This document shows, piece after piece, positions 1-64,000 of a stretch of 64,000 bases of DNA. This DNA is from Chloroflexota bacterium (lineage in GTDB: Bacteria > Chloroflexota > Anaerolineae > UBA1429). Within the stretch, counting starts at the first letter, position 1; each line of letters starts with the position of its first letter. Below the pieces are notes generated by a model. It did no database searches. It saw only the letters and a list, made by a program, of their open reading frames with translations, and had not been told where the DNA came from. The stretch spans positions 62,001 to 126,000 of the forward strand of contig JAIOAW010000002.1 of the NCBI GenBank assembly GCA_019873625.1, in the 5' to 3' direction. The translations under genes and the position numbers were made by a program.

Positions 1-921
1 CAAAAGGAGCGACCCCACCGCGCCCACGGCGACCAAAAGCGCGGCGCCTGCGACGATGGGCGCCTCGCGTTGGTGCGAGGAGCGGTGGAGCGCCAGGCCG
101 GCGAGGAAGGCGCCTAGCCCGCCGGCGAAGGGGACGACCGCCGCCCACGTCGCTGCCGCGCCCAAGCCTAGCCCCTGCACCTCCAGGAGGTAAGTGGGCG
201 CCCAAAGGCTAAGCGCATCTTTGATGATGCCCGAAAAGAAGCAGATGATCAGCCCCCAGCGCACTGCGGGTATGCCCAAAGTGCGGAAGGCCTCCTTCGG
301 GTTCCACGGGCCGGATTCCCGGCTCCGAAGGGTGAGCCGGCCGCGGGGGAAGGCGGGATCATCCTGCGCGTTGAGTACCCAGAGGAGCGTTCCGCCCAAG
401 AGGAGCGCCCCCGGCACCCAAAAGGCCGCGCGCCATCCCCAAGCGCTCACCAAACGGCCGGCGAGGACCCACGAAACCGCGTGCCCTGCCACGTAACAGG
501 GGGCAAAGAGCGCGGAGACGAGGCCGCGCTTTTCCGCCGGGAACCAACGGGAGAGCGTCTTGACGAGCGGCCCCCAGCCCATAGATTGCACCCAGCCGTT
601 CAGCCCCCAGATGAAGGCCATTGCCCCAAGGGCACCCAGAGAGCCGAAGAGGAGATTGAGAAAGGCCGAAAGGAACATCCCCAGCCCGACAAAAGCCCGT
701 GCCGAGATGCGATCCCCTAGGGACCCGTTCACCAATTGGCCGATGGCGTAACTCCAATACAGGGCGCTGCCGATGAGGCCCACAGTGGCCTTGCTCCAGC
801 CGAACTGGGCCTGGATGGCCGGCATAGCCACGGCGAGGTTCACGCGCCCCAGGTAAAAGGCAGCATAGGTAACCCAGCACAGGGCAAAAAGGCGCCAACG
901 GGGTGCGAGGCGTTCGTTCAT
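1..921 (-). CDS. MFS transporter, OPA (GlpT/UhpT)-like, truncated by the window edge
   Basis: My reverse-strand translation from ATG at 921: MNERLAPRWRLFALCWVTYAAFYLGRVNLAVAMPAIQAQFGWSKATVGLIGSALYWSYAIGQLVNGSLGDRIS... The frame checked open at several points and runs to position 1. It is absent from the ORF track because it has no stop inside the window. Confidence 0.85.
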   Translation of the reverse strand, partial: MNERLAPRWRLFALCWVTYAAFYLGRVNLAVAMPAIQAQFGWSKATVGLIGSALYWSYAIGQLVNGSLGDRISARAFVGLGMFLSAFLNLLFGSLGALGAMAFIWGLNGWVQSMGWGPLVKTLSRWFPAEKRGLVSALFAPCYVAGHAVSWVLAGRLVSAWGWRAAFWVPGALLLGGTLLWVLNAQDDPAFPRGRLTLRSRESGPWNPKEAFRTLGIPAVRWGLIICFFSGIIKDALSLWAPTYLLEVQGLGLGAAATWAAVVPFAGGLGAFLAGLALHRSSHQREAPIVAGAALLVAVGAVGSLLL

Positions 922-1697
922 CAGGGCCGAGCAGGGCGCAACATCGTGATCCCCTCACGCACGCCACGGATGACGGTGAGGCTCACGAATTCGGGGATGG
1001 CCGCGCGGATCTCCTCGTCGCCATAGTTCATCGCCACCAAGCGCCGAATCTCATCGCACTGGCGTTCCAAAAGCGCGTTTTGGGCCTCAACGCGGGGCGT
1101 ATTCACATAGAGGGAAAAGGCCCCTTCACGGAGGGCTTGGGCTAGTTCCCATTCGGTGTGCACGGGGCGGTGGAGGTCCAGGGCATACATCCCCAAGGAA
1201 TCAATATGGTGCCCATCGGAGGCCGCGGTGACGGGCAAGCCCAACTTGAGTGCAAGGGCGCGCCCCCGCCGCGAGGTATGCTCGTAGATGTTGCTCGACA
1301 TAATCTCAATGCCGTCTACCGGGTGCTCCTCCAGCCAGGAAGGCACGTCGGGGTGGTAGCGATAGGGGTGGGCGAGCACCACGGCGCCCCCGCGCGTATG
1401 CACTTCGCGCACTAGGCGTGCCCCATCGCGGCGCAGGGCGATGAGGGCCTCATCTACGGGGCCGTAGACGAGGAGATCCTCCCCCTCGGCCGTGGTAAAC
1501 TCGGCGCCGCGCAGGAGCACAATCTGCGGGTAACGCGCTTGAAGGCTGGCCAGTTCCTCGGCTGGCCAGAAAACGTTGTGCTCGGTCAAGACGAGGGCCT
1601 CTAACCCCTCGGCGATGGCACGCTCGACCATCTCCTCGGGCGTGGAACGGCCGCACTCGGAATAACGGCTGGTGTGAACGTGGATATCTATGCGCAT
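921..1697 (-). CDS. PHP-domain metal-dependent phosphoesterase
   Basis: The ORF 921..1820 has an internal start MRIDIHVHTSRYSECG; DIHVHT plus later H/D motifs (LAHPYRYHPD, SDGHH) are typical of PHP. The stop overlaps the MFS start (TGATG). Confidence 0.8.
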   Translation of the reverse strand: MRIDIHVHTSRYSECGRSTPEEMVERAIAEGLEALVLTEHNVFWPAEELASLQARYPQIVLLRGAEFTTAEGEDLLVYGPVDEALIALRRDGARLVREVHTRGGAVVLAHPYRYHPDVPSWLEEHPVDGIEIMSSNIYEHTSRRGRALALKLGLPVTAASDGHHIDSLGMYALDLHRPVHTEWELAQALREGAFSLYVNTPRVEAQNALLERQCDEIRRLVAMNYGDEEIRAAIPEFVSLTVIRGVREGITMLRPARP

Positions 1698-1731
1698 GTG
1701 ATGCCTAGCCTCATCGTAAAATGCACGCCCT

Positions 1732-1760
1732 ATTATAGGCGGGGCAAACCGTATGGCGAA
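1732..1760 (-). promoter_or_regulatory. Putative promoter of the PHP gene
   Basis: Reverse strand TTCGCC-N17-TATAAT, 35 nt upstream of ATG at 1697. Confidence 0.4.
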
Positions 1761-1821
1761 ATGGCAGCCCTTGGGCGAAATAGGCCAAATCGCCGCGAAA
1801 CCTTCTGACAGCCCCTTCAAG

Positions 1822-1850
1822 ATGACAACGCACCGCGAATACGATACAAT
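1822..1850 (+). promoter_or_regulatory. Putative promoter of the UDP-sugar dehydrogenase gene
   Basis: ATGACA-N17-TACAAT upstream of ATG at 1888. Confidence 0.5.
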
Positions 1851-1887
1851 ACGGCGCGTTGATCACCTTGACGAGGCGAGGGAAGGG

Positions 1888-3192
1888 ATGAGCCGCATTT
1901 GCATCATCGGGGCCGGGTACGTCGGGCTGGTAACGGGCGTTTGCTTTGCCGATTTGGGGCATAATGTCATCTGCCTGGATGTTGACGAGGCCAAGATCGA
2001 GAACCTCAAACGGGGCATCCCGCCCATCTACGAACCGGGGCTGGAGGAGATGCTCAACCGCAACCTGCAAGCGGGGCGGTTGCGATTCACCACCTCATAT
2101 CCGGAGGCCTTGGCGGATGCAGAGTTTGCGTTTATCGCCGTGGGCACGCCTTCCGGCGTGGATGGCGAGGCCGATTTGCGGTACGTGCGCGCCGTGGTAG
2201 AGGCCATCGCCGACACGGTGGATCACCCTATCTGCATCGTGAACAAATCCACAGTGCCCGTGGGCACGGGAGACTGGGTGGCCGATGTCATCCGCAAACG
2301 CCGCGCGGGGCGCGATTTGGAGTTTGCCGTCGTCTCCAACCCCGAATTCCTGCGCGAAGGCTCGGCCATCAACGATTTTATGAACCCCGACCGCATCGTG
2401 CTGGGGTCGCTCGACCGCGAGGCGGCCAACCAGGTGGCCCAACTCTATCTGAGCCTGCGCTGCCCCATTATGATCACCGACCTGCGCACGGCCGAGATGA
2501 TCAAGTACGCCTCTAACGCTTTTTTGGCGACGCGCATCTCCTTCATCAACGAGATCGCCAATATCTGCGAAGAACTGGGCGCCGACGTTCAAGAGGTGGC
2601 CGCCGGGATGGGCTACGACAAGCGCATCGGGCGCGCCTTTTTGGATGCCGGCTTGGGCTGGGGCGGCAGTTGCTTCCCCAAAGACGTCAAAGCCCTGGCG
2701 CATATGGCCGTGTTGCACGGCACGCACCCCCAGTTGTTGCAAGCCGTGATGGATATCAACCGCAATCAGCGGCGGCGCGTGGTGATGCGGCTGCGCAAGG
2801 AATTGGGCACCCTCAACGATAGGACGATCGGCATTTTGGGGCTTTCGTTCAAACCGAATACGGACGATCTCCGCGAGGCGCCGGCTTTGGAGGTGATCCA
2901 CCTCTTGCAGGTGGAGGGGGCGATCATCCGCGCCTACGATCCGGCGGCAATGAAAGAGGCGGCGCGCATTTTGCACAACGTCACCCTGTGTGAAACGCCC
3001 TACCAGGTGGCCGAGGGAGCCGATGCGCTCGTCCTGTGCACGGAGTGGAACGAGTTCAAATCGCTCGATTTCGAGCGCATCAAGCGGGCTATGCGCACGC
3101 CCCTCATTATGGATGGCCGCAACCTGTGGGACCCCAAACGTCTGCGGGCGCTGGGCTTTACCTACCTGGGCGTGGGCCGGGGCACGGGATAA
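1888..3192 (+). CDS. UDP-glucose/GDP-mannose dehydrogenase family protein
   Basis: [34 protein letters not shown] (Rossmann), [14 protein letters not shown] catalytic Cys motif, [16 protein letters not shown]. Confidence 0.95.
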
Positions 3193-3222
3193 GGGCGTTC
3201 AAAACCTTCCGAACGCCCTTTG
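3191..3222 (+). terminator. Rho-independent terminator-like hairpin after the UDP-sugar dehydrogenase gene
   Basis: Perfect 10-bp inverted repeat aagggcgttc / gaacgccctt with a 10-nt loop. Confidence 0.6.
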
Positions 3223-3230
3223 GGGCAGAT

Positions 3231-3259
3231 TTGACAGGATTTCAGAACTGTCTTATAAT
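3231..3259 (+). promoter_or_regulatory. Full-consensus sigma70-type promoter
   Basis: TTGACA (3231-3236)-N17-TATAAT (3254-3259), a perfect match to -35/-10 consensus and spacing. Confidence 0.9.
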
Positions 3260-3264
3260 ATCTT

Positions 3265-3476
3265 TGCTTGCTTGGAACGGTCATCAGCAAGCGCTGAGAA
3301 ATCCCCACGGATCTCGAGTTTCTGCCCCATAGTTCCTTCCTGAACGCTGGACGTAGGACTCTCCCCGAACAGGGCGCTCTCAGGTGGGGCGTTTTTTGCC
3401 CAGGCATCCTCAGGGCCTGCGCAGAGGGCGCGCCCACAAACCCTGACCGTACTCAACAACAAAAGGAAGTGAACGA
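3265..3476 (+). ncRNA. Structured 5' leader or candidate small RNA upstream of the RRM gene
   Basis: About 210 nt non-coding between a consensus promoter and ATG at 3477. Contains hairpin GAGaaATCC-ccac-GGATCTC (from 3296), closing helix gcccca (3324-3329)/tggggc (3385-3390) followed by GTTTTTT, and a second hairpin tcaggg (3410-3415)/ccctga (3441-3446). Confidence 0.5.
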
Positions 3477-3788
3477 ATGGGTACGAAACTGTATGTCGGC
3501 AATCTCTCTTATCAAACCACCTCCGCCCAGTTAGAGGCGTTGTTCTCTCAGGCGGGCGAAGTGACCGAGGCGACCGTCGTCGAAGATCGGATGACGGGCC
3601 GCTCGCGGGGCTTTGGCTTCGTGGAAATGGCCAACAAGGCGGATGCCGCCGCGGCCATCGAGCGCTTTAACGGCTCTCAGATGGACGGGCGCACGCTGAA
3701 CGTGGCGGAGGCTCGCCCCCGCGAGGACCGCGCCCCGCGCAGCGAACCCCGCAGCAACAATACTACCCGCGGAAGTCGCCGCTGGTAA
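3477..3788 (+). CDS. RRM-domain RNA-binding protein
   Basis: KLYVGNLSYQTT (RNP2) and RSRGFGFVEM (RNP1); short protein with charged tail, as in cyanobacterial-type Rbp proteins. Confidence 0.95.
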   Translation: MGTKLYVGNLSYQTTSAQLEALFSQAGEVTEATVVEDRMTGRSRGFGFVEMANKADAAAAIERFNGSQMDGRTLNVAEARPREDRAPRSEPRSNNTTRGSRRW

Positions 3789-3850
3789 GCCGCAAGGCAA
3801 AACATCCCCTTGGGGGCATCGCTGAGGAGATGCCTCTCCGGTGAGGAATC

Positions 3851-3891
3851 AAACCGTCCGCTGGGAAGCACCCAGCGGACGGTTTCTTTTG
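3851..3891 (+). terminator. Rho-independent terminator of the RRM gene
   Basis: Perfect 15-bp stem aaaccgtccgctggg/cccagcggacggttt, loop aagca, followed by ctttt. Confidence 0.85.
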
Positions 3892-3956
3892 CCCAGGCCC
3901 ACGGCCTGGGGTTATTCCCGAAGCCCTCCCTCCAGGAGGACGTAATCGCTCCCTCA

Positions 3957-4226
3957 TCACCCGGGGGTTTCGAGGTAGCGCAGGTCTTGGCTCTGCGCTA
4001 CGGCCGCGCGCACTGCATCTTTGATGGCAAAATAGGAGCGGCTGCTCTCGACCTCGCCAGAGATGCCCAATTCGGCCATCAGGCGCTGAACGAGGGCGCC
4101 GATGGTTACGCCCAGGCGCTGGTTGGGCGGCTGCTCGGCCAAAAGGGCCTGCACGGCCTCGCGGACGCGTTCCGGCGTAACCTTTTGGAGCGCTTCGCGC
4201 CAAGGTTCCACGCTCTTATCGCTCAT
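3957..4226 (-). CDS. Small hypothetical protein (paralog A of a pair)
   Basis: MSDKSVEPWREALQKVTPERVREAVQALLAEQ...AIKDAVRAAVAQSQDLRYLETPG; RBS-like ggagggaagag before ATG. Confidence 0.6.
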   Translation of the reverse strand: MSDKSVEPWREALQKVTPERVREAVQALLAEQPPNQRLGVTIGALVQRLMAELGISGEVESSRSYFAIKDAVRAAVAQSQDLRYLETPG

Positions 4227-4260
4227 CTCTTCCCTCCAGGAAGAGGATATCCGGGCTTCA

Positions 4261-4509
4261 TCAAGCGTCTCCGGGCACATAGCGCAACCCCGGTATCTGG
4301 GCTACGCGCTCCTGCACGGCGCGCCGCAGGGCGAGTTCGGCGCGCCCGCCTTCCGGCCCTTCGGGCAGGGGGCGCCCCTCGAGAAGCGCCTCGAGCAGGG
4401 TGGGCCAGGCCACGCTGGGGCCGGCGCCTTCGTCTCGCGCCAGGCGGCGAACGAGCGCCGCGAGGCGCTCATCGGTCAGGTTTTTGAGGATGCTTTCGGT
4501 GCGTTCCAT
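4261..4509 (-). CDS. Small hypothetical protein (paralog B of a pair)
   Basis: MERTESILKNLTDERLAALVRRLARDEG...ALRRAVQERVAQIPGLRYVPGDA; alignable to the neighbouring ORF along most of its length. Confidence 0.6.
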   Translation of the reverse strand: MERTESILKNLTDERLAALVRRLARDEGAGPSVAWPTLLEALLEGRPLPEGPEGGRAELALRRAVQERVAQIPGLRYVPGDA

Positions 4510-4539
4510 AGGCTCTCCTTTGCCGAATGATGGGGCCGC

Positions 4540-6135
4540 TCACAGGAGGATGATGCTCGCGATGAGCCAGGCCGCCAGCAACACAAAGAGTACGGCCGTG
4601 GCCAGTTTGACGGCCGCCGCATGGCGGTTCATCCACTCGATTAACTGCTGAGAGGAGGTACCCCAATACACCGCCAGGAACACGACGATGAGCGGCAAGA
4701 TGAACATCACGTTATAGATGAGAAGGGCTAGGCTGGCCCGCGTGCGCCACTCCGGAATGCCCAGCATAAAGATCACGGTGGGCAAGTAGACCTGCCCCGT
4801 GCAGGCCAGTTCGACGATTGAGACGCCCAACCCCAACAGGAACGAACTGAACACAAAGCGCCGAGCGCCCGTACCCTCGCGGATAAGGCGTTTGCTCACG
4901 TTGCGCAGGCTCTCCGGCAGTTTGAGGGTCATATCGGCCAGGCGCCCCGCCTTGGCCTTGAAATAATCCATCACGCTGCCGTAGGCCAGCCCCAGGCAAA
5001 GGATCGCCGTCAGACCGTACACCCATTTGCCGATGGCCTGCAAGAAGGGCAGGGCGGCCAAGGCCCTCAAGAAGCCGAACCCCACACCCAAATAGGCCAA
5101 AAAGACCCCCGCGGTAAAGGCCCCTCCCGTGGCCAAGAGCGCCGCCCCTTGGCGCTTGCGGATGGAGAGGTAGGAGATGAGAAAGATCATCGTGGCAAAG
5201 GCGCAAGGGTTGACGCCATCCAGCAACCCGGCGCCTGCGATGGTCAAAAGGCCTAGGGAACGGAAGCGCTCGACGATGGTCTTTTCGGCCTCTGCCTTCT
5301 GAGATTCCCAGCCGGCCCAACTCTCGGGCAGGCCCGTTTCCAGGTAAGGGGCGATGAGCGCCTCGATTTCTCGCGCCCGCACCTGCGTACCCAGAAGGCA
5401 TTGATGATCCACAAACAGGCTGGGCGCCGTCAGGTGTTTGGCCTCCGGCACGTTGGCCTGGATGCAGAGGTACTGGTTCAAGGTGGCATCTTTTTGCACG
5501 TCAAAGCGGTGGATCTTGACCTGGGGGTACTTGGCGGCGATGTATTCCAGGTCATGCTCGGAGCGTTCGCATTCGTCGCAGCCCGGTTTGGAAAAGTAGG
5601 CGATGTGGATTTCCGGCAGGGCCTCGCCCGACGCGGCTTGGCCGGCCGGCGGGGCGGGCGTGGGCGAGCCACCTTCCGGTGTGTTTATGCCCCCTTGGGC
5701 AAGGGACTCTTCGATGAGGCCCGGCAGGCGGGCGCGGATCTCCTCCGGGCCGATGAGCACGTCCTCGCCGAGGATGATCGCCGGAATGCTCGTAACCACC
5801 ACGCCCCGCGCGTCTTCCATATCCATCAGGCGCTCCAGGCCATCCGCCGTGGAGAGGTCGTATTCCTCTATCTCGATTTGCGTGCCGTATTGGGCGAGGA
5901 GCGGTTCGATGACCTCGCGATGAATCTCCTGACAGGAGGTGCACCGTGGGTCGGAAAAGTAGAGGAAGCGCACCACCCCCTCAGCCCTGGTGGGCCTCGC
6001 CGCAAGGCCCACCAGGATGAGAACCATCGCGATGCCGTAGAGAACCCTCCGCCACAGAGAGCGATCTGTTAGCCAAGACCAGTTTCGAAATGGCATAGTC
6101 TCCAATGTAGTACGTAAGGGATGCTGATGCTCCAA
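4540..6135 (-). CDS. Double thioredoxin-like domain fused to a CcdA/DsbD-like transmembrane domain
   Basis: Two CxxC domains (YFSDPRCTSCQEIH; YFSKPGCDECERSE) followed by a multi-helix CcdA-like region (AGLLDGVNPCAFATMIFLISYLS...ACTGQVYLPTVIF). Confidence 0.85.
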   Translation of the reverse strand: MEHQHPLRTTLETMPFRNWSWLTDRSLWRRVLYGIAMVLILVGLAARPTRAEGVVRFLYFSDPRCTSCQEIHREVIEPLLAQYGTQIEIEEYDLSTADGLERLMDMEDARGVVVTSIPAIILGEDVLIGPEEIRARLPGLIEESLAQGGINTPEGGSPTPAPPAGQAASGEALPEIHIAYFSKPGCDECERSEHDLEYIAAKYPQVKIHRFDVQKDATLNQYLCIQANVPEAKHLTAPSLFVDHQCLLGTQVRAREIEALIAPYLETGLPESWAGWESQKAEAEKTIVERFRSLGLLTIAGAGLLDGVNPCAFATMIFLISYLSIRKRQGAALLATGGAFTAGVFLAYLGVGFGFLRALAALPFLQAIGKWVYGLTAILCLGLAYGSVMDYFKAKAGRLADMTLKLPESLRNVSKRLIREGTGARRFVFSSFLLGLGVSIVELACTGQVYLPTVIFMLGIPEWRTRASLALLIYNVMFILPLIVVFLAVYWGTSSQQLIEWMNRHAAAVKLATAVLFVLLAAWLIASIILL

Positions 6136-6141
6136 ATATCC

Positions 6142-8985
6142 CTAGCGCATAACACGGCGCATAACCCATTTGGTAATCTCCGCCGCGATGGACGGGACGA
6201 GCAAAAGCGGCAGGACGATTTCCCACTGCGCCCAGCCCAAAGGCGCCGTGCCAAAGACGGGCTGGAGGAACGGAACATACACGACGGCCACCAGGAGCAG
6301 GAACGACGTAGCCACGGCATAGAACATATAGGGGTTGCTCAAAAAGCCGAGTTCAAAGATCGAACGCCGCTCCGAGCGCGAGGTAAAGGCGCGGAGCAGT
6401 TCCGAAAAGGAGAGCGTGACGAAGGCCATCGTGTGGGGCATCGCCTCCAAATGGCCGAACCGGCGCAGCCCGATGAGATAAGCCGTCAGCACTGCTGCGG
6501 TGATGGCTACCGTTTGTACGGCAATGCCCACCCACATAGACCGGTTGATGACGGGTTCTTTGGGCGGGCGAGGGGGGCGATCCATAATATCCGGCTCGCC
6601 CTTTTCCATCCCCAAGGCCAGGGCCGGCGCGCCGTCGGTGATGAGGTTCAACCATAGGAGTTGGATGGCATTCAAGGGCGAAGCGAGGTTGGCCATAATG
6701 GCGAGAAAGATCACCATAATCTCGGCGATGTTGCAGGAGAGGAGGTAATATACGAACTTGCGGATGTTCGAATAGATGACGCGCCCCTGCTCCACCGCGG
6801 CGACGATGCTGGCATAGTTATCGTCCGTCAGGACCATATCGGAGGCCTCTTTGGCCACATCAGTGCCCGTGATGCCCATAGCCACGCCGATATCGGCCTT
6901 CTTCAACGCGGGGGCGTCATTCACGCCATCTCCCGTCATGGCCACGATATCGCCATTGCGTTGGAGGGCCTCGACGATGCGCAGTTTGTGCTCTGGGGAG
7001 ACGCGGGCATAGACGAGGGTGCGGCGCACCTCTTCATCGAGTTCGGCATCGCTCATCGCCTGGAGTTCCGCGCCGGACCGCACGGGGTCGTCGGGGCCGA
7101 TGAGGCCGATTTGCTGGGCGATGGCACGCGCCGTCAGGGCGTAATCTCCGGTGATCATCATCGTGCGGATGCCGGCCCGCTTGGCCGTCTCCATCGCCGG
7201 CTTGACCTCCGGCCGCGGCGGGTCAATCATCCCCACCAGGCCCACAAAGGTAAAGTCGCGCTCGATCTCTTCTGGCTCGCTGCCGTTGAACCCCTCGGGC
7301 GCCAAGCGGTAAGCCAACCCCAAGACGCGCAAAGCCTGGGCGGTGAGGGCCTGGTTGGCCTGAAGGATGCGGGCGCGCAGGTCGTCCGTCAGGGGGAGGC
7401 GCTCGCCGCGCATCGTCTGGTAATGGGTGCACAGGTCGAGGAGGACGTCTGGCGCGCCTTTGCTCACGGCCACCTCCCAATCTTTGACGGAGGCGTCATA
7501 GAAGGGGCTGACGTCTTCCGGGTCGGGCTGGAGGATGCGGTGCACCGTGGTCATCCGCTTGCGGCGGGAGTCGAAGGGCACCTCACCCACGCGGGGGTAG
7601 GCCACCTCGAGCCTCTCGCGCGTGGCGCCCGCCTTGGCGGCGGCCACGAGGAGGGCCGTCTCGGTGGGGTCGCCCACCAGACGGTAGCCCCGGGCGCTAT
7701 CGCCATCCGGCTCGATGACGGCGTCGTTGGCGAGGGTGGCGATCCAGAGGGCGATGGAGGCGGCGGGGTAGTCTCTCAGGCGGATGGGCTGACCGTCGAG
7801 GCGGAAGGCCTCGCCATTTTGGGCGTCAGCCACTTCGATGGTCGTGCCGTCGGCCCAGATGCGCGTGACGGTCATCACGTTCTGGGTGAGGGTGCCCGTC
7901 TTATCGGAGCAGATGATGGTGGTGGAGCCGAGGGTCTCCACCGAGGCCAGGCGGCGGATGAGGGCGTGGCGGCGCACCATCTCGCGCATCCCCAGGGCCA
8001 GGGTGATGGTAACTACGGCGGGCAGGCCCTCGGGCACGGCGGCCACGGCTAGGCTCACGGCGATGATGAACATATCCGTAACGTATTTGCCAAAGTGGGC
8101 CTTCTCCGAGGCGGGGATATGGATGACGCCCTCGATGAAGACGATGGCGCAGATGACCAAGGCGCCGATGCCCAACACCTTGCCGAGTTGGTCGAGGCGC
8201 CGCTGGAGGGGGGTCGTCTCCTGCTCGACGCGCTGGAGCATCGTGGCGATGAGGCCGATTTGGGTGTGCATCCCCGTGCTCGTGACGATGCCCAGGCCGC
8301 GGCCGTAACTCACCACGGTGCCCATAAAGGCCGTATTGTGGCGGTCGCCCAAGGAGGCATCCTGGCGCAGGATGAGGTGCGCATCCTTTTCTACGGGCAC
8401 CGATTCTCCCGTCAGCGCGGCCTCTTCGATGCGCAGGTTGACCGTCTCGATGAGGCGCAAATCTGCGGGGACATAATTCCCCGCCGTGAGCACGACGAGG
8501 TCGCCGGGCACCAACTCGCGGGCCGGCACGGTGAGGTGGCGGCCGCCGCGGATGACCTGGGCCTCTGGCGCGGCGAGTTTTTTGAGGTTTTCCAGGGCGG
8601 CCTCGGCGCGGCCCTCTTGGATGAGGCCCAAGACGGCGTTGAGGATGACGATGGCGAGGATGGCCGCGCTCTCGATATAGTCTCCGAGGACGGCGGAGAT
8701 GACGGCGGCCACGATGAGGAGGATGACGATAAAGTTGTTGAACTGGTTCCAGAGGCGCTGCCAGAAACTGGGCCTTGGCGCCTCGGCGAGTTCGTTGGGG
8801 CCGTATTGGGCCAGGCGGCGGGCGGCCTCCTCGGGGCTTAGGCCCTCTTTGGGCGAGGTGCCGAAACGCGCGCAGATCTCCTCCACCGAAAAGGCGTGCC
8901 AGGCGATCTGTTCCGTTTCGGGCTGGGCGAACCCATTGTTCTCACGAGGCAACGGCGAAGCGGCGGTCATTTTCGAAACCTCCAT
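6142..8985 (-). CDS. Cation-transporting P-type ATPase, Ca2+/SERCA-like P2 type (copy 1)
   Basis: ICSDKTGTLTQN, TGES, MTGDGVNDAPALKKADIGVAMG, PEGLPA in M4, QLLWLNLITDGAPALALG in M6. Confidence 0.95.
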   Translation of the reverse strand: MEVSKMTAASPLPRENNGFAQPETEQIAWHAFSVEEICARFGTSPKEGLSPEEAARRLAQYGPNELAEAPRPSFWQRLWNQFNNFIVILLIVAAVISAVLGDYIESAAILAIVILNAVLGLIQEGRAEAALENLKKLAAPEAQVIRGGRHLTVPARELVPGDLVVLTAGNYVPADLRLIETVNLRIEEAALTGESVPVEKDAHLILRQDASLGDRHNTAFMGTVVSYGRGLGIVTSTGMHTQIGLIATMLQRVEQETTPLQRRLDQLGKVLGIGALVICAIVFIEGVIHIPASEKAHFGKYVTDMFIIAVSLAVAAVPEGLPAVVTITLALGMREMVRRHALIRRLASVETLGSTTIICSDKTGTLTQNVMTVTRIWADGTTIEVADAQNGEAFRLDGQPIRLRDYPAASIALWIATLANDAVIEPDGDSARGYRLVGDPTETALLVAAAKAGATRERLEVAYPRVGEVPFDSRRKRMTTVHRILQPDPEDVSPFYDASVKDWEVAVSKGAPDVLLDLCTHYQTMRGERLPLTDDLRARILQANQALTAQALRVLGLAYRLAPEGFNGSEPEEIERDFTFVGLVGMIDPPRPEVKPAMETAKRAGIRTMMITGDYALTARAIAQQIGLIGPDDPVRSGAELQAMSDAELDEEVRRTLVYARVSPEHKLRIVEALQRNGDIVAMTGDGVNDAPALKKADIGVAMGITGTDVAKEASDMVLTDDNYASIVAAVEQGRVIYSNIRKFVYYLLSCNIAEIMVIFLAIMANLASPLNAIQLLWLNLITDGAPALALGMEKGEPDIMDRPPRPPKEPVINRSMWVGIAVQTVAITAAVLTAYLIGLRRFGHLEAMPHTMAFVTLSFSELLRAFTSRSERRSIFELGFLSNPYMFYAVATSFLLLVAVVYVPFLQPVFGTAPLGWAQWEIVLPLLLVPSIAAEITKWVMRRVMR

Positions 8986-8998
8986 AGATTGGGATGGC

Positions 8999-9490
8999 TC
9001 AAAGCATCAGGCAGGGTACCGTGAGAAGTTTCGCTTCCGGCACATTAGCCTGGATATGGAAACAATAGTTCAGGGCGATGCTTTTTTCCGCATCAAAGCG
9101 GGGGATCTTGGCCTGAGGATATTGGACGGCGATGTATCCTAGATTATGCTCGGAACGCTCGTATTTGATGAATACGACTGGTACGGTTGTTGCCACCTCT
9201 TTATATGCTTCTTTGTTCACTAGGTGTTCAAGACCGCTGTCCGAGGAAAGGTAGAGTTTTTGGGCCTCGATCTGCACGCTGTATTGAGCAAGGAGCGGTT
9301 CGGTGACCTCGCGGTGCACTTGGGAAAAAGTGCACCGGAGGTCAGTAAAGAGATGCGCGCTTCCCCCGGTGCTGATGGGCACTGAGGCAAGGATTAGACA
9401 CGCCAAAAGCAAAACCTTTACAGTAGTTCGAATGATATAGGTGCTTGCCTTCGTTTGGACTATCACGGTTTCCCCATCAATCAAGCCCAT
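8999..9490 (-). pseudogene. Decayed, internally deleted copy of the thioredoxin/CcdA gene
   Basis: Aligns to the N-terminus of 4540..6135 (CTFSQVHREVTEPLLAQYSVQIEAQKLYLSSDSGLEHLVNKE vs CTSCQEIHREVIEPLLAQYGTQIEIEEYDLSTADGLERLMDME), then jumps to KYERSEHNLGYIAVQYPQAKIPRFDAEKSIALNYCFHIQANVPEAKLLT. Both CxxC motifs and the whole membrane domain are missing. Confidence 0.75.
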
Positions 9491-9494
9491 AGTT

Positions 9495-12323
9495 TCAGCG
9501 GTTCAGCAAGCGATGTCCTAGTTTGATCAATTCGGCCGTGATGGGGGGCACAAACAATAGCGGCAGAACGAATCTCCATTGTGCCCAACTGAGCGGCGCG
9601 GTGTTGAAAATAGGTTGCAAGAAGGGTATGTAGATGACCGCAGCCAGCAAAACAGCAGAGGCTGCTACTGCGTAGAACATCGTTTTATTAGAAAAGAAGT
9701 CGATTTCAAAGATCGAGCGCCGTTCGGAACGCGTGGTAAAAGCGCGCAGCAACTCTGAAAAAGCAAGTGTGGAAAAGGCCATTGTGTTTGCCATCATGGG
9801 GATGTGCGCAAACTGACGTAGGCCGATTATATAGGCTGTCAACACGGCCGCAGTGTCGGCGATGGTTTGGATCCCAACACCGATCCACATAGACCGGTTG
9901 ATGACGGGTTCTTTGGGCGGGCGAGGGGGGCGATCCATAATATCCGGCTCGCCCTTTTCCATCCCCAAGGCCAGGGCCGGCGCGCCGTCGGAGATGAGGT
10001 TCAACCACAAGAGCTGGATGGCCGTAAGGGGCGAGGAAAGGTTGGCAAGGATCGCCGAAAAGATGATAAGTATCTCCGCTGTATTGCACGAAAGGAGAAA
10101 ATATACGAACTTGCGGATGTTCGAGTAGATGACGCGCCCCTGCTCCACCGCGGCGACGATGCTGGCATAGTTATCGTCCGTCAGGACCATATCGGAGGCC
10201 TCTTTGGCCACATCGGTGCCCGTGATGCCCATAGCCACGCCGATATCGGCCTTCTTCAACGCGGGGGCGTCATTCACGCCATCTCCCGTCATGGCCACGA
10301 TATCGCCATTGCGTTGGAGGGCCTCGACGATGCGCAGTTTGTGCTCTGGGGAGACGCGGGCATAGACGAGGGTGCGGCGCACCTCTTCATCGAGTTCGGC
10401 ATCGCTCATCGCCTGGAGTTCCGCGCCGGACCGCACGGGGTCGTCGGGGCCGATGAGGCCGATTTGCTGGGCGATGGCACGCGCCGTCAGGGCGTAATCT
10501 CCGGTGATCATCATCGTGCGGATGCCGGCCCGCTTGGCCGTCTCCATCGCCGGCTTGACCTCCGGCCGCGGCGGGTCAATCATCCCCACCAGGCCCACAA
10601 AGGTAAAGTCGCGCTCGATCTCTTCTGGCTCGCTGCCGTTGAACCCCTCGGGCGCCAAGCGGTAAGCCAACCCCAAGACGCGCAAAGCCTGGGCGGTGAG
10701 GGCCTGGTTGGCCTGAAGGATGCGGGCGCGCAGGTCGTCCGTCAGGGGGAGGCGCTCGCCGCGCATCGTCTGGTAATGGGTGCACAGGTCGAGGAGGACG
10801 TCTGGCGCGCCTTTGCTCACGGCCACCTCCCAATCTTTGACGGAGGCGTCATAGAAGGGGCTGACGTCTTCCGGGTCGGGCTGGAGGATGCGGTGCACCG
10901 TGGTCATCCGCTTGCGGCGGGAGTCGAAGGGCACCTCACCCACGCGGGGGTAGGCCACCTCGAGCCTCTCGCGCGTGGCGCCCGCCTTGGCGGCGGCCAC
11001 GAGGAGGGCCGTCTCGGTGGGGTCGCCCACCAGACGGTAGCCCCGGGCGCTATCGCCATCCGGCTCGATGACGGCGTCGTTGGCGAGGGTGGCGATCCAG
11101 AGGGCGATGGAGGCGGCGGGGTAGTCTCTCAGGCGGATGGGCTGACCGTCGAGGCGGAAGGCCTCGCCATTTTGGGCGTCAGCCACTTCGATGGTCGTGC
11201 CGTCGGCCCAGATGCGCGTGACGGTCATCACGTTCTGGGTGAGGGTGCCCGTCTTATCGGAGCAGATGATGGTGGTGGAGCCGAGGGTCTCCACCGAGGC
11301 CAGGCGGCGGATGAGGGCGTGGCGGCGCACCATCTCGCGCATCCCCAGGGCCAGGGTGATGGTAACTACGGCGGGCAGGCCCTCGGGCACGGCGGCCACG
11401 GCTAGGCTCACGGCGATGATGAACATATCCGTAACGTATTTGCCAAAGTGGGCCTTCTCCGAGGCGGGGATATGGATGACGCCCTCGATGAAGACGATGG
11501 CGCAGATGACCAAGGCGCCGATGCCCAACACCTTGCCGAGTTGGTCGAGGCGCCGCTGGAGGGGGGTCGTCTCCTGCTCGACGCGCTGGAGCATCGTGGC
11601 GATGAGGCCGATTTGGGTGTGCATCCCCGTGCTCGTGACGATGCCCAGGCCGCGGCCGTAACTCACCACGGTGCCCATAAAGGCCGTATTGTGGCGGTCG
11701 CCCAAGGAGGCATCCTGGCGCAGGATGAGGTGCGCATCCTTTTCTACGGGCACCGATTCTCCCGTCAGCGCGGCCTCTTCGATGCGCAGGTTGACCGTCT
11801 CGATGAGGCGCAAATCTGCGGGGACATAATTCCCCGCCGTGAGCACGACGAGGTCGCCGGGCACCAACTCGCGGGCCGGCACGGTGAGGTGGCGGCCGCC
11901 GCGGATGACCTGGGCCTCTGGCGCGGCGAGTTTTTTGAGGTTTTCCAGGGCGGCCTCGGCGCGGCCCTCTTGGATGAGGCCCAAGACGGCGTTGAGGATG
12001 ACGATGGCGAGGATGGCCGCGCTCTCGATATAGTCTCCGAGGACGGCGGAGATGACGGCGGCCACGATGAGGAGGATGACGATAAAGTTGTTGAACTGGT
12101 TCCAGAGGCGCTGCCAGAAACTGGGCCTTGGCGCCTCGGCGAGTTCGTTGGGGCCGTATTGGGCCAGGCGGCGGGCGGCCTCCTCGGGGCTTAGGCCCTC
12201 TTTGGGCGAGGTGCCGAAACGCGCGCAGATCTCCTCCACCGAAAAGGCGTGCCAGGCGATCTGTTCCGTTTCGGGCTGGGCGAACCCATTGTTCTCACGA
12301 GGCAACGGCGAAGCGGCGGTCAT
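9495..12323 (-). CDS. Cation-transporting P-type ATPase, Ca2+/SERCA-like P2 type (copy 2)
   Basis: Identical protein to copy 1 from MTAASPLPREN through VIYSNIRKFVY, then diverged in M5-M10; has all P-type motifs. Confidence 0.95.
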   Translation of the reverse strand: MTAASPLPRENNGFAQPETEQIAWHAFSVEEICARFGTSPKEGLSPEEAARRLAQYGPNELAEAPRPSFWQRLWNQFNNFIVILLIVAAVISAVLGDYIESAAILAIVILNAVLGLIQEGRAEAALENLKKLAAPEAQVIRGGRHLTVPARELVPGDLVVLTAGNYVPADLRLIETVNLRIEEAALTGESVPVEKDAHLILRQDASLGDRHNTAFMGTVVSYGRGLGIVTSTGMHTQIGLIATMLQRVEQETTPLQRRLDQLGKVLGIGALVICAIVFIEGVIHIPASEKAHFGKYVTDMFIIAVSLAVAAVPEGLPAVVTITLALGMREMVRRHALIRRLASVETLGSTTIICSDKTGTLTQNVMTVTRIWADGTTIEVADAQNGEAFRLDGQPIRLRDYPAASIALWIATLANDAVIEPDGDSARGYRLVGDPTETALLVAAAKAGATRERLEVAYPRVGEVPFDSRRKRMTTVHRILQPDPEDVSPFYDASVKDWEVAVSKGAPDVLLDLCTHYQTMRGERLPLTDDLRARILQANQALTAQALRVLGLAYRLAPEGFNGSEPEEIERDFTFVGLVGMIDPPRPEVKPAMETAKRAGIRTMMITGDYALTARAIAQQIGLIGPDDPVRSGAELQAMSDAELDEEVRRTLVYARVSPEHKLRIVEALQRNGDIVAMTGDGVNDAPALKKADIGVAMGITGTDVAKEASDMVLTDDNYASIVAAVEQGRVIYSNIRKFVYFLLSCNTAEILIIFSAILANLSSPLTAIQLLWLNLISDGAPALALGMEKGEPDIMDRPPRPPKEPVINRSMWIGVGIQTIADTAAVLTAYIIGLRQFAHIPMMANTMAFSTLAFSELLRAFTTRSERRSIFEIDFFSNKTMFYAVAASAVLLAAVIYIPFLQPIFNTAPLSWAQWRFVLPLLFVPPITAELIKLGHRLLNR

Positions 12324-12417
12324 TTTCGGAACCTCCTTATCGTGATAGAAATGGCCGAAACCGTTCGTCCTTACCTGTGCGTTCGACGCCGCGAACGCTC
12401 AAACGCCCATAACGCGG

Positions 12418-13257
12418 TTATGCCAAGCAGTAACACACGCCCACGACGCCCGGCCCCGTGTGGGCGCCCATCACCGGCGTGAATTCCGACTCAAAGAACT
12501 CGATGCAGTGAAATTCGCGCTGGATCCGCTCGCTCAAGATCGCCGCGTCTTCGGGAGCATCGGCGTGAGCCACCGCAGCGCGGATGGGCCGATCTCCCAC
12601 GGCCCGCTGCACTTGGGCGATGATCGTCTCTAGGGCGCGTTGCCGGTTGCGCGTGATGGCCACCGGCTGAACCTGCCCATTGCTCAGCGTGAGGATGGGC
12701 TGGACGTTCAAACGCGCCCCGAGGAGCGTCGCGGCCCTCCCGATGCGGCCGCCGCGCCGCAAGTGTTCCAAGGTCTCGAGCGCAAAGCACAGGCCAACGC
12801 GCTCTCGGCACGCTTCGGCCACCGCCACCACCTCGTCGAGCGAGGCACCACGGCGCGCCGCGCGGGCCGCCTCTAGGGCGATGAACCCTTCGGCCGTGGC
12901 GGCCGTCTGGGCGTCAATGATGCGCAGGGGCACCTTGACGGCCTCGGCAGCTTGGCGTGCCACGCGCACAGTGCTCGTCAGGCTCTCGGGCACCAAAATC
13001 GCCACGATGCCATCGGCCTCTTGGGCAGCGCGTTGAAAGGCCTCGACAAAGCGCCCGATAGTTGGGCTGGCCGTGGTGGGGTAGGTCGCCCGCGTGCGGA
13101 AGAGCCTGTAAAACTCTTGGGGCGTGATATCTTGCCCGTCGAGATAGGAGACGCCATCCCACACCAACTCGTAGGGGACGATGCGAATACCATATTCCTG
13201 GGCTACTGCCGGAGGAAGGCAGGCCGCGCTATCGGTGATGATGGCAACTTGGGGCAA
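12418..13257 (-). CDS. DegV family protein (fatty-acid binding fold)
   Basis: MPQVAIITDSAACLPPAVAQEYGIRIVPYELVWDGVSYLDGQDITPQEFYRLF...TTASPTIGRFVEAFQRA. Confidence 0.92.
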   Translation of the reverse strand: MPQVAIITDSAACLPPAVAQEYGIRIVPYELVWDGVSYLDGQDITPQEFYRLFRTRATYPTTASPTIGRFVEAFQRAAQEADGIVAILVPESLTSTVRVARQAAEAVKVPLRIIDAQTAATAEGFIALEAARAARRGASLDEVVAVAEACRERVGLCFALETLEHLRRGGRIGRAATLLGARLNVQPILTLSNGQVQPVAITRNRQRALETIIAQVQRAVGDRPIRAAVAHADAPEDAAILSERIQREFHCIEFFESEFTPVMGAHTGPGVVGVCYCLA

Positions 13258-13328
13258 AGGGCATCGTCCTCCCGCCTAAAATCGGGTAAGGGCCAGCCGG
13301 CGCCAAGGGCCTCCGGCACATCCATCTT

Positions 13329-13357
13329 GTTATAATCAAAACCGTTTACAGCGTCAA
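13329..13357 (-). promoter_or_regulatory. Putative degV promoter
   Basis: Reverse strand TTGACG-N17-TATAAC upstream of the DegV start. Confidence 0.6.
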
Positions 13358-13394
13358 ACGATGCGCGTTCGCCTAAAATGACGCGGGTGGCATT

Positions 13395-13423
13395 TTGAGG
13401 TGGCCCCCGCCTTGCCGTATAAT
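13395..13423 (+). promoter_or_regulatory. Putative recJ promoter
   Basis: TTGAGG-N17-TATAAT, about 30 nt upstream of ATG at 13453. Confidence 0.65.
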
Positions 13424-13452
13424 CGGCACCAACTGGCCGAAAGGTTCTTGGA

Positions 13453-15138
13453 ATGGGTGAACGTTGGGTTCTGCGGCGCAATCCTTCGCCGGCCTTTCTC
13501 CAAAAGGTGCCGGATATTCCCCCGCTGGTTGCCAAGGTACTTTACGCCCGCAAGTTTGATACGCCCTCAGCAGCGCGCGCCTTCCTCTTGGGCCGAGAGG
13601 CCCTTGGAGATCCTTTCGCTCTCCCCGATATGGCCCCCGCCGTGGCGTGCGTTCAGGAGGCCATTGCGCGCCAGGAGCGCATCGCCGTCTATGGGGATTT
13701 CGACGTGGATGGCATCACGGCGACAGCCCTTCTCGTCTCCGCCTTGGAGCATCTTGGCGCACAGGTTACGCCCTACATCCCCGACCGTTTTGAAGAGGGG
13801 TATGGCCTCAATACGGGTGCGTTAGAAGCCCTCCGCAGGGAGGGGGTGGGGTTGGTCATCACGGTGGATTGCGGCATCCGCTCGCCCGATGAGGCGCGCT
13901 ACGCTCGGGAGATTGGGCTGGACCTCATCATCACCGATCATCATACCCCGCCGGCCGAACTCCCAGCGGCCCTGGCCGTCATCAACCCCAAACGGGAAGA
14001 TAGCGCCTACCCCTTTGGCGAACTCGCCGGTGTGGGCGTGGCCTATCGGTTCGCGCAGGCCCTCTTTTCGGCCTTACCCGGGCATTCGCCCGATGACGTC
14101 GAGGAATGGCTTGACCTCGTGGCCTTGGGGACGGTGGCCGATGTCGTGCCCCTTTTGGGAGAGAACCGTTCCCTCGTGCGGGCCGGTTTGGAGCGCATCC
14201 GCCAAGGGATGCGGCCCGGCCTTTCCGCCTTGATGGATGCGGCAGGCGTGGAGGCCCTGACGCTCGGCGGGCAGGGCATCGCCTTTCGGCTCGCGCCTCG
14301 GCTCAACGCCACGGGTCGGTTGGAACATGCCTTGCTCAGTTACCGCTTGCTCACGGCGCGCTCCCTCCAAGAGGCCCTCTCGCTCGCTACCACCCTGAAC
14401 GATCTAAACCAAGAGCGGCAGAGGCTCCTCGAGGCGCAAGTGATGGAGGCCGAGGCGCACATAGACCCGGCCGAACCGTTCTTCTTTGTGGAAGGGGAAA
14501 TCTATCACGAGGGCATTGTGGGCCTGGTGGCCAGCCGCTTGGTGGAGGGCCATTACCGCCCCGCCTTTGTCATGCGCCGTGGGCCGGAATGGACGCGCGG
14601 CTCGGCACGCAGCGTGCAAGATTTTCATATCACCCGCGCTCTGGATGCCTGCGCCGATTTGCTCATCCGCTACGGGGGGCATGCCCAGGCGGCCGGGTTC
14701 ACCCTCCTCAGCCGAGATATTGCGCCCTTTCGCGAGCGCTTGCGGGCCTATTGCGCCCAGCATCTGAAAAAGGAACATCTCGAACGCGCCCGCTATGTAG
14801 ATGCCATCATCGGCCTAGAGGAACTCGACGCGGAGGGCGTCTATGGCCTGCGGGCGCTCGAGCCGTTCGGCGCCGGCAACCCCGAGCCGGCCCTCGCGGC
14901 CGTGGGGGTGGAGGTCATCTCGGTGCGGCCCTTTGGCGCGGAAGGCCAGCACGTCCGCCTCATCGTTCGCCAAGGCGACCGCTATGCGGAGGCGGTCGCC
15001 TTCCGCCAGCGCTCTTTTCTCGACGTGCTTCGCCTGGGCGCCCGCGTAGATCTCATCTTCTCGCCCGAAATCCGCGTTTGGCAGGGGCAAGAGACGCTCC
15101 AATTGGTCCTCTCCGCGGCCCGCCCCGCCTCGCGCTAG
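13453..15138 (+). CDS. recJ: Single-stranded-DNA-specific exonuclease RecJ
   Basis: DFDVDGITATALL, ITDHHTPP, YGGHAQAAGF (DHH/DHHA1), GLVASRLVE. Confidence 0.95.
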   Translation: MGERWVLRRNPSPAFLQKVPDIPPLVAKVLYARKFDTPSAARAFLLGREALGDPFALPDMAPAVACVQEAIARQERIAVYGDFDVDGITATALLVSALEHLGAQVTPYIPDRFEEGYGLNTGALEALRREGVGLVITVDCGIRSPDEARYAREIGLDLIITDHHTPPAELPAALAVINPKREDSAYPFGELAGVGVAYRFAQALFSALPGHSPDDVEEWLDLVALGTVADVVPLLGENRSLVRAGLERIRQGMRPGLSALMDAAGVEALTLGGQGIAFRLAPRLNATGRLEHALLSYRLLTARSLQEALSLATTLNDLNQERQRLLEAQVMEAEAHIDPAEPFFFVEGEIYHEGIVGLVASRLVEGHYRPAFVMRRGPEWTRGSARSVQDFHITRALDACADLLIRYGGHAQAAGFTLLSRDIAPFRERLRAYCAQHLKKEHLERARYVDAIIGLEELDAEGVYGLRALEPFGAGNPEPALAAVGVEVISVRPFGAEGQHVRLIVRQGDRYAEAVAFRQRSFLDVLRLGARVDLIFSPEIRVWQGQETLQLVLSAARPASR

Positions 15139-15221
15139 GCCGAAAGCGCTGAAATATCCTTCTTTTGGAATCCTCGAATCCTCCATCTGGTGGATACGTT
15201 GCCCGGTGCCCTATGGTATGA

Positions 15222-15236
15222 TGTGCACAAAGCACA
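15222..15236. promoter_or_regulatory. Inverted repeat TGTGC-N5-GCACA overlapping the putative GOGAT promoter
   Basis: tgtgc acaaa gcaca, abutting a TATGAT -10-like element (15217-15222); same architecture as the glnA upstream site. Confidence 0.5.
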
Positions 15237-15271
15237 ATCTACCTATTTCACCGTTGGAATCGGGCACCGAA

Positions 15272-15298
15272 GCCGCTCTCCAAAAGGAGCGGCGTTTT
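15272..15298 (+). terminator. Hairpin plus short T-run in the GOGAT operon leader (possible attenuator)
   Basis: gccgctc (15272-15278)/gagcggc (15287-15293) followed by gtttt, upstream of ATG at 15319. Confidence 0.45.
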
Positions 15299-15318
15299 GT
15301 ATCAAAGCGAGGTTTGGA

Positions 15319-16836
15319 ATGGCTCTCTCTTTGGCAACCTCTCAATTCATCATCGAGCGAGACGAGACCCGTTGTATTGCCTGCCAGGTGTGCGTTCGCC
15401 AGTGCGCCAACGACGTCCATTACTATGATGAGGAGAACGATCGCGTCCTATCGAACGATGCTTCCTGCGTGGGGTGCCATCGCTGTGTGACCCTGTGCCC
15501 CACCCGCGCGCTCACGGTGCGGCGCAACCCGTTAGAGTTCCGGCCCAACGCGAACTGGGCCGCCGAAACGCTGCGCAACATCTATAAGCAGGCCGAGACG
15601 GGCGGTATGCTCCTGACGGGGATGGGGTGCGACCAACCTTACCGGATTTATTGGGACCACATCGTGTTGAATGCCAGCCAGGTTACCAACCCCTCCATAG
15701 ATCCCCTCCGCGAGCCGATGGAACTGCGCACGTATTTGGGCGCCAAGCCTGAACGGCTCGCCCTGTGCGGTGGCGCCCAGCGGAATCCCGTGCTTGAGAC
15801 CGTCCTGGCGCCCCAATTACAACTTGAGGTGCCCGTGATGTTCTCGGCTATGTCCTATGGTTCCATCAGTTTCAATGCCTGCGCATCGCTCGCGCGCGCG
15901 GCGCAAGCGGCAGGAACCTATTACAATACGGGCGAAGGGGGGCTTCACCCCGCCCTGTACGAGTACGGCGCGAATACCATCGCCCAAGTGGCCTCGGGGC
16001 GGTTTGGCGTGCATCTGGGCTACCTCAACACGGCGGCCGCATTGGAGATTAAAATTGGCCAGGGGGCCAAACCGGGCATCGGCGGCCACTTGCCGGGCGA
16101 GAAAGTGAGCCTCGACATTTCGCGCACGCGGATGATCCCCGAAGGGGCCGATGCGATTTCGCCCGCGCCCCATCATGACATCTATTCCATCGAAGATTTG
16201 CGACAACTCATCTATGCGCTCAAAGAGGCCACGCACTATACCAAGCCGGTGAGCGTTAAAGTGGCGGCGGTGCACAACATTGCGCCCATCGTCAGTGGCA
16301 TCGTGCGCGCCGGGGCGGATATCGTCGCCATAGACGGTCTGCGCGGCGGGACGGGGGCGGCCCCCACGGTGGTGCGGAACAATGTGGGCATCCCCATCGA
16401 GTTGGCCCTTGCGGCGGTAGATCAGCGCCTTCGCGAAGAGGGCATCCGCCATCGCGCCTCGATTGTGGTGGCCGGCAGCATCCGTTCCAGCGCAGACGTC
16501 GTCAAGGCCATTGCCCTTGGGGCAGATGCTGTATACATCGCCACGGCGGCCTTGGTGGCTATGGGGTGCCACCTCTGTCAGAATTGTTACACGGGCAAGT
16601 GCAACTGGGGCATCGCCACCCAAGACCCGTACCTCACCAAGCGCTTGAACCCAGAAATCGGCTCGCGCAGGCTGGTGAACCTCCTGCGCGCTTGGTCTCT
16701 GGAAATCAAAGAGATGATGGGCGGTATGGGCGTGAACGCCATCGAAAGCCTGCGGGGCAACCGAGATCACCTCCGCGGCGTGGGGCTGAATCAAGTGGAG
16801 TTGGATACTTTGGGCATCCGCGCGGCCGGCCAATAG
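15319..16836 (+). CDS. Glutamate synthase FMN/central domain subunit with N-terminal 2x[4Fe-4S] (split, archaeal-type)
   Basis: CIACQVCVRQCANDV...CVGCHRCVTLCP; GQGAKPGIGGHLPGEKVS; DIVAIDGLRGGTGAAPTV; CHLCQNCYTGKCNWGIATQ. Confidence 0.93.
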   Translation: MALSLATSQFIIERDETRCIACQVCVRQCANDVHYYDEENDRVLSNDASCVGCHRCVTLCPTRALTVRRNPLEFRPNANWAAETLRNIYKQAETGGMLLTGMGCDQPYRIYWDHIVLNASQVTNPSIDPLREPMELRTYLGAKPERLALCGGAQRNPVLETVLAPQLQLEVPVMFSAMSYGSISFNACASLARAAQAAGTYYNTGEGGLHPALYEYGANTIAQVASGRFGVHLGYLNTAAALEIKIGQGAKPGIGGHLPGEKVSLDISRTRMIPEGADAISPAPHHDIYSIEDLRQLIYALKEATHYTKPVSVKVAAVHNIAPIVSGIVRAGADIVAIDGLRGGTGAAPTVVRNNVGIPIELALAAVDQRLREEGIRHRASIVVAGSIRSSADVVKAIALGADAVYIATAALVAMGCHLCQNCYTGKCNWGIATQDPYLTKRLNPEIGSRRLVNLLRAWSLEIKEMMGGMGVNAIESLRGNRDHLRGVGLNQVELDTLGIRAAGQ

Positions 16837-16848
16837 GAGGCAAAAGAT

Positions 16849-17301
16849 ATGAAACGGATCGTCATCCACGAAGAGTATTGTATTGGTTGCCATCTATGCG
16901 AGATACACTGCCTCGTCCAGCATTCCTCCTCGCGGGATATCATCAAGGCTTATCGCTTGGAACGCTCACACCTTATGCCGCGCGTTCTCGTAGAGGAAAG
17001 CGGCCCTATTTCCTTTGCCCTCCAGTGCCGCCAATGCGAAGAGCCGGCCTGCATTGAGGCTTGCATCTCTGGCGCGATGCATCGCGATGAGCGCACCGGC
17101 GCGGTGATATGCGACGAGTCAAAATGCGTGGGCTGTTGGATGTGCATTATGGTCTGCCCGGCTGGGGCCATTCGGCAAAATCTGCTCGGCACGCGCATCG
17201 CCTCCAAGTGCGACTTGTGTTACGGCGCCGATGTGCCGGCTTGTGTAGCGCACTGCCCCAACGAGGCGCTGACCTATGAAGAGGTGGGCGAGGGGAGATG
17301 A
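16849..17301 (+). CDS. 4Fe-4S dicluster ferredoxin (HycB/NrfC-like), GOGAT-associated
   Basis: CIGCHLCEIHC, CRQCEEPACIEACISGAM, CVGCWMCIMVCPAGAI, SKCDLCYGADVPACVAHCPNEAL. Confidence 0.9.
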   Translation: MKRIVIHEEYCIGCHLCEIHCLVQHSSSRDIIKAYRLERSHLMPRVLVEESGPISFALQCRQCEEPACIEACISGAMHRDERTGAVICDESKCVGCWMCIMVCPAGAIRQNLLGTRIASKCDLCYGADVPACVAHCPNEALTYEEVGEGR

Positions 17302-18581
17302 GTATGAGAATCGTCATCATCGGCAACTCGGCTACGGCGGTCGGCGCCGTGGAATCCATCCGCCAATATGATCAGGCCGCCGAGGTGATGATCATTTCCG
17401 AAGAACCGCATATGATCTACTCGCGGCCTCTGCTTTCGCACTATCTCGCGGGAGAGATCGAACGGCCTCGGCTGGCGTACCGTGGGGCCGATTTCTATGT
17501 CAAACATCACGTGGCGGCCGTGTTAGAAGATCGCGTAACGGCCATCGAGCCGGATGCCCACAGGGTACATACGGCATCGGGGGCCGAATACGCCTATGAC
17601 AAACTGCTCATTGCCACTGGCGGTCAGCCCATCGTGCCGCCTACGCCGGGCCAAGAAGCAGAGGGCGTATTCACGATGACGCGCCTTTTGGACGCGGAAC
17701 GCCTTCTGACCTACCTGCGGACGCACACCGTGCGCCGTGCGGTGGTTGTGGGCGGCGGGATGATCGGGATGAAAGTAACCGATGCCCTCGTCAAACGCGG
17801 CCTTGAGGTGACGATGGTCGAACTGGCGCCCCTCATTTTGAGCGCGGCTCTCGATCAGACGGCGTCGCAAATGCTCTCTGGGCTTCTTCGGCAAGCGGGC
17901 GTGGAGATTCATACTGGGAACTCGGTATCGGAAATCGGCGCCCGAGGGGGCCACGTCGCCGAAGTGGCCCTGAAAGATGGGCGAACTCTGCCCTGCGATA
18001 CCGTCATCTTTGGCGTGGGCGTGCGGCCCAATGTGGAACTCGCGCGGCAAGCGGGCCTTCGGGTGAACCGGGGCATCGTCGTGGACGAGTATATGCGCAC
18101 GTCCGCGGTGGATGTCTATGCCGCCGGCGATGTGGCCGAGGCCTATGACCTGGTGGTGGATATGAATCGCACCGTGGCCATTTGGCCCAACGCCTACCGC
18201 CAAGGGATGATCGCGGGGGCGCATATGGTGGGCGTGCTGCGCCCCGATAAGGGGGGCGTGGCGATGAACACCGTCGAGGCGATGGGCGTGCCGGCGATGT
18301 CCATCGGGTATGGGAATGCGCCCGAAGGCGAATACGAAGTCGTAACCGAGTTGGATGCTCCCCGCCACGTTTACCGGCGCCTCGTCGTCAAAGAGAACCG
18401 CCTTGTGGGGGCCATCTTGGTGGGGCAAATTGAACGCGCGGGCATCTATACGGGCCTTATTCGCCATCGCATTGATATCAGCGAACACCGGCGCAACCTG
18501 TTGAGTGGGCATTTGAGCCTGCTCTCTTTGCCGGACCAATACCGCAAGCACGTGGTGCGCGGCGTGGGCATCGAAGTGTAA
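17298..18581 (+). CDS. FAD/NAD(P)-dependent oxidoreductase (rubredoxin/nitrite reductase-like)
   Basis: MRIVIIGNSATAVGAVESIR; VVVGGGMIGMKVTDALVKRGLEVTMVE; VDVYAAGDVAEA. Confidence 0.92.
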   Translation: MSMRIVIIGNSATAVGAVESIRQYDQAAEVMIISEEPHMIYSRPLLSHYLAGEIERPRLAYRGADFYVKHHVAAVLEDRVTAIEPDAHRVHTASGAEYAYDKLLIATGGQPIVPPTPGQEAEGVFTMTRLLDAERLLTYLRTHTVRRAVVVGGGMIGMKVTDALVKRGLEVTMVELAPLILSAALDQTASQMLSGLLRQAGVEIHTGNSVSEIGARGGHVAEVALKDGRTLPCDTVIFGVGVRPNVELARQAGLRVNRGIVVDEYMRTSAVDVYAAGDVAEAYDLVVDMNRTVAIWPNAYRQGMIAGAHMVGVLRPDKGGVAMNTVEAMGVPAMSIGYGNAPEGEYEVVTELDAPRHVYRRLVVKENRLVGAILVGQIERAGIYTGLIRHRIDISEHRRNLLSGHLSLLSLPDQYRKHVVRGVGIEV

Positions 18582-18596
18582 AAAGGGGGCAAACCT

Positions 18597-19754
18597 ATGG
18601 CTTGGGCAAATTGCGAAAATCGTTATAATGATGAAAGGGTTTCGAGCGCCTGCGGCTTGTTTGGGTTTATGGATACCACGGGCAAGCGGCACGATGGCTC
18701 GCGGGCTATTTTGGCTCTCCAGGCGATGAAAGAACGCGGCAATGGCCTCGGCGCGGGGTTTGCGGTGTACGGCCTTTACCCGGACTGGGCCGAATACTAT
18801 GCCTTTCACGTGATGTGCCGCGATGAGGCAGATCGCCTCGAGGTGGAGGAGTATCTTCGCCGATATTTCCGCATCGCCCACGCGGAGCCAATCCCCCATA
18901 CGCCGGTCAAAGGGATGGGAGAAACGCCTATCCTCTGGCGTTATTTTGTGGCGCTGGAGGGGGCCGCTGAAGAGGCTCAAGCCGAGGAAGATATCATCGT
19001 TCAGCACGTGATGCGCATCAACTCACAAATGGATGGTGCCTTCGTTTTCTCCAGCGGCAAAGATATGGGCATCTTTAAGGGGGTAGGCCATCCCGATCAA
19101 ATCGCCGAGTTCTACCGTATGGACACGTATCAGGGCTATCTGTGGACGGCGCACAACCGCTTCCCCACCAATACGCCGGGGTGGTGGGGTGGGGCGCACC
19201 CCTTTGGCCTGTTGGATTGGTCCGTCGTGCACAACGGGGAAATTTCTTCGTACGGCATCAACCGCCGCTTCTTGGAGATGCACGGCTATCTCTGCACGAT
19301 GCGCACGGATACCGAGGTGGTGGCCTATGCGGCAGATCTCATTATGCGGCGCCACGGCCTATCTCCCGAGTGGGCCGCGGCCGTGTTGGCTAGCCCCCTG
19401 TGGAATGAGATCGAGGCGATGCCCGAGCCGCAACGGGGCATCTATCGAGCCATCCGCCAAACCTATGGGCCGCTCCTTTTGAATGGGCCGTTTACGGTGA
19501 TCATTGCCCGCACGGGGCAGATGATTGGCTTGGGCGACCGCATTCGCCTTCGCCCACTGGTGGCGGGCATCAAGGGGTCGATGGTGTACATTTCGTCCGA
19601 ACTCTCGGCGATCCATCTGGCTGAGCCGGCCATCGAACACACGTGGACGCCTTTGGGCGGAGAAGCGGTGGTGGCGCATCTCGGCGTCGCGCCCGAGCCG
19701 CCCTCTGTGGGCTGCGCTGTGAGCGAAGTGGCCCCGGAGGTGCGCTATGCGTAA
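18597..19754 (+). CDS. Class II glutamine amidotransferase subunit of split glutamate synthase
   Basis: CGLFGFMDTTGKRHDGS nucleophile motif, HNRFPTNTPGWWGGAHPFG, VHNGEISSYGIN. Confidence 0.9.
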   Translation: MAWANCENRYNDERVSSACGLFGFMDTTGKRHDGSRAILALQAMKERGNGLGAGFAVYGLYPDWAEYYAFHVMCRDEADRLEVEEYLRRYFRIAHAEPIPHTPVKGMGETPILWRYFVALEGAAEEAQAEEDIIVQHVMRINSQMDGAFVFSSGKDMGIFKGVGHPDQIAEFYRMDTYQGYLWTAHNRFPTNTPGWWGGAHPFGLLDWSVVHNGEISSYGINRRFLEMHGYLCTMRTDTEVVAYAADLIMRRHGLSPEWAAAVLASPLWNEIEAMPEPQRGIYRAIRQTYGPLLLNGPFTVIIARTGQMIGLGDRIRLRPLVAGIKGSMVYISSELSAIHLAEPAIEHTWTPLGGEAVVAHLGVAPEPPSVGCAVSEVAPEVRYA

Positions 19755-20526
19755 AGAAGCCATAGCGGAAGGTACAGCCATCCAGGCGGATGCCGTGTTG
19801 GATGCCCAAGGGTTATACTATCGCGACTTGAACGAACGCCTCTATCATCTCGTTGAGCAAGGGGCGCGATCCATTGTGCTCAAGCATATCGCCGGGCAGC
19901 GCTACATTGGCACGAACCTGCAAGCGCCCGTCCGGCTGACGATCGAGGGCGTGCCGGGCAATGATTTGGGAGCCTTTATGGATGGCCCCGAAATCTATGT
20001 GATGAATGACGCCCAGGATGGCTGTGGGAACACGATGAACAGCGGCACGATCGTCATCTATGGTTCCGCGGGGGATATCCTCGGCCATTCAATGCGCGGC
20101 GGGAGCATCTTTGTGAGGGGAAACGTGGGCTACCGCGTGGGCATCCATATGAAGGAATACGGCGAGATGCGCCCGGTCATCGTCATCGGCGGCACGGCTC
20201 AGCATTTTTTAGGGGAATATATGGCCGGCGGGGTGTTGATCGTCCTAGGGAGCCATCTCGGCCCCAACCAGATGCACCCTTCGCGTTACATCGGTACGGG
20301 GATGCACGGCGGCATCATCTATATTCGCGGCCCATTTGACGAACGCTTCTTGGGCAAAGAAGTGGGCCTCGCCCCCGTGCAAGGGGAGGATCTCCTCCTT
20401 CTCGAGCGCTATGTGGCCCAGTTCGCGGGCTATTTCGGCCTGGATGCGGCCTCTCTTCTTCAAGGGCCGTTCACCAAGCTCTATCCGCGCACCAAACGGC
20501 CGTATGGCCGCCTGTATGCCTACTAG
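19747..20526 (+). CDS. GXGXG-domain subunit of split glutamate synthase (GltB C-terminal domain)
   Basis: Right-handed beta-helix repeats NDLGAFMDG, QDGCGNTMNSGTIVIYGSAGDILGHSMRGG, GNVGYRVGIHMKEYG. Confidence 0.9.
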   Translation: MRKEAIAEGTAIQADAVLDAQGLYYRDLNERLYHLVEQGARSIVLKHIAGQRYIGTNLQAPVRLTIEGVPGNDLGAFMDGPEIYVMNDAQDGCGNTMNSGTIVIYGSAGDILGHSMRGGSIFVRGNVGYRVGIHMKEYGEMRPVIVIGGTAQHFLGEYMAGGVLIVLGSHLGPNQMHPSRYIGTGMHGGIIYIRGPFDERFLGKEVGLAPVQGEDLLLLERYVAQFAGYFGLDAASLLQGPFTKLYPRTKRPYGRLYAY

Positions 20527-20546
20527 ATTTCCATAAGGAGGAACCC

Positions 20547-21329
20547 TTGCTGAAAGCCCTGACCCTGGATGCCCCACGCGAGTGCGAACGGATCGTCTCC
20601 TTTATCCGCCAGGAGTTCGAGAGGGCGGGGTTTTCCAAAGGGGTTTTAGGCGTCTCCGGAGGGGTGGATTCCGCCTTGGTAGCGGCCTTGGCGGCCCGCG
20701 CGTTGGGTGCCCCCAACGTGTATGCGATGATCTTGCCCTACCGCACGAGCAACCCCCAAAGCGAGGCCCACGCGCGGATGGTCATCGAGTGGCTTGGGTT
20801 GCCCTTTGAAAAGTTCGAGATTACGCCTATGGTCGAGCCGCTCCTCCAGCGCGACCCGACGATGGATGAGCGCCGCAAAGGGAATGTTATGGCGCGGTGC
20901 CGGATGATCGTGCTGTATGACCAATCTGCGGCGATAAACGGCCTTGTGCTGGGCACGAGCAACCGCACCGAGACGCTTCTAGGCTATTTTACCCTCCACG
21001 GAGACGGCGCGGCAGCCATCAAGCCCATCGGCCACCTGTACAAATGCCAGGTGAGGCAATTGGCGCGCTACGTGGGCGTTCCTGAGGTGATCATCGAAAA
21101 GGCGCCCAGCGCCGACCTGTGGGCAGGGCAGACGGACGAAGGCGACTTGGGCTTCACCTATGACGAGGCCGATCAAATCCTATACTGCCTGACGGAAGAA
21201 GGGCTAGGCACGGCGCAGATCGCCTCCTTGGGGTTTGACATCCACGTGGTGGAGGCCGTCAAGCGCCGTATGGAGGCCACGGCCTTCAAGCGGCTGCCGC
21301 CCCCTGTGTTGCCGCAGGCCAACCGGTAA
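20547..21329 (+). CDS. nadE: NH3-dependent NAD+ synthetase
   Basis: GVSGGVDSALVAALAARALG (PP-loop), GTSNRTETLLGYFTLHGDGAAAIKPIGHLYK, KAPSADLWAGQTDEGDLG; TTG start; no CN-hydrolase domain. Confidence 0.93.
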   Translation: MLKALTLDAPRECERIVSFIRQEFERAGFSKGVLGVSGGVDSALVAALAARALGAPNVYAMILPYRTSNPQSEAHARMVIEWLGLPFEKFEITPMVEPLLQRDPTMDERRKGNVMARCRMIVLYDQSAAINGLVLGTSNRTETLLGYFTLHGDGAAAIKPIGHLYKCQVRQLARYVGVPEVIIEKAPSADLWAGQTDEGDLGFTYDEADQILYCLTEEGLGTAQIASLGFDIHVVEAVKRRMEATAFKRLPPPVLPQANR

Positions 21330-21341
21330 CGGAGCAGTGCG

Positions 21342-22511
21342 ATGGCCAAGAAAAAGGGTATGCTGGTTTTGGAAGATGGGAGCACCTACATTGGAGATTC
21401 CCTCGGCGCCGAGGGCGAGTGGGTGGGCGAGGTCGTTTTCAACACGAGTATGACGGGCTACCAGGAGATCATCACGGACCCTTCGTATTGGGGGCAGATG
21501 GTCGTCTTTACCTGCCCGCACATCGGCAATGTGGGCGTGAACGAAGAAGATGTGGAATCGCGCCAGCCCTATGTTCGGGCCGTCATCGCCCGGCAAATCT
21601 GCGAACAGCCCTCCAACTGGCGCGCACGGCGTTCTTTGCCGGACTATTTGCGTGAGGCGGGCGTGCCGGCGCTCTCTGGCGTGGATACGCGGCGCATCAC
21701 GCTGACCATCCGCGAGAAGGGCGTGATGCGCGGCGCGCTCTCCACCGAGGATCTCGATGCCGAGCGCCTTTTGGAGGCGGCCCGCAACGCGCCGGATATG
21801 AGCGTCTTGACCCCGGTGGATGAGGTAACCTGCACGGAACCCTTTGCCTGGCGCGAGGCGGTGGATAGGGGTTGGATTTCGAAACTCTCTTACGATATGA
21901 GCGCCCCGCACCAAGGCTCGCCCCATGTGGTGGTGATTGACTGCGGCACCAAGCATAACATCTTGCGGCACCTGGTGGGGCTGGGCGCGCGCGTAACCGT
22001 GGTGCCCGCCCACGCCAAGGCAGAGGATATCCTCGCCCTGCGGCCAGATGGCGTCCTCATTTCCAATGGCCCTGGCGACCCCGAACGCGCCCCGGCCACC
22101 ATCGCCACGGCCCGCGCGTTGATGGGCCGCGTGCCGATCTTTGGCATTTGCCTGGGGCACCAAATCTTGGGCCTCGCGGCCGGCGCGCGCATCTATAAAC
22201 TGCCCTTCGGCCACCACGGGGGGAACCACCCCGTGATGGACCTCACCACGGGCGAGGTAGAGATCACCGCGCAGAACCATAACTATGCCATTGCTATGGA
22301 ATCGTTCGAGGCGCTGCCCTTTGAGATGACCCACCTCAACCTGTTCGACCATACGGTGGAGGGGATGCGCCACAAGACGTTGCCCATCTTTAGCGTGCAG
22401 TTCCATCCGGAAGCCTCGCCTGGCCCGCATGATAGCCTGCACCTTTTGCGGCGGTTCGTGGCCATGTTGGAATGCGCCACTGAGGGGGAGACGCATGCCC
22501 AAACGAACTGA
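21342..22511 (+). CDS. carA: Carbamoyl-phosphate synthase small subunit
   Basis: [71 protein letters not shown]. Confidence 0.96.
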
Positions 22512-25500
22512 CATCCACAAAATTATGGTCATCGGCTCAGGGCCGATCGTCATCGGCCAAGCCTGCGAGTTTGATTATTCGGGCACGCAAGCCTGTAAGG
22601 CTCTGCGAGAAGAGGGGTATTGCACCCTCTTGGTCAACTCGAACCCGGCCACCATTATGACGGACCCCCACGTGGCCGATATCACCTACATTGAACCGCT
22701 GACGGCCGAGGTGTTGGAGCGCATCATCGCCAAAGAGCGGCCCGATGCCATCTTGCCGACGATGGGCGGGCAGACGGGCCTGAACCTGGCCATGGAACTG
22801 CATCGCAAGGGCATCCTCGAGCGTTACGGCGTGGAACTCATCGGGGCGCGCGCCGAATCCATTGAGATTGCCGAAGACCGCGAACTGTTCAAGAATGCGA
22901 TGCTGGAAGTAGGGCTGGAGGTGCCGCGCAGTTATGCCGTGCGCTCGCTGGAGGAGGCGCGCGCTGTGATCGGCGAGATCGGCCTGCCGGCCATCATCCG
23001 CCCCTCGTTCACGTTGGGCGGCACGGGGAGCGGTATTGCCTACAACCGGCAGGATTTCGACGTGCTCGTGGAGCGCGGCCTCGATCAAAGCCCCGTGCAT
23101 GAGGTGCTCGTCGAGGAATCCGTCATCGGCTGGAAAGAGTTTGAACTCGAGGTGATGCGCGATGCGGATGACGAATTCGTCGTCATCTGCTTCATCGAAA
23201 ACCTCGACCCGATGGGCGTCCACACGGGGGATAGCATCACGGTGGCCCCTGCGCAAACCTTGACGGATAAGGAATATCAGGTGCTGCGCGATATGGCCCG
23301 CCGCGTGATGGAACGCGTGGGCGTGGAGACGGGCGGGTCTAACGTGCAGTTTGCCGTCCACCCGCGCAATGGGCGCATCCTCGTCATCGAGATGAACCCG
23401 CGCGTGTCGCGCAGTTCCGCCCTGGCGAGCAAGGCGACCGGCTTCCCCATCGCCAAAATCGCTGCCAAACTCGCCGTGGGCTACCGCCTGCACGAACTGC
23501 CCAACGACATCACGCGCGAGACGCCGGCCTCCTTCGAACCGATGCTCGACTATGTGGTCGTCAAGATTCCGCGTTGGAATATGGAAAAGTTCCCCTATGC
23601 CGACCCAACGCTCGGCACGCAGATGAAGTCAGTGGGCGAGGTGATGGCCATCGGGCGGACCTTTCTGGAGGCCTTGCAGAAAGGCCTTTGTTCGCGCGAG
23701 GATGGGAGAGATAGCCTATTTGACCCCGAAATCGCCGCCTTGCCCTTGGAGGAATTGGAGCGGTTGCTCCGCGTGCCCAACCCAGAGCGCATCTTTGCCA
23801 TCGTCCCCGCGTTGGATAAGGGTATGACCGTGGCTGATATCGCCGAACTGACGGCCATTGACCCCTGGTTCCTCAACGAAATAGACCGTGCGCGGCACAT
23901 AAGGGACCGCATCGCCGGGCGTCGTTTAGAGGAGATAGACGTGCTCCTGATGCGCGAGGCGAAACAGGCCGGTATGACGGATTCACTCCTGGCGCGGCTC
24001 GTCTCGCCGCCCGTCTCGGAACTCGCCGTGCGCGAGTATCGCAAACGGTTGGGGGTTACGGCGGTCTACAGCCGGGTGGATACCTGCGCCGCCGAGTTCC
24101 CGGCCTTTACGCCGTACCTTTACAGCAATTATGAGACGATCTGTGAATCGAACCCCACCAACCGCCGCAAGGTCATCGTGCTGGGGAGCGGCCCGAACCG
24201 CATCGGCCAGGGCATCGAGTTCGATTATTGCTGCACCCATGCCGCTTTTGCCTTCCGAGACCTGGGCTATGAGACGATTATGGTCAACTGCAACCCAGAG
24301 ACGGTCTCGACGGATTATGACACGAGCGACCGCCTCTACTTCGAGCCGCTGACGTTGGAGCACATCCTCAACATCGTCGAACTGGAAAAGCCCGAAGGGG
24401 TCATCTTCCAATTCGGCGGGCAGACGCCTTTGAAACTGGTGCGCAAGTTAGCCCAGGCGGGCGTGCCCATCTTGGGCACCTCGGCAGATGCCATAGACCT
24501 CGCCGAAGACCGCGAACGCTTTGGCGCCTTTATGCGGGAGATCGGCCTGCCGATGCCCGAACACGGCACGGCGCGCTCCGCCGAAGAGGCCTATGAAGTC
24601 GCCAAGCGCATTGGCTACCCCGTCATCGTGCGGCCTTCGTACGTCCTAGGGGGGCGTGCTATGGCCATCGTCTATACGCAGGAGGAATTGCAGCAGTACA
24701 TCCAATCGGCGGTCAAGGTGGCCGAGGATACGCCCATCCTCATCGACCGCTTTCTCGAAGACGCCTTTGAGATGGATGTGGACTGCGTGAGCGATGGCGA
24801 GGAGGTGCGCATCGCAGCCATTATGGAACAGATCGAGTTAGCGGGCGTGCACTCGGGCGATAGCGCCTGTGTCATCCCGCCAGTGATGCTCGGCGAACAG
24901 GCCCTTGAGACGCTGCGCGACTATACGCGGCGGTTGGCCCGCGCCCTCCGCACAGTGGGGTGCCTCAATATCCAGTATGCGATGTCAAATGGTGTGGTCT
25001 ATGTCATCGAGGCCAACCCGCGCGCCTCGCGCACGGTGCCCTACGTGAGCAAGGCCACGGGCGTGCCCTGGGTGCAGGTGGCCTGCAAGATTTTGGCGGG
25101 CGCCAAACTCAAAGACCTGGATGTGCCCGACGAGCCGCACTTGCAGGGGCATTTTTGCAAAGAGGTCGTCTTGCCCTTTATCAAGTTCCCCCAGGAGCCG
25201 GCCATCTTGGGGCCGGAGATGCGCAGCACGGGCGAAGTGATGGGTATGGATGAGAGTTTCGGCATGGCCTATGCCAAGGCGCAAATGGCCGCCGGAGGCG
25301 CTTTGCCCACCTCGGGCACGGTGTTCTTGAGCGTGAACGACCGCGATAAGGCCAACCTCGTGCCCATCGCCAAGGAACTTGCCGAGATGGGCTTCAAACT
25401 CTTGGGCACGCGGGGCACGGCGGCCTACCTGCGGCGACACGGCTTGGAAGTGCGGACGATCCTCAAGGTGAGCGAGGGGCGGCCCAACGGCGCCGACCTC

Positions 25501-25734
25501 ATCATCAACGGCGAGATAGACCTCGTCATCAACACGCCCTTGGGGAGCCGTTCGGTGAGCGATGAGCACCGCTTGCGGCAGGTGGCCATCGCGCATGGAG
25601 TGCCTGTGGTTACGACCCTTTCGGCAGCCAAGGCCGCGACGCAGGCCATCCGCGCCTTGCGGAATGGCGAAATTCGCGTCAAAAGCCTGCAAGAGTATTG
25701 GCGCAGCCGCGCATACGGTGGCCCAATCCGGTGA
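22495..25734 (+). CDS. carB: Carbamoyl-phosphate synthase large subunit
   Basis: [41 protein letters not shown]; two ATP-grasp halves (second at [21 protein letters not shown]); C-terminal MGS domain. Overlaps the carA 3' end. Confidence 0.97.
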
Positions 25735-27239
25735 GTGTGAACCTGACCATCGCAGAGTTGTGGGCCTTGGCTTTGCCCCCGCAGACCTTTCTCGCCGGGG
25801 GAAAGGCGGGCCTCGCGCGCTCTGTGGAGTGGGTGGTGCGGCTGCGGCCCGCGTTCCCGCTCTTCCCGGAACTGGGCGAGGGGTATTTGGCGATGGCCAG
25901 CCCTCGTGTGGCCCAGGAACTCGACCCCCGCTTTACCCTAAACTACTTGATGCACGAATTGGCTCGCCTGCGGGCGGCCGGCCTGGTCATTGATGAAATG
26001 GCCTCCCCCGAAGAGGCCGCCTTAGCGGACGCCTTGGCCCTTCCTCTCCTTTGCGTACCCCCGGAGGCCGATCTCCAAGCCGTGGAACGCGAGGCGATCC
26101 GCGCCCTCGTAGATCGCCAGGGGCAGATGGTGCGCCGCGAGGCGGAGGCCCGGGAGCGCTACCAACGCCTGTTCGCAGAAGGGGGGATGCCCGCCGTCTT
26201 GCAGAACCTGGCCCGAGCCGTGGGCGGCGTGGCCGAGATTCGCGATAGCGAGGGGACCCTCGTGGCTTGCGAAGAATCCGCCCTGGCGCGCTCCACGATG
26301 ATGCTCGAAGAGAGCGCCTTTCCCATCATCATTGGGGGCCAGGCCTTGGGGCGCCTTCTCGTCAAGGCGCCGAGGGATATTCAGCCCATCTTGATTGGCC
26401 TCTTGGCGCGCCCGGCGGCCGAGGTATGCGGTTTGGAGATGCTCCGCCAGGCAATGCGCGAAGAGGCCGAGGCCGAGTTCGGGGCGGATTTGGTCGAGCA
26501 GATCCTCGCCTCGTCGCTGGAGGAGCCTGCCCTCGCCGCGCGCCTGCGCCGCCTGGGGTACGACCCTTCGCCAGGAAAGCGCCACATCGTGCTCGCCGTG
26601 GGGGCCAAAAGCGCCAAGACGGCCTGCGCCCTGGCTGAGACGCTTGCGCGCGACCTGGCCTGGGCGGCGGAACGGGAGGGCGGCACGGCGGCGGCCTTGC
26701 CTTACCGCGACGGGGCCTTGTGCCTCCTTTCCTTTGGGATGGGCGCGCCTGAGCGGCGCGTGCGGGGCTGGCTGCGGCAAGCCCTGGCGGGCATAGGCAA
26801 GGCTCCTTGCGACCTCGGTGTGAGCCGCGCCGTAGAAGGCGTTTTGGCCCTGCGCGAGGCCATCGAGCAGGCGACGGCGGCCTTGGCCCTTGGGCAGCGT
26901 ATGAACCTCATAAGCCCCTATTACTATGAGGATTTGGGGCTATATCGCCTTCTTTTGAGCCTGCACGGCCGCGCGGAACTGCGGCGCTTTTATGAGGAGA
27001 CCCTTGGCCCGCTCGTGGCCTACGATCGTGCGCACGCCGCCGATTTGGTGCTGACCCTGGAGGCCTTTTTCCGCGAAAATGCCAACGCCAGCCAGACGGC
27101 CCGCGCCCTGAACGTGCACCGCAATACGTTAGCCTATCGCCTACAGCGCATCGCCGAGATTACCGGTCTGGACTTGGCTGACCCCGAGGCGCGCCTGGTG
27201 CTTCAACTGGCGCTCAAGGTTCGGCATTTGGCCGAGTGA
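25731..27239 (+). CDS. PucR/CdaR-family transcriptional regulator
   Basis: N-terminal PucR-like domain ([31 protein letters not shown]) and C-terminal [34 protein letters not shown]. Likely GTG start overlapping the carB stop (GTGA). Confidence 0.88.
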
Positions 27240-27242
27240 GCG

Positions 27243-27263
27243 TTTTGTGCAGGGTGCACAAAA
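27243..27263. promoter_or_regulatory. Perfect 21-bp inverted repeat upstream of glnA
   Basis: ttttgtgca-ggg-tgcacaaaa; contains TGTGC-N5-GCACA at 27246-27260. Confidence 0.55.
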
Positions 27264-27411
27264 GAGGGCGTTCCAAAGGCTGTACAGCGTGCCCAACCGA
27301 TTCCGCGAAGGAGTATGCTATACTGGCGGCGTATGAACAAGCACGGCGCTTGAAATCGAGCAGGGCGCTCAAGGGGAACCGTGTTTCGTTCAAAACAGAT
27401 GGGAGAGAAAT

Positions 27412-28740
27412 ATGGCGATTGACAAAGAAGCAGTGCTCAAGGCCGTTCGAGAAAATGACGTCAAGTTTATCAGCCTCCAGTTCACCGACATCGTCGGGAT
27501 GATCAAATCCGTCACCGTGCCGACCAGCCAACTGGAGGGCATCCTGGAGAACGGCATCTGGTTCGATGGGTCATCCATTCAGGGGTTTGTGCGCATCAGC
27601 GAAAGCGATATGTTCCTGCGCCCCGACGTGCGCACCTTTTCCATCATCCCTTGGCTTACGCCCGAGCACCGCACGGCGCGCATCATCTGCGATGTGTTCA
27701 CGCCCGATGGGGAACGCTTTATGGGGGCGCCTCGCGCCGTGCTGGCCAAGGCCTTGGAAGAGGCGGCGGCGATGGGCTTTGATTACCTCGTCGGGCCGGA
27801 ACTCGAGTTCTTTTTGTTCGAGACCCAGGCCGATGGTACGCCGATTCCCGGCGCCACGCATGACCAGGCCGGCTATTTTGACGCGACCACCGATCGCGCC
27901 GTCGTCGTCCGCGAGGATATGATTACCGCGCTCGATTCCTTTGGCATCGAGGTTGAGGCGGGGCACCACGAAGTGGCCGCGGGCCAGCATGAGATAGACT
28001 TTCGCTACGGCAATGCGCTCCTCACGGCCGATGCCGCCGTAACCTTCAAATACGTCCTCAAGGCTATCGCCGCCCAGCACCGCCTGTATGCCACCTTTAT
28101 GCCCAAACCCATCCGGGGCATCAACGGCTCGGGGATGCACGTGCACCAGAGCCTGGCGGACGTGCGGACCGGCAAGAACCTTTTCTACGATGCGAGCGAT
28201 CCCTATCGCCTCTCGAAACTGGCCAAGCAGTTCATCGCGGGGCAGTTGGCGCATGCGCGGGGAATGGCGGCCATCCTTGCGCCCCTGGTGAACTCTTATA
28301 AGCGGCTTGTGCCCGGTTATGAGGCGCCCGTGTACATCAGTTGGGCGCGCATCAACCGTTCGGCGCTGATTCGCATCCCCAAGGCCTCTTCGCCGGCGGG
28401 GACGCGCCTTGAACTGCGCTGCCCAGACCCCAGTTGCAACCCCTATCTGGCCTTTGCCGTGATGCTCAAATGCGGGCTGGATGGCATCAAGAGGGATCTG
28501 CCCCTGCCGGAGCCAAGCGAGGAGGACCTGTACGAATCCGAATCGGCCCGCCGGGCTTTGAAGACCTTGCCCGGCTCCCTCAAAGAGGCGCTCGATGAGA
28601 TGGAGAAGGATGAGGTCGTGCGCGAGGCGCTGGGGCCGCACGTTTATGAGCATTACCGCGAGGCGAAACTCCGCGAGTGGGCAGATTACTGCCTCGAGGT
28701 TACGGGCTGGGAACTTGAGCACTATCTGAATATCTTTTAG
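27412..28740 (+). CDS. glnA: Glutamine synthetase type I
   Basis: IVGMIKSVTVP, WFDGSSIQGF, RPDVRTFSIIPW, GPELEFFLF, AGHHEVAAGQHEIDFR, KPIRGINGSGMHVHQS, SSPAGTRLELRCPDPSCNPYLAF. Confidence 0.97.
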   Translation: MAIDKEAVLKAVRENDVKFISLQFTDIVGMIKSVTVPTSQLEGILENGIWFDGSSIQGFVRISESDMFLRPDVRTFSIIPWLTPEHRTARIICDVFTPDGERFMGAPRAVLAKALEEAAAMGFDYLVGPELEFFLFETQADGTPIPGATHDQAGYFDATTDRAVVVREDMITALDSFGIEVEAGHHEVAAGQHEIDFRYGNALLTADAAVTFKYVLKAIAAQHRLYATFMPKPIRGINGSGMHVHQSLADVRTGKNLFYDASDPYRLSKLAKQFIAGQLAHARGMAAILAPLVNSYKRLVPGYEAPVYISWARINRSALIRIPKASSPAGTRLELRCPDPSCNPYLAFAVMLKCGLDGIKRDLPLPEPSEEDLYESESARRALKTLPGSLKEALDEMEKDEVVREALGPHVYEHYREAKLREWADYCLEVTGWELEHYLNIF

Positions 28741-28777
28741 CCAATCGCCTCGCCGTTGAGCGATTGGGGCACGAGGA

Positions 28778-28815
28778 AAGGGGCCGCAAGGGGGAATCCC
28801 CCCTCGCGGCCCCTT
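28778..28815. terminator. Bidirectional terminator-like hairpin between convergent glnA and GH lipoprotein
   Basis: aaggggccgc ... gcggcccctt 10-bp arms with inner ggggg/ccccc. Confidence 0.7.
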
Positions 28816-28818
28816 GGA

Positions 28819-30156
28819 CTATTTCGGCATATTCTTGAGCGCGATATAAGCCGGCCGGGGTTTGAACTCCGGGTAACCCGGGTCGCTAATGGCCCACCAA
28901 TACTGCTCGTTGGCTTCCGTCCAATCGGGGTCGCAGATGTAAATTAGGCTCATCAGGCCGATCCACGGCGCCCAGTGCTGTTTGGCATATTGATAGGCGC
29001 GCACAAAGTAATCGGCCTTCGTTTCTTCGCTCACCGCATGCCAATTGTAGGGCGAATCCGGCCGGGGGTCGCTCGTCCAGCCGAATTCGAGGATGGCGAT
29101 CTGTTTATTCGCGTCGCCATAGCGCACCATAATGGCACGCAAATCCTCCACATGGCGGAAGGCGAACGCGCGCTGGCCGCCTAGGCTTGGGTCGGCTGCC
29201 ACCACCGCGGGGTCCGTCTCCGGCGCCACTTTGAAGCCGGGCGCGTGGGCGCCGAGCACGTCAAAATACCCGGTGCTGTTCCCCTCCATCGCCACGTACA
29301 TACTCTCGAGGTACCACTCATCGGGGCGGGCCTCGTTGTTCCAGGTGCCCGTGGGCGAAAGGCCCGCGCTGATGACGAGGGCATTCGGGTCCGCCGTTTT
29401 GATGGCGGCATAGGCCCGTTTGAGGAGTTTCACATAGGCACCGGGGTCCGGCTCTTTGCCGCCCCATTCGCGGGCTAGGTTTGGCTCGTTCCACACCTCA
29501 TAGGCGCGGATGCGCCCTTTGTACCGGGTGGCGAGGGCGGTGAGAAAATCGGCCAGGTCCTGTGGGTTATCGGGGGGGCCGTTCGTGGGGAAGCCCCCTC
29601 CTGCCCAGGCCGGTTGGTGGTCTATCCGCACCACGAGGTTCAGCCCTGCCTCGCCGACGATCTTGACGATGTAATCGGTGCGAGACCAGTCAAAATGCCC
29701 CTTGGCGGCGCCCTCGATATCGCGCCAGCCAAAGTTCACCTTCACCCAGCCAAAGCCCGCCTCACGGATCATCTGCACGTCGCGGCTGGCCACCTCAGGG
29801 CGCCACCAGAGGAAGGCCTGCATACCATATTCCGGCGAGGCCATCCGCATTGGCCGTGCGGGCGCGGCGGTGGGCGTGATGGTCGGCGCCAAGGTGGGCG
29901 TAGGAGAGGCCGGCACGGAAGGTTTGGGCGTGGGCGAGGGATGGCCCAAAGTCGGCGTAGGGCTGACCGTGGGCGCGGCGGTCGTTGCCGAAGCAGCGGG
30001 GGAGGGAGTCGCCAGCGGTGTGAAGGTCGGTTTGGGCGTTTTGGGTGCGTCGGTCGGCTGGAAGGCCGCCGGCGTGGGCGTTTTAGGGCTGCAGCCCGCC
30101 CCCAGCAACGCCAAGAGGATAAAGAGCAGGGTTATGCGCACCGTGAATCGTTTCAT
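28819..30156 (-). CDS. Glycoside hydrolase clan A-like lipoprotein with Thr/Pro-rich linker
   Basis: Signal with lipobox LLGAGC; (S/T)PTP linker; AYEVWNEPNLAREWG acid/base-like and QIAILEFGWTS nucleophile-like motifs. Confidence 0.8.
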   Translation of the reverse strand: MKRFTVRITLLFILLALLGAGCSPKTPTPAAFQPTDAPKTPKPTFTPLATPSPAASATTAAPTVSPTPTLGHPSPTPKPSVPASPTPTLAPTITPTAAPARPMRMASPEYGMQAFLWWRPEVASRDVQMIREAGFGWVKVNFGWRDIEGAAKGHFDWSRTDYIVKIVGEAGLNLVVRIDHQPAWAGGGFPTNGPPDNPQDLADFLTALATRYKGRIRAYEVWNEPNLAREWGGKEPDPGAYVKLLKRAYAAIKTADPNALVISAGLSPTGTWNNEARPDEWYLESMYVAMEGNSTGYFDVLGAHAPGFKVAPETDPAVVAADPSLGGQRAFAFRHVEDLRAIMVRYGDANKQIAILEFGWTSDPRPDSPYNWHAVSEETKADYFVRAYQYAKQHWAPWIGLMSLIYICDPDWTEANEQYWWAISDPGYPEFKPRPAYIALKNMPK

Positions 30157-30228
30157 ATCGCCCTTTCTTGACGAACCTTTCGAAAAGAGACGTTCCGGGA
30201 GGCATTCGAGTTCCCACAGGCATAACGA

Positions 30229-30261
30229 ACGGCGTGGGGCGCGGCTAAAGCCCCACGCCGT
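30229..30261 (-). terminator. Terminator-like hairpin downstream of the 999-aa GH protein
   Basis: 12-bp perfect arms acggcgtggggc/gccccacgccgt, 9-nt loop. Confidence 0.6.
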
Positions 30262-30281
30262 CTATGCCATAGGGCCAAAGG

Positions 30282-33281
30282 CTATTTCGGCATACTCGCC
30301 AAGGCATGGAAGGCCGGCCGTGGGCTCCAATCTTCGCGGACGATGCCAAAGGCGGCCTTCTCGTTGGCCCGGCCAGAGACCGGCGCAAAGTTCAAATTCC
30401 ACAGGAACATCGGGCCTACCCATCCCCAATTCTTGGCCATACGGTAGGCCGTAACGATGTATTGGGCTTGCTCGGCCTCGGTGTTATCGGCGGCGTAGCC
30501 ATAGCCTGGCGCGGGGCCGGCGCCGAGGTTCTCCACCGAGGCCCATCCGAATTCGGTGGGCCACAGGCGCTTGCTGCCGTCGCCGTATTTCACCATAATG
30601 TTACGATAGCCTTCCATCGTGGCCTTGAACGACCAACTGTGGTGCCAGGCGCTCCCCCCGTCAAAGGGGCCGCGGAAACTCGCGCTGGGATCCGTATAGC
30701 CGGGCCACGGAGCATCTGGCGGGACGTTATACCCCGAGGGGTGGACGCCCACGCCATCGCAGTAGTTCTTTAGGCCGGCCTGGTACATCAGTTCAAGATA
30801 GGTGAAATCATCCATAGCCAAGGGCGGCGGCGCCCCTGTGGGCGTGAGCGCCCCACTGATGACATAGGCCGAGGGGTCGGCCGCCTTGATGGCGTTGTAG
30901 GCGAGTTTCAGCATTGCGACATAACGCGCGGGGTCGAGCGGCTCGTTGCCCCATTCGTAGTGAAGGTTTTGCTCGTTCCAAATCTCATAGGCCTTTACGC
31001 GGCCCTTGTAGCGCGCCGCCATCGCGCCCACGAAATCGGCGAGCGTTTGCAGGTTCTGGGGCGGCCCGCCGACGCTCCGATCGGCATTCGGGCCACGCGC
31101 CCAATCGGGCGCATTGACGATGCTAAAGAGGATGTTCAGGCCGTTGGCCGTGGCGCCATCTACGATGCGGTCAAGGTCGCCCCAGTTATAGACGCCAGGC
31201 GCCGGGTTGTAGCGGAACCATTCCACCTGCTGTTTGACCCAGGTGAACCCTAGGGCCTTGATGTGATCGTAAATGCGCTGATCATCGCCAAAGATGTGCG
31301 CCTGGATGCCATAGGCGAAGGATGCCCCTCCCCTCGGGGCCACCGCCTGAACCTGGGCAGCGGCTTGCGGCACGGGCGTGGGTTTGGGCGTGGCCGTGGG
31401 GGTAGGCGTCGGCGTGTTCGTGGGCGTGGGCGTTGGGGTGTTCGTGGGCGTAGGCGTGAAGGTGGGGCTGGGCACGAGCACGGGGAGTTGCACCACGTTC
31501 CCCACGGTGGATTTGCCGCCGTCGTCGGAAATCGAGCCGCCGATCACATATTGCCCCGGCTGGTTCGATGCCGTCCAGACAAAGTCGGGTTTATCGAGGG
31601 GCACCACCTGCTGGCCCACCGTTTGCCCCGCCTGGTTTTGCACCGTCCACACATAGGCAAACTGCGGTGCGGCGGGCTGGGGGTTCTGCTCCATATTCTG
31701 CACCAGGAGGGCGATGCTCTCTTCGTTTTCGGGGTTCAGCCCTCCCTCTAAGAACACCCCGCCGAGGGCGTAGCGCGAGACATATTGTAACTTTCGCAGG
31801 GTGCTCAGGCCGTTCTCCAACCAGACGGTGTGCAGGCGGCCGGAGTCATCCTTGTAGCGAAACCAGTAGGTCTGCGAAGGTTCATCGAGCGTAACGGCCA
31901 ACAGGTCGGGGTCATCGGCCCCAAAGCGCACGGATTGCCCAGGGAGCATCATCGGCGCCGCATTCTGCGGGCGGATGGCGCTGGCCAGTTTCGTCAGGGC
32001 TTGCCGATAGGTGATGGGGCCGGGTTGGTCGCCCAAGACGTCGTGCGAGTAGGCGGTGAGCATCAGTTCGATCTTTTGCCGGGAGATGACGCTCGTCGCC
32101 CAGGCAAGCAGGCGATCCATCATACCCGCCTCGACATAGGCCGCCGGCTCTGCAAAGGCTGGGATGCGCACCCGGTCAGCCACCTGGCCCAAAAACGACC
32201 AGTCGTAAGCGCCGGTATCCCAGGTATCGCTCTGAGCCGTGGGCCGATCCACCCGCACGACGAGAGCGAGGTTGGCCTGGTGCAGCGCCTCGGCGAGTTC
32301 GCTCACAAAGGCGCTGAATTCGCCCCGCAGGGCGGCATCCACGCCGCGGTAGTCGAGATCCACGCCGCTCCAGCCGTTCGCGGCCGCTTGGACGATGGCT
32401 TGAATATGGGCAGCCCGCCGAGCGGGGTCAATGATGAGGTTATCCACCAGGTCGCTGCGAATGACGCCATCTCGCTCGTTCGAGATGGTCAAGAGCGCGG
32501 CCCGGCCTGCAAGGCCCTGGGGAAGGCTCCCATCGCCCATCAGGCGGTCATCATCCCCCAACACCAAGCGGGAGACGCACAGCCGATCTGCCGTGGTCTC
32601 GCCGGAGGAGGGCACGTCTTCCGCAGCGAGGCCCAAAGAGATCTCGGGCGACTGCGGCAACCCCTCAGCCAGCATCACCAACTGCGGGAGCGAGGTCAGC
32701 TCCGCCGTGAGGGCCATCCCATCGGCGCTCTTGGCGGAGGGCAGCCACCGCCAAGCAGAGCCATCCCAGCCGTAGAGGTCAGCCCTCTCGGGGGGCAAGG
32801 CATACGGAATGGGGAGGGTAAGGGTTGCTCCTTTTGGCGTTTCCTTCCCCCATACCGTCAGCCGAAAGAACGGGTTGAAGGGCAAGACCCCCTCCGGAAG
32901 GGCACTTAAGGCGGAAGCCTCTGGGCCATTCGCCTTGGGGGCGCTCAGGCCGGCGCCGGTCGAGGCCGCGGATAGGAAATCCGCATTCTTCGCTTGGATG
33001 CCGGCCTGGCTGACGTCGAGGGCCTCCAAGCGCATACGGCTGGAACGCGCCACGGCCCCTGCCGGAACCTGTAAGCGAACCCCATAAGGGCCGACGATTT
33101 CGCCGCCTTTATCGGGCGAGACGAGCGGCTCTCCCCAATGGAAGAGGCGGTTCCCGAGGGCCACAGGCGGGAGGAAGAGCGAAGCGATGAGCAAAAGAGG
33201 GACGATGAGGGCGATCACCCAGCGCTCAACGGGCGCTTGGCGAACTTTTGCCAGGAGAGGATTAAGGATTCCTCGTTTCAT
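30282..33281 (-). CDS. Membrane-anchored multidomain protein: GH18-like domain, Pro/Thr linker, clan A GH-like domain
   Basis: N-terminal hydrophobic helix; SGVDLDYRGVD region; linker SPTFTPTPTNTPTPTPTNTPTPTPTATPKPTP; AYEIWNEQNLHYEWG and LWPTEFGWAS motifs. Confidence 0.8.
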   Translation of the reverse strand: MKRGILNPLLAKVRQAPVERWVIALIVPLLLIASLFLPPVALGNRLFHWGEPLVSPDKGGEIVGPYGVRLQVPAGAVARSSRMRLEALDVSQAGIQAKNADFLSAASTGAGLSAPKANGPEASALSALPEGVLPFNPFFRLTVWGKETPKGATLTLPIPYALPPERADLYGWDGSAWRWLPSAKSADGMALTAELTSLPQLVMLAEGLPQSPEISLGLAAEDVPSSGETTADRLCVSRLVLGDDDRLMGDGSLPQGLAGRAALLTISNERDGVIRSDLVDNLIIDPARRAAHIQAIVQAAANGWSGVDLDYRGVDAALRGEFSAFVSELAEALHQANLALVVRVDRPTAQSDTWDTGAYDWSFLGQVADRVRIPAFAEPAAYVEAGMMDRLLAWATSVISRQKIELMLTAYSHDVLGDQPGPITYRQALTKLASAIRPQNAAPMMLPGQSVRFGADDPDLLAVTLDEPSQTYWFRYKDDSGRLHTVWLENGLSTLRKLQYVSRYALGGVFLEGGLNPENEESIALLVQNMEQNPQPAAPQFAYVWTVQNQAGQTVGQQVVPLDKPDFVWTASNQPGQYVIGGSISDDGGKSTVGNVVQLPVLVPSPTFTPTPTNTPTPTPTNTPTPTPTATPKPTPVPQAAAQVQAVAPRGGASFAYGIQAHIFGDDQRIYDHIKALGFTWVKQQVEWFRYNPAPGVYNWGDLDRIVDGATANGLNILFSIVNAPDWARGPNADRSVGGPPQNLQTLADFVGAMAARYKGRVKAYEIWNEQNLHYEWGNEPLDPARYVAMLKLAYNAIKAADPSAYVISGALTPTGAPPPLAMDDFTYLELMYQAGLKNYCDGVGVHPSGYNVPPDAPWPGYTDPSASFRGPFDGGSAWHHSWSFKATMEGYRNIMVKYGDGSKRLWPTEFGWASVENLGAGPAPGYGYAADNTEAEQAQYIVTAYRMAKNWGWVGPMFLWNLNFAPVSGRANEKAAFGIVREDWSPRPAFHALASMPK

Positions 33282-33543
33282 CGGCTACCGGGGCTCCTTT
33301 CGTACGTAGATGAGGGCATCTGTTTGCCGGAATCAGATCGTCGTATCACCAGGAGATTTCAGCCTTTTGGGCATGCCGGACCAGCGGGGAGACTCTGCGG
33401 CGCCCTTTGAGAAGATGAGCATAAGCCATCCCAGGCCACGTTGACGCGCGCGATTGTAACATAAAAAGGCGCTTTTGCCAAAGGGTTGCCGTGGTATGGG
33501 AACCGCCTATACTTGGGGAGAATCTAGCCGGGGAGGCAGGGGG

Positions 33544-35253
33544 ATGCATCGCACCTTTGCGACGACGACATGCCGCCAGCAGATCTATCTCGATGGCCTC
33601 TGGGATTTTAGCACGGATCCTGGCGACCGGGGCCTTTCGGAGGGATGGTATGCCCACTTCCCCTCACCCGCAAGGAAACTCTGGGTGCCGGGCGTTTGGA
33701 ACACGATGCCCTCCCTCCTTCATTATGAGGGGCCGGCCTGGTATCGCACGCGCTTTTCCTTACCCCCTTGTGAGGCGGCGGTGCTTCACTTTGCCGCGGT
33801 GACCCATCAGACGAACGTGTGGCTCGATGGAGAACCCTTGGGTGAGCACTATGGGGGGTTCTTGCCCTTTTCGTTCACCGTGCTCAGCCCGCCGCCGGGG
33901 GAGCATAACCTCGTGGTGCGGGTGGATAACACCCACGATATGACGACGACCATCCCCTCGGCCGCGCTGGACTGGTTCCGCTATGGAGGCATCCCGCGCC
34001 CCGTGTGGGTGGAGCCTTTGCGACAATCGGGCTATATCGCCTCGATGCGCCTGGTGCCCTCGTTGGAAAGGGACGTGCCCACGTTGCGCGTGCGCGCAGA
34101 ACTGGTGAACGTGCGCGAGGGAACCGTTTCCGGCGAGTGGCGGTTCTATGTAGATGGTGCCCTGGTGCGGGCAGAGCGCACCTCGTTGCAGGCCTTTGGC
34201 TCTGAGGTGCTCTTTTTCACCGTGGAACTGCCCGGTGCGGCGCTCTGGTCGCCGGCCCAACCCATCCTTCACACGGCGCGCCTCGAATTTATGGGAGATG
34301 ACCTCGTCGAACGCACGGGGTTCCGCGAGATTCGCATCGTTGGCCAGGAGGTCCTGCTCAACGGCGAGCCGCTCCGCATCCGAGGCATCAACCGTCATGA
34401 GGATCACCCGGATTGGGGGTTCGCTCTGCCGGTGCACCTTATGGTGAAAGACTTGGCCATCTTGCGAGAGTTGGGCGTGAATGCCGTGCGTGGTGCGCAC
34501 TATCCGAATGACCCCCGGTTCCTCGATTTGTGCGATGAGGCGGGCCTCCTCGTTATGGAAGAAATCCCCCTCTGGGGGTTCTCGAGCGACCAGTTGCGTT
34601 CGGATATCATCGCCGATCGGGCCTGCGCAATGCTTTGGGCGATGATCGAACGCGACATCCACCACCCCTCGATTTGGGCTTGGAGCCTCCTCAACGAGTG
34701 TGCCACGGATACGCCGGAGGGCAGGCTGGTGGTGGAACATCTCGCCCAGACGGCGCGGGAACTTGACCCCACGCGCCCTTTGACGTTCGCCTCCGACCGG
34801 GGCACGGCCGATGTATGCTTCGACCTGGTGGATATCGTCTCCATAAACGCCTACTATGGCTGGTACCGGCGCGACGCGACTTGGAGCGATTTTCTTGCTG
34901 AGATGCGCGCCTATGTGGGCGATAAGCCGCTCCTCATCACGGAATGCGGGGCAGGGGGCATCTATGGCTGCCACGCCTTGGATGAGGACGTCCTTTGGAG
35001 CGAGGAATACCAGGCCAAGGCGCTGCTCGAGGCTCTAGCGGCCTTTGAGGGGCGAGGGGACCTCCTGGGTTACCACATTTGGCAGTTTTGCGATACGCGC
35101 ACGGACCTTTCTCGTGCGCTCCGCCGGCCGCGCAGTTACAACAACAAGGGCCTCTTGAACGAGTATCGGCTCCCCAAACTGGCCTATTACGCCCTCAAAA
35201 AGCGCTTGCAGGGCGAAGGCACGGAAGAAAGGGCGAGTTTCACGCAATATTAA
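33544..35253 (+). CDS. Glycoside hydrolase family 2 (beta-glucuronidase/galactosidase-like)
   Basis: IYLDGLWDFSTDPGDRG; NRHEDHPDWGFA; WSLLNECATD (acid/base); LLITECGAGGIYG (nucleophile). Confidence 0.9.
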   Translation: MHRTFATTTCRQQIYLDGLWDFSTDPGDRGLSEGWYAHFPSPARKLWVPGVWNTMPSLLHYEGPAWYRTRFSLPPCEAAVLHFAAVTHQTNVWLDGEPLGEHYGGFLPFSFTVLSPPPGEHNLVVRVDNTHDMTTTIPSAALDWFRYGGIPRPVWVEPLRQSGYIASMRLVPSLERDVPTLRVRAELVNVREGTVSGEWRFYVDGALVRAERTSLQAFGSEVLFFTVELPGAALWSPAQPILHTARLEFMGDDLVERTGFREIRIVGQEVLLNGEPLRIRGINRHEDHPDWGFALPVHLMVKDLAILRELGVNAVRGAHYPNDPRFLDLCDEAGLLVMEEIPLWGFSSDQLRSDIIADRACAMLWAMIERDIHHPSIWAWSLLNECATDTPEGRLVVEHLAQTARELDPTRPLTFASDRGTADVCFDLVDIVSINAYYGWYRRDATWSDFLAEMRAYVGDKPLLITECGAGGIYGCHALDEDVLWSEEYQAKALLEALAAFEGRGDLLGYHIWQFCDTRTDLSRALRRPRSYNNKGLLNEYRLPKLAYYALKKRLQGEGTEERASFTQY

Positions 35254-35337
35254 TTCAAGCCGTTCGAAAGCGTGCTACAATGAAATGATGAAGCCATCCA
35301 TAGGGGCGGCCCATAGCCTGGGCAAGGTGAAGAGCGT

Positions 35338-35721
35338 ATGGGAGAGAAGCCAAGGGTTCTCGTGGTGGATGATGACGCCGGCATACGCGAGACGATGGCC
35401 GATATCTTGGCCCTTGAGGGGTATGACGTGACCCTCGCCGCAAGCGGCGAAGAAGCGGTCGCAATCGCCCAACGCGAACGCTTCGATGTGGCCCTTTTGG
35501 ATATCCGTATGCCGGGGATGAACGGCGTCGAGGCGCTCAAGATGATCAAAGGCCTAGATCCCACAATACGGGTGATTATGATCACGGGCTTTGAGGTGGG
35601 TACCTTGCTGGATGAGGCGATGGAGGCCGGTGCGGAGGCCGTCTTCCGCAAACCCCTCGACGTGGCGACGTTCCTGCCGCTGCTCTTGGCCACGGCTGAT
35701 CCGGATGCCCTGCCCGAATAG
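35338..35721 (+). CDS. Single-domain response regulator (CheY-like)
   Basis: VLVVDDDAGIRETMADILALEGYDVTLA; VALLDIRMPGMNGVEAL; FRKPLDVATFL. Confidence 0.93.
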   Translation: MGEKPRVLVVDDDAGIRETMADILALEGYDVTLAASGEEAVAIAQRERFDVALLDIRMPGMNGVEALKMIKGLDPTIRVIMITGFEVGTLLDEAMEAGAEAVFRKPLDVATFLPLLLATADPDALPE

Positions 35722-35749
35722 GGTGCTCTTTCTGGCCCAAGGAGGAGAT

Positions 35750-37120
35750 ATGGAAGTCATCAATACATTGGCCGCCCTCGCCGCCGAGTGTGAGCGCCTC
35801 GCCGCGCGGGGTTTGTGCTCCGCAAAAGTGCTCGACCTCGTTCGCTCGTTGCAGGGCGATGTGCAGAGCCTCCTGCGCGAGCGAGAGGAACTCGCCTCTC
35901 TGTATGCCGTAGCCCGTGAACTGGCCCAGGCGACCGACCTGCCGAGCCTGCTCGAATCCATCATCGATAAGGCCATTGCCCTGGTCAAGGGGGAGAGAGG
36001 GTTCGTGGTGTTGGGCGAGAATGGCGATCACTACCGCGTGGCGGCCGCTCGCCGCTTCGACGAGACGGACATTCAACCCGATAGCGGCCTCTATAGCACC
36101 ACGCTCGTTCGCCGCGTGATGACGACGCGCGAGCCAATCCTCACGACGAACATCCAGACCGATGAGCGTTTTGAGTTGAGCCAGAGCATCATCCTCCAGG
36201 ATATCCGTTCGGTGCTGGCCGTCCCCCTGGTGGCGCGCGGCGAACTCCAAGGGGCCGTGTATGTGGATACACGTATGAGCGAGCGTCATTTTACCGAGGC
36301 GGATTTGCGCCTCCTTGAGGCGATGGCCAGCCAAGCGGCGATGGCCATCCGTGCGGCGCGCCTTACCGAAACGCTCCGCGAGAACAACGCCCAATTGGAA
36401 AGGGCCATCCGCGAATTGCGCGAGACGCAGGAACAACTCGTCCAGGCCGAACGCCTGGCCGCCGTGGGAAGGCTGGCGGCGAGCGTGGCCCACGAACTGC
36501 GCACCCCCCTTATGGTGATGCGCAGTGGGCTGTATTTTCTCGATCGCCTTGTGACCGAGGGGCATTTTGATTCGCCCGAAACGTTCAGGCGCTACATCCA
36601 AAAGATTGATACAGAGATTGACCGCCAATCCAAGATCATCAACGACCTCCTCTTCTTTTCGCGCAATCGGCCGCGTCGGCTGGCCAGCGTGGATTTGAAC
36701 GCCCTCGTCAAGGAATCTTTTATGCGCGTCACGATGCCCGAATCGGTGCGCGTGGAGGAGGATTTGAACACCAGCCTGCCGCCCATCCTGGCCGATGGGG
36801 ACCAAATCCAGCAGGTGCTCATCAACCTCATCACGAACGCGGTGCAGGCGATGCCCCAAGGGGGCACGCTGACCCTACGCACGGCCATGGAGGAGCATTT
36901 TGCCGTGGTGCAGGTGCAGGATACGGGCGTGGGCATCACAGAAGAACAGATGTCCCAGTTGTTCAAGCCGTTCTACACGACCCGCGAGCAGGGCATTGGC
37001 CTTGGCCTGGCCGTTAGCCAAAGTATCGTCGAGGGGCACCGGGGCACGATCTCGGTGGAATCTACGCCGGGCCAAGGGACGACCTTTACCGTGCGCTTGC
37101 CGTATGAGTTGATCGGCTGA
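35750..37120 (+). CDS. GAF-domain sensor histidine kinase (apparently soluble)
   Basis: GAF region (ASLYAVARELAQATDLPSLLESIIDKA...VRSVLAVPLVARGELQGAVYVD), SVAHELRTPLMVMRSG H-box, NLITNAVQAMPQGG N-box, GIGLGLAVSQSIVEGHRG G-box. Confidence 0.93.
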   Translation: MEVINTLAALAAECERLAARGLCSAKVLDLVRSLQGDVQSLLREREELASLYAVARELAQATDLPSLLESIIDKAIALVKGERGFVVLGENGDHYRVAAARRFDETDIQPDSGLYSTTLVRRVMTTREPILTTNIQTDERFELSQSIILQDIRSVLAVPLVARGELQGAVYVDTRMSERHFTEADLRLLEAMASQAAMAIRAARLTETLRENNAQLERAIRELRETQEQLVQAERLAAVGRLAASVAHELRTPLMVMRSGLYFLDRLVTEGHFDSPETFRRYIQKIDTEIDRQSKIINDLLFFSRNRPRRLASVDLNALVKESFMRVTMPESVRVEEDLNTSLPPILADGDQIQQVLINLITNAVQAMPQGGTLTLRTAMEEHFAVVQVQDTGVGITEEQMSQLFKPFYTTREQGIGLGLAVSQSIVEGHRGTISVESTPGQGTTFTVRLPYELIG

Positions 37121-37148
37121 GGTCCCCGCAAAAAAAGGCGGCTGGGGG

Positions 37149-40100
37149 ATGATTGGGCAGCGGCTTGCCGGCCTTGAACTCATCGAACTTGTAGGCATAG
37201 GCGGCGCGGCCGAAGTATACCGCGCCCGCCATCCGCGCTATGGCGACGTGGCCGTCAAAGTCCTCTCTCAGCGCGCCGACCCCGAGATGATTTTGCGCTT
37301 CAACCGAGAGGCGCAACTCCTCGCCCAGTTGGACCATCCCCACATCGTGCACTTGTACGAGATGGGTGAAGAGGCCGGGTTGCGCTACCTGGTGATGGAA
37401 TGGATGCCCGGCGGCAGCCTCAAGGATCGTCTGCAGAAGGGGCCTTTGCCGTGGCAAGACGCGGTGCGCTATGGGCGAGAAATCGCCGAGGCCCTGGCCT
37501 ATGCCCATACGCGAGGCATCGTCCATCGGGATATCAAACCGGGCAATATCCTGTTCGACGCGGCCGGCCGCGCAAAGTTGACGGATTTTGGCCTAGCCCA
37601 CTGGGCCGAGGCCTCGGCGATGACGCGCACGGGCACATTGCTCGGCACCGTCTTTTACCTTTCGCCCGAGCAGGCCGTGGGGCGCAAGGTGGATGCCCGA
37701 AGCGACCTCTATGCCCTAGGGGCGCTCTTGTATGAGATGATCATCGGCGAGCCACCTTTTACGGGGAGTTCCGCCGTGGGGATCATCTATAAGATCATCT
37801 ATGAGCCGGCGCCGCGAGCGCGCGCCCTCAAAGCGGGTCTCCCTGCCGAACTGGATGACCTTCTGAGCGCGCTCTTGGCCAAAGGCGCCGAGCAGCGGCC
37901 CCAGAGCGCTGGGCAGGTGGCTGAGGCCTTGGGGCGATTGCTCGCCGGGCCACCACTCGGTGAAGCCTCTCCGACCATTGGGCCCGTTTTGGAGCGCGCC
38001 GGCGCGGCCTTGCCCCCTTTGATAGGGCGCGAGGAGGAGATGGCCGCCCTGCGGCTAGCCTTAGAGCGCGCCCTCGAAGGGGTGGGGGCGCTTTGCTGGG
38101 TGGCGGGGGAAGCCGGCTTGGGCAAAACGCGCCTCGCCCAAGAATTGGCTAGTGAGGCCCGCCGGCGCGGCGCCCTTGTGCTCCGTGGCGAGTGCCTTTA
38201 CAGCGATTCTCCGAACCCCTATGCGCCCATCCTCGAAATCCTGGATGATTTTGAGGCGCAGCGTGAACCCATGCTCGCCTCACAAGGCGCAGAGGCCGCC
38301 TGGCGTGAGCATTGGGCGCGGCTGGGGAACGTCTTGCGGGCGGGCGCGGGGCAGCCGGGGGGCCTGGCAGCGCCTGCGCACCTGTTTGAGGCATTTACGC
38401 AGTTCCTCATCGAGGTGGCGCGCCCGCAGGGCCTCGTGGTGATCCTCGAGGACCTCCAGTGGGCCAGCCCCACCCTCCTGCAAATTTTGCACTATGCGGC
38501 GCGGAGCCTTTCCGAGGCGCGCGTTCTCCTCTTGGGCACGTATCGCCCGGAGGATATCCTCCCTGGCCCCAACCAGGCGCCGCACCCTTTGCAGGAGGTG
38601 CTGCGCCGTTTAAGCCGCGAGCAGTTGCACCGGGAAATCCGCCTGCGGCCGCTTTCCCCCTTCGATGTGGAGGGGCTAGCCCAAGAGGCGTTGAAGGCCG
38701 AAGCGGTGAGCGGCGAACTCCTCGACCTCCTGGTGCGAGAGGCCGAAGGGAACCCCTTTTACCTCTTGGAGATGCTCCGCTTTTTGCAGGAGCAAGGGTT
38801 CCTTGAGCAACGAGGGGGCGCTTGGCAGTTGGCGCGTGCCCCTGGGGAAGGGAGCATCCCGCCGACGATCTTGGGCCTGGTGATGCGGCGCGTCGAGCGG
38901 CTGGATGCGCCGAGCCGCGAGTTGCTCGATTGGGCGGCCGTGATGGGCCAGCGTTTGGACCTGAGGCTGCTCGCGGAATTGACCGGCTCATCGCTGATGG
39001 CCGTGATGCGCCAACTGCACCGCATCGCCCAAGATCACGGCCTAGTCATCGCCGATGAGGAGGCCTTTCATTTTGCCCATGCCAAAGTTCAGCAAGCGCT
39101 CTATGAGGCGATGCCCCCCTTTATGCGGCGCGAGGGCCACCGCCTTTTGGGGCAGGCCCTCGAGGCGCGCGCTCAGGCCGGCGAAGCCGTGGATGTTTAC
39201 GCCCTGGCGCGCCATTTTGCCCTGGCGGGGGATGTGCAGCGCGGCTACCGTTACAGCGTGATGGCGGCTGACCAGGCCGAGGCGGCCTTGGCCTTCGAGG
39301 AGGCCGCCGACCACCTGCGCCGGGCGCTCGAAATGCTCGAGGAGATGCCCGAGTTGGAATCTCCGCCGCAACGTCTGCATCTCACCCACCGTTTAGGGCG
39401 CCTTCTCCTTTCGATAGGGCGGTTCGAAGCGGCCCTCGCCACGCTTCAGGGGGCGTTGGATCTCGCCAAGGCTTGGGGAGAGCGCGCCATTCAGGCGGAT
39501 GTTTCGCTCGACATCGGCCTTGTGCATGGGCGGCTTGGCGAATGGGAAGAGATGCTCCGCTGGGGCGATGAGAGCCTGCGCCTGGCAGAGGCCTTGCAGG
39601 ACCCCGAGCGGATGGTTCGGGCGTTGATCTCGACGGGCTTTTATGCCTTTGAAGGGGGAGACTGGGCCTCGGCGGCGGAGCGCCTTTCCAGAGCCGAGGC
39701 CTTGGCCGAGGAGAACAACCTAACGCTCCTTGGGGCGCGGGCGGCGGGGAACCGGGCCATCTTGGAAAATGCTCGCGGCCAGCATACATTGGCCCTGCAA
39801 CGCCTGCAATCGAGCATCGCCACCTTCCGCCGTTTGGGTATGATGGCCGATGTGGCCCGCGGCTTGAACAATATGGGGATGGTCTATTACGCGCTGGCCG
39901 ATTTCGCCCAGGCGCGGGCCTGCTACCGAGAGGCGCTCGAGATCTTTGGCCGGCTGGGCGATGTGCGCGAACAGGGGGTGGCCCACCTCCACCTGGCGGA
40001 AGTCGCCCTCGCCGAAGGGGCCTTGGAAGAGGCGCGCGCCCACTGCGTGCAGGCCGTGCGGAGGTTTTCTCGCCTTGGGTTCGAGTTGGGCATCGCCGAT

Positions 40101-40367
40101 GTGGGGCGGGTGTATGGGGGGATTGCGGCGCAGGAGGGGCGCACGGCCGTGGCTGAACGATACCTGCGCGAGGCACTTGCCATCTATGAAACCCACGGCG
40201 ACCAACTCAATGTGGCCGAAACGCGCCAAGCGCTCGCCGTGCTCCTGGAAAAGGCCGGCAAGGCCTATGAAGCCCAAGAGCACCTCGAGCAATCTCGCAT
40301 CATCTACCGCGCCCTGCTCGACGCCGCCGAAGGGGAACCCCCGGCGGAGGGCAACCCCGGCGGGTAA
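37149..40367 (+). CDS. Serine/threonine protein kinase - AAA ATPase - TPR multidomain protein
   Basis: VAVKVLSQ, GIVHRDIKPGNILFDAAGRAKLTDFGLA; Walker A VAGEAGLGKTRLAQELA; C-terminal TPR-like repeats. Confidence 0.92.
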   Translation: MIGQRLAGLELIELVGIGGAAEVYRARHPRYGDVAVKVLSQRADPEMILRFNREAQLLAQLDHPHIVHLYEMGEEAGLRYLVMEWMPGGSLKDRLQKGPLPWQDAVRYGREIAEALAYAHTRGIVHRDIKPGNILFDAAGRAKLTDFGLAHWAEASAMTRTGTLLGTVFYLSPEQAVGRKVDARSDLYALGALLYEMIIGEPPFTGSSAVGIIYKIIYEPAPRARALKAGLPAELDDLLSALLAKGAEQRPQSAGQVAEALGRLLAGPPLGEASPTIGPVLERAGAALPPLIGREEEMAALRLALERALEGVGALCWVAGEAGLGKTRLAQELASEARRRGALVLRGECLYSDSPNPYAPILEILDDFEAQREPMLASQGAEAAWREHWARLGNVLRAGAGQPGGLAAPAHLFEAFTQFLIEVARPQGLVVILEDLQWASPTLLQILHYAARSLSEARVLLLGTYRPEDILPGPNQAPHPLQEVLRRLSREQLHREIRLRPLSPFDVEGLAQEALKAEAVSGELLDLLVREAEGNPFYLLEMLRFLQEQGFLEQRGGAWQLARAPGEGSIPPTILGLVMRRVERLDAPSRELLDWAAVMGQRLDLRLLAELTGSSLMAVMRQLHRIAQDHGLVIADEEAFHFAHAKVQQALYEAMPPFMRREGHRLLGQALEARAQAGEAVDVYALARHFALAGDVQRGYRYSVMAADQAEAALAFEEAADHLRRALEMLEEMPELESPPQRLHLTHRLGRLLLSIGRFEAALATLQGALDLAKAWGERAIQADVSLDIGLVHGRLGEWEEMLRWGDESLRLAEALQDPERMVRALISTGFYAFEGGDWASAAERLSRAEALAEENNLTLLGARAAGNRAILENARGQHTLALQRLQSSIATFRRLGMMADVARGLNNMGMVYYALADFAQARACYREALEIFGRLGDVREQGVAHLHLAEVALAEGALEEARAHCVQAVRRFSRLGFELGIADVGRVYGGIAAQEGRTAVAERYLREALAIYETHGDQLNVAETRQALAVLLEKAGKAYEAQEHLEQSRIIYRALLDAAEGEPPAEGNPGG

Positions 40368-40837
40368 GGCGCCACGTCGGGCGTCGGCCCGAAGTCGCGT
40401 AGATGTTCGGCGATGGTGCGCCCCGTGCAAGGATGGCGAACCTCGGGGGCGATCTCCGCAAGCGGCACGAGCACGGTGCTGCGCGAGAGCATCCCCGGGT
40501 GGGGGATCGTCAGATCAGCGCTCTCGAGGCAAAGGTCCCCATAGAGGAGGATATCCAGGTCAATCACACGGGGGCCGTAGCGCACCGTGGGCACGCGCCC
40601 TAGGGCCGTTTCGATGGCCTTCAAACGCCGGAGGAGTTCTTCTGGCGGGATGGCCGTCTCGAGTGCGCAGGCGGCGTTGAGAAAGCGCGGTTGCTCCACC
40701 ACGCCCCAGGGTTCCGTCTCGCAAAGGGAAGATACGGCCAGAAGGCGCCCCAACCCCTCAATGGCCTGCAGGGCGCGGCGGATGGATGCCTCTCGATCGC
40801 CCAGGTTCGAGCCAAGGCCGAGATAGACCACCGTCAT
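40304..40837 (-). CDS. folK: 2-amino-4-hydroxy-6-hydroxymethyldihydropteridine pyrophosphokinase
   Basis: VYLGLGSNLGDREASIRRAL; GPRVIDLDILLYGD; IPHPGMLSRSTVLVPLAEIAPE. Confidence 0.95.
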   Translation of the reverse strand: MTVVYLGLGSNLGDREASIRRALQAIEGLGRLLAVSSLCETEPWGVVEQPRFLNAACALETAIPPEELLRRLKAIETALGRVPTVRYGPRVIDLDILLYGDLCLESADLTIPHPGMLSRSTVLVPLAEIAPEVRHPCTGRTIAEHLRDFGPTPDVAPYPPGLPSAGGSPSAASSRAR

Positions 40838-42090
40838 ACGATGTTCCCCCGCTTTTGGAAGGCCTCGACCATCCGCAGGGCGCGTACGGTGGCTTGCACG
40901 TCATGCACGCGCACGATGTGCACCGCGCCGCGCAAAACCGCCGTTACCACAGAGGCCAGCGTCCCTTCGAGGCGCTCTTCGGGCGGCAGGTTGAGCGTGT
41001 AGCCGATGAATGACTTGCGCGAGGGGCCGATGAGCATCGGGTAGCCCAGCACGCGGAACTCGCCGATGTGGTTCAAAAGCGAGAGGTTCTGTTCCACCGT
41101 CTTGCCGAAACCGATGCCGGGGTCCACCAGGAGGCGCTCCGGCGCGATGCCCTGTTCTAAGGCCAACGCGATTTGCCCCCTGAGTTCGCGGAGGATATCG
41201 GCAAAGAGGTCCTCATAGTGCACGCCGATATAGCGCCCACCGAGGCGCGCCTCTTGCGCGGCATTATGCGGGCGGCTGCGGTTGTGCATTATGATGATCG
41301 GCACGCGGCGCTCCGCCGCTAGGGGGGCCATCTCGGGGTCCATCCGGAGGCCCCAGACGTCGTTAATCATATCGGCCCCCGCGTCGAGGGCGGCGCGGGC
41401 CACAGAGGCCTTGTAGGTATCCACCGAAAGGGGAGCATCCGTTTCGGCGCGGAGGGCACGGATGGCCGGCACCACGCGGGCGATTTCCGTCTCGGCATCC
41501 ACCGGGGCAGCCCCCGGCCGGGTGGATTCTCCGCCGATATCCAAGATATCCGCCCCCTCGGCAAGCATCTGCAAGGCCCGCGAGACCACGCGCTGGAGAA
41601 AGGGCCTATCCTCCGGCCCGGCGAGGAGGCCATCTCCGGAGAAAGAATCCGGCGTTACGTTCAAGATGCCCATCACATAGGTGCGCTCGCCCCAGGCGAA
41701 TTCGCGCGACCCAATGCGGCATAAGGGATAGAATGGCCCTTGGCGAGCCTGCAAGGCCTCGGCGATTTCGCGGGCCAGGGCGTGCGCTGCGCCATCCCCC
41801 AAGGCTTGAAGAGTTTGGATGAGCGCCTGGAAGGCCTGGGCTGGCCCGGCGAGGGAAAGGTCGCAGGTGGCCTCCCCTTTGGGTTGGGCTAATGCCGCAA
41901 AGGCGCCCATTTCTCGGGTGCGGATGGCGAGAGCCTCGGCTAGGGCGAGGGGCACATCGTGCGCCTTGAGCGCGAGGCCGTCGGGAGAGGCTGCGCCGAA
42001 GGCGCCCTGCTTGGCTAGTTCTTGGCACCAGTGCGGCAGGGCCGAATGATCCGGCACATAGATGCGCACGTTGTAGCGGTTTGGGGCCAT
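40834..42090 (-). CDS. folP: Dihydropteroate synthase with about 135-aa N-terminal extension
   Basis: YVMGILNVTPDSFSGDG; DIGGESTRPGAAPV; MINDVWGL; GIGFGKTVEQNLSLL; ATG overlaps with folK. Confidence 0.94.
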   Translation of the reverse strand: MAPNRYNVRIYVPDHSALPHWCQELAKQGAFGAASPDGLALKAHDVPLALAEALAIRTREMGAFAALAQPKGEATCDLSLAGPAQAFQALIQTLQALGDGAAHALAREIAEALQARQGPFYPLCRIGSREFAWGERTYVMGILNVTPDSFSGDGLLAGPEDRPFLQRVVSRALQMLAEGADILDIGGESTRPGAAPVDAETEIARVVPAIRALRAETDAPLSVDTYKASVARAALDAGADMINDVWGLRMDPEMAPLAAERRVPIIIMHNRSRPHNAAQEARLGGRYIGVHYEDLFADILRELRGQIALALEQGIAPERLLVDPGIGFGKTVEQNLSLLNHIGEFRVLGYPMLIGPSRKSFIGYTLNLPPEERLEGTLASVVTAVLRGAVHIVRVHDVQATVRALRMVEAFQKRGNIV

Positions 42091-42101
42091 ACCTAACCCT
42101 T

Positions 42102-42743
42102 TTACGCGCGTTTCGGCTTCAAGATGACCACACGCGGCTCCTCGCCGAGTTGAGATTTCGTAACCGTCAGGCTCTCCATCTCCTCAGCGTGTTTGACGCC
42201 CATTTCGTTCAAAAAGCGCGTCACGGTGCCCAGTTGCGTCTCGAGGTCAGCCACGCGGTAATACATCGGGATAACGATGCTCGGCTCGAGGAGATTGACG
42301 GTCTCGACCGCGCGCGTGGCGCTGAGCGCCGTGCGCCCCCCCACGGGGATGAACAGGATGTCCACGCCGTCGAACTGCTCCATCTGGGCCTGCGTGGGCA
42401 CTTGGCGCATATGCCCCAGGTGGCAAACCGTCAAATCTTCCGCCTCGATGAGGTAGGCCGTGTTGCGGCCGTGGCCGTCATTGGGGTAGGGCGGGTCATC
42501 GGTGGCCACGCCGATGACGAACGTGCCGGCCACCTCATACTCCCCCGGCCCGGTGATGGCATAGTAAGGGTTGCGCACCGCGGCGAGATAGTTATGCTCG
42601 GGGTGATCGTGGCTCACGGTGACGATATTGGCCGTCAACCGGGGGAGGCGGTAGCCCAGTTCCGGCGGGAAGGGGTCGCACACGACGGCACACCCTTTGG
42701 TGCGCAGGCGAAAACAACAGTGGCCGTACCAGGTGATCTCCAT
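42102..42743 (-). CDS. MBL-fold metal-dependent hydrolase
   Basis: MEITWYGHCCFRLRTKGCAVVCDPF; VSHDHPEHNYL; VCHLGHMRQVP. Confidence 0.85.
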   Translation of the reverse strand: MEITWYGHCCFRLRTKGCAVVCDPFPPELGYRLPRLTANIVTVSHDHPEHNYLAAVRNPYYAITGPGEYEVAGTFVIGVATDDPPYPNDGHGRNTAYLIEAEDLTVCHLGHMRQVPTQAQMEQFDGVDILFIPVGGRTALSATRAVETVNLLEPSIVIPMYYRVADLETQLGTVTRFLNEMGVKHAEEMESLTVTKSQLGEEPRVVILKPKRA

Positions 42744-42751
42744 AAGGCTCC

Positions 42752-43651
42752 TTATGTTTCACTCGCGCCTTGCTGTGGGCTACGAACCGTCTCCGCCAGG
42801 GCCAGGTGGGTGCCCTCAAGGCCCCGGATGCGCACATCGCGGCGGATCAACCCTCGTGCGGTGAGGCGCTCCATCAGGCGCCCCCATTCCCAATCGTCCC
42901 AGCGGAAAAGGCGGCGTGCCATCGCCTCTGGCACGGCGATGACATTGCGCAAGTAGCGCAGGAGAAGCGTATCCATGGCCTGATCGGTGGAAATGGCGCG
43001 GGCCTTTTCGGGCACATCGGGGAAGCGCCGTAAAAAGAGGTCATACACGTAGGCATAGCCCCAGCGGTTGGCGTCCGAAATCCCCACCTTGACGATCTTC
43101 ATCTCCGCCTGAAGTTCGGCGATGGCGCGCTCGAAACTCCGCGCCACGGCCCCGCCGCCGGCCAACCCGGCCACCTGGCGCAGGCGGCTCGTGGCCATGG
43201 CCCCTTCTTTGAGGAGGGCCTCATAGATGTTCTTGGCCTCCGCCGTCATTTGGCCGGCCTCATACTGTTCTAGGTAGTCCTCGATATCCCCATAGTTGGG
43301 CGAGAGGGCGTAGAAAAAGGGCACCAGTTCGAGCGAGACGAGGGTGGCCGTGTTGCAGAGGATTTTGGCATAATAGACCTCGCCCCGCGCGGGGAGCGTG
43401 TCTTTCCACTGCCAGGTGCGGTCCAAGTACACGTTGTTGTGCTCCTCGGGAATGCCCCCGCGCGCGCCCGCGATGGCGTTCCAGAAGGTGGGCATCTCGA
43501 TATCGCGGTTGCCAAAGAGGAAGCAAAAACCCACTTCGTCCACAAAGGCTTTGGCGGCTCGTTCGTTCGTTACGCGCAGGGCTGGCGTGCGGTGGTAACG
43601 GATATCGCGCAGGGCCTCCACGGTCTCGAGGTCAAGTTCGGGTTCTGGCAT
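42752..43651 (-). CDS. Hypothetical winged-helix-like protein (possibly AlkZ-related)
   Basis: 299-aa [62 protein letters not shown] pattern; family recall only. Confidence 0.5.
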
Positions 43652-43672
43652 ATCACCCCTCAGAAAACGCGC

Positions 43673-44881
43673 TCAATGCCCCAAGCGCCGGCGCAAGTGC
43701 GCCGTCAAGGCGGGAACGATCTCGAACAGGTCTCCCACGATGCCGTACGTGGCGATATCGAAGATGGGCGCCTCCGGATCCTTGTTGATGGCCACGATGA
43801 CCTTCGAGGTGCCCATCCCTGCGCGATGCTGGACGGCCCCCGAAATCCCGCAGGCGATATAGAGGTCTGGGCGCACGGTGCGCCCCGTTTGCCCCACTTG
43901 GTGGGCGTAGGGAATCCAGCCGGCATCCACGGCGGCACGCGAGGCGCCCAAGGCGGCGCCCAGCACGTTGGCCAATTCCCGTAAGACGGCGAACCCCTCC
44001 GGCCCGCCCACGCCTGCCCCGCCGGAGACGATGATGCGCGCCTCGGCCAAGTTCACCTCTTCGCTGGCGGGCAGGAAGTCGAGCACCTTGGTCGCGATTT
44101 CCTCTTCAGCAAGGAGGCGCATCGTGACGGGGATGATCTCACCCGTGCGCTCCCCGTTGGGGGTGGGCACCTCGAACACGCGGTGGCGCACGGTGGCCAT
44201 CTGCGGGCGATGGTTCGGCGTGACGATGGTGGCCATAATGTTCCCGCCGTAGGCCGGGCGCGTCTGGATCAGCCGCCGCGTCTGGGCCTCGATGTCGAGG
44301 GCGGTGCAATCGGCCGTGAGGCCCGTGTGGAGTTGTGTGGCCACCGCGCCGGCGAGGTCTCGCCCGCGGGCGCTGGCACCCAAAAGGAGGATTTCCGGTC
44401 GGTGTTCCCGCGCCAAGGCCACTAGGAGGTGGGCGTAGGGGGCCGTCCGGTAGGCGGCCAGAGTGGCATCATCTGCCCAAAAGACGCGATCGGCCCCGTA
44501 GGCGATGGCCTCGCGGGCCACGTCTCTCACATTGTGCCCAAACACGCAGGCCGTGAGGGGCACTTGCAGGGCATCGGCCAGGCGCCGGCCCACACCCATC
44601 ATCTCCCAAGAGAGGCTCACGGCGCGCCCCTGGAATTGCTCCACCCACACCCACACGCCGCGCGCCTCCTCAGGGGAGGCCGCGTCCTCGGCGCGCAAGG
44701 CGGCCTGGCGGGGCAGGCTAAGCGCCTCAACCGGGCAAACGGGGAGGCAGGCCCCGCAGGCGGTGCACCGTTCGTTGACGACGGCGATGCCGCCCTCCAA
44801 AGCGAGCGCCCCATAGAGGCAGGCCTCCAGGCAGGCCTCACAGCCAATGCATCGTTCGGTGTCAATGGTCAACCAGGCCAT
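43673..44881 (-). CDS. Electron transfer flavoprotein alpha subunit with N-terminal 2x[4Fe-4S] ferredoxin domain
   Basis: [17 protein letters not shown]...[16 protein letters not shown]-terminal [64 protein letters not shown]. Confidence 0.95.
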
Positions 44882-44883
44882 AT

Positions 44884-45696
44884 TTAGATGAATCCCTCCT
44901 GGTGCAGGTGCTCGGCCAGCCGTTCGGCGATTTCCTCAGGCATGCTGCCGGTGATCCAGGCAACCTCTCCCTCGCGCCGCGGAGGAGAAAAGACGCGAAC
45001 GACCTGCGTGGGCGAGCCTTGTAGGCCGAAAAACCGCGCCTCGGCATTGGGCAGGGCAGATTCATCCCAGACGGGGATCTCGGCGCGGCGCGCCCGCCGC
45101 AGGAGGCGCGGGTTGGGGTCTCGCGGGGTGTTGATGTCTTTGAGCACGGTGAGGACGGCCGGCAGGCGCGCCTCCACCACCTCGGTGCCCTCCTCAAGAA
45201 GGCGCTCCACGACGATTTTCCCCGCCTGAGGGTCGAGCGTGCGGATGCGCGAGACGTAGGTGATCTGCGGCCAGCCCAGTTGATTGGCGATGCCCGGCCC
45301 CACCTGGCCCGTATCGCCATCTATGGCCTGCTTGCCGCATAGGATGAGGTCGCAGGGGCCGAGTTGGCGTATGGCCTGGGCTAGGGTGTAGGCCGTGGCC
45401 CAGGTATCGGCGCCCGCAAAGGCGGGGCTGCTCAAGAGGATGGCCTCATCGCAGCCCATCGCTAGGGCATCGCGCAGTTCTTGTTCGGCCTGGGGCGGCC
45501 CCATCGTCAGCGCGGTCACGCTCCCGCCGTGGGCCTCCACCAGGCGCAGGGCCTCTTCGATGGCATAGAGATCAAAGGGGTTGATGGTGGAGGCCACTTG
45601 GTCTCGCATAAGGGTCTTGGTTTCGGGGTGAAACTGGACCTCCACCGTATTCGGCACTGACTTGATGCAAACGATGATGCGCAAAGGCCACCTCAT
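44884..45696 (-). CDS. Electron transfer flavoprotein beta subunit
   Basis: IIVCIKSVPNTVEVQFHPETKTLMRD...INPFDLYAIEEALRL; ILCGKQAIDGDTGQVGPGIANQLGWPQITYV. Confidence 0.95.
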   Translation of the reverse strand: MRWPLRIIVCIKSVPNTVEVQFHPETKTLMRDQVASTINPFDLYAIEEALRLVEAHGGSVTALTMGPPQAEQELRDALAMGCDEAILLSSPAFAGADTWATAYTLAQAIRQLGPCDLILCGKQAIDGDTGQVGPGIANQLGWPQITYVSRIRTLDPQAGKIVVERLLEEGTEVVEARLPAVLTVLKDINTPRDPNPRLLRRARRAEIPVWDESALPNAEARFFGLQGSPTQVVRVFSPPRREGEVAWITGSMPEEIAERLAEHLHQEGFI

Positions 45697-45815
45697 AAGG
45701 CGCAGGATTGTTAAAAGTATACCACAACGGGGAGGCGAGGGAAAAGGCCCACGTTTCTTAGGGGCACATTAGGGCACCTTGGTCGTATACGGGGTGCCGG
45801 CCACCTCGCCCGCAC

Positions 45816-45835
45816 CGCGAGGCAGGAGCCTCGCG
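45816..45835. repeat. Perfect 8-bp-arm palindromic hairpin in divergent intergenic region
   Basis: cgcgaggc-agga-gcctcgcg. Confidence 0.5.
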
Positions 45836-45859
45836 CTCCAAAAAGGGGTACGCGAAGAC

Positions 45860-45888
45860 TTGGCCTCCTCCAGAAAAGGGCTTACAAT
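45860..45888 (+). promoter_or_regulatory. Putative moxR operon promoter
   Basis: TTGGCC-N17-TACAAT upstream of ATG at 45915. Confidence 0.5.
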
Positions 45889-45914
45889 AAATATACCTTG
45901 TGGGGGAGGCGCGA

Positions 45915-46877
45915 ATGATTACCCAAGAAGCCAGGGCCTTTGCCGAGGCCGTCATCCAAAATGTCGAGCGCGTCATCGTGGGCAAGCGCGAGGCCATCGA
46001 ACTGGCCTTGGTGGCCCTTTTGTGCGAGGGGCATATCCTCATCGAAGATGTGCCCGGCGTGGGCAAGACGATGCTGGCGCGTGCCTTGGCCATCTCGCTC
46101 GGGTGCAGTTTCAAACGCCTGCAATGCACGCCGGACCTTTTGCCCAACGATGTGACCGGCGTTTCGGTCTATAACCAGAAGACGGGCGAGTTCGAGTTCC
46201 GCCCAGGGCCGGCCTTTGTGAACATCCTCTTGGCCGATGAAATCAACCGCGCCACACCGCGCACACAATCTGCCTTGCTGGAGGCGATGGGCGAGTATCA
46301 AGTTTCGGTGGATGGCGTCACGCGCGCCTTGCCGCGGCCCTTCCTCGTCTTGGCGACGCAGAACCCCATCGAATATGAGGGCACCTTCCCGCTGCCCGAG
46401 GCCCAGTTGGATCGCTTTTTGATGCGCATCAACCTGGGCTACCCCTCCTTCGAAGAGGAACAGCAAATCCTGCTCAACCTACAGCGCGTGCACCCCATCG
46501 AGACGATCGACCAGGTGGTGGATGTGGAGCACCTGCGTGCGATGCAGCGTTCTTTCTGGGAGACGACCGTGGATGAGACAGTGCGCGGGTATATCGTGCG
46601 CCTAGTGCAGGCCACGCGCACCCATCGCGATTTGGCCCTGGGGGCCAGCCCGCGCGGGAGTTTGGGGCTGTACCGCGCCGCGCAGGCCCTGGCCGTCCTT
46701 AGGGGGCGAGATTACGTCCTCCCCGATGATGTGAAGCACCTGGCGCCGTATGTGCTCACCCATCGGCTCATCGTCAAGCCGGAGAGCGCCCTGCGGGGGC
46801 GGACGGCGGCAGGGGTTCTTCAATCGGTGTTGGAGGAGACGCCTCTCGATATCGGCGCGTTGCAGCCGGCGCGCTAG
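45915..46877 (+). CDS. MoxR-family AAA ATPase
   Basis: [73 protein letters not shown]. Confidence 0.95.
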
Positions 46878-46950
46878 GCGCGCCGGGGCGCGAGGGGCTG
46901 AGAGGGTGGCCCTCGCCATAGAGGGCACCTGGCGGTGAACGGATGGCGGT

Positions 46951-48138
46951 ATGCAACACCTTTTGGCGTTTATCATAGCCTTCTTTTTTATCGCGGCCTT
47001 TTTTCGCATAGACTTTTTCTTCTACATCCTCTATCTCCTGTTTGGAATCTATTTCTTGGCAGGGGTCTGGGTGGATCGGGCGATGAAAGGGCTGCGCGTG
47101 TCGCACGCCTTTGAGGAGAGGGCTTTCTTGGGCGAGCGCATCCCGGTGACCATCCGGCTCGAGAACCGTTCTTGGTTGCCCATCTTGTGGCTTCGGTTGC
47201 ACGAGAGCCTGCCCATCCAACTCAAGACGCCAAATTTTTACCGCTGCATCGTCTCGCTCCTTCCGAAAGAGACGCGCACCCTGAGTTACGAACTGACCTG
47301 CCGCCGCCGAGGATATTATCCCCTCGGGCCGATGTTCCTCTATTCGGGAGATGTGTTCGGCGTGCGCCAGCACGAGCGGGCGCTCGATCGCGTGGGGGCG
47401 CTCATCGTGTACCCTCAAATCGTGCCGCTGAACCGGTTCGGCCTGGCCGCGCAAACGCCTTTTGGCGATATTGCCACGAAGCAGCACCTTTATGAAGACC
47501 CCGCGCGGATCATCGGCGTGCGCCCCTATCAGAGCGGAGACAGCCTGCGCCACATCCATTGGAAGACGACGGCGGCCACCGGCTCCTTGCAGGTGAAGCG
47601 GTTTGAGCCGGCCATCTCGCTTGAGGCGCAGATCTTTCTCAATATGAATCGAGACGAGTACAGCATTCACCGCTATATCGCGGCGAGCGAATTGGCCATC
47701 GTTACGGCGGCCTCCATCGCGCATTTTTTGGCCGAGAAGCGGCAGAAGGTGGGGTTGTGCAGCAACGGCCTCGATCCCTTGGCGGAGGACGGCGAGGAGC
47801 CATACATCGCCTTGCCGCCGCGCAAAGGGCGAGATCACCTGATGCGCATTTTGGACGTCCTCGCGCGGATTCAACTCGCCGAGAAACGCCCCTTTGTGGA
47901 ACTGATGCGCCTAGCCAAACTGCACCTCACCTGGGGGGGCACGGCCATCGTCATCACGGGCCATGCCGATGAAGACCTGTTCAACGCGATGCTCTTTTTG
48001 CAGCGTTCGGGGTACTATGTCATGCTCATTGTGATGGATCCTCGAGAGCCGTTCAACCTCATTCAAGCGCGTGCGCAGACGGTGGGCATCAATGCCTACC
48101 ACATCTGGCAGGAAAGCGATCTCGATGTCTGGCGATAG
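46951..48138 (+). CDS. DUF58 domain-containing membrane protein
   Basis: Two N-terminal hydrophobic helices; YQSGDSLRHIHWKTTAATGSLQVKRFE; directly after moxR. Confidence 0.9.
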   Translation: MQHLLAFIIAFFFIAAFFRIDFFFYILYLLFGIYFLAGVWVDRAMKGLRVSHAFEERAFLGERIPVTIRLENRSWLPILWLRLHESLPIQLKTPNFYRCIVSLLPKETRTLSYELTCRRRGYYPLGPMFLYSGDVFGVRQHERALDRVGALIVYPQIVPLNRFGLAAQTPFGDIATKQHLYEDPARIIGVRPYQSGDSLRHIHWKTTAATGSLQVKRFEPAISLEAQIFLNMNRDEYSIHRYIAASELAIVTAASIAHFLAEKRQKVGLCSNGLDPLAEDGEEPYIALPPRKGRDHLMRILDVLARIQLAEKRPFVELMRLAKLHLTWGGTAIVITGHADEDLFNAMLFLQRSGYYVMLIVMDPREPFNLIQARAQTVGINAYHIWQESDLDVWR

Positions 48139-49810
48139 GCCCGATATGGTGGAAGGAAAAGACCTAGCCACCCCCGCGCCGGGGGGCCTCAATCGGGCAG
48201 GGGCTATGCGCTTCGCCCTGGAGGAGGTCGTGCGGCCGCTGGCCATCGCGGCCTTGATGGGCTGCCTGGCCATGTCGCTCACGCAGGTGGCCCGCACCTA
48301 CACGGACGCCCCTTTGGGCACCTTTTGGGTGTGGCTGGCAGTGGTGCTCTCGTTCGAGAGCATCCATTCCTCGCGCCTCCTGCACCGCTTAGGCCCGGGG
48401 ATGCAGGATCGTTTTCGCTTCCGCTTTGTGGAATGGGTGGTCATCCTGCTAGGGGTGCGCTTTGGGATGTACCTCTTTTGGGGGCCGGGGCGGCTGGCCG
48501 CCGACCTCAACCGCTGGGCAGCGAACGTGGCCTCCTTTTTCGACGTGAACTTTATCCTCAACGGCCTCCTCGCCTTTTGCTTTTGGAGCGTAGCGGCCTA
48601 TCTGGCCCATGCCCTGCAAGAGTTGGAGGCCGCACCCTTTGAGCGAATGCCTTCCGTAACCGACCCCGGCCATTACCTGCGCGATACGATGCCGCACCAC
48701 GGCCAGATAGATCGCCAAGCGATCCTGAACCGCATCGTGAGTATGATCTTCGTCGGAGGGATGGTTATGCTCATCCTCTCCGGCTTGGCCCAGGTGGAAC
48801 TCAGCGATCTCCTCCTGCTGCGGCACTCGCGGAGTTCGGGCATCCTCCTCAACGTGTTCATCTATTTTGTGATTGGGTTTTTCCTCATCAGCCAGGCGCA
48901 CTATGTGGCGCTCAAGGCGAATTGGGAGATTCAGGAACTCCCCATCCTGGGCAAGTTGGGGCGCCGCTGGGTGCTGTGGTTGATCGTCTTTCTCGTATTA
49001 GTGGGGTTCATTGCGGCGCTCTTGCCGGTGAACTATTCGGTGGGCCTGCTGGATATCCTCTATACGGCCGTCCATTGGATTGCTTTCATCGGTGCGCAGA
49101 TCATTTTCATCATCCTCTGGCTCATTTCGGCGCTGATGATGCTCGTTATGAACCTATTGCGGCCCGAAGAGGCCGGCTCGGCGCCCGCCTTTGCGCCGCC
49201 CACGCCGCCCCCCGCGCCCACAGGGGGGGCGATGGGCGGTTGGGCGTGGTGGCCCTTTGTGCGGTCGCTCCTCTTTTGGTTCATCTTGATGGGGATCGTC
49301 GGCTATTCGCTGGTGCATTTTGCCCGAGACCGTTGGGGCATATGGAAGGACCTTTCCTTCGGCAAGTGGCTCCTGAGGCTGTGGGGGTTCTTGCGGGGCT
49401 TTGTGGAGGGGACGCGCCGCGCTTCGCAAACCCTGCGGCAGCGCTTGCGTTTGCGGTTTGCGCGCCCCACCCCCGCGGCTCCCCAGGCGCCATGGCGGTA
49501 TCTCTCTTTGCGGAGGCTCTCACCCCGCGAACGCGTGCGCTACTTTTACCTCTCTACGGCCGAGCGCGCCGCGCGGCAAGGGCTGGCTCGCCCTCCATCG
49601 AGCACGCCTTGGGAGTATGAGCGCCTTTTGCGCCGCGAACTGTCCGAAGCGGCCAATGAGATTCACGACCTGACAGGCGCTTTCATCGAGGCGCGCTATA
49701 CGGCGCACCCCATCGCGGAGGAGCACGTGAGTTGGGTGCAGCAAATTTGGCGGCGAATCCGCCAGATTTTGACGAGCCGAAAGAAGGCCCGCCAACAGAC
49801 CAAGGTGTGA
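48125..49810 (+). CDS. Membrane protein with C-terminal DUF4129-like domain
   Basis: Multiple TM helices; C-terminal RVRYFYLSTAERAARQGLARPPSSTPWEYERLLRRELSEAANEIHDLTGAFIEARYTAHPI. Confidence 0.85.
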   Translation: MSGDRPDMVEGKDLATPAPGGLNRAGAMRFALEEVVRPLAIAALMGCLAMSLTQVARTYTDAPLGTFWVWLAVVLSFESIHSSRLLHRLGPGMQDRFRFRFVEWVVILLGVRFGMYLFWGPGRLAADLNRWAANVASFFDVNFILNGLLAFCFWSVAAYLAHALQELEAAPFERMPSVTDPGHYLRDTMPHHGQIDRQAILNRIVSMIFVGGMVMLILSGLAQVELSDLLLLRHSRSSGILLNVFIYFVIGFFLISQAHYVALKANWEIQELPILGKLGRRWVLWLIVFLVLVGFIAALLPVNYSVGLLDILYTAVHWIAFIGAQIIFIILWLISALMMLVMNLLRPEEAGSAPAFAPPTPPPAPTGGAMGGWAWWPFVRSLLFWFILMGIVGYSLVHFARDRWGIWKDLSFGKWLLRLWGFLRGFVEGTRRASQTLRQRLRLRFARPTPAAPQAPWRYLSLRRLSPRERVRYFYLSTAERAARQGLARPPSSTPWEYERLLRRELSEAANEIHDLTGAFIEARYTAHPIAEEHVSWVQQIWRRIRQILTSRKKARQQTKV

Positions 49811-49814
49811 AGAA

Positions 49815-52034
49815 ATGGACCTTTTTGCGCATGCCCGGCAGGAACAGATCGAGCGCGAGGCGCCTCTGGCCGCCCGTATGCGGCCGCGCACCCTGGATGA
49901 GTTCGTGGGCCAAGATCACATCACCGGCCCTGGCCGGTTGTTGCGCCGCGCCATCCAGGCCGACCAGATTTCCTCGGTCATCTTCTACGGACCGCCCGGC
50001 ACCGGCAAAACGAGCCTCGCGCGCATCATCGCCAACACCACCCATTCTCGCTTTGTCACGTTGAACGCCGTTCTGGCCGGCGTAGCCGATGTGCGCGCCG
50101 TGGTGGCCGAGGCCCAAAAGGAGCGCGAACTCTATGGGCGGCGCACCATCCTGTTTGTGGATGAGGTGCACCGCTGGAACAAGGCCCAGCAGGATGCCCT
50201 CTTGCCGTGGGTGGAAAATGGCACCATCATTATGATTGGGGCTACCGTCGAGAACCCGTGGTTCTCGGTCAACAAGGCCTTGCTCAGCCGCAGCCGGGTG
50301 TTCCAACTCCTGCCCTTGGACGAGGCGGCCTTGCGGCGCATTGCCCACGCCGCCCTCACCGACCCCGAACGGGGGTACGGCAAACTCAAGGTGGAGATCA
50401 AACCCGAGGCGCTCGACCACCTGGTGAACGTGGCCAATGGGGACGCGCGCACCCTGCTCAACGCCCTCGAACTCGCCGTGGAGACGACCCCGCCCAATGA
50501 GGAGGGCGTCATCGTCATTGATATGGCCGTGGCGGAGGAATCCATCCAGCAGCGCGCCGTGCTCTATGACCGGGAGGGCGATTACCATTTCGATACGATC
50601 AGCGCCTTTATCAAATCTCTGCGCGGGTCGGACCCCGATGCGGCGCTCTATTGGCTGGCCAAGATGGTCTATGCCGGCGAGGACCCCCGCTTTATTTTTC
50701 GGCGTATGCTCATCTCGGCGGCGGAGGATATCGGCCTGGCCGATCCGCAGGCCATTGTCGTGGTGCAGGCGGCGGCGGAGGCCTTTGAGCACGTGGGTTT
50801 GCCGGAAGGGCAGTTCCACCTGGCCCTTGCGGCGCTGTATTTGGCCACAGCGCCCAAGTCGAACTCGACGATGGGCTATTTTGATGCCTTTGAGACGGTG
50901 CGCCGCCAGCGTGAGGAAGCCGTGCCCACTCATTTGCGAGATGCCAGCCGCGATAAAGAGGGGTTCGGCCACGGCGAAGGGTATCTTTACCCGCATGCCT
51001 ACCGCGACCATTGGGTGGCCCAGCAATATCTGCCCGCCTCGCTCCAGGGTAAGGTCTTTTACCAGCCGAGCGATCAGGGCTATGAGCGGTTGATCCGCGA
51101 GCAGGTGGAGCGCCGCCGCGAGGAACAGTTGGCCGCTATGGTGGAGGGACCGTCCTCTATCGAGGGGTTGACCTATTCGCCCGCAGACCCTGCCCAGGAG
51201 CGATGGCTGATGCGCGCCATCAGCGGGGTGGCGCGTTCCCTGGCCCAGGTGCGCGATCGCCTATTCGAGGGGCTGGATATCCGCCGCCACCACCTCGTGC
51301 TCGATCTCAACGCGGCGAGCGGCCTCCTCACGTGGGAGGCCGTGCGGCGCGTGCCCGAAGGCGGCGTGTGGGCCTTGGTGCGCGATGAGATCTCAGCCCA
51401 GGCTCTGCGCGAGCAGGCCGAGCGGCTCGATGTGCTCCATCGCCCCATCGTGTTGCAGGGGGAACTGATGGCCCTCCCGGCGCTTTTGGGCGAGCGGGGC
51501 GACGAGGCCGTGCGGTTTGACGTCATCTTGGGGCGCAATAGCCTGACCCAGGCGGCCGACAAGGCCGGCGCCTTACGGATGCTCTATGGCTTGATGGCCG
51601 CTAACGGCTCTTTGCGTTTGGCCGAGGCCGTGCCCCGCCTTGGGCAGCGGCTCTATGCCTTGCTGGCCGAGGGCGTTCCGCCGCGGTTGGCTGAGCGGTG
51701 GCGCGAGGCGGAAGAGGCCCTCTATGCCGCCCCAGAGGACCCTATGGTCAATTGGGGGCCTGACGATTTGCGACAGGCCTTGGAAAGGGCAGGGTTCCGC
51801 GACGTTTCGGTGCAGGTAGAGAGGGCCACGGCGGATATGCTCATCACGGCGAACCACCTCGCCCGCTGGTTTACGCCCGGCGGCCAAGGACGGCCCGCCT
51901 ATGTGGACCATTTGAGGCGCTCCCTCGAGAAAGAGGAGGTCGAGGAGATTAAGCGCCTTCTTGAGCAATATCTTTTGGGCCGCACCACCGCCTGGCAAAG
52001 CGCGGTGGCCTACGTCAGCGCGCGGCGGCCATAG
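49815..52034 (+). CDS. RarA/MgsA-like AAA ATPase fused to C-terminal methyltransferase-like domain
   Basis: RMRPRTLDEFVGQDHITGPGRLLRRAI; FYGPPGTGKTSLARIIA; LFVDEVHRWNKAQQDALLPWVENG; extra C-terminal about 300 aa with HHLVLDLNAASGLLTWEAVRRVPEGGVWALV. Confidence 0.9.
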   Translation: MDLFAHARQEQIEREAPLAARMRPRTLDEFVGQDHITGPGRLLRRAIQADQISSVIFYGPPGTGKTSLARIIANTTHSRFVTLNAVLAGVADVRAVVAEAQKERELYGRRTILFVDEVHRWNKAQQDALLPWVENGTIIMIGATVENPWFSVNKALLSRSRVFQLLPLDEAALRRIAHAALTDPERGYGKLKVEIKPEALDHLVNVANGDARTLLNALELAVETTPPNEEGVIVIDMAVAEESIQQRAVLYDREGDYHFDTISAFIKSLRGSDPDAALYWLAKMVYAGEDPRFIFRRMLISAAEDIGLADPQAIVVVQAAAEAFEHVGLPEGQFHLALAALYLATAPKSNSTMGYFDAFETVRRQREEAVPTHLRDASRDKEGFGHGEGYLYPHAYRDHWVAQQYLPASLQGKVFYQPSDQGYERLIREQVERRREEQLAAMVEGPSSIEGLTYSPADPAQERWLMRAISGVARSLAQVRDRLFEGLDIRRHHLVLDLNAASGLLTWEAVRRVPEGGVWALVRDEISAQALREQAERLDVLHRPIVLQGELMALPALLGERGDEAVRFDVILGRNSLTQAADKAGALRMLYGLMAANGSLRLAEAVPRLGQRLYALLAEGVPPRLAERWREAEEALYAAPEDPMVNWGPDDLRQALERAGFRDVSVQVERATADMLITANHLARWFTPGGQGRPAYVDHLRRSLEKEEVEEIKRLLEQYLLGRTTAWQSAVAYVSARRP

Positions 52035-52062
52035 GGGATTTTCTTATCGCATAGGGGGGAGG

Positions 52063-52557
52063 ATGCTTGGGAATTCGCTCTTGGTATGGGCCTTGTGGGG
52101 TGCGCCCTGGGTGGGCATCGCGGCCCTGGTGGGGCTGGCCATCCATCAGCGGCGGCTCATCAAGCGGTTGGAAGGGCGGCTGAACCGCCTTTTGGGCGGC
52201 TCGGAGGATGGGTCGCTTGCGGCGGCCATCGAGGCGCACCTTGGCCGCTTGGAGGAGGCAACGCGCGAGGTGCAGGCCCTGCGGGCCGAAACCCAGGCCC
52301 TTCGCCGAGAGTTGGCGGGCGCCGTTCAACACGTGGGGATGGTGCGCTTTAACCCCTATGAAGATACCGGGGGAGAGTTGAGTTTCGCCCTGGCCTTGGC
52401 CAATGCCCAAGGGGATGGCGCCATTCTTTGCAATCTCCACGGGCGGAGGGAATCTCGCCTGTATGCCAAGCCGCTCAGGGGTTGGCAATCTCCCTATGCC
52501 CTTTCTGAAGAGGAGGTGCGGGCCGTGCGCCTTGCGCAAAAGGGGCTGGCAGATTGA
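52063..52557 (+). CDS. DUF4446 family protein
   Basis: N-terminal TM, coiled coil, VQHVGMVRFNPYEDTGGELSFALALANAQGDGAILCNLHGRRESRLYAKPL. Confidence 0.88.
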   Translation: MLGNSLLVWALWGAPWVGIAALVGLAIHQRRLIKRLEGRLNRLLGGSEDGSLAAAIEAHLGRLEEATREVQALRAETQALRRELAGAVQHVGMVRFNPYEDTGGELSFALALANAQGDGAILCNLHGRRESRLYAKPLRGWQSPYALSEEEVRAVRLAQKGLAD

Positions 52558-52618
52558 CATGCTCTCGTCCTTGGGCTAACATCCCCGCACACGTGGAGGC
52601 AATAAAGGGGGGCACACT

Positions 52619-53113
52619 ATGGTGACATCTTGGTTCAAACGGCGAAGCGCCCTGCCCGTCACAAGCGGCACCATCGAGAACCTTTTGGGCGCGAACACCG
52701 ATTATGAGGGGACGATCCGCTCCGATGGCAACATTCGCATAGATGGCGTCTTTCGAGGGCGCATCGAGACGGCCGGCAACGTGCTCATCGGGCCTTCTGC
52801 CAAGGTCCTGGCCGATATCGCGGCGAACATCGTCCAGGTGTGGGGGAGCGTCCAAGGGAACATCAAGACGCAGGGGCGGCTAGAGATCCTCGCCAACGGG
52901 CGCGTGTGGGGGGATATCGAAGTGGGCAGCCTGCTCATTGACGAGGGCGGTATGTTCCGAGGGCGCTGCACGATGGCGGGCGAGGATATTGAGGAGATCG
53001 CTGCGATGGCCCAAGGGGCCTCGGCGCCGGCCGAAGCGGAACCCCTTAGCGAAGCCGAGGCGGAACCCTCTCGCGAAAAGGCTGAACCTCAAGAAGCCTC
53101 TCCAGCGGCCTAG
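52619..53113 (+). CDS. Bactofilin (polymer-forming cytoskeletal protein)
   Basis: TIRSDGNIRIDGVFRGRIETAGNVLIGPSAKVLADIAANIVQVWGSVQGNIKTQGRLEILANGRVWGDIEVGSLLIDEGGMFRGRC. Confidence 0.95.
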   Translation: MVTSWFKRRSALPVTSGTIENLLGANTDYEGTIRSDGNIRIDGVFRGRIETAGNVLIGPSAKVLADIAANIVQVWGSVQGNIKTQGRLEILANGRVWGDIEVGSLLIDEGGMFRGRCTMAGEDIEEIAAMAQGASAPAEAEPLSEAEAEPSREKAEPQEASPAA

Positions 53114-53124
53114 GTGCAACCGCT

Positions 53125-54066
53125 ATGAAGGCCATTTTCATCAATCATCTGACCATCGCCCGCGATAGCGGCATCGCCTTTTCGAGCGACCCCGCTACCT
53201 GGCGTTTGGCCCCGGCCACGCTGGAGGCGACGCGTTTGCTGGATGGCGAAGAACGGCTCCTTTTCCTGTTCGGGGGGCGCACCGATGATGGCCAAGGGGG
53301 CGTGCTCAGCACCGAGGCGGTCATCGCGCGCCAGCGCCGCCTTGTGGAGCAGATCGAGGCCGGTGGGGGCCGCATAGATGCCGTGTTGACGTGTTCCCAT
53401 TGGCCTGATGCGCCTTGTCAATGCTGGGGGAAGAACCCGGCCCTCCTATGGCTGGCCGCTACGCGGTTCGATTTGCACCTGGAGGAGGCCTACGTCTTGG
53501 GGGACGATGCGCGGGACGTGGATATGGCCGCCGCCGTCGGTGCGCGCCCTTTGGTCATCCTCTGCGGGCGGCGCGTAGGCGATTTGTTCGGCGATGCGCC
53601 CCCCCGTAAGGATTTTCCCATCGCGGAGAATCTGAGCACGGCCGTCGAATACATCGCCGTGGAGGAGGATATCGCCCAGCAGTGGGGGCGCCCCCGCGAG
53701 AACGCCGTGCCGCGCCCCATTGCCGAAGAAGGGGCCGAGCAGCCCGATATGTTGCCTTCGTTTATGGTTACCTCTAGCAAGGCGGAGGGCTTGCAGGCCC
53801 AACGCGTGCGCGCCCAACTCCAGATGCGCGACATCGTGCGTTGGCTTTCGTTCCTCGTCATCGGGGCGGTGGGCCTCAGTTTGGGGATCGCATACCTCCT
53901 GACGCACCTTTATCGGGTGCAGCCCTTCCCGCCCATCGCCTACTATGTAACGCTTCAGTTCATTCCCCGGCCCTTGCGGGGGGCGCTCTTTATCTTGTTC
54001 GGCCTGGGCATCATCGCCGCGGCCTTTCACAGTTGGTTTCGCCTCACGCGCGCCGCACGCCGCTGA
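53125..54066 (+). CDS. HAD-IIIA/GmhB-like domain (catalytically degenerate) with C-terminal transmembrane region
   Basis: CSHWPDAPCQCWGKNPALL resembles the GmhB Zn loop; YVLGDDARDVDMAAAVGA; N-terminal DxDGT motif absent; two C-terminal hydrophobic helices. Confidence 0.7.
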   Translation: MKAIFINHLTIARDSGIAFSSDPATWRLAPATLEATRLLDGEERLLFLFGGRTDDGQGGVLSTEAVIARQRRLVEQIEAGGGRIDAVLTCSHWPDAPCQCWGKNPALLWLAATRFDLHLEEAYVLGDDARDVDMAAAVGARPLVILCGRRVGDLFGDAPPRKDFPIAENLSTAVEYIAVEEDIAQQWGRPRENAVPRPIAEEGAEQPDMLPSFMVTSSKAEGLQAQRVRAQLQMRDIVRWLSFLVIGAVGLSLGIAYLLTHLYRVQPFPPIAYYVTLQFIPRPLRGALFILFGLGIIAAAFHSWFRLTRAARR

Positions 54067-54092
54067 GAAGGAAAGGCGCGCGTTCGCCCGGC

Positions 54093-54132
54093 CAGGGCTT
54101 GGGCACATATGGCCCTATGCGCCCAAGCCCTG
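54093..54132. terminator. Bidirectional terminator-like hairpin
   Basis: 12-bp arms cagggcttgggc/gcccaagccctg between convergent genes. Confidence 0.65.
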
Positions 54133-54142
54133 CCGGCTCCCC

Positions 54143-54517
54143 TTATTCTACAAAGATCTCCACGCGTTGACGTTCTTCTTCATCCTCCACGTCAACGATC
54201 TTGCCTTGCAGGCCCGATTTGATCGCCTCCGAGATGCGGTTCATCTGTGCGGGGTCCAGATCTCCGAATTTGGCGCCCATCTGCAGGCCCACATCCACCA
54301 GGCTCACGGGGATGTTCACGTTCACCTTATTCTTCCCCGTGGCGAGGTCGGTGATGCGCACGCGCAGCCAACGCGCCCTTTCGGCCGGGGAAGGCTCGCT
54401 CGTCTCCTTTTGCTCCGCGTCCTCCAGGGCGCGGAGGAGCCGGAGGGCTTCATCTGCCGAGATCTGGCCCGCCTCGACCATCTTCAAAATTTGCAATTGC
54501 TCACTTGCTTCAGGCAT
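54143..54517 (-). CDS. Small protein with N-terminal SHOCT-like helical hairpin
   Basis: MPEASEQLQILKMVEAGQISADEALRLLRALEDAEQ...RWLRVRITDLATGKNKVNVNIPVSLVDVGLQMGAKF. Confidence 0.75.
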   Translation of the reverse strand: MPEASEQLQILKMVEAGQISADEALRLLRALEDAEQKETSEPSPAERARWLRVRITDLATGKNKVNVNIPVSLVDVGLQMGAKFGDLDPAQMNRISEAIKSGLQGKIVDVEDEEERQRVEIFVE

Positions 54518-54566
54518 CGGGATACTTCCTTTCTCGCCTTGTGTGGGGGCGATGCGCACCCTCGCA

Positions 54567-55553
54567 TCACCTGAGCGAAAGGACCATTTCATCCAGTACG
54601 CGTTGTTCTTCAAACCCGTACTGGCGCAGCGCTGCAACCGCTTCTGGGTGTGAAGCGGAGATCTCCGCGATGATGCGCTGCCTCGGCGCGTTGTGCAGGC
54701 GCGCGAACAGTTCGCCGAGGAGCGCCTCTTCCCACTGGCCGCGTTCATCGGGCCGCACCAAGAGCCGCAGGCGATGCTGCCCCTGCGTGAGTTGAAGGGT
54801 GATCGCCGCATAGGCGGCGAGTTCGCCCTTGGGTGGGCCGACGATCTCGATGACGTCTTCGCCACGGAAGGCCAAACGCCAGGCCGAGCACAACCAATAG
54901 CCCAGCCCTCGGGCGTAATCGGAGGCCTTGAGGGGTTTGTAACACTGGGCAAGCGCCGGCGTGCTCTCGATGGCCAGGCGGAAGAGGCGCCGGCCGTCGA
55001 GGGCGCGAGGGGTGCGGAACCGCTCGCTGCGGGTGCCCACCACGATGGGCCATCTGCCGGAGGGAAGGCCCATCTCGTACGTCGTATCGTAGCGGACAAA
55101 GCCCCGCCGCTGGTAAAGGGCCACGGCCAAGGCGTTATCGTGCCGTACATCGAGAAAGATGCGGCGCCCCCCATGCCGGCGGATGTGCGCAATGGCCACA
55201 TCCACCAATTGGCCGCCGATGCCCCGCCCTCGATACTCTGGGAGAACGGCGACGTTGCTCATACTCCACACGCCGTTTTCTCCTTCCGGCGTGATGGTTA
55301 CGTTCCCCACCAATCGGCCGCCCTCGCGCCACACATAGCCGCTCATCGCCGAGGCGAAACCGGGCATCATATAGAGCATCGGCCCCAATTGGGCCAAGCG
55401 GCGCATCTCCTCCACCATGCGGTTGCCCGTGGCGGCCAACTCGGGGCCGAAAGAGATTTCTAGAAGGGTGGCCAGTTCGTCGAGATCGCGCGCCAAAGAA
55501 AATGGCCGAATGTGGCTAGGGAGCGGCTCTTCGCGCACGAGGTTGAGGATCAT
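54567..55553 (-). CDS. GNAT family N-acetyltransferase
   Basis: SNVAVLPEYRGRGIGGQLVDVAIAHIRRHGGRRIFLDVRHDNALAVALYQRRGFVRYDTTYEM. Confidence 0.88.
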   Translation of the reverse strand: MILNLVREEPLPSHIRPFSLARDLDELATLLEISFGPELAATGNRMVEEMRRLAQLGPMLYMMPGFASAMSGYVWREGGRLVGNVTITPEGENGVWSMSNVAVLPEYRGRGIGGQLVDVAIAHIRRHGGRRIFLDVRHDNALAVALYQRRGFVRYDTTYEMGLPSGRWPIVVGTRSERFRTPRALDGRRLFRLAIESTPALAQCYKPLKASDYARGLGYWLCSAWRLAFRGEDVIEIVGPPKGELAAYAAITLQLTQGQHRLRLLVRPDERGQWEEALLGELFARLHNAPRQRIIAEISASHPEAVAALRQYGFEEQRVLDEMVLSLR

Positions 55554-55554
55554 C

Positions 55555-55938
55555 CTACCCACGCCCTTTGAGCATCTCGATGGCCTGCTCTGCCGTGATC
55601 TCGCCCCGCTCCAACTGGGCAAGGATCGCCCGCCGCTCTTCGGGGCTGATCGTCGGCGCCTGCTCTTCGCGTGCTTTATAGCCCAAGGCCACCAGCACCT
55701 CGTTCAAGCGGTTGCGCACCGTCGGGTACGAGATGCCCAACTCCTCTTCGACGCGGTTCAGTTTCCCCTCGCAGCGGATAAAGGTCTCGACAAAGGCCAG
55801 TTGTTCCGCCGTCAGCTGATGAAACCGCGTCAGGGCGAAATGGCCGTTGATCGTCGTATCGCACTGGGGGCAGTGCAACTGCACCACCTCCAGCCTGCCA
55901 TCGCACACCGGGCAACGCCCAAAAACCGGGTAGGCCAT
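55555..55938 (-). CDS. DUF2089 family zinc-ribbon/HTH protein
   Basis: CPVCDGRLEVVQLHCPQCDTTINGHFAL...EGKLNRVEEELGISYPTVRNRLNEVLVALG. Confidence 0.92.
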   Translation of the reverse strand: MAYPVFGRCPVCDGRLEVVQLHCPQCDTTINGHFALTRFHQLTAEQLAFVETFIRCEGKLNRVEEELGISYPTVRNRLNEVLVALGYKAREEQAPTISPEERRAILAQLERGEITAEQAIEMLKGRG

Positions 55939-56068
55939 CGCTTCGTTTTCCTTTCCTCACGCGAGATTCAACCCATCATCAACTATTATAACACAAAAAT
56001 GAATTTTGTCAAGGGGTATTTGGGGAAAATCAAAGATTTTCTGAAAATTGTGGAGGACGAATGGGGGA

Positions 56069-58591
56069 TCAGGGCGCTTGCACGGTGATCTGGCCCAGGC
56101 GCACATCGCGCCCCGTCGGCAGAAGGAAAGCGCGCCGCACCCAGAGGAACGGCCCCGAGGCGCGCTGAACCAAAAGGTGCAGCGAATGCGTCCCCGGAGC
56201 CGCCTCGGGCGGCACGGGAAGCGAGATCACGCCGTGCACGCGCGCGCCCACGGGCCAGTGGGTGGGCAAATCGGCCACGCCGGCCAGGGGGAAGGTTTCC
56301 GTATGCCATACGTGCCGGTTCGCATCGGCCCAATTCAGCACGAGAGACGCCTCCTCGCGCTGAGGGCGGTCGGCCTGCCAATAGACGTGCAGGGTGATAC
56401 GATCCCCAGGGCGCACAGCGGCCGGCCCGGCGCCATAGGCGATGAGCCTCAGCCCGCCCTGGAAGGCCCAACCGCCCCAGGGGCTATGGAGGCCTTCCGG
56501 CAGGGGGTAGTTCGTGGCCGCCGCTGTATCGGGGCGGATGATGGTGATGGGCGCAAGGAGGATATAGGGCGATTCCAGGCCCGTTGCCGCATCGCGGAAG
56601 GAAAGGGGCTGGGCATCCTCCCGCCGGTAAAGGATCACCTGGAGCCAATATTGGGCGGCCGGCGTATCCGCCGGGATGGGCAGGGCAGCCACGTGCTTGA
56701 CCGCTTGGCCCGGTTGCCACTCATCCGTAGGCCAAGAGGTGAGGAGGGGCTGGTCGGCCTGCGCCCAGATGGCCTCCCCTTGTATCAGGCGCAGCGAAAG
56801 GTGCACTTCGGGCAAGGGGCGCTCGACCGCCCAGGTGAAGGTGAGGCCGAGCGTTCCCCCGGCGGCCACCGGCCCGATGGGCGCACGCTCGCCGGATGTC
56901 GGCGCCTGCGCCTTCCCAATGGGGGCGCGTTGAACTTCTCCCATCTCATCCCAATAGCGGACTTCCGCCTGCGTAAGGCGCAAGAAAGGCTCAAAGGCCC
57001 CAAGCATACCTTCCGCGTTGACCTCCCGCACGACGGGGTTGGGGAGATAGGTATGGAGGGCAAGATGAAACCCCGCGCTAGGGAAGAGCACCGTGTTCTC
57101 GCGAAAGGTGTGCTCGTCAAGCCAGCGCTGGGTGAGGCCGTTGGGGTCGGTGAAGGCCCTCCGCGCGCTGACGTGCCAGATGCGCTCAGGCCCTTTGATG
57201 AGATGCGCCAATTCGCGCGAGAGATCGGCATAAGGCATCTTGCCGCGCGGCAAGGCGACGAGGGGCACCCTGCCGCGATAGTAATGCTCAAAGGCCGTGA
57301 GGCTCTCCGGCCCGGTGAGGAGGATGACATCTCCGGGGGCCGCGCGGGCTTCGACGTAACGCACCAGGCCGAGATAATCCTCTTTGCTCGCATAGTGCGG
57401 GTCATAAAAATAGCGCCCCGTGGAGTACATCATCAACGCGCAGGGAACCACCACGGCGAGCGCCCCCAGCCAAGCCTTTTTGCGCCAGAGGCCCTCGAGG
57501 GCGAGCGCCAACGTCAGATAGAAGGCCGGGCTAGAGGCCATCAGATAGCGGCTGTTCGTATAAAAGGGCACATAGTGAGAAATTGCCCAAATCAACCCGC
57601 TGGGCACGGCGATGTACCCAAGTAGGGCGTACCAGCCCACCGCGCGCCGTGCGGATAGCGAGGCCTCTATGGGGGGCGGCCAGGTCCATATGGAGGCGAG
57701 GCCTAACACCCCCAAGAGGCCAAAGGGGATGAGCAGGGGCCAATGCTTTGAGAAAACGACGGAAAGCCCGAGGCTGTAGGAATTCAGGGCATCTCGCAAG
57801 ATGATGGGCAGGGGCAGGAACTTGTCATAAACGCCGGGTGCAGGGATGAGACGGGGCAACTGCCACAAAAGGAAGAGGACAGCGACCGCCAAGGCGCCCA
57901 CACCGAGCCAGGCGAGGATGAGCGACCGCCGAGCGGGGAGCGCCGCGCGAGGCGGCCGGGGGCGCATCCTCCAGAGCACGAGGGCCAGCGCCGCCCAATA
58001 GACGAGCAAAAGGGCCGTGAGATAGTGCGTCACCAGGGCCGCGGCGGCGAGGAGGCTGAACCCCACGAACCCGAAGCGCCGAGCGTGCAAGGTGGCCTGC
58101 CACAGGCAAAGCGTCGCGGCCAAGGTAAGCGCCGTAACCATCGTATACATACGGGCCTCTTGGGCATACCATAGGTAAAAGGGCGAAAGGGCGCCCAAGA
58201 GCGCCGCCAAGAGGCCCGCCCGTGAATTCCTCAAGAGGCGACCAGCCCCATACAGGAGGGGCACCAGGAGGACGCCGAAAAGGGCCGAAGGGAGCCGCAA
58301 AGATACGTCCGACGCGCCGCCCAAAGAGATGGCGCCTTTGAGGAGAAGGAAATAGAGCGGAGGATGTTGATCAACCGTCCGAATGCCGGGAAAATCTATC
58401 CGCCCGGAGAGGAGGGTGCGCACGTCTTGCTGGGCGCGGTAGAGGCTGAGGCTCTCATCCCACCACAGGCTCTTTTCGCCGAGCCGCCAAGACATCAACG
58501 CCCAGGCGAGAAGGGTCAGCCCGATGACGAGCCAGCGGCGCCTATCCCACGGCACCGAGGGAGGGGCCTTCGGTTCAGTGAGGGGCCTCAC
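56069..58591 (-). CDS. ArnT/PMT-like (GT39-type) membrane glycosyltransferase with C-terminal extracytoplasmic domain
   Basis: LGEKSLWWDESLSLYRAQQDV (conserved DE), DQHPPLYFLLLKGAISLGGASDVSLRLPSALFG, LSPFYLWYAQEARMY. Confidence 0.88.
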   Translation of the reverse strand: MRPLTEPKAPPSVPWDRRRWLVIGLTLLAWALMSWRLGEKSLWWDESLSLYRAQQDVRTLLSGRIDFPGIRTVDQHPPLYFLLLKGAISLGGASDVSLRLPSALFGVLLVPLLYGAGRLLRNSRAGLLAALLGALSPFYLWYAQEARMYTMVTALTLAATLCLWQATLHARRFGFVGFSLLAAAALVTHYLTALLLVYWAALALVLWRMRPRPPRAALPARRSLILAWLGVGALAVAVLFLLWQLPRLIPAPGVYDKFLPLPIILRDALNSYSLGLSVVFSKHWPLLIPFGLLGVLGLASIWTWPPPIEASLSARRAVGWYALLGYIAVPSGLIWAISHYVPFYTNSRYLMASSPAFYLTLALALEGLWRKKAWLGALAVVVPCALMMYSTGRYFYDPHYASKEDYLGLVRYVEARAAPGDVILLTGPESLTAFEHYYRGRVPLVALPRGKMPYADLSRELAHLIKGPERIWHVSARRAFTDPNGLTQRWLDEHTFRENTVLFPSAGFHLALHTYLPNPVVREVNAEGMLGAFEPFLRLTQAEVRYWDEMGEVQRAPIGKAQAPTSGERAPIGPVAAGGTLGLTFTWAVERPLPEVHLSLRLIQGEAIWAQADQPLLTSWPTDEWQPGQAVKHVAALPIPADTPAAQYWLQVILYRREDAQPLSFRDAATGLESPYILLAPITIIRPDTAAATNYPLPEGLHSPWGGWAFQGGLRLIAYGAGPAAVRPGDRITLHVYWQADRPQREEASLVLNWADANRHVWHTETFPLAGVADLPTHWPVGARVHGVISLPVPPEAAPGTHSLHLLVQRASGPFLWVRRAFLLPTGRDVRLGQITVQAP

Positions 58592-60869
58592 CGGGTATCT
58601 CCTTCTGGCCCGGTTCGATATCCACGAACACGGGGCCGAGCGTCACGTAATCCGCCTCTGCATCATCCACCGGCAGGCGCTCGCCGTTCTCTAGGAGATA
58701 CCACCCCACTTGGAGGGTGTAGGGACCAGGCGCTGCGGTAGGTGGCAGATAAAGCGTATGCACATCTTGGACGGATTCACCCACCCGCCATAGGCTTGTG
58801 GGATAGTGCCCATCGAGAGGGGGACTATCTGCCTGGGCCACGATGCGGCCGTCTTTATCGAGCAGGTGGACGAACACCGTATAGTCAAGCGACATACGGC
58901 GCAAGGCCTTCCACACGAGCCGCACCTGCCACTGCGTGCCCACGGAGGGGTTGTTCGGATGGATGGTATATCCCTCCAAAAGGATGCGGCGGTCAAACGT
59001 CGCCCCCACAAGGCGTTCTGGGCGGTAGAGGACGTGATAGGGTGGCGCAAGGCGCACCACGGCGAGTTGGGGCGTGGCGCCCACGTTGCGCCCCTTGTAA
59101 TCTATGGCCTCGATGGTCTTTTCGACGGCCAGTTCGCTGACGCTCAGGCGCACCGAGGCCGCGGCCGGCGCGCGGGCATCCTCGGCGATGCGCACCTCAT
59201 AGTCATCCACCACCACCTCGCCGGGCAGCCACAAACGCGTGGAATAGTTTCCCCTTCCGGGGAACGATTTGACCTGGCCAATGGGCGAGGATCCGGGGCC
59301 AAGGAGGAAGACGGTAAAGTAATAATCCGTTTCGATGCGCTTGCGCGTCGTCCAATACAGGCGCAAGCGGAGCGTTCTGCCCACGGTTACGCTTTCTTGG
59401 TCGAGGCTGTAGCCGAGGAGAAAGAGATCGTCCCCAAACGAGAGGTCAAGTTGGCGCATATCGGGGGGGAGGCTCTCCAGAGCGAGGCGTGGCGGTTGGG
59501 CGTAAGTCGGGGCGATGAACAAATCGGGCGAAAGGCCGGCCAGAAGGCTCATCCCCAGGGCTACGGCGCTCGCCACCCATCGCGGGTGCCACTTTGGGGC
59601 CCAAGCCGAAAGGCCGCCGTATAGGAGAAAGGCTATTGGGCCGATGGCCGGGTACAAAAGCGCCCCCTGGGGCCAAACCCGGAACCCCGTGCGCGCCCAC
59701 GCCACAAGGGCCACTAGGACCAGGCTCAGGCAAGGGAGGGAGAGCACTTCTCCCAGTCGGCGCCTGGCCGGAATGCCGAGCCACGCCATCAGGGCGAGGA
59801 AGACCAAGCCGCCCCCCAAGCAGGCGATGACCAACACGGCAACCACAGAGTAGAACCATGGCTCCGCGGGGACGTTATACCAGCCAAAGACCCCCCAATA
59901 AGAGGCGATCAAATCTCCCAAGGCCCCTAGGATGTCCTTGCCTGGATGAGGGGCGATCGCCTCCAAGGCGCTCGCGCTGAATGGCAGCCCTCGCCGCCAA
60001 GCGCTGCCATACCACCACGCGGCCCCGGCAAGGGCGAGCGCGAAGGAGACCGCCCACGCGACGTTCACCTTGGTGCGCTCCGCCGCCGGCTCTTTTTGGC
60101 GAAGCACATAGGCTACAGGCACTATGCCCAAGGCCGCGAGGCCGCCCCGGCCCGCGAGTACGGCCAGCCCCGCCGCCAGGCCAAGGCCTATGGCCCAAAG
60201 GCCCCCGGCGCGTACCCCTTTCTGGAGGCGCACAGCGAGGTAAAGCGTCAAAGAGACGAGGGACGTCGTCAGTGCCGTGTTATTCGCCGTGCTCGCCATA
60301 AAGAGAAAGCCCGGTGTAAAGGCCGCGATGGCCGTCGCGCCGAAGGCAATATCAGGGCGGCTCGGCACGAGCGCACGAAAAGCGCCGTACAGGGCGAGGA
60401 GAGCCAAGGCCCCACAGGCTAACGACAGGGCGCGCAGCCGATGCACCGCTGCCGAAACGCCCGTGTAAGGGGGCGGCTCGGCCGGCGTAAGGTGCAAAAT
60501 GGCATTGCGGTTCCCCAAGGCGGAGAAGTCTCCGAGGGTGGCCCACGGGTTCAGCCGATAGGGCGTCTGGTCGTTTGAAATCTCGACCCCTTTGACGACC
60601 CAGGCGCCCAACAGGTAGTACAATGGGGGTTCCGCCGGGTTGCGGGTCGAACGCCAAGCCGCTCGGAGATCCGCGAGCGCTGGCGAGGGGCGATTCCCCG
60701 CAAGGCGCTCGACCTCCAAATAGTGCCATGGCTCCGCCGGGGCCTCGAAAACGGGCACCTTGATGGCATAGAGGGCGCCCAGAGCCAGGAAGGCCGCCAC
60801 CAAAAGGGCGATTGGGCCGCCCCTCTTGAGAACGTATAGACTTTCGGCGAACGCCGTTTTACTGCTCAA
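58575..60869 (-). CDS. Large multi-TM membrane protein, GT39/DUF2142-like, with C-terminal beta-rich domain
   Basis: FEAPAEPWHYLEVERLAGNRP...NPAEPPLYYLLGAWV; ITPGFLFMASTANNTAL-type loop (TPGFLFMASTANNTALTTSLV); overlaps the downstream gene. Confidence 0.75.
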   Translation of the reverse strand: MSSKTAFAESLYVLKRGGPIALLVAAFLALGALYAIKVPVFEAPAEPWHYLEVERLAGNRPSPALADLRAAWRSTRNPAEPPLYYLLGAWVVKGVEISNDQTPYRLNPWATLGDFSALGNRNAILHLTPAEPPPYTGVSAAVHRLRALSLACGALALLALYGAFRALVPSRPDIAFGATAIAAFTPGFLFMASTANNTALTTSLVSLTLYLAVRLQKGVRAGGLWAIGLGLAAGLAVLAGRGGLAALGIVPVAYVLRQKEPAAERTKVNVAWAVSFALALAGAAWWYGSAWRRGLPFSASALEAIAPHPGKDILGALGDLIASYWGVFGWYNVPAEPWFYSVVAVLVIACLGGGLVFLALMAWLGIPARRRLGEVLSLPCLSLVLVALVAWARTGFRVWPQGALLYPAIGPIAFLLYGGLSAWAPKWHPRWVASAVALGMSLLAGLSPDLFIAPTYAQPPRLALESLPPDMRQLDLSFGDDLFLLGYSLDQESVTVGRTLRLRLYWTTRKRIETDYYFTVFLLGPGSSPIGQVKSFPGRGNYSTRLWLPGEVVVDDYEVRIAEDARAPAAASVRLSVSELAVEKTIEAIDYKGRNVGATPQLAVVRLAPPYHVLYRPERLVGATFDRRILLEGYTIHPNNPSVGTQWQVRLVWKALRRMSLDYTVFVHLLDKDGRIVAQADSPPLDGHYPTSLWRVGESVQDVHTLYLPPTAAPGPYTLQVGWYLLENGERLPVDDAEADYVTLGPVFVDIEPGQKEIPGEAPH

Positions 60870-60894
60870 GGCAGACCTCGCCTACCCAAGGGAA

Positions 60895-63687
60895 TCATTC
60901 TACCGTGACGGCATCCAACAGGAGGAGCCGCGAATCGCCGCGAGGCGTCTTGACGCGCTGGCCCGTCAAAGGATCGTACAACCCCACCTCGATGAGCGCT
61001 GGGCCGCGATAGACCGTATCTACCCACTCCAAAGTGTGCCGATCCACGATGTATTCGCCTTCTACCCAACCCGTGGTGGGCCGTTCCCCGCTAGCCGGTG
61101 GGCCATCATGCTGGGCGATGAGGCGACCATCCTTGCTAAGGAGGTGGGTAAAGACGACATATTCGACCTCCGAAGGGCCGGAGGCCCTCCAGTACAGGGT
61201 CAGCACGAATTCGCCGCCGGCCCGCACCGTGGTGGTCGAAAGGTCATACCCTGCCAGCGTGCCCGCCTGCGTCAGGGGCATCTCCGCGCGGCGCTGCATT
61301 GGGGGCGGCGAGTAGGTCCGCGGCACGGCCTCTACCTCCACCTGGCCAAGGGGAATGGGCTTTTCGCCGGGCACGGCTATCTGCACCGTGACCGTGCCGC
61401 TGGGCAAGGTGGGGGGCACGACGAGATCTCGCCAATCGAGCACCGTTTCGCCGGGCGCCCAAGTGCTCGTAGGGTACAGGCCGTATACGGGCGCCGCCTC
61501 TTGCGCGGCAACGACCTGCCCATCGTACACGAGTTGCAAGGCAGGCCAATAATCTTCAAGAGGCCCTTCGCCCATATGGCGCCACTCCAAAAGGGCCGAA
61601 AGGCGCTCCCCGGTGCGGTAATGGGTGCGCTCCAGCCGGTAGGCGTTTAGCGCCAGCCCCGGCGCGGCGAGCGGCGCTTGAGGGAACGCCGTCAGCCCCA
61701 GGCGTTCGCGATCCACAAGGCGCCTCGGCGCGCGGCCCAGGGCCGGCGTCAGGGCGATTTCTCCGAGCGAAAACGTTTTGCCCGCTGGGGCGCCGGCGAT
61801 ATCTAGCACGTCCAGGCCGGCCAGGTCCCCTTCATAGTACACGCCCACGGTGAGTTCATATTCGAGCGGCGCCGTGCCCGGCGGGATGAACACCGTGTAA
61901 TAGTTCGTGACCTCGCTCCCTTCGGGCCAGAGGGAGGTGCCCCGGCCGCGAGCATCGCGCAAGATTTGGTCGCGCCGCGCCAGTACGCGCCCGGCGCGAT
62001 CCGCAAGGGATAGGGCCACCTTGTAGTCGTGTTGAAGCGCCCCCTCTTTGCGCCATGTCATCGCGACGGTCGTCGCCTCATCGGCGGGCACCCAGGTCTG
62101 CACCTCGGCCTCGACCAAACGGAGAGGCCCAAAGTGCACATCGTAGCGGCGAGATAGGATGGCCGGCTCCTCTTCATCTATGGCATAAAGGAAGACGGTG
62201 TACCCCGGCAGGTGATACTCAGAAAGGAGCGTCCCAGCGCGCTCCAAGAGGAAGGGCAAGAGGCCGCGGCGATCCACATCGGCCTGGCCCCACCAGACGA
62301 GCGCCGCTTGAGAGCGCCCTTTGAGCGCCGTCTCGACAAGTTGAATGGCGCCCTCCGGGTCCTCATCCACGATGGGGTATAAATCCGTCAGGCCGCTGCC
62401 GCGCAGATAGTAGCGCAAGGCCCACTCGCTGTGGCTCATCAAGACGACGCTGCCCGGCGCGAGGTGCTCTTTCAGGAAGGCGGCCGTGCCGCGCGCGTCG
62501 TCGCGGTCATAGTAGTGATCCGTCATCAAGGCATACTCCGCCAGGCCAAAGGCCCCTAGCCAGAGGGCCGCGATGAGCGCGGCGAGGGGCCAGGCCCCTT
62601 TGGCTAGGCGTGGGATGAGCACCCCTTCGCGCGCGAGGAGCACGATGAGCGGCAAGATCACCATAAGCACGTAACGGGGATGATAGCCCGGCCGGAGGCG
62701 CATCAAGGTGTACACGCCGAGTAAAGGCAAGGCGAACTGGGCGATGAGATAGAGGACGGCCTCTCGCCGAGGGTCCCGGACGAGCAAGGGAAGCATCCCC
62801 AACGAAAAGCCCCCCAACGCCAGGAAGGTGAACAGGCGATAGAGCGGCTCCCGGCCATAGAGGGCGATATGCCCCCCGAGGAGGAACGACCACGAACTTG
62901 TGAAAAAGGGACCGAGGGCGGGGGAAAACTGGGCAAGCGTGGTGTGCGTGGCGGCCCGTTGGAGCGTGACGGGCAGCCACGGCAAATAGGCCAAGAGGAC
63001 GCACCCCTGGCTCGCAAGCCAGAGGAGCAGCGGGCGTAAGCCCTCCTTCTTGGCCCGCAGGGCGAGCCGAGCCGCAAGCCAGATGTTCAGCGCGGCCAGG
63101 GCAAAGACGGCAAAAAAGTGCGTATAGAGCGCCAAGGCCTCAAGCGTAACGAGGGCGGCCCAATGCGGGGCCTTCCAAGGGGCCTTGCCCGTGCCATAGT
63201 GGTAGAAAAGGCCCAATAGCGCCGCCAGGCACGCCGTGAGGAGCGTATACATACGCATCTCTTGGGAATAGACGATGTGCGCCGGCGCTATGGCGAGGAA
63301 AGCGGCTGCGAGAAGGCCCGTTGGGCGGTCAAACAGGCGCCTGCCCGCATCATACAGGGCGAGGATCGTCAGACCCCCCAAAATGACCGAGAGCGCCCGC
63401 AAGGCCCAAACGCTTTGGCCCACCAAACGCCCCCAGGCGATGAGCAAAAGGTAATAACCGGGGGGGTGCGGGTCGGCGAATTCTTGGAGGCGCACCAGGG
63501 CGCGAGCCGGCGCTTCGTGCGCGAGTTCGATGCTCCACCCCTCGTCATACCAGATGCTTTGGGCATCCAACCGGTAGAGGCGCACGGCAAGCCCCACAAG
63601 GAGGATGATGCCCAAGGCGGCGGTCCACCGCCATGCGCTCGCTTGGGGATGGGCGGTCTGCCGGGCTTTGGCCGTTGCGCTCGTCAT
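60895..63687 (-). CDS. ArnT/PMT-like (GT39-type) membrane glycosyltransferase with long C-terminal domain
   Basis: LDAQSIWYDEGWSIELAHE, DPHPPGYYLLLIAWGRLVGQSVWALRALSVILG, IAPAHIVYSQEMRMYTLLT. Confidence 0.88.
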   Translation of the reverse strand: MTSATAKARQTAHPQASAWRWTAALGIILLVGLAVRLYRLDAQSIWYDEGWSIELAHEAPARALVRLQEFADPHPPGYYLLLIAWGRLVGQSVWALRALSVILGGLTILALYDAGRRLFDRPTGLLAAAFLAIAPAHIVYSQEMRMYTLLTACLAALLGLFYHYGTGKAPWKAPHWAALVTLEALALYTHFFAVFALAALNIWLAARLALRAKKEGLRPLLLWLASQGCVLLAYLPWLPVTLQRAATHTTLAQFSPALGPFFTSSWSFLLGGHIALYGREPLYRLFTFLALGGFSLGMLPLLVRDPRREAVLYLIAQFALPLLGVYTLMRLRPGYHPRYVLMVILPLIVLLAREGVLIPRLAKGAWPLAALIAALWLGAFGLAEYALMTDHYYDRDDARGTAAFLKEHLAPGSVVLMSHSEWALRYYLRGSGLTDLYPIVDEDPEGAIQLVETALKGRSQAALVWWGQADVDRRGLLPFLLERAGTLLSEYHLPGYTVFLYAIDEEEPAILSRRYDVHFGPLRLVEAEVQTWVPADEATTVAMTWRKEGALQHDYKVALSLADRAGRVLARRDQILRDARGRGTSLWPEGSEVTNYYTVFIPPGTAPLEYELTVGVYYEGDLAGLDVLDIAGAPAGKTFSLGEIALTPALGRAPRRLVDRERLGLTAFPQAPLAAPGLALNAYRLERTHYRTGERLSALLEWRHMGEGPLEDYWPALQLVYDGQVVAAQEAAPVYGLYPTSTWAPGETVLDWRDLVVPPTLPSGTVTVQIAVPGEKPIPLGQVEVEAVPRTYSPPPMQRRAEMPLTQAGTLAGYDLSTTTVRAGGEFVLTLYWRASGPSEVEYVVFTHLLSKDGRLIAQHDGPPASGERPTTGWVEGEYIVDRHTLEWVDTVYRGPALIEVGLYDPLTGQRVKTPRGDSRLLLLDAVTVE

Positions 63688-64000
63688 ACGGGCATTCGCT
63701 CGCGAAGGGTTTCGTCATAGAGTTGCAGGGTGCGCTTGGCGATCTCTTCCCACCGAAAACGGCGCGATAGGGCGCGCGCCCCGTCGCGCAGCCTGGCGCG
63801 GAGTGCCGGATCATCGGCCAAGCGCATAATCGCCTCAGCGAGGCGGTTGGGTTCGCCCGGCGGCACGAGGAAGATGTTTTCGCCGTGGACGAGTTCGCTC
63901 ATCGGGATGCGCGGCTGCGTGCTCACGATGGGCAAACCGTGGGCCAAAGCGGCCATCAGGCTCCCACGGCGGAAGGAGACGCCATCTCGATAGGGGAGCA
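63684..64000 (-). CDS. Glycosyltransferase family 4, C-terminal part, truncated by the window edge
   Basis: LPYRDGVSFRRGSLMAALAHGLPIVSTQPRIPMSELVHGENIFLVPPGEPNRLAEAIMRLADDPALRARL; frame open to 64000 on the reverse strand. Confidence 0.85.
   Translation of the reverse strand, partial: LPYRDGVSFRRGSLMAALAHGLPIVSTQPRIPMSELVHGENIFLVPPGEPNRLAEAIMRLADDPALRARLRDGARALSRRFRWEEIAKRTLQLYDETLRERMPV

Follow-up and report, generated by a model that had tools for sequence, protein, structure and literature searches.

The window, a 64,000-nucleotide stretch of DNA that corresponds to positions 62001-126000 of contig 2 of a 2.76-Mb draft genome (47 contigs, 97.6% complete), carries two P-type ATPase genes in tandem on its minus strand. 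In minus-strand order, a DegV gene (13257-12418) is followed by ATPase copy B (12323-9495), a short open reading frame (9490-8999), ATPase copy A (8985-6142) and a thioredoxin/CcdA-like gene (6135-4540). Copy B encodes an intact paralogue of 942 amino acids; copy A encodes 947 amino acids when read from 8985, or 942 when read from the ATG at 8970, the start that matches copy B. The genus was represented by one genome in all comparisons. Most of its closest named relatives belong to the Anaerolineae (Chloroflexota), where the host is presumably to be placed as well. Elsewhere in the window, a GC-rich short tandem repeat array with a 6/24-bp period was observed at 31374-31458.

Both ATPases match the Pfam families PF00690, PF00122, PF13246, PF00702 and PF00689, and their best solved relatives are Listeria LMCA1, human SPCA1 and SERCA. 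The motifs DKTGT (356), TGES (187) and GDGVNDAPALKKADIG (680) are found in both copies, as are PEGLP, SCNxAE, NLI(T/S)DG and FSELL. The phosphorylation, actuator and hinge motifs are kept in both, and so are the Ca ligands of M4, M5, M6 and M8, at positions that we take to correspond to those of SERCA, with one Thr-to-Ser change in M6 of copy B. A and B have the full architecture, catalytic motifs and Ca2+ ligands in common with LMCA1, SPCA1, PMR1 and SERCA; in the alignment with LMCA1, the latter has an Arg in M8 where both copies carry Glu. The NCBIfam PMR1-type model TIGR01522 gave 783 and 767 bits (cut-off 798) and the SERCA-type model TIGR01116 gave 676 and 668 bits (cut-off 703), while the PMCA-type model TIGR01517 passed (552 against a cut-off of 507) and yet scored below the PMR1- and SERCA-type models. 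Judged by sequence, A and B are predicted to be intact type II (SERCA/PMR1-like) Ca2+ P-type ATPases, which we file without a subtype because the PMR1- and SERCA-type scores lie just under the curated cut-offs. The pair would be expected to form two calcium pumps of very similar properties.

A gene remnant between the two ATPases

The gene downstream of copy A (4540-6135, 531 amino acids) encodes two thioredoxin/glutaredoxin-like domains and a CcdA/ArsG-like membrane domain, with family matches that are weak and below curated cut-offs, and 71 of the 299 genomes studied in the class carry a homologue. The short reading frame between the ATPases (8999-9490) is a decayed and truncated 5' half of such a gene. 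In a blastp comparison it matched the intact gene (6135-4540) at 62% over 53 amino acids and at 42% over 86 amino acids, and the two are 73-75% alike at the DNA level. The remnant covers about residues 37-242, contains an internal deletion, lacks both CxxC motifs as well as the membrane domain, and ends at approximately residue 242 of 531, directly before the ribosome-binding site of copy A. Beyond the stop of copy B, its frame nevertheless stays open for 163 codons, which could reflect either recent decay or some leftover constraint.

Because the thioredoxin-like fragment is common to both units, the original duplication was wider than the ATPase, and the remnant marks the end of the duplicated unit. 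The simplest reading is that this unit ran from the ribosome-binding site of the ATPase into the thioredoxin-like gene, and that the upstream thioredoxin part was truncated at birth. Homologues from elsewhere match the remnant at only 28-45%, the local intact gene being closer to it than any homologue fetched, and none of the 15 stretches examined had a Ca-ATPase beside a thioredoxin/CcdA homologue. The unit and its duplication therefore appear to belong to the present lineage. Among the relatives examined, there was no case of an ATPase next to the thioredoxin-like gene or DegV, so synteny gives no date for the duplication.

A near-identical N-terminal block joined to a diverged tail

A first-pass annotation had described 6863-8975 and 10216-12328, at an offset of 3353 bp, as free of differences. 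This is exact base for base and, at 2113 bp, represents the longest exact run at that offset. The bounds given for the block were too narrow, since near-identity carries on to 6747, interrupted only by silent mismatches at 6862 and 6772, such that 2227 of 2229 positions are identical between the tract in copy A (6747-8975) and that in copy B (10100-12328). The proteins, which had been described as identical up to M5, are indeed the same through residue 741, the last before M5, and first differ at residue 742, where M5 starts. At the other end, the identical sequence ends 5 bp upstream of the ATG that the copies share; past this point, the one feature in which they can still be seen to match is the ribosome-binding site. 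The block thus goes as far as homology does. The assembly contains the block twice and has no orphan N-terminal half.

The value of dS between the copies (NG86), which the first-pass annotation had suggested comparing, changes abruptly along the gene. Codons 1-738 have a dN of 0 and a dS of 0.0036, while codons 739-942 have a dN of 0.20 and a dS of 1.26, near saturation; the step, from 0.004 to above 1, lies at codon 741. A simple recent duplication is rejected by the tail dS of more than 1. The nearest orthologues, from genomes G008 and G005, show no step and differ along the whole gene, and the third-position identity of the N-terminal block to its nearest orthologue is 47-58%. Constraint on the block, whether at the DNA or the amino-acid level, is ruled out because the orthologues vary freely at third positions there, and chance is excluded as a cause of the identity. 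Within the block, A and B are far closer to each other than to their orthologues at synonymous sites; the tract ends are sharp, and old divergence lies outside them.

The tails encoding M5-M10 extend over 6142-6746 in copy A and 9495-10099 in copy B. The claim that this part differs at many positions, synonymous sites included, is borne out by the dS of the tail, but the divergence is not uniform: an exact patch of 107 bp, absent from the first-pass annotation and running from the end of M6 through the L6/7 loop to the start of M7 (codons 779-813), is identical again in copy A (6532-6638) and copy B (9885-9991, the same offset of 3353 bp). Outside the patch, the tails share 64-74% of their nucleotides and 66-78% of their amino acids, and codons for the same amino acid are identical in 43 out of 107 cases (40%). 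Given this codon identity, the lack of any difference at the 31 degenerate codons of the patch has a probability of approximately 5e-13, and none of 20,000 permutations gave a run as long as that of the patch, in which 35 successive codons agree in amino acid and show no synonymous change.

It had been proposed that the ion-pathway helices differ through selection or escape. Escape agrees with our results, and selection is unsupported: no sign of positive selection was seen in M5-M10, where dN/dS is about 0.16, the Ca ligands are kept and the tail contains a converted patch of its own. Divergence past the limit of recombination is sufficient to account for these observations. Our best reading is that the M5-M10 tail escaped conversion by divergence, an identity of about 65% being beyond easy pairing, and that special selection is unneeded.

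We know of no ordinary process other than sequence exchange that gives 2.2 kb of identical synonymous sites beside saturated divergence, and it is from this juxtaposition that we infer gene conversion. The exchange might instead have been an unequal crossing-over within the N-terminal block, with expansion to three copies and subsequent contraction. Direct tandem repeats are prone to this and the same final order would result, but the main block would take two events and the isolated 107-bp patch a further exchange, and we regard it as unlikely.

Age of the duplication, direction of transfer and reliability of the assembly

A tree built from the tail pairs A with B (ultrafast bootstrap 96-97, also when the patch is removed) and groups them with G008 and G005; the branch of copy B is about twice as long as that of copy A. 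With this short tail, an AU test did not formally reject placements of B outside the A+B pair (p 0.15-0.22). Over codons 815-942, outside the patch, A and B have 66% amino-acid identity, compared with 67% between A and G008, which belongs to another genus. The tandem duplication is thus best read as dating from roughly the time at which this lineage and the nearest sampled genus separated. It is older than the tract, as the tails have diverged to genus level and the thioredoxin-like remnant to a like degree. The possibility that the N-terminal block came horizontally from a known relative was also considered and rejected, as no closer source was found and the head and the tail of A share the same nearest orthologues.

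The tail of copy B could in principle have been acquired horizontally and have replaced the C-terminal portion of a gene that had been duplicated recently. Its GC3 of 0.653 is below that of all 73 coding chunks of the window, though 9% of 465 chunks in a wider sample are equally low, and the AU test leaves other placements open. However, no genome in the family is closer to the B tail than A's own tail is, the internal patch would require an extra event, and the adjoining remnant is also AT-shifted and has diverged to a similar extent (73-75% at the DNA level), as one old duplication predicts. Such a transfer seems to us improbable.

The GC3 of the patch (0.771) resembles that of the A tail (0.777) and not that of the B tail (0.633; tails as compared with the patch), which makes A the likely donor. 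The GC3 of the block is likewise far from that of B's AT-shifted tail. The sequences therefore point to conversion of A onto B as the most likely direction, with the tract at 10100-12328, which extends just past the ATG to the point where homology ends, as the probable recipient.

We consider it quite probable that A and B are an old duplicate pair in which the N-terminal three quarters or so were later copied between the genes, while the last quarter kept its old differences. In this model, a segment consisting of the Ca2+-ATPase and the first half of the downstream thioredoxin/CcdA-like gene would have been duplicated in tandem near the split from the nearest sampled relatives, the thioredoxin part of the upstream copy being cut at the duplication breakpoint and decaying thereafter (8999-9490). 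The two ATPases would then have diverged over their whole length until the direct repeats recombined by a RecA-type process in which codons 1-741 were copied, most likely from A to B, and a separate short tract was copied at the conserved M6-L6/7-M7 segment. The remaining M5-M10 region, at about 65% nucleotide identity, would have been too diverged to pair and would have kept the old differences. The mosaic with its sharp ends, the second patch, the remnant common to both units and the conserved motifs are seen directly; the direction, the timing, the RecA mechanism and the number of events (one or several) are inferred from them. The proposal of the first-pass annotation, an old duplication with recent homogenisation of the cytoplasmic/M1-M4 part, survives testing, since the tails are sisters and yet genus-level apart and the homogenised part carries no such age. 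The conversion was probably recent, though its date is in doubt, since small differences within the repeat may have been lost in the draft assembly.

The latter point concerns how exact the identity is. No 16S rRNA gene was found in the draft genome; missing 16S rRNA genes are common in short-read metagenome bins, and the assembly is probably a short-read one. The N-terminal blocks might thus be some 98-99% alike in the cell, with a short-read de Bruijn graph having collapsed them and one consensus having been written twice around a loop of block, unique sequence and block. Apart from the 47 contigs and the missing 16S rRNA gene, it speaks for such a collapse that no other exact repeat above 230 bp occurs in the approximately 460 kb of genome sampled, which gives no sign of long-read repeat resolution, and that both differences lie at most 116 bp from the tract end (p of about 0.003 if evenly spread), where k-mers from the unique flanks would preserve them. 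The shape of the graph can be enough to resolve a simple direct-repeat loop, even if no read spans it. On the other hand, the clustering is also compatible with two conversion tracts that overlap and differ in age, the 107-bp patch has unique sequence on either side and required no repeat resolution, and a collapse requires near identity beforehand, so homogenisation is needed anyway. We regard a collapse as a real possibility, if the less likely case, and one that qualifies conversion rather than competes with it: the mosaic would be real and its exactness would not. The true figure for the repeat could be closer to 98% than to 100% identity, and the mosaic does not depend on it.

A more radical assembly error, in which the true N-terminal half of B is diverged or the B tail comes from another strain and a chimera was built, appears very improbable. 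The assembly is a draft known from its contigs alone; nevertheless, both reading frames are open and in frame across the junction and have matching ribosome-binding sites, the remnant sits exactly between the copies, a diverged 2.2-kb stretch has its own k-mers and is not easily lost, and a genome that is 97.6% complete contains no orphan N-terminal half.

Base composition, other tandem pairs and known systems

GC3 falls from 0.865 in the block to 0.772 in the A tail, 0.653 in the B tail and 0.571 in the thioredoxin-like remnant. GC3 of the N-terminal part minus that of the C-terminal part is +0.09 in A and +0.21 in B, compared with -0.10 to +0.01 in 11 single-copy orthologues. At sites where two outgroups agree, third-position G/C was lost (S-to-W) at 9% in the block, 19% in the A tail (p 0.006) and 36% in the B tail. 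Against backgrounds drawn, as for the repeats, from about 460 kb of the genome, the GC3 of the block is above that of all 27 other genes of its length, while for the difference within the gene A comes no higher than third or fourth among 54 genes. GC-biased gene conversion has been proposed to be widespread in bacteria (PMC4450053). The GC-rich block hints at such a bias, and the chance composition of one gene fits as well. We offer only as a tentative and rather doubtful suggestion that the N-terminal part was homogenised repeatedly, with GC bias, over the whole history of the pair. If true, one gene would hold an internal control for this disputed process, its converted part being raised in GC and its tail not, and if the shift holds in relatives, such pairs would allow within-gene tests of GC-biased conversion in bacteria.

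Four other tandem arrays of type II ATPases were found in the class, namely pairs in G120, G035 and G245 and a triplet in G013. None of the three that were measured (G120, G035 and G013) contains a large homogenised block, so the mosaic is no general trait of this ATPase in the class. Divergence runs through the whole of the G120 and G035 pairs, and the members of the G245 pair have 60% and 47% identity to A. The triplet (G013:C94:1-14000, approximately 250-9340) shows exact blocks of 116 bp upstream of two copies and of 80 bp inside. Where its members are alike, the patches are small; one site is the P domain and the other the M6-M7 region, which is also that of the 107-bp patch. Such highly conserved stretches are the places where pairing would be expected to be possible. 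A class-wide functional need for identical cytoplasmic parts is unsupported, given that two pairs are diverged, the triplet is patchy and the G245 pair is unequal.

In the genome studied here, a tandem pair of ABC-type solute-binding protein genes (G000:C3:20001-40000, 11922-13355 and 13890-15356) is also mosaic. Its core of 230 bp is exact, nucleotide identity in neighbouring windows falls to as little as 71%, and third-position identity varies from 0.44 to 1.0 between windows. Partial homogenisation of tandem duplicates is thus not confined to the ATPase locus.

The ATPase pair is an unusually clean bacterial example of paralogues whose catalytic and membrane parts have separate histories. 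Whole-gene trees of such paralogues would mislead, and the locus also serves as a warning that long exact repeats in draft assemblies may conceal small differences.

Domain-limited conversion between neighbouring paralogues is already documented, and the ATPase pair is a well-marked further instance and a clear bacterial case. One close parallel is mtrA-1/mtrA-2 of methanogens, likewise prokaryotic operon-neighbour duplicates, in which gene conversion homogenised the non-membrane domain while the membrane part differs (PMC4632066). There, however, domain shuffling supplied the membrane part, and homogenisation recurred over a long lineage, whereas both parts of the ATPases derive from one gene and the pattern was seen in one genome only. 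Mammalian TLR1/TLR6 are also tandem paralogues in which one region is kept together by conversion while another diverges, with independent conversions in nine species (PMC2077338); their converted part lies towards the C-terminus, in contrast to the N-terminal tract and single instance described here. The HMA4 triplicate of Arabidopsis halleri is, like our pair, a tandem array of P-type ATPase genes, and its coding sequences have undergone ectopic gene conversion; these are plant P1B zinc/cadmium pumps studied with population data, and the abstract describes no domain-limited tract of such size (PMC3749932). In Mycobacterium tuberculosis, conversion tracts between duplicated PE/PPE genes, which are hard to see with short reads, were followed as microevolution via HiFi reads, whereas the ATPase pair comes from one draft genome (PMC12046097).
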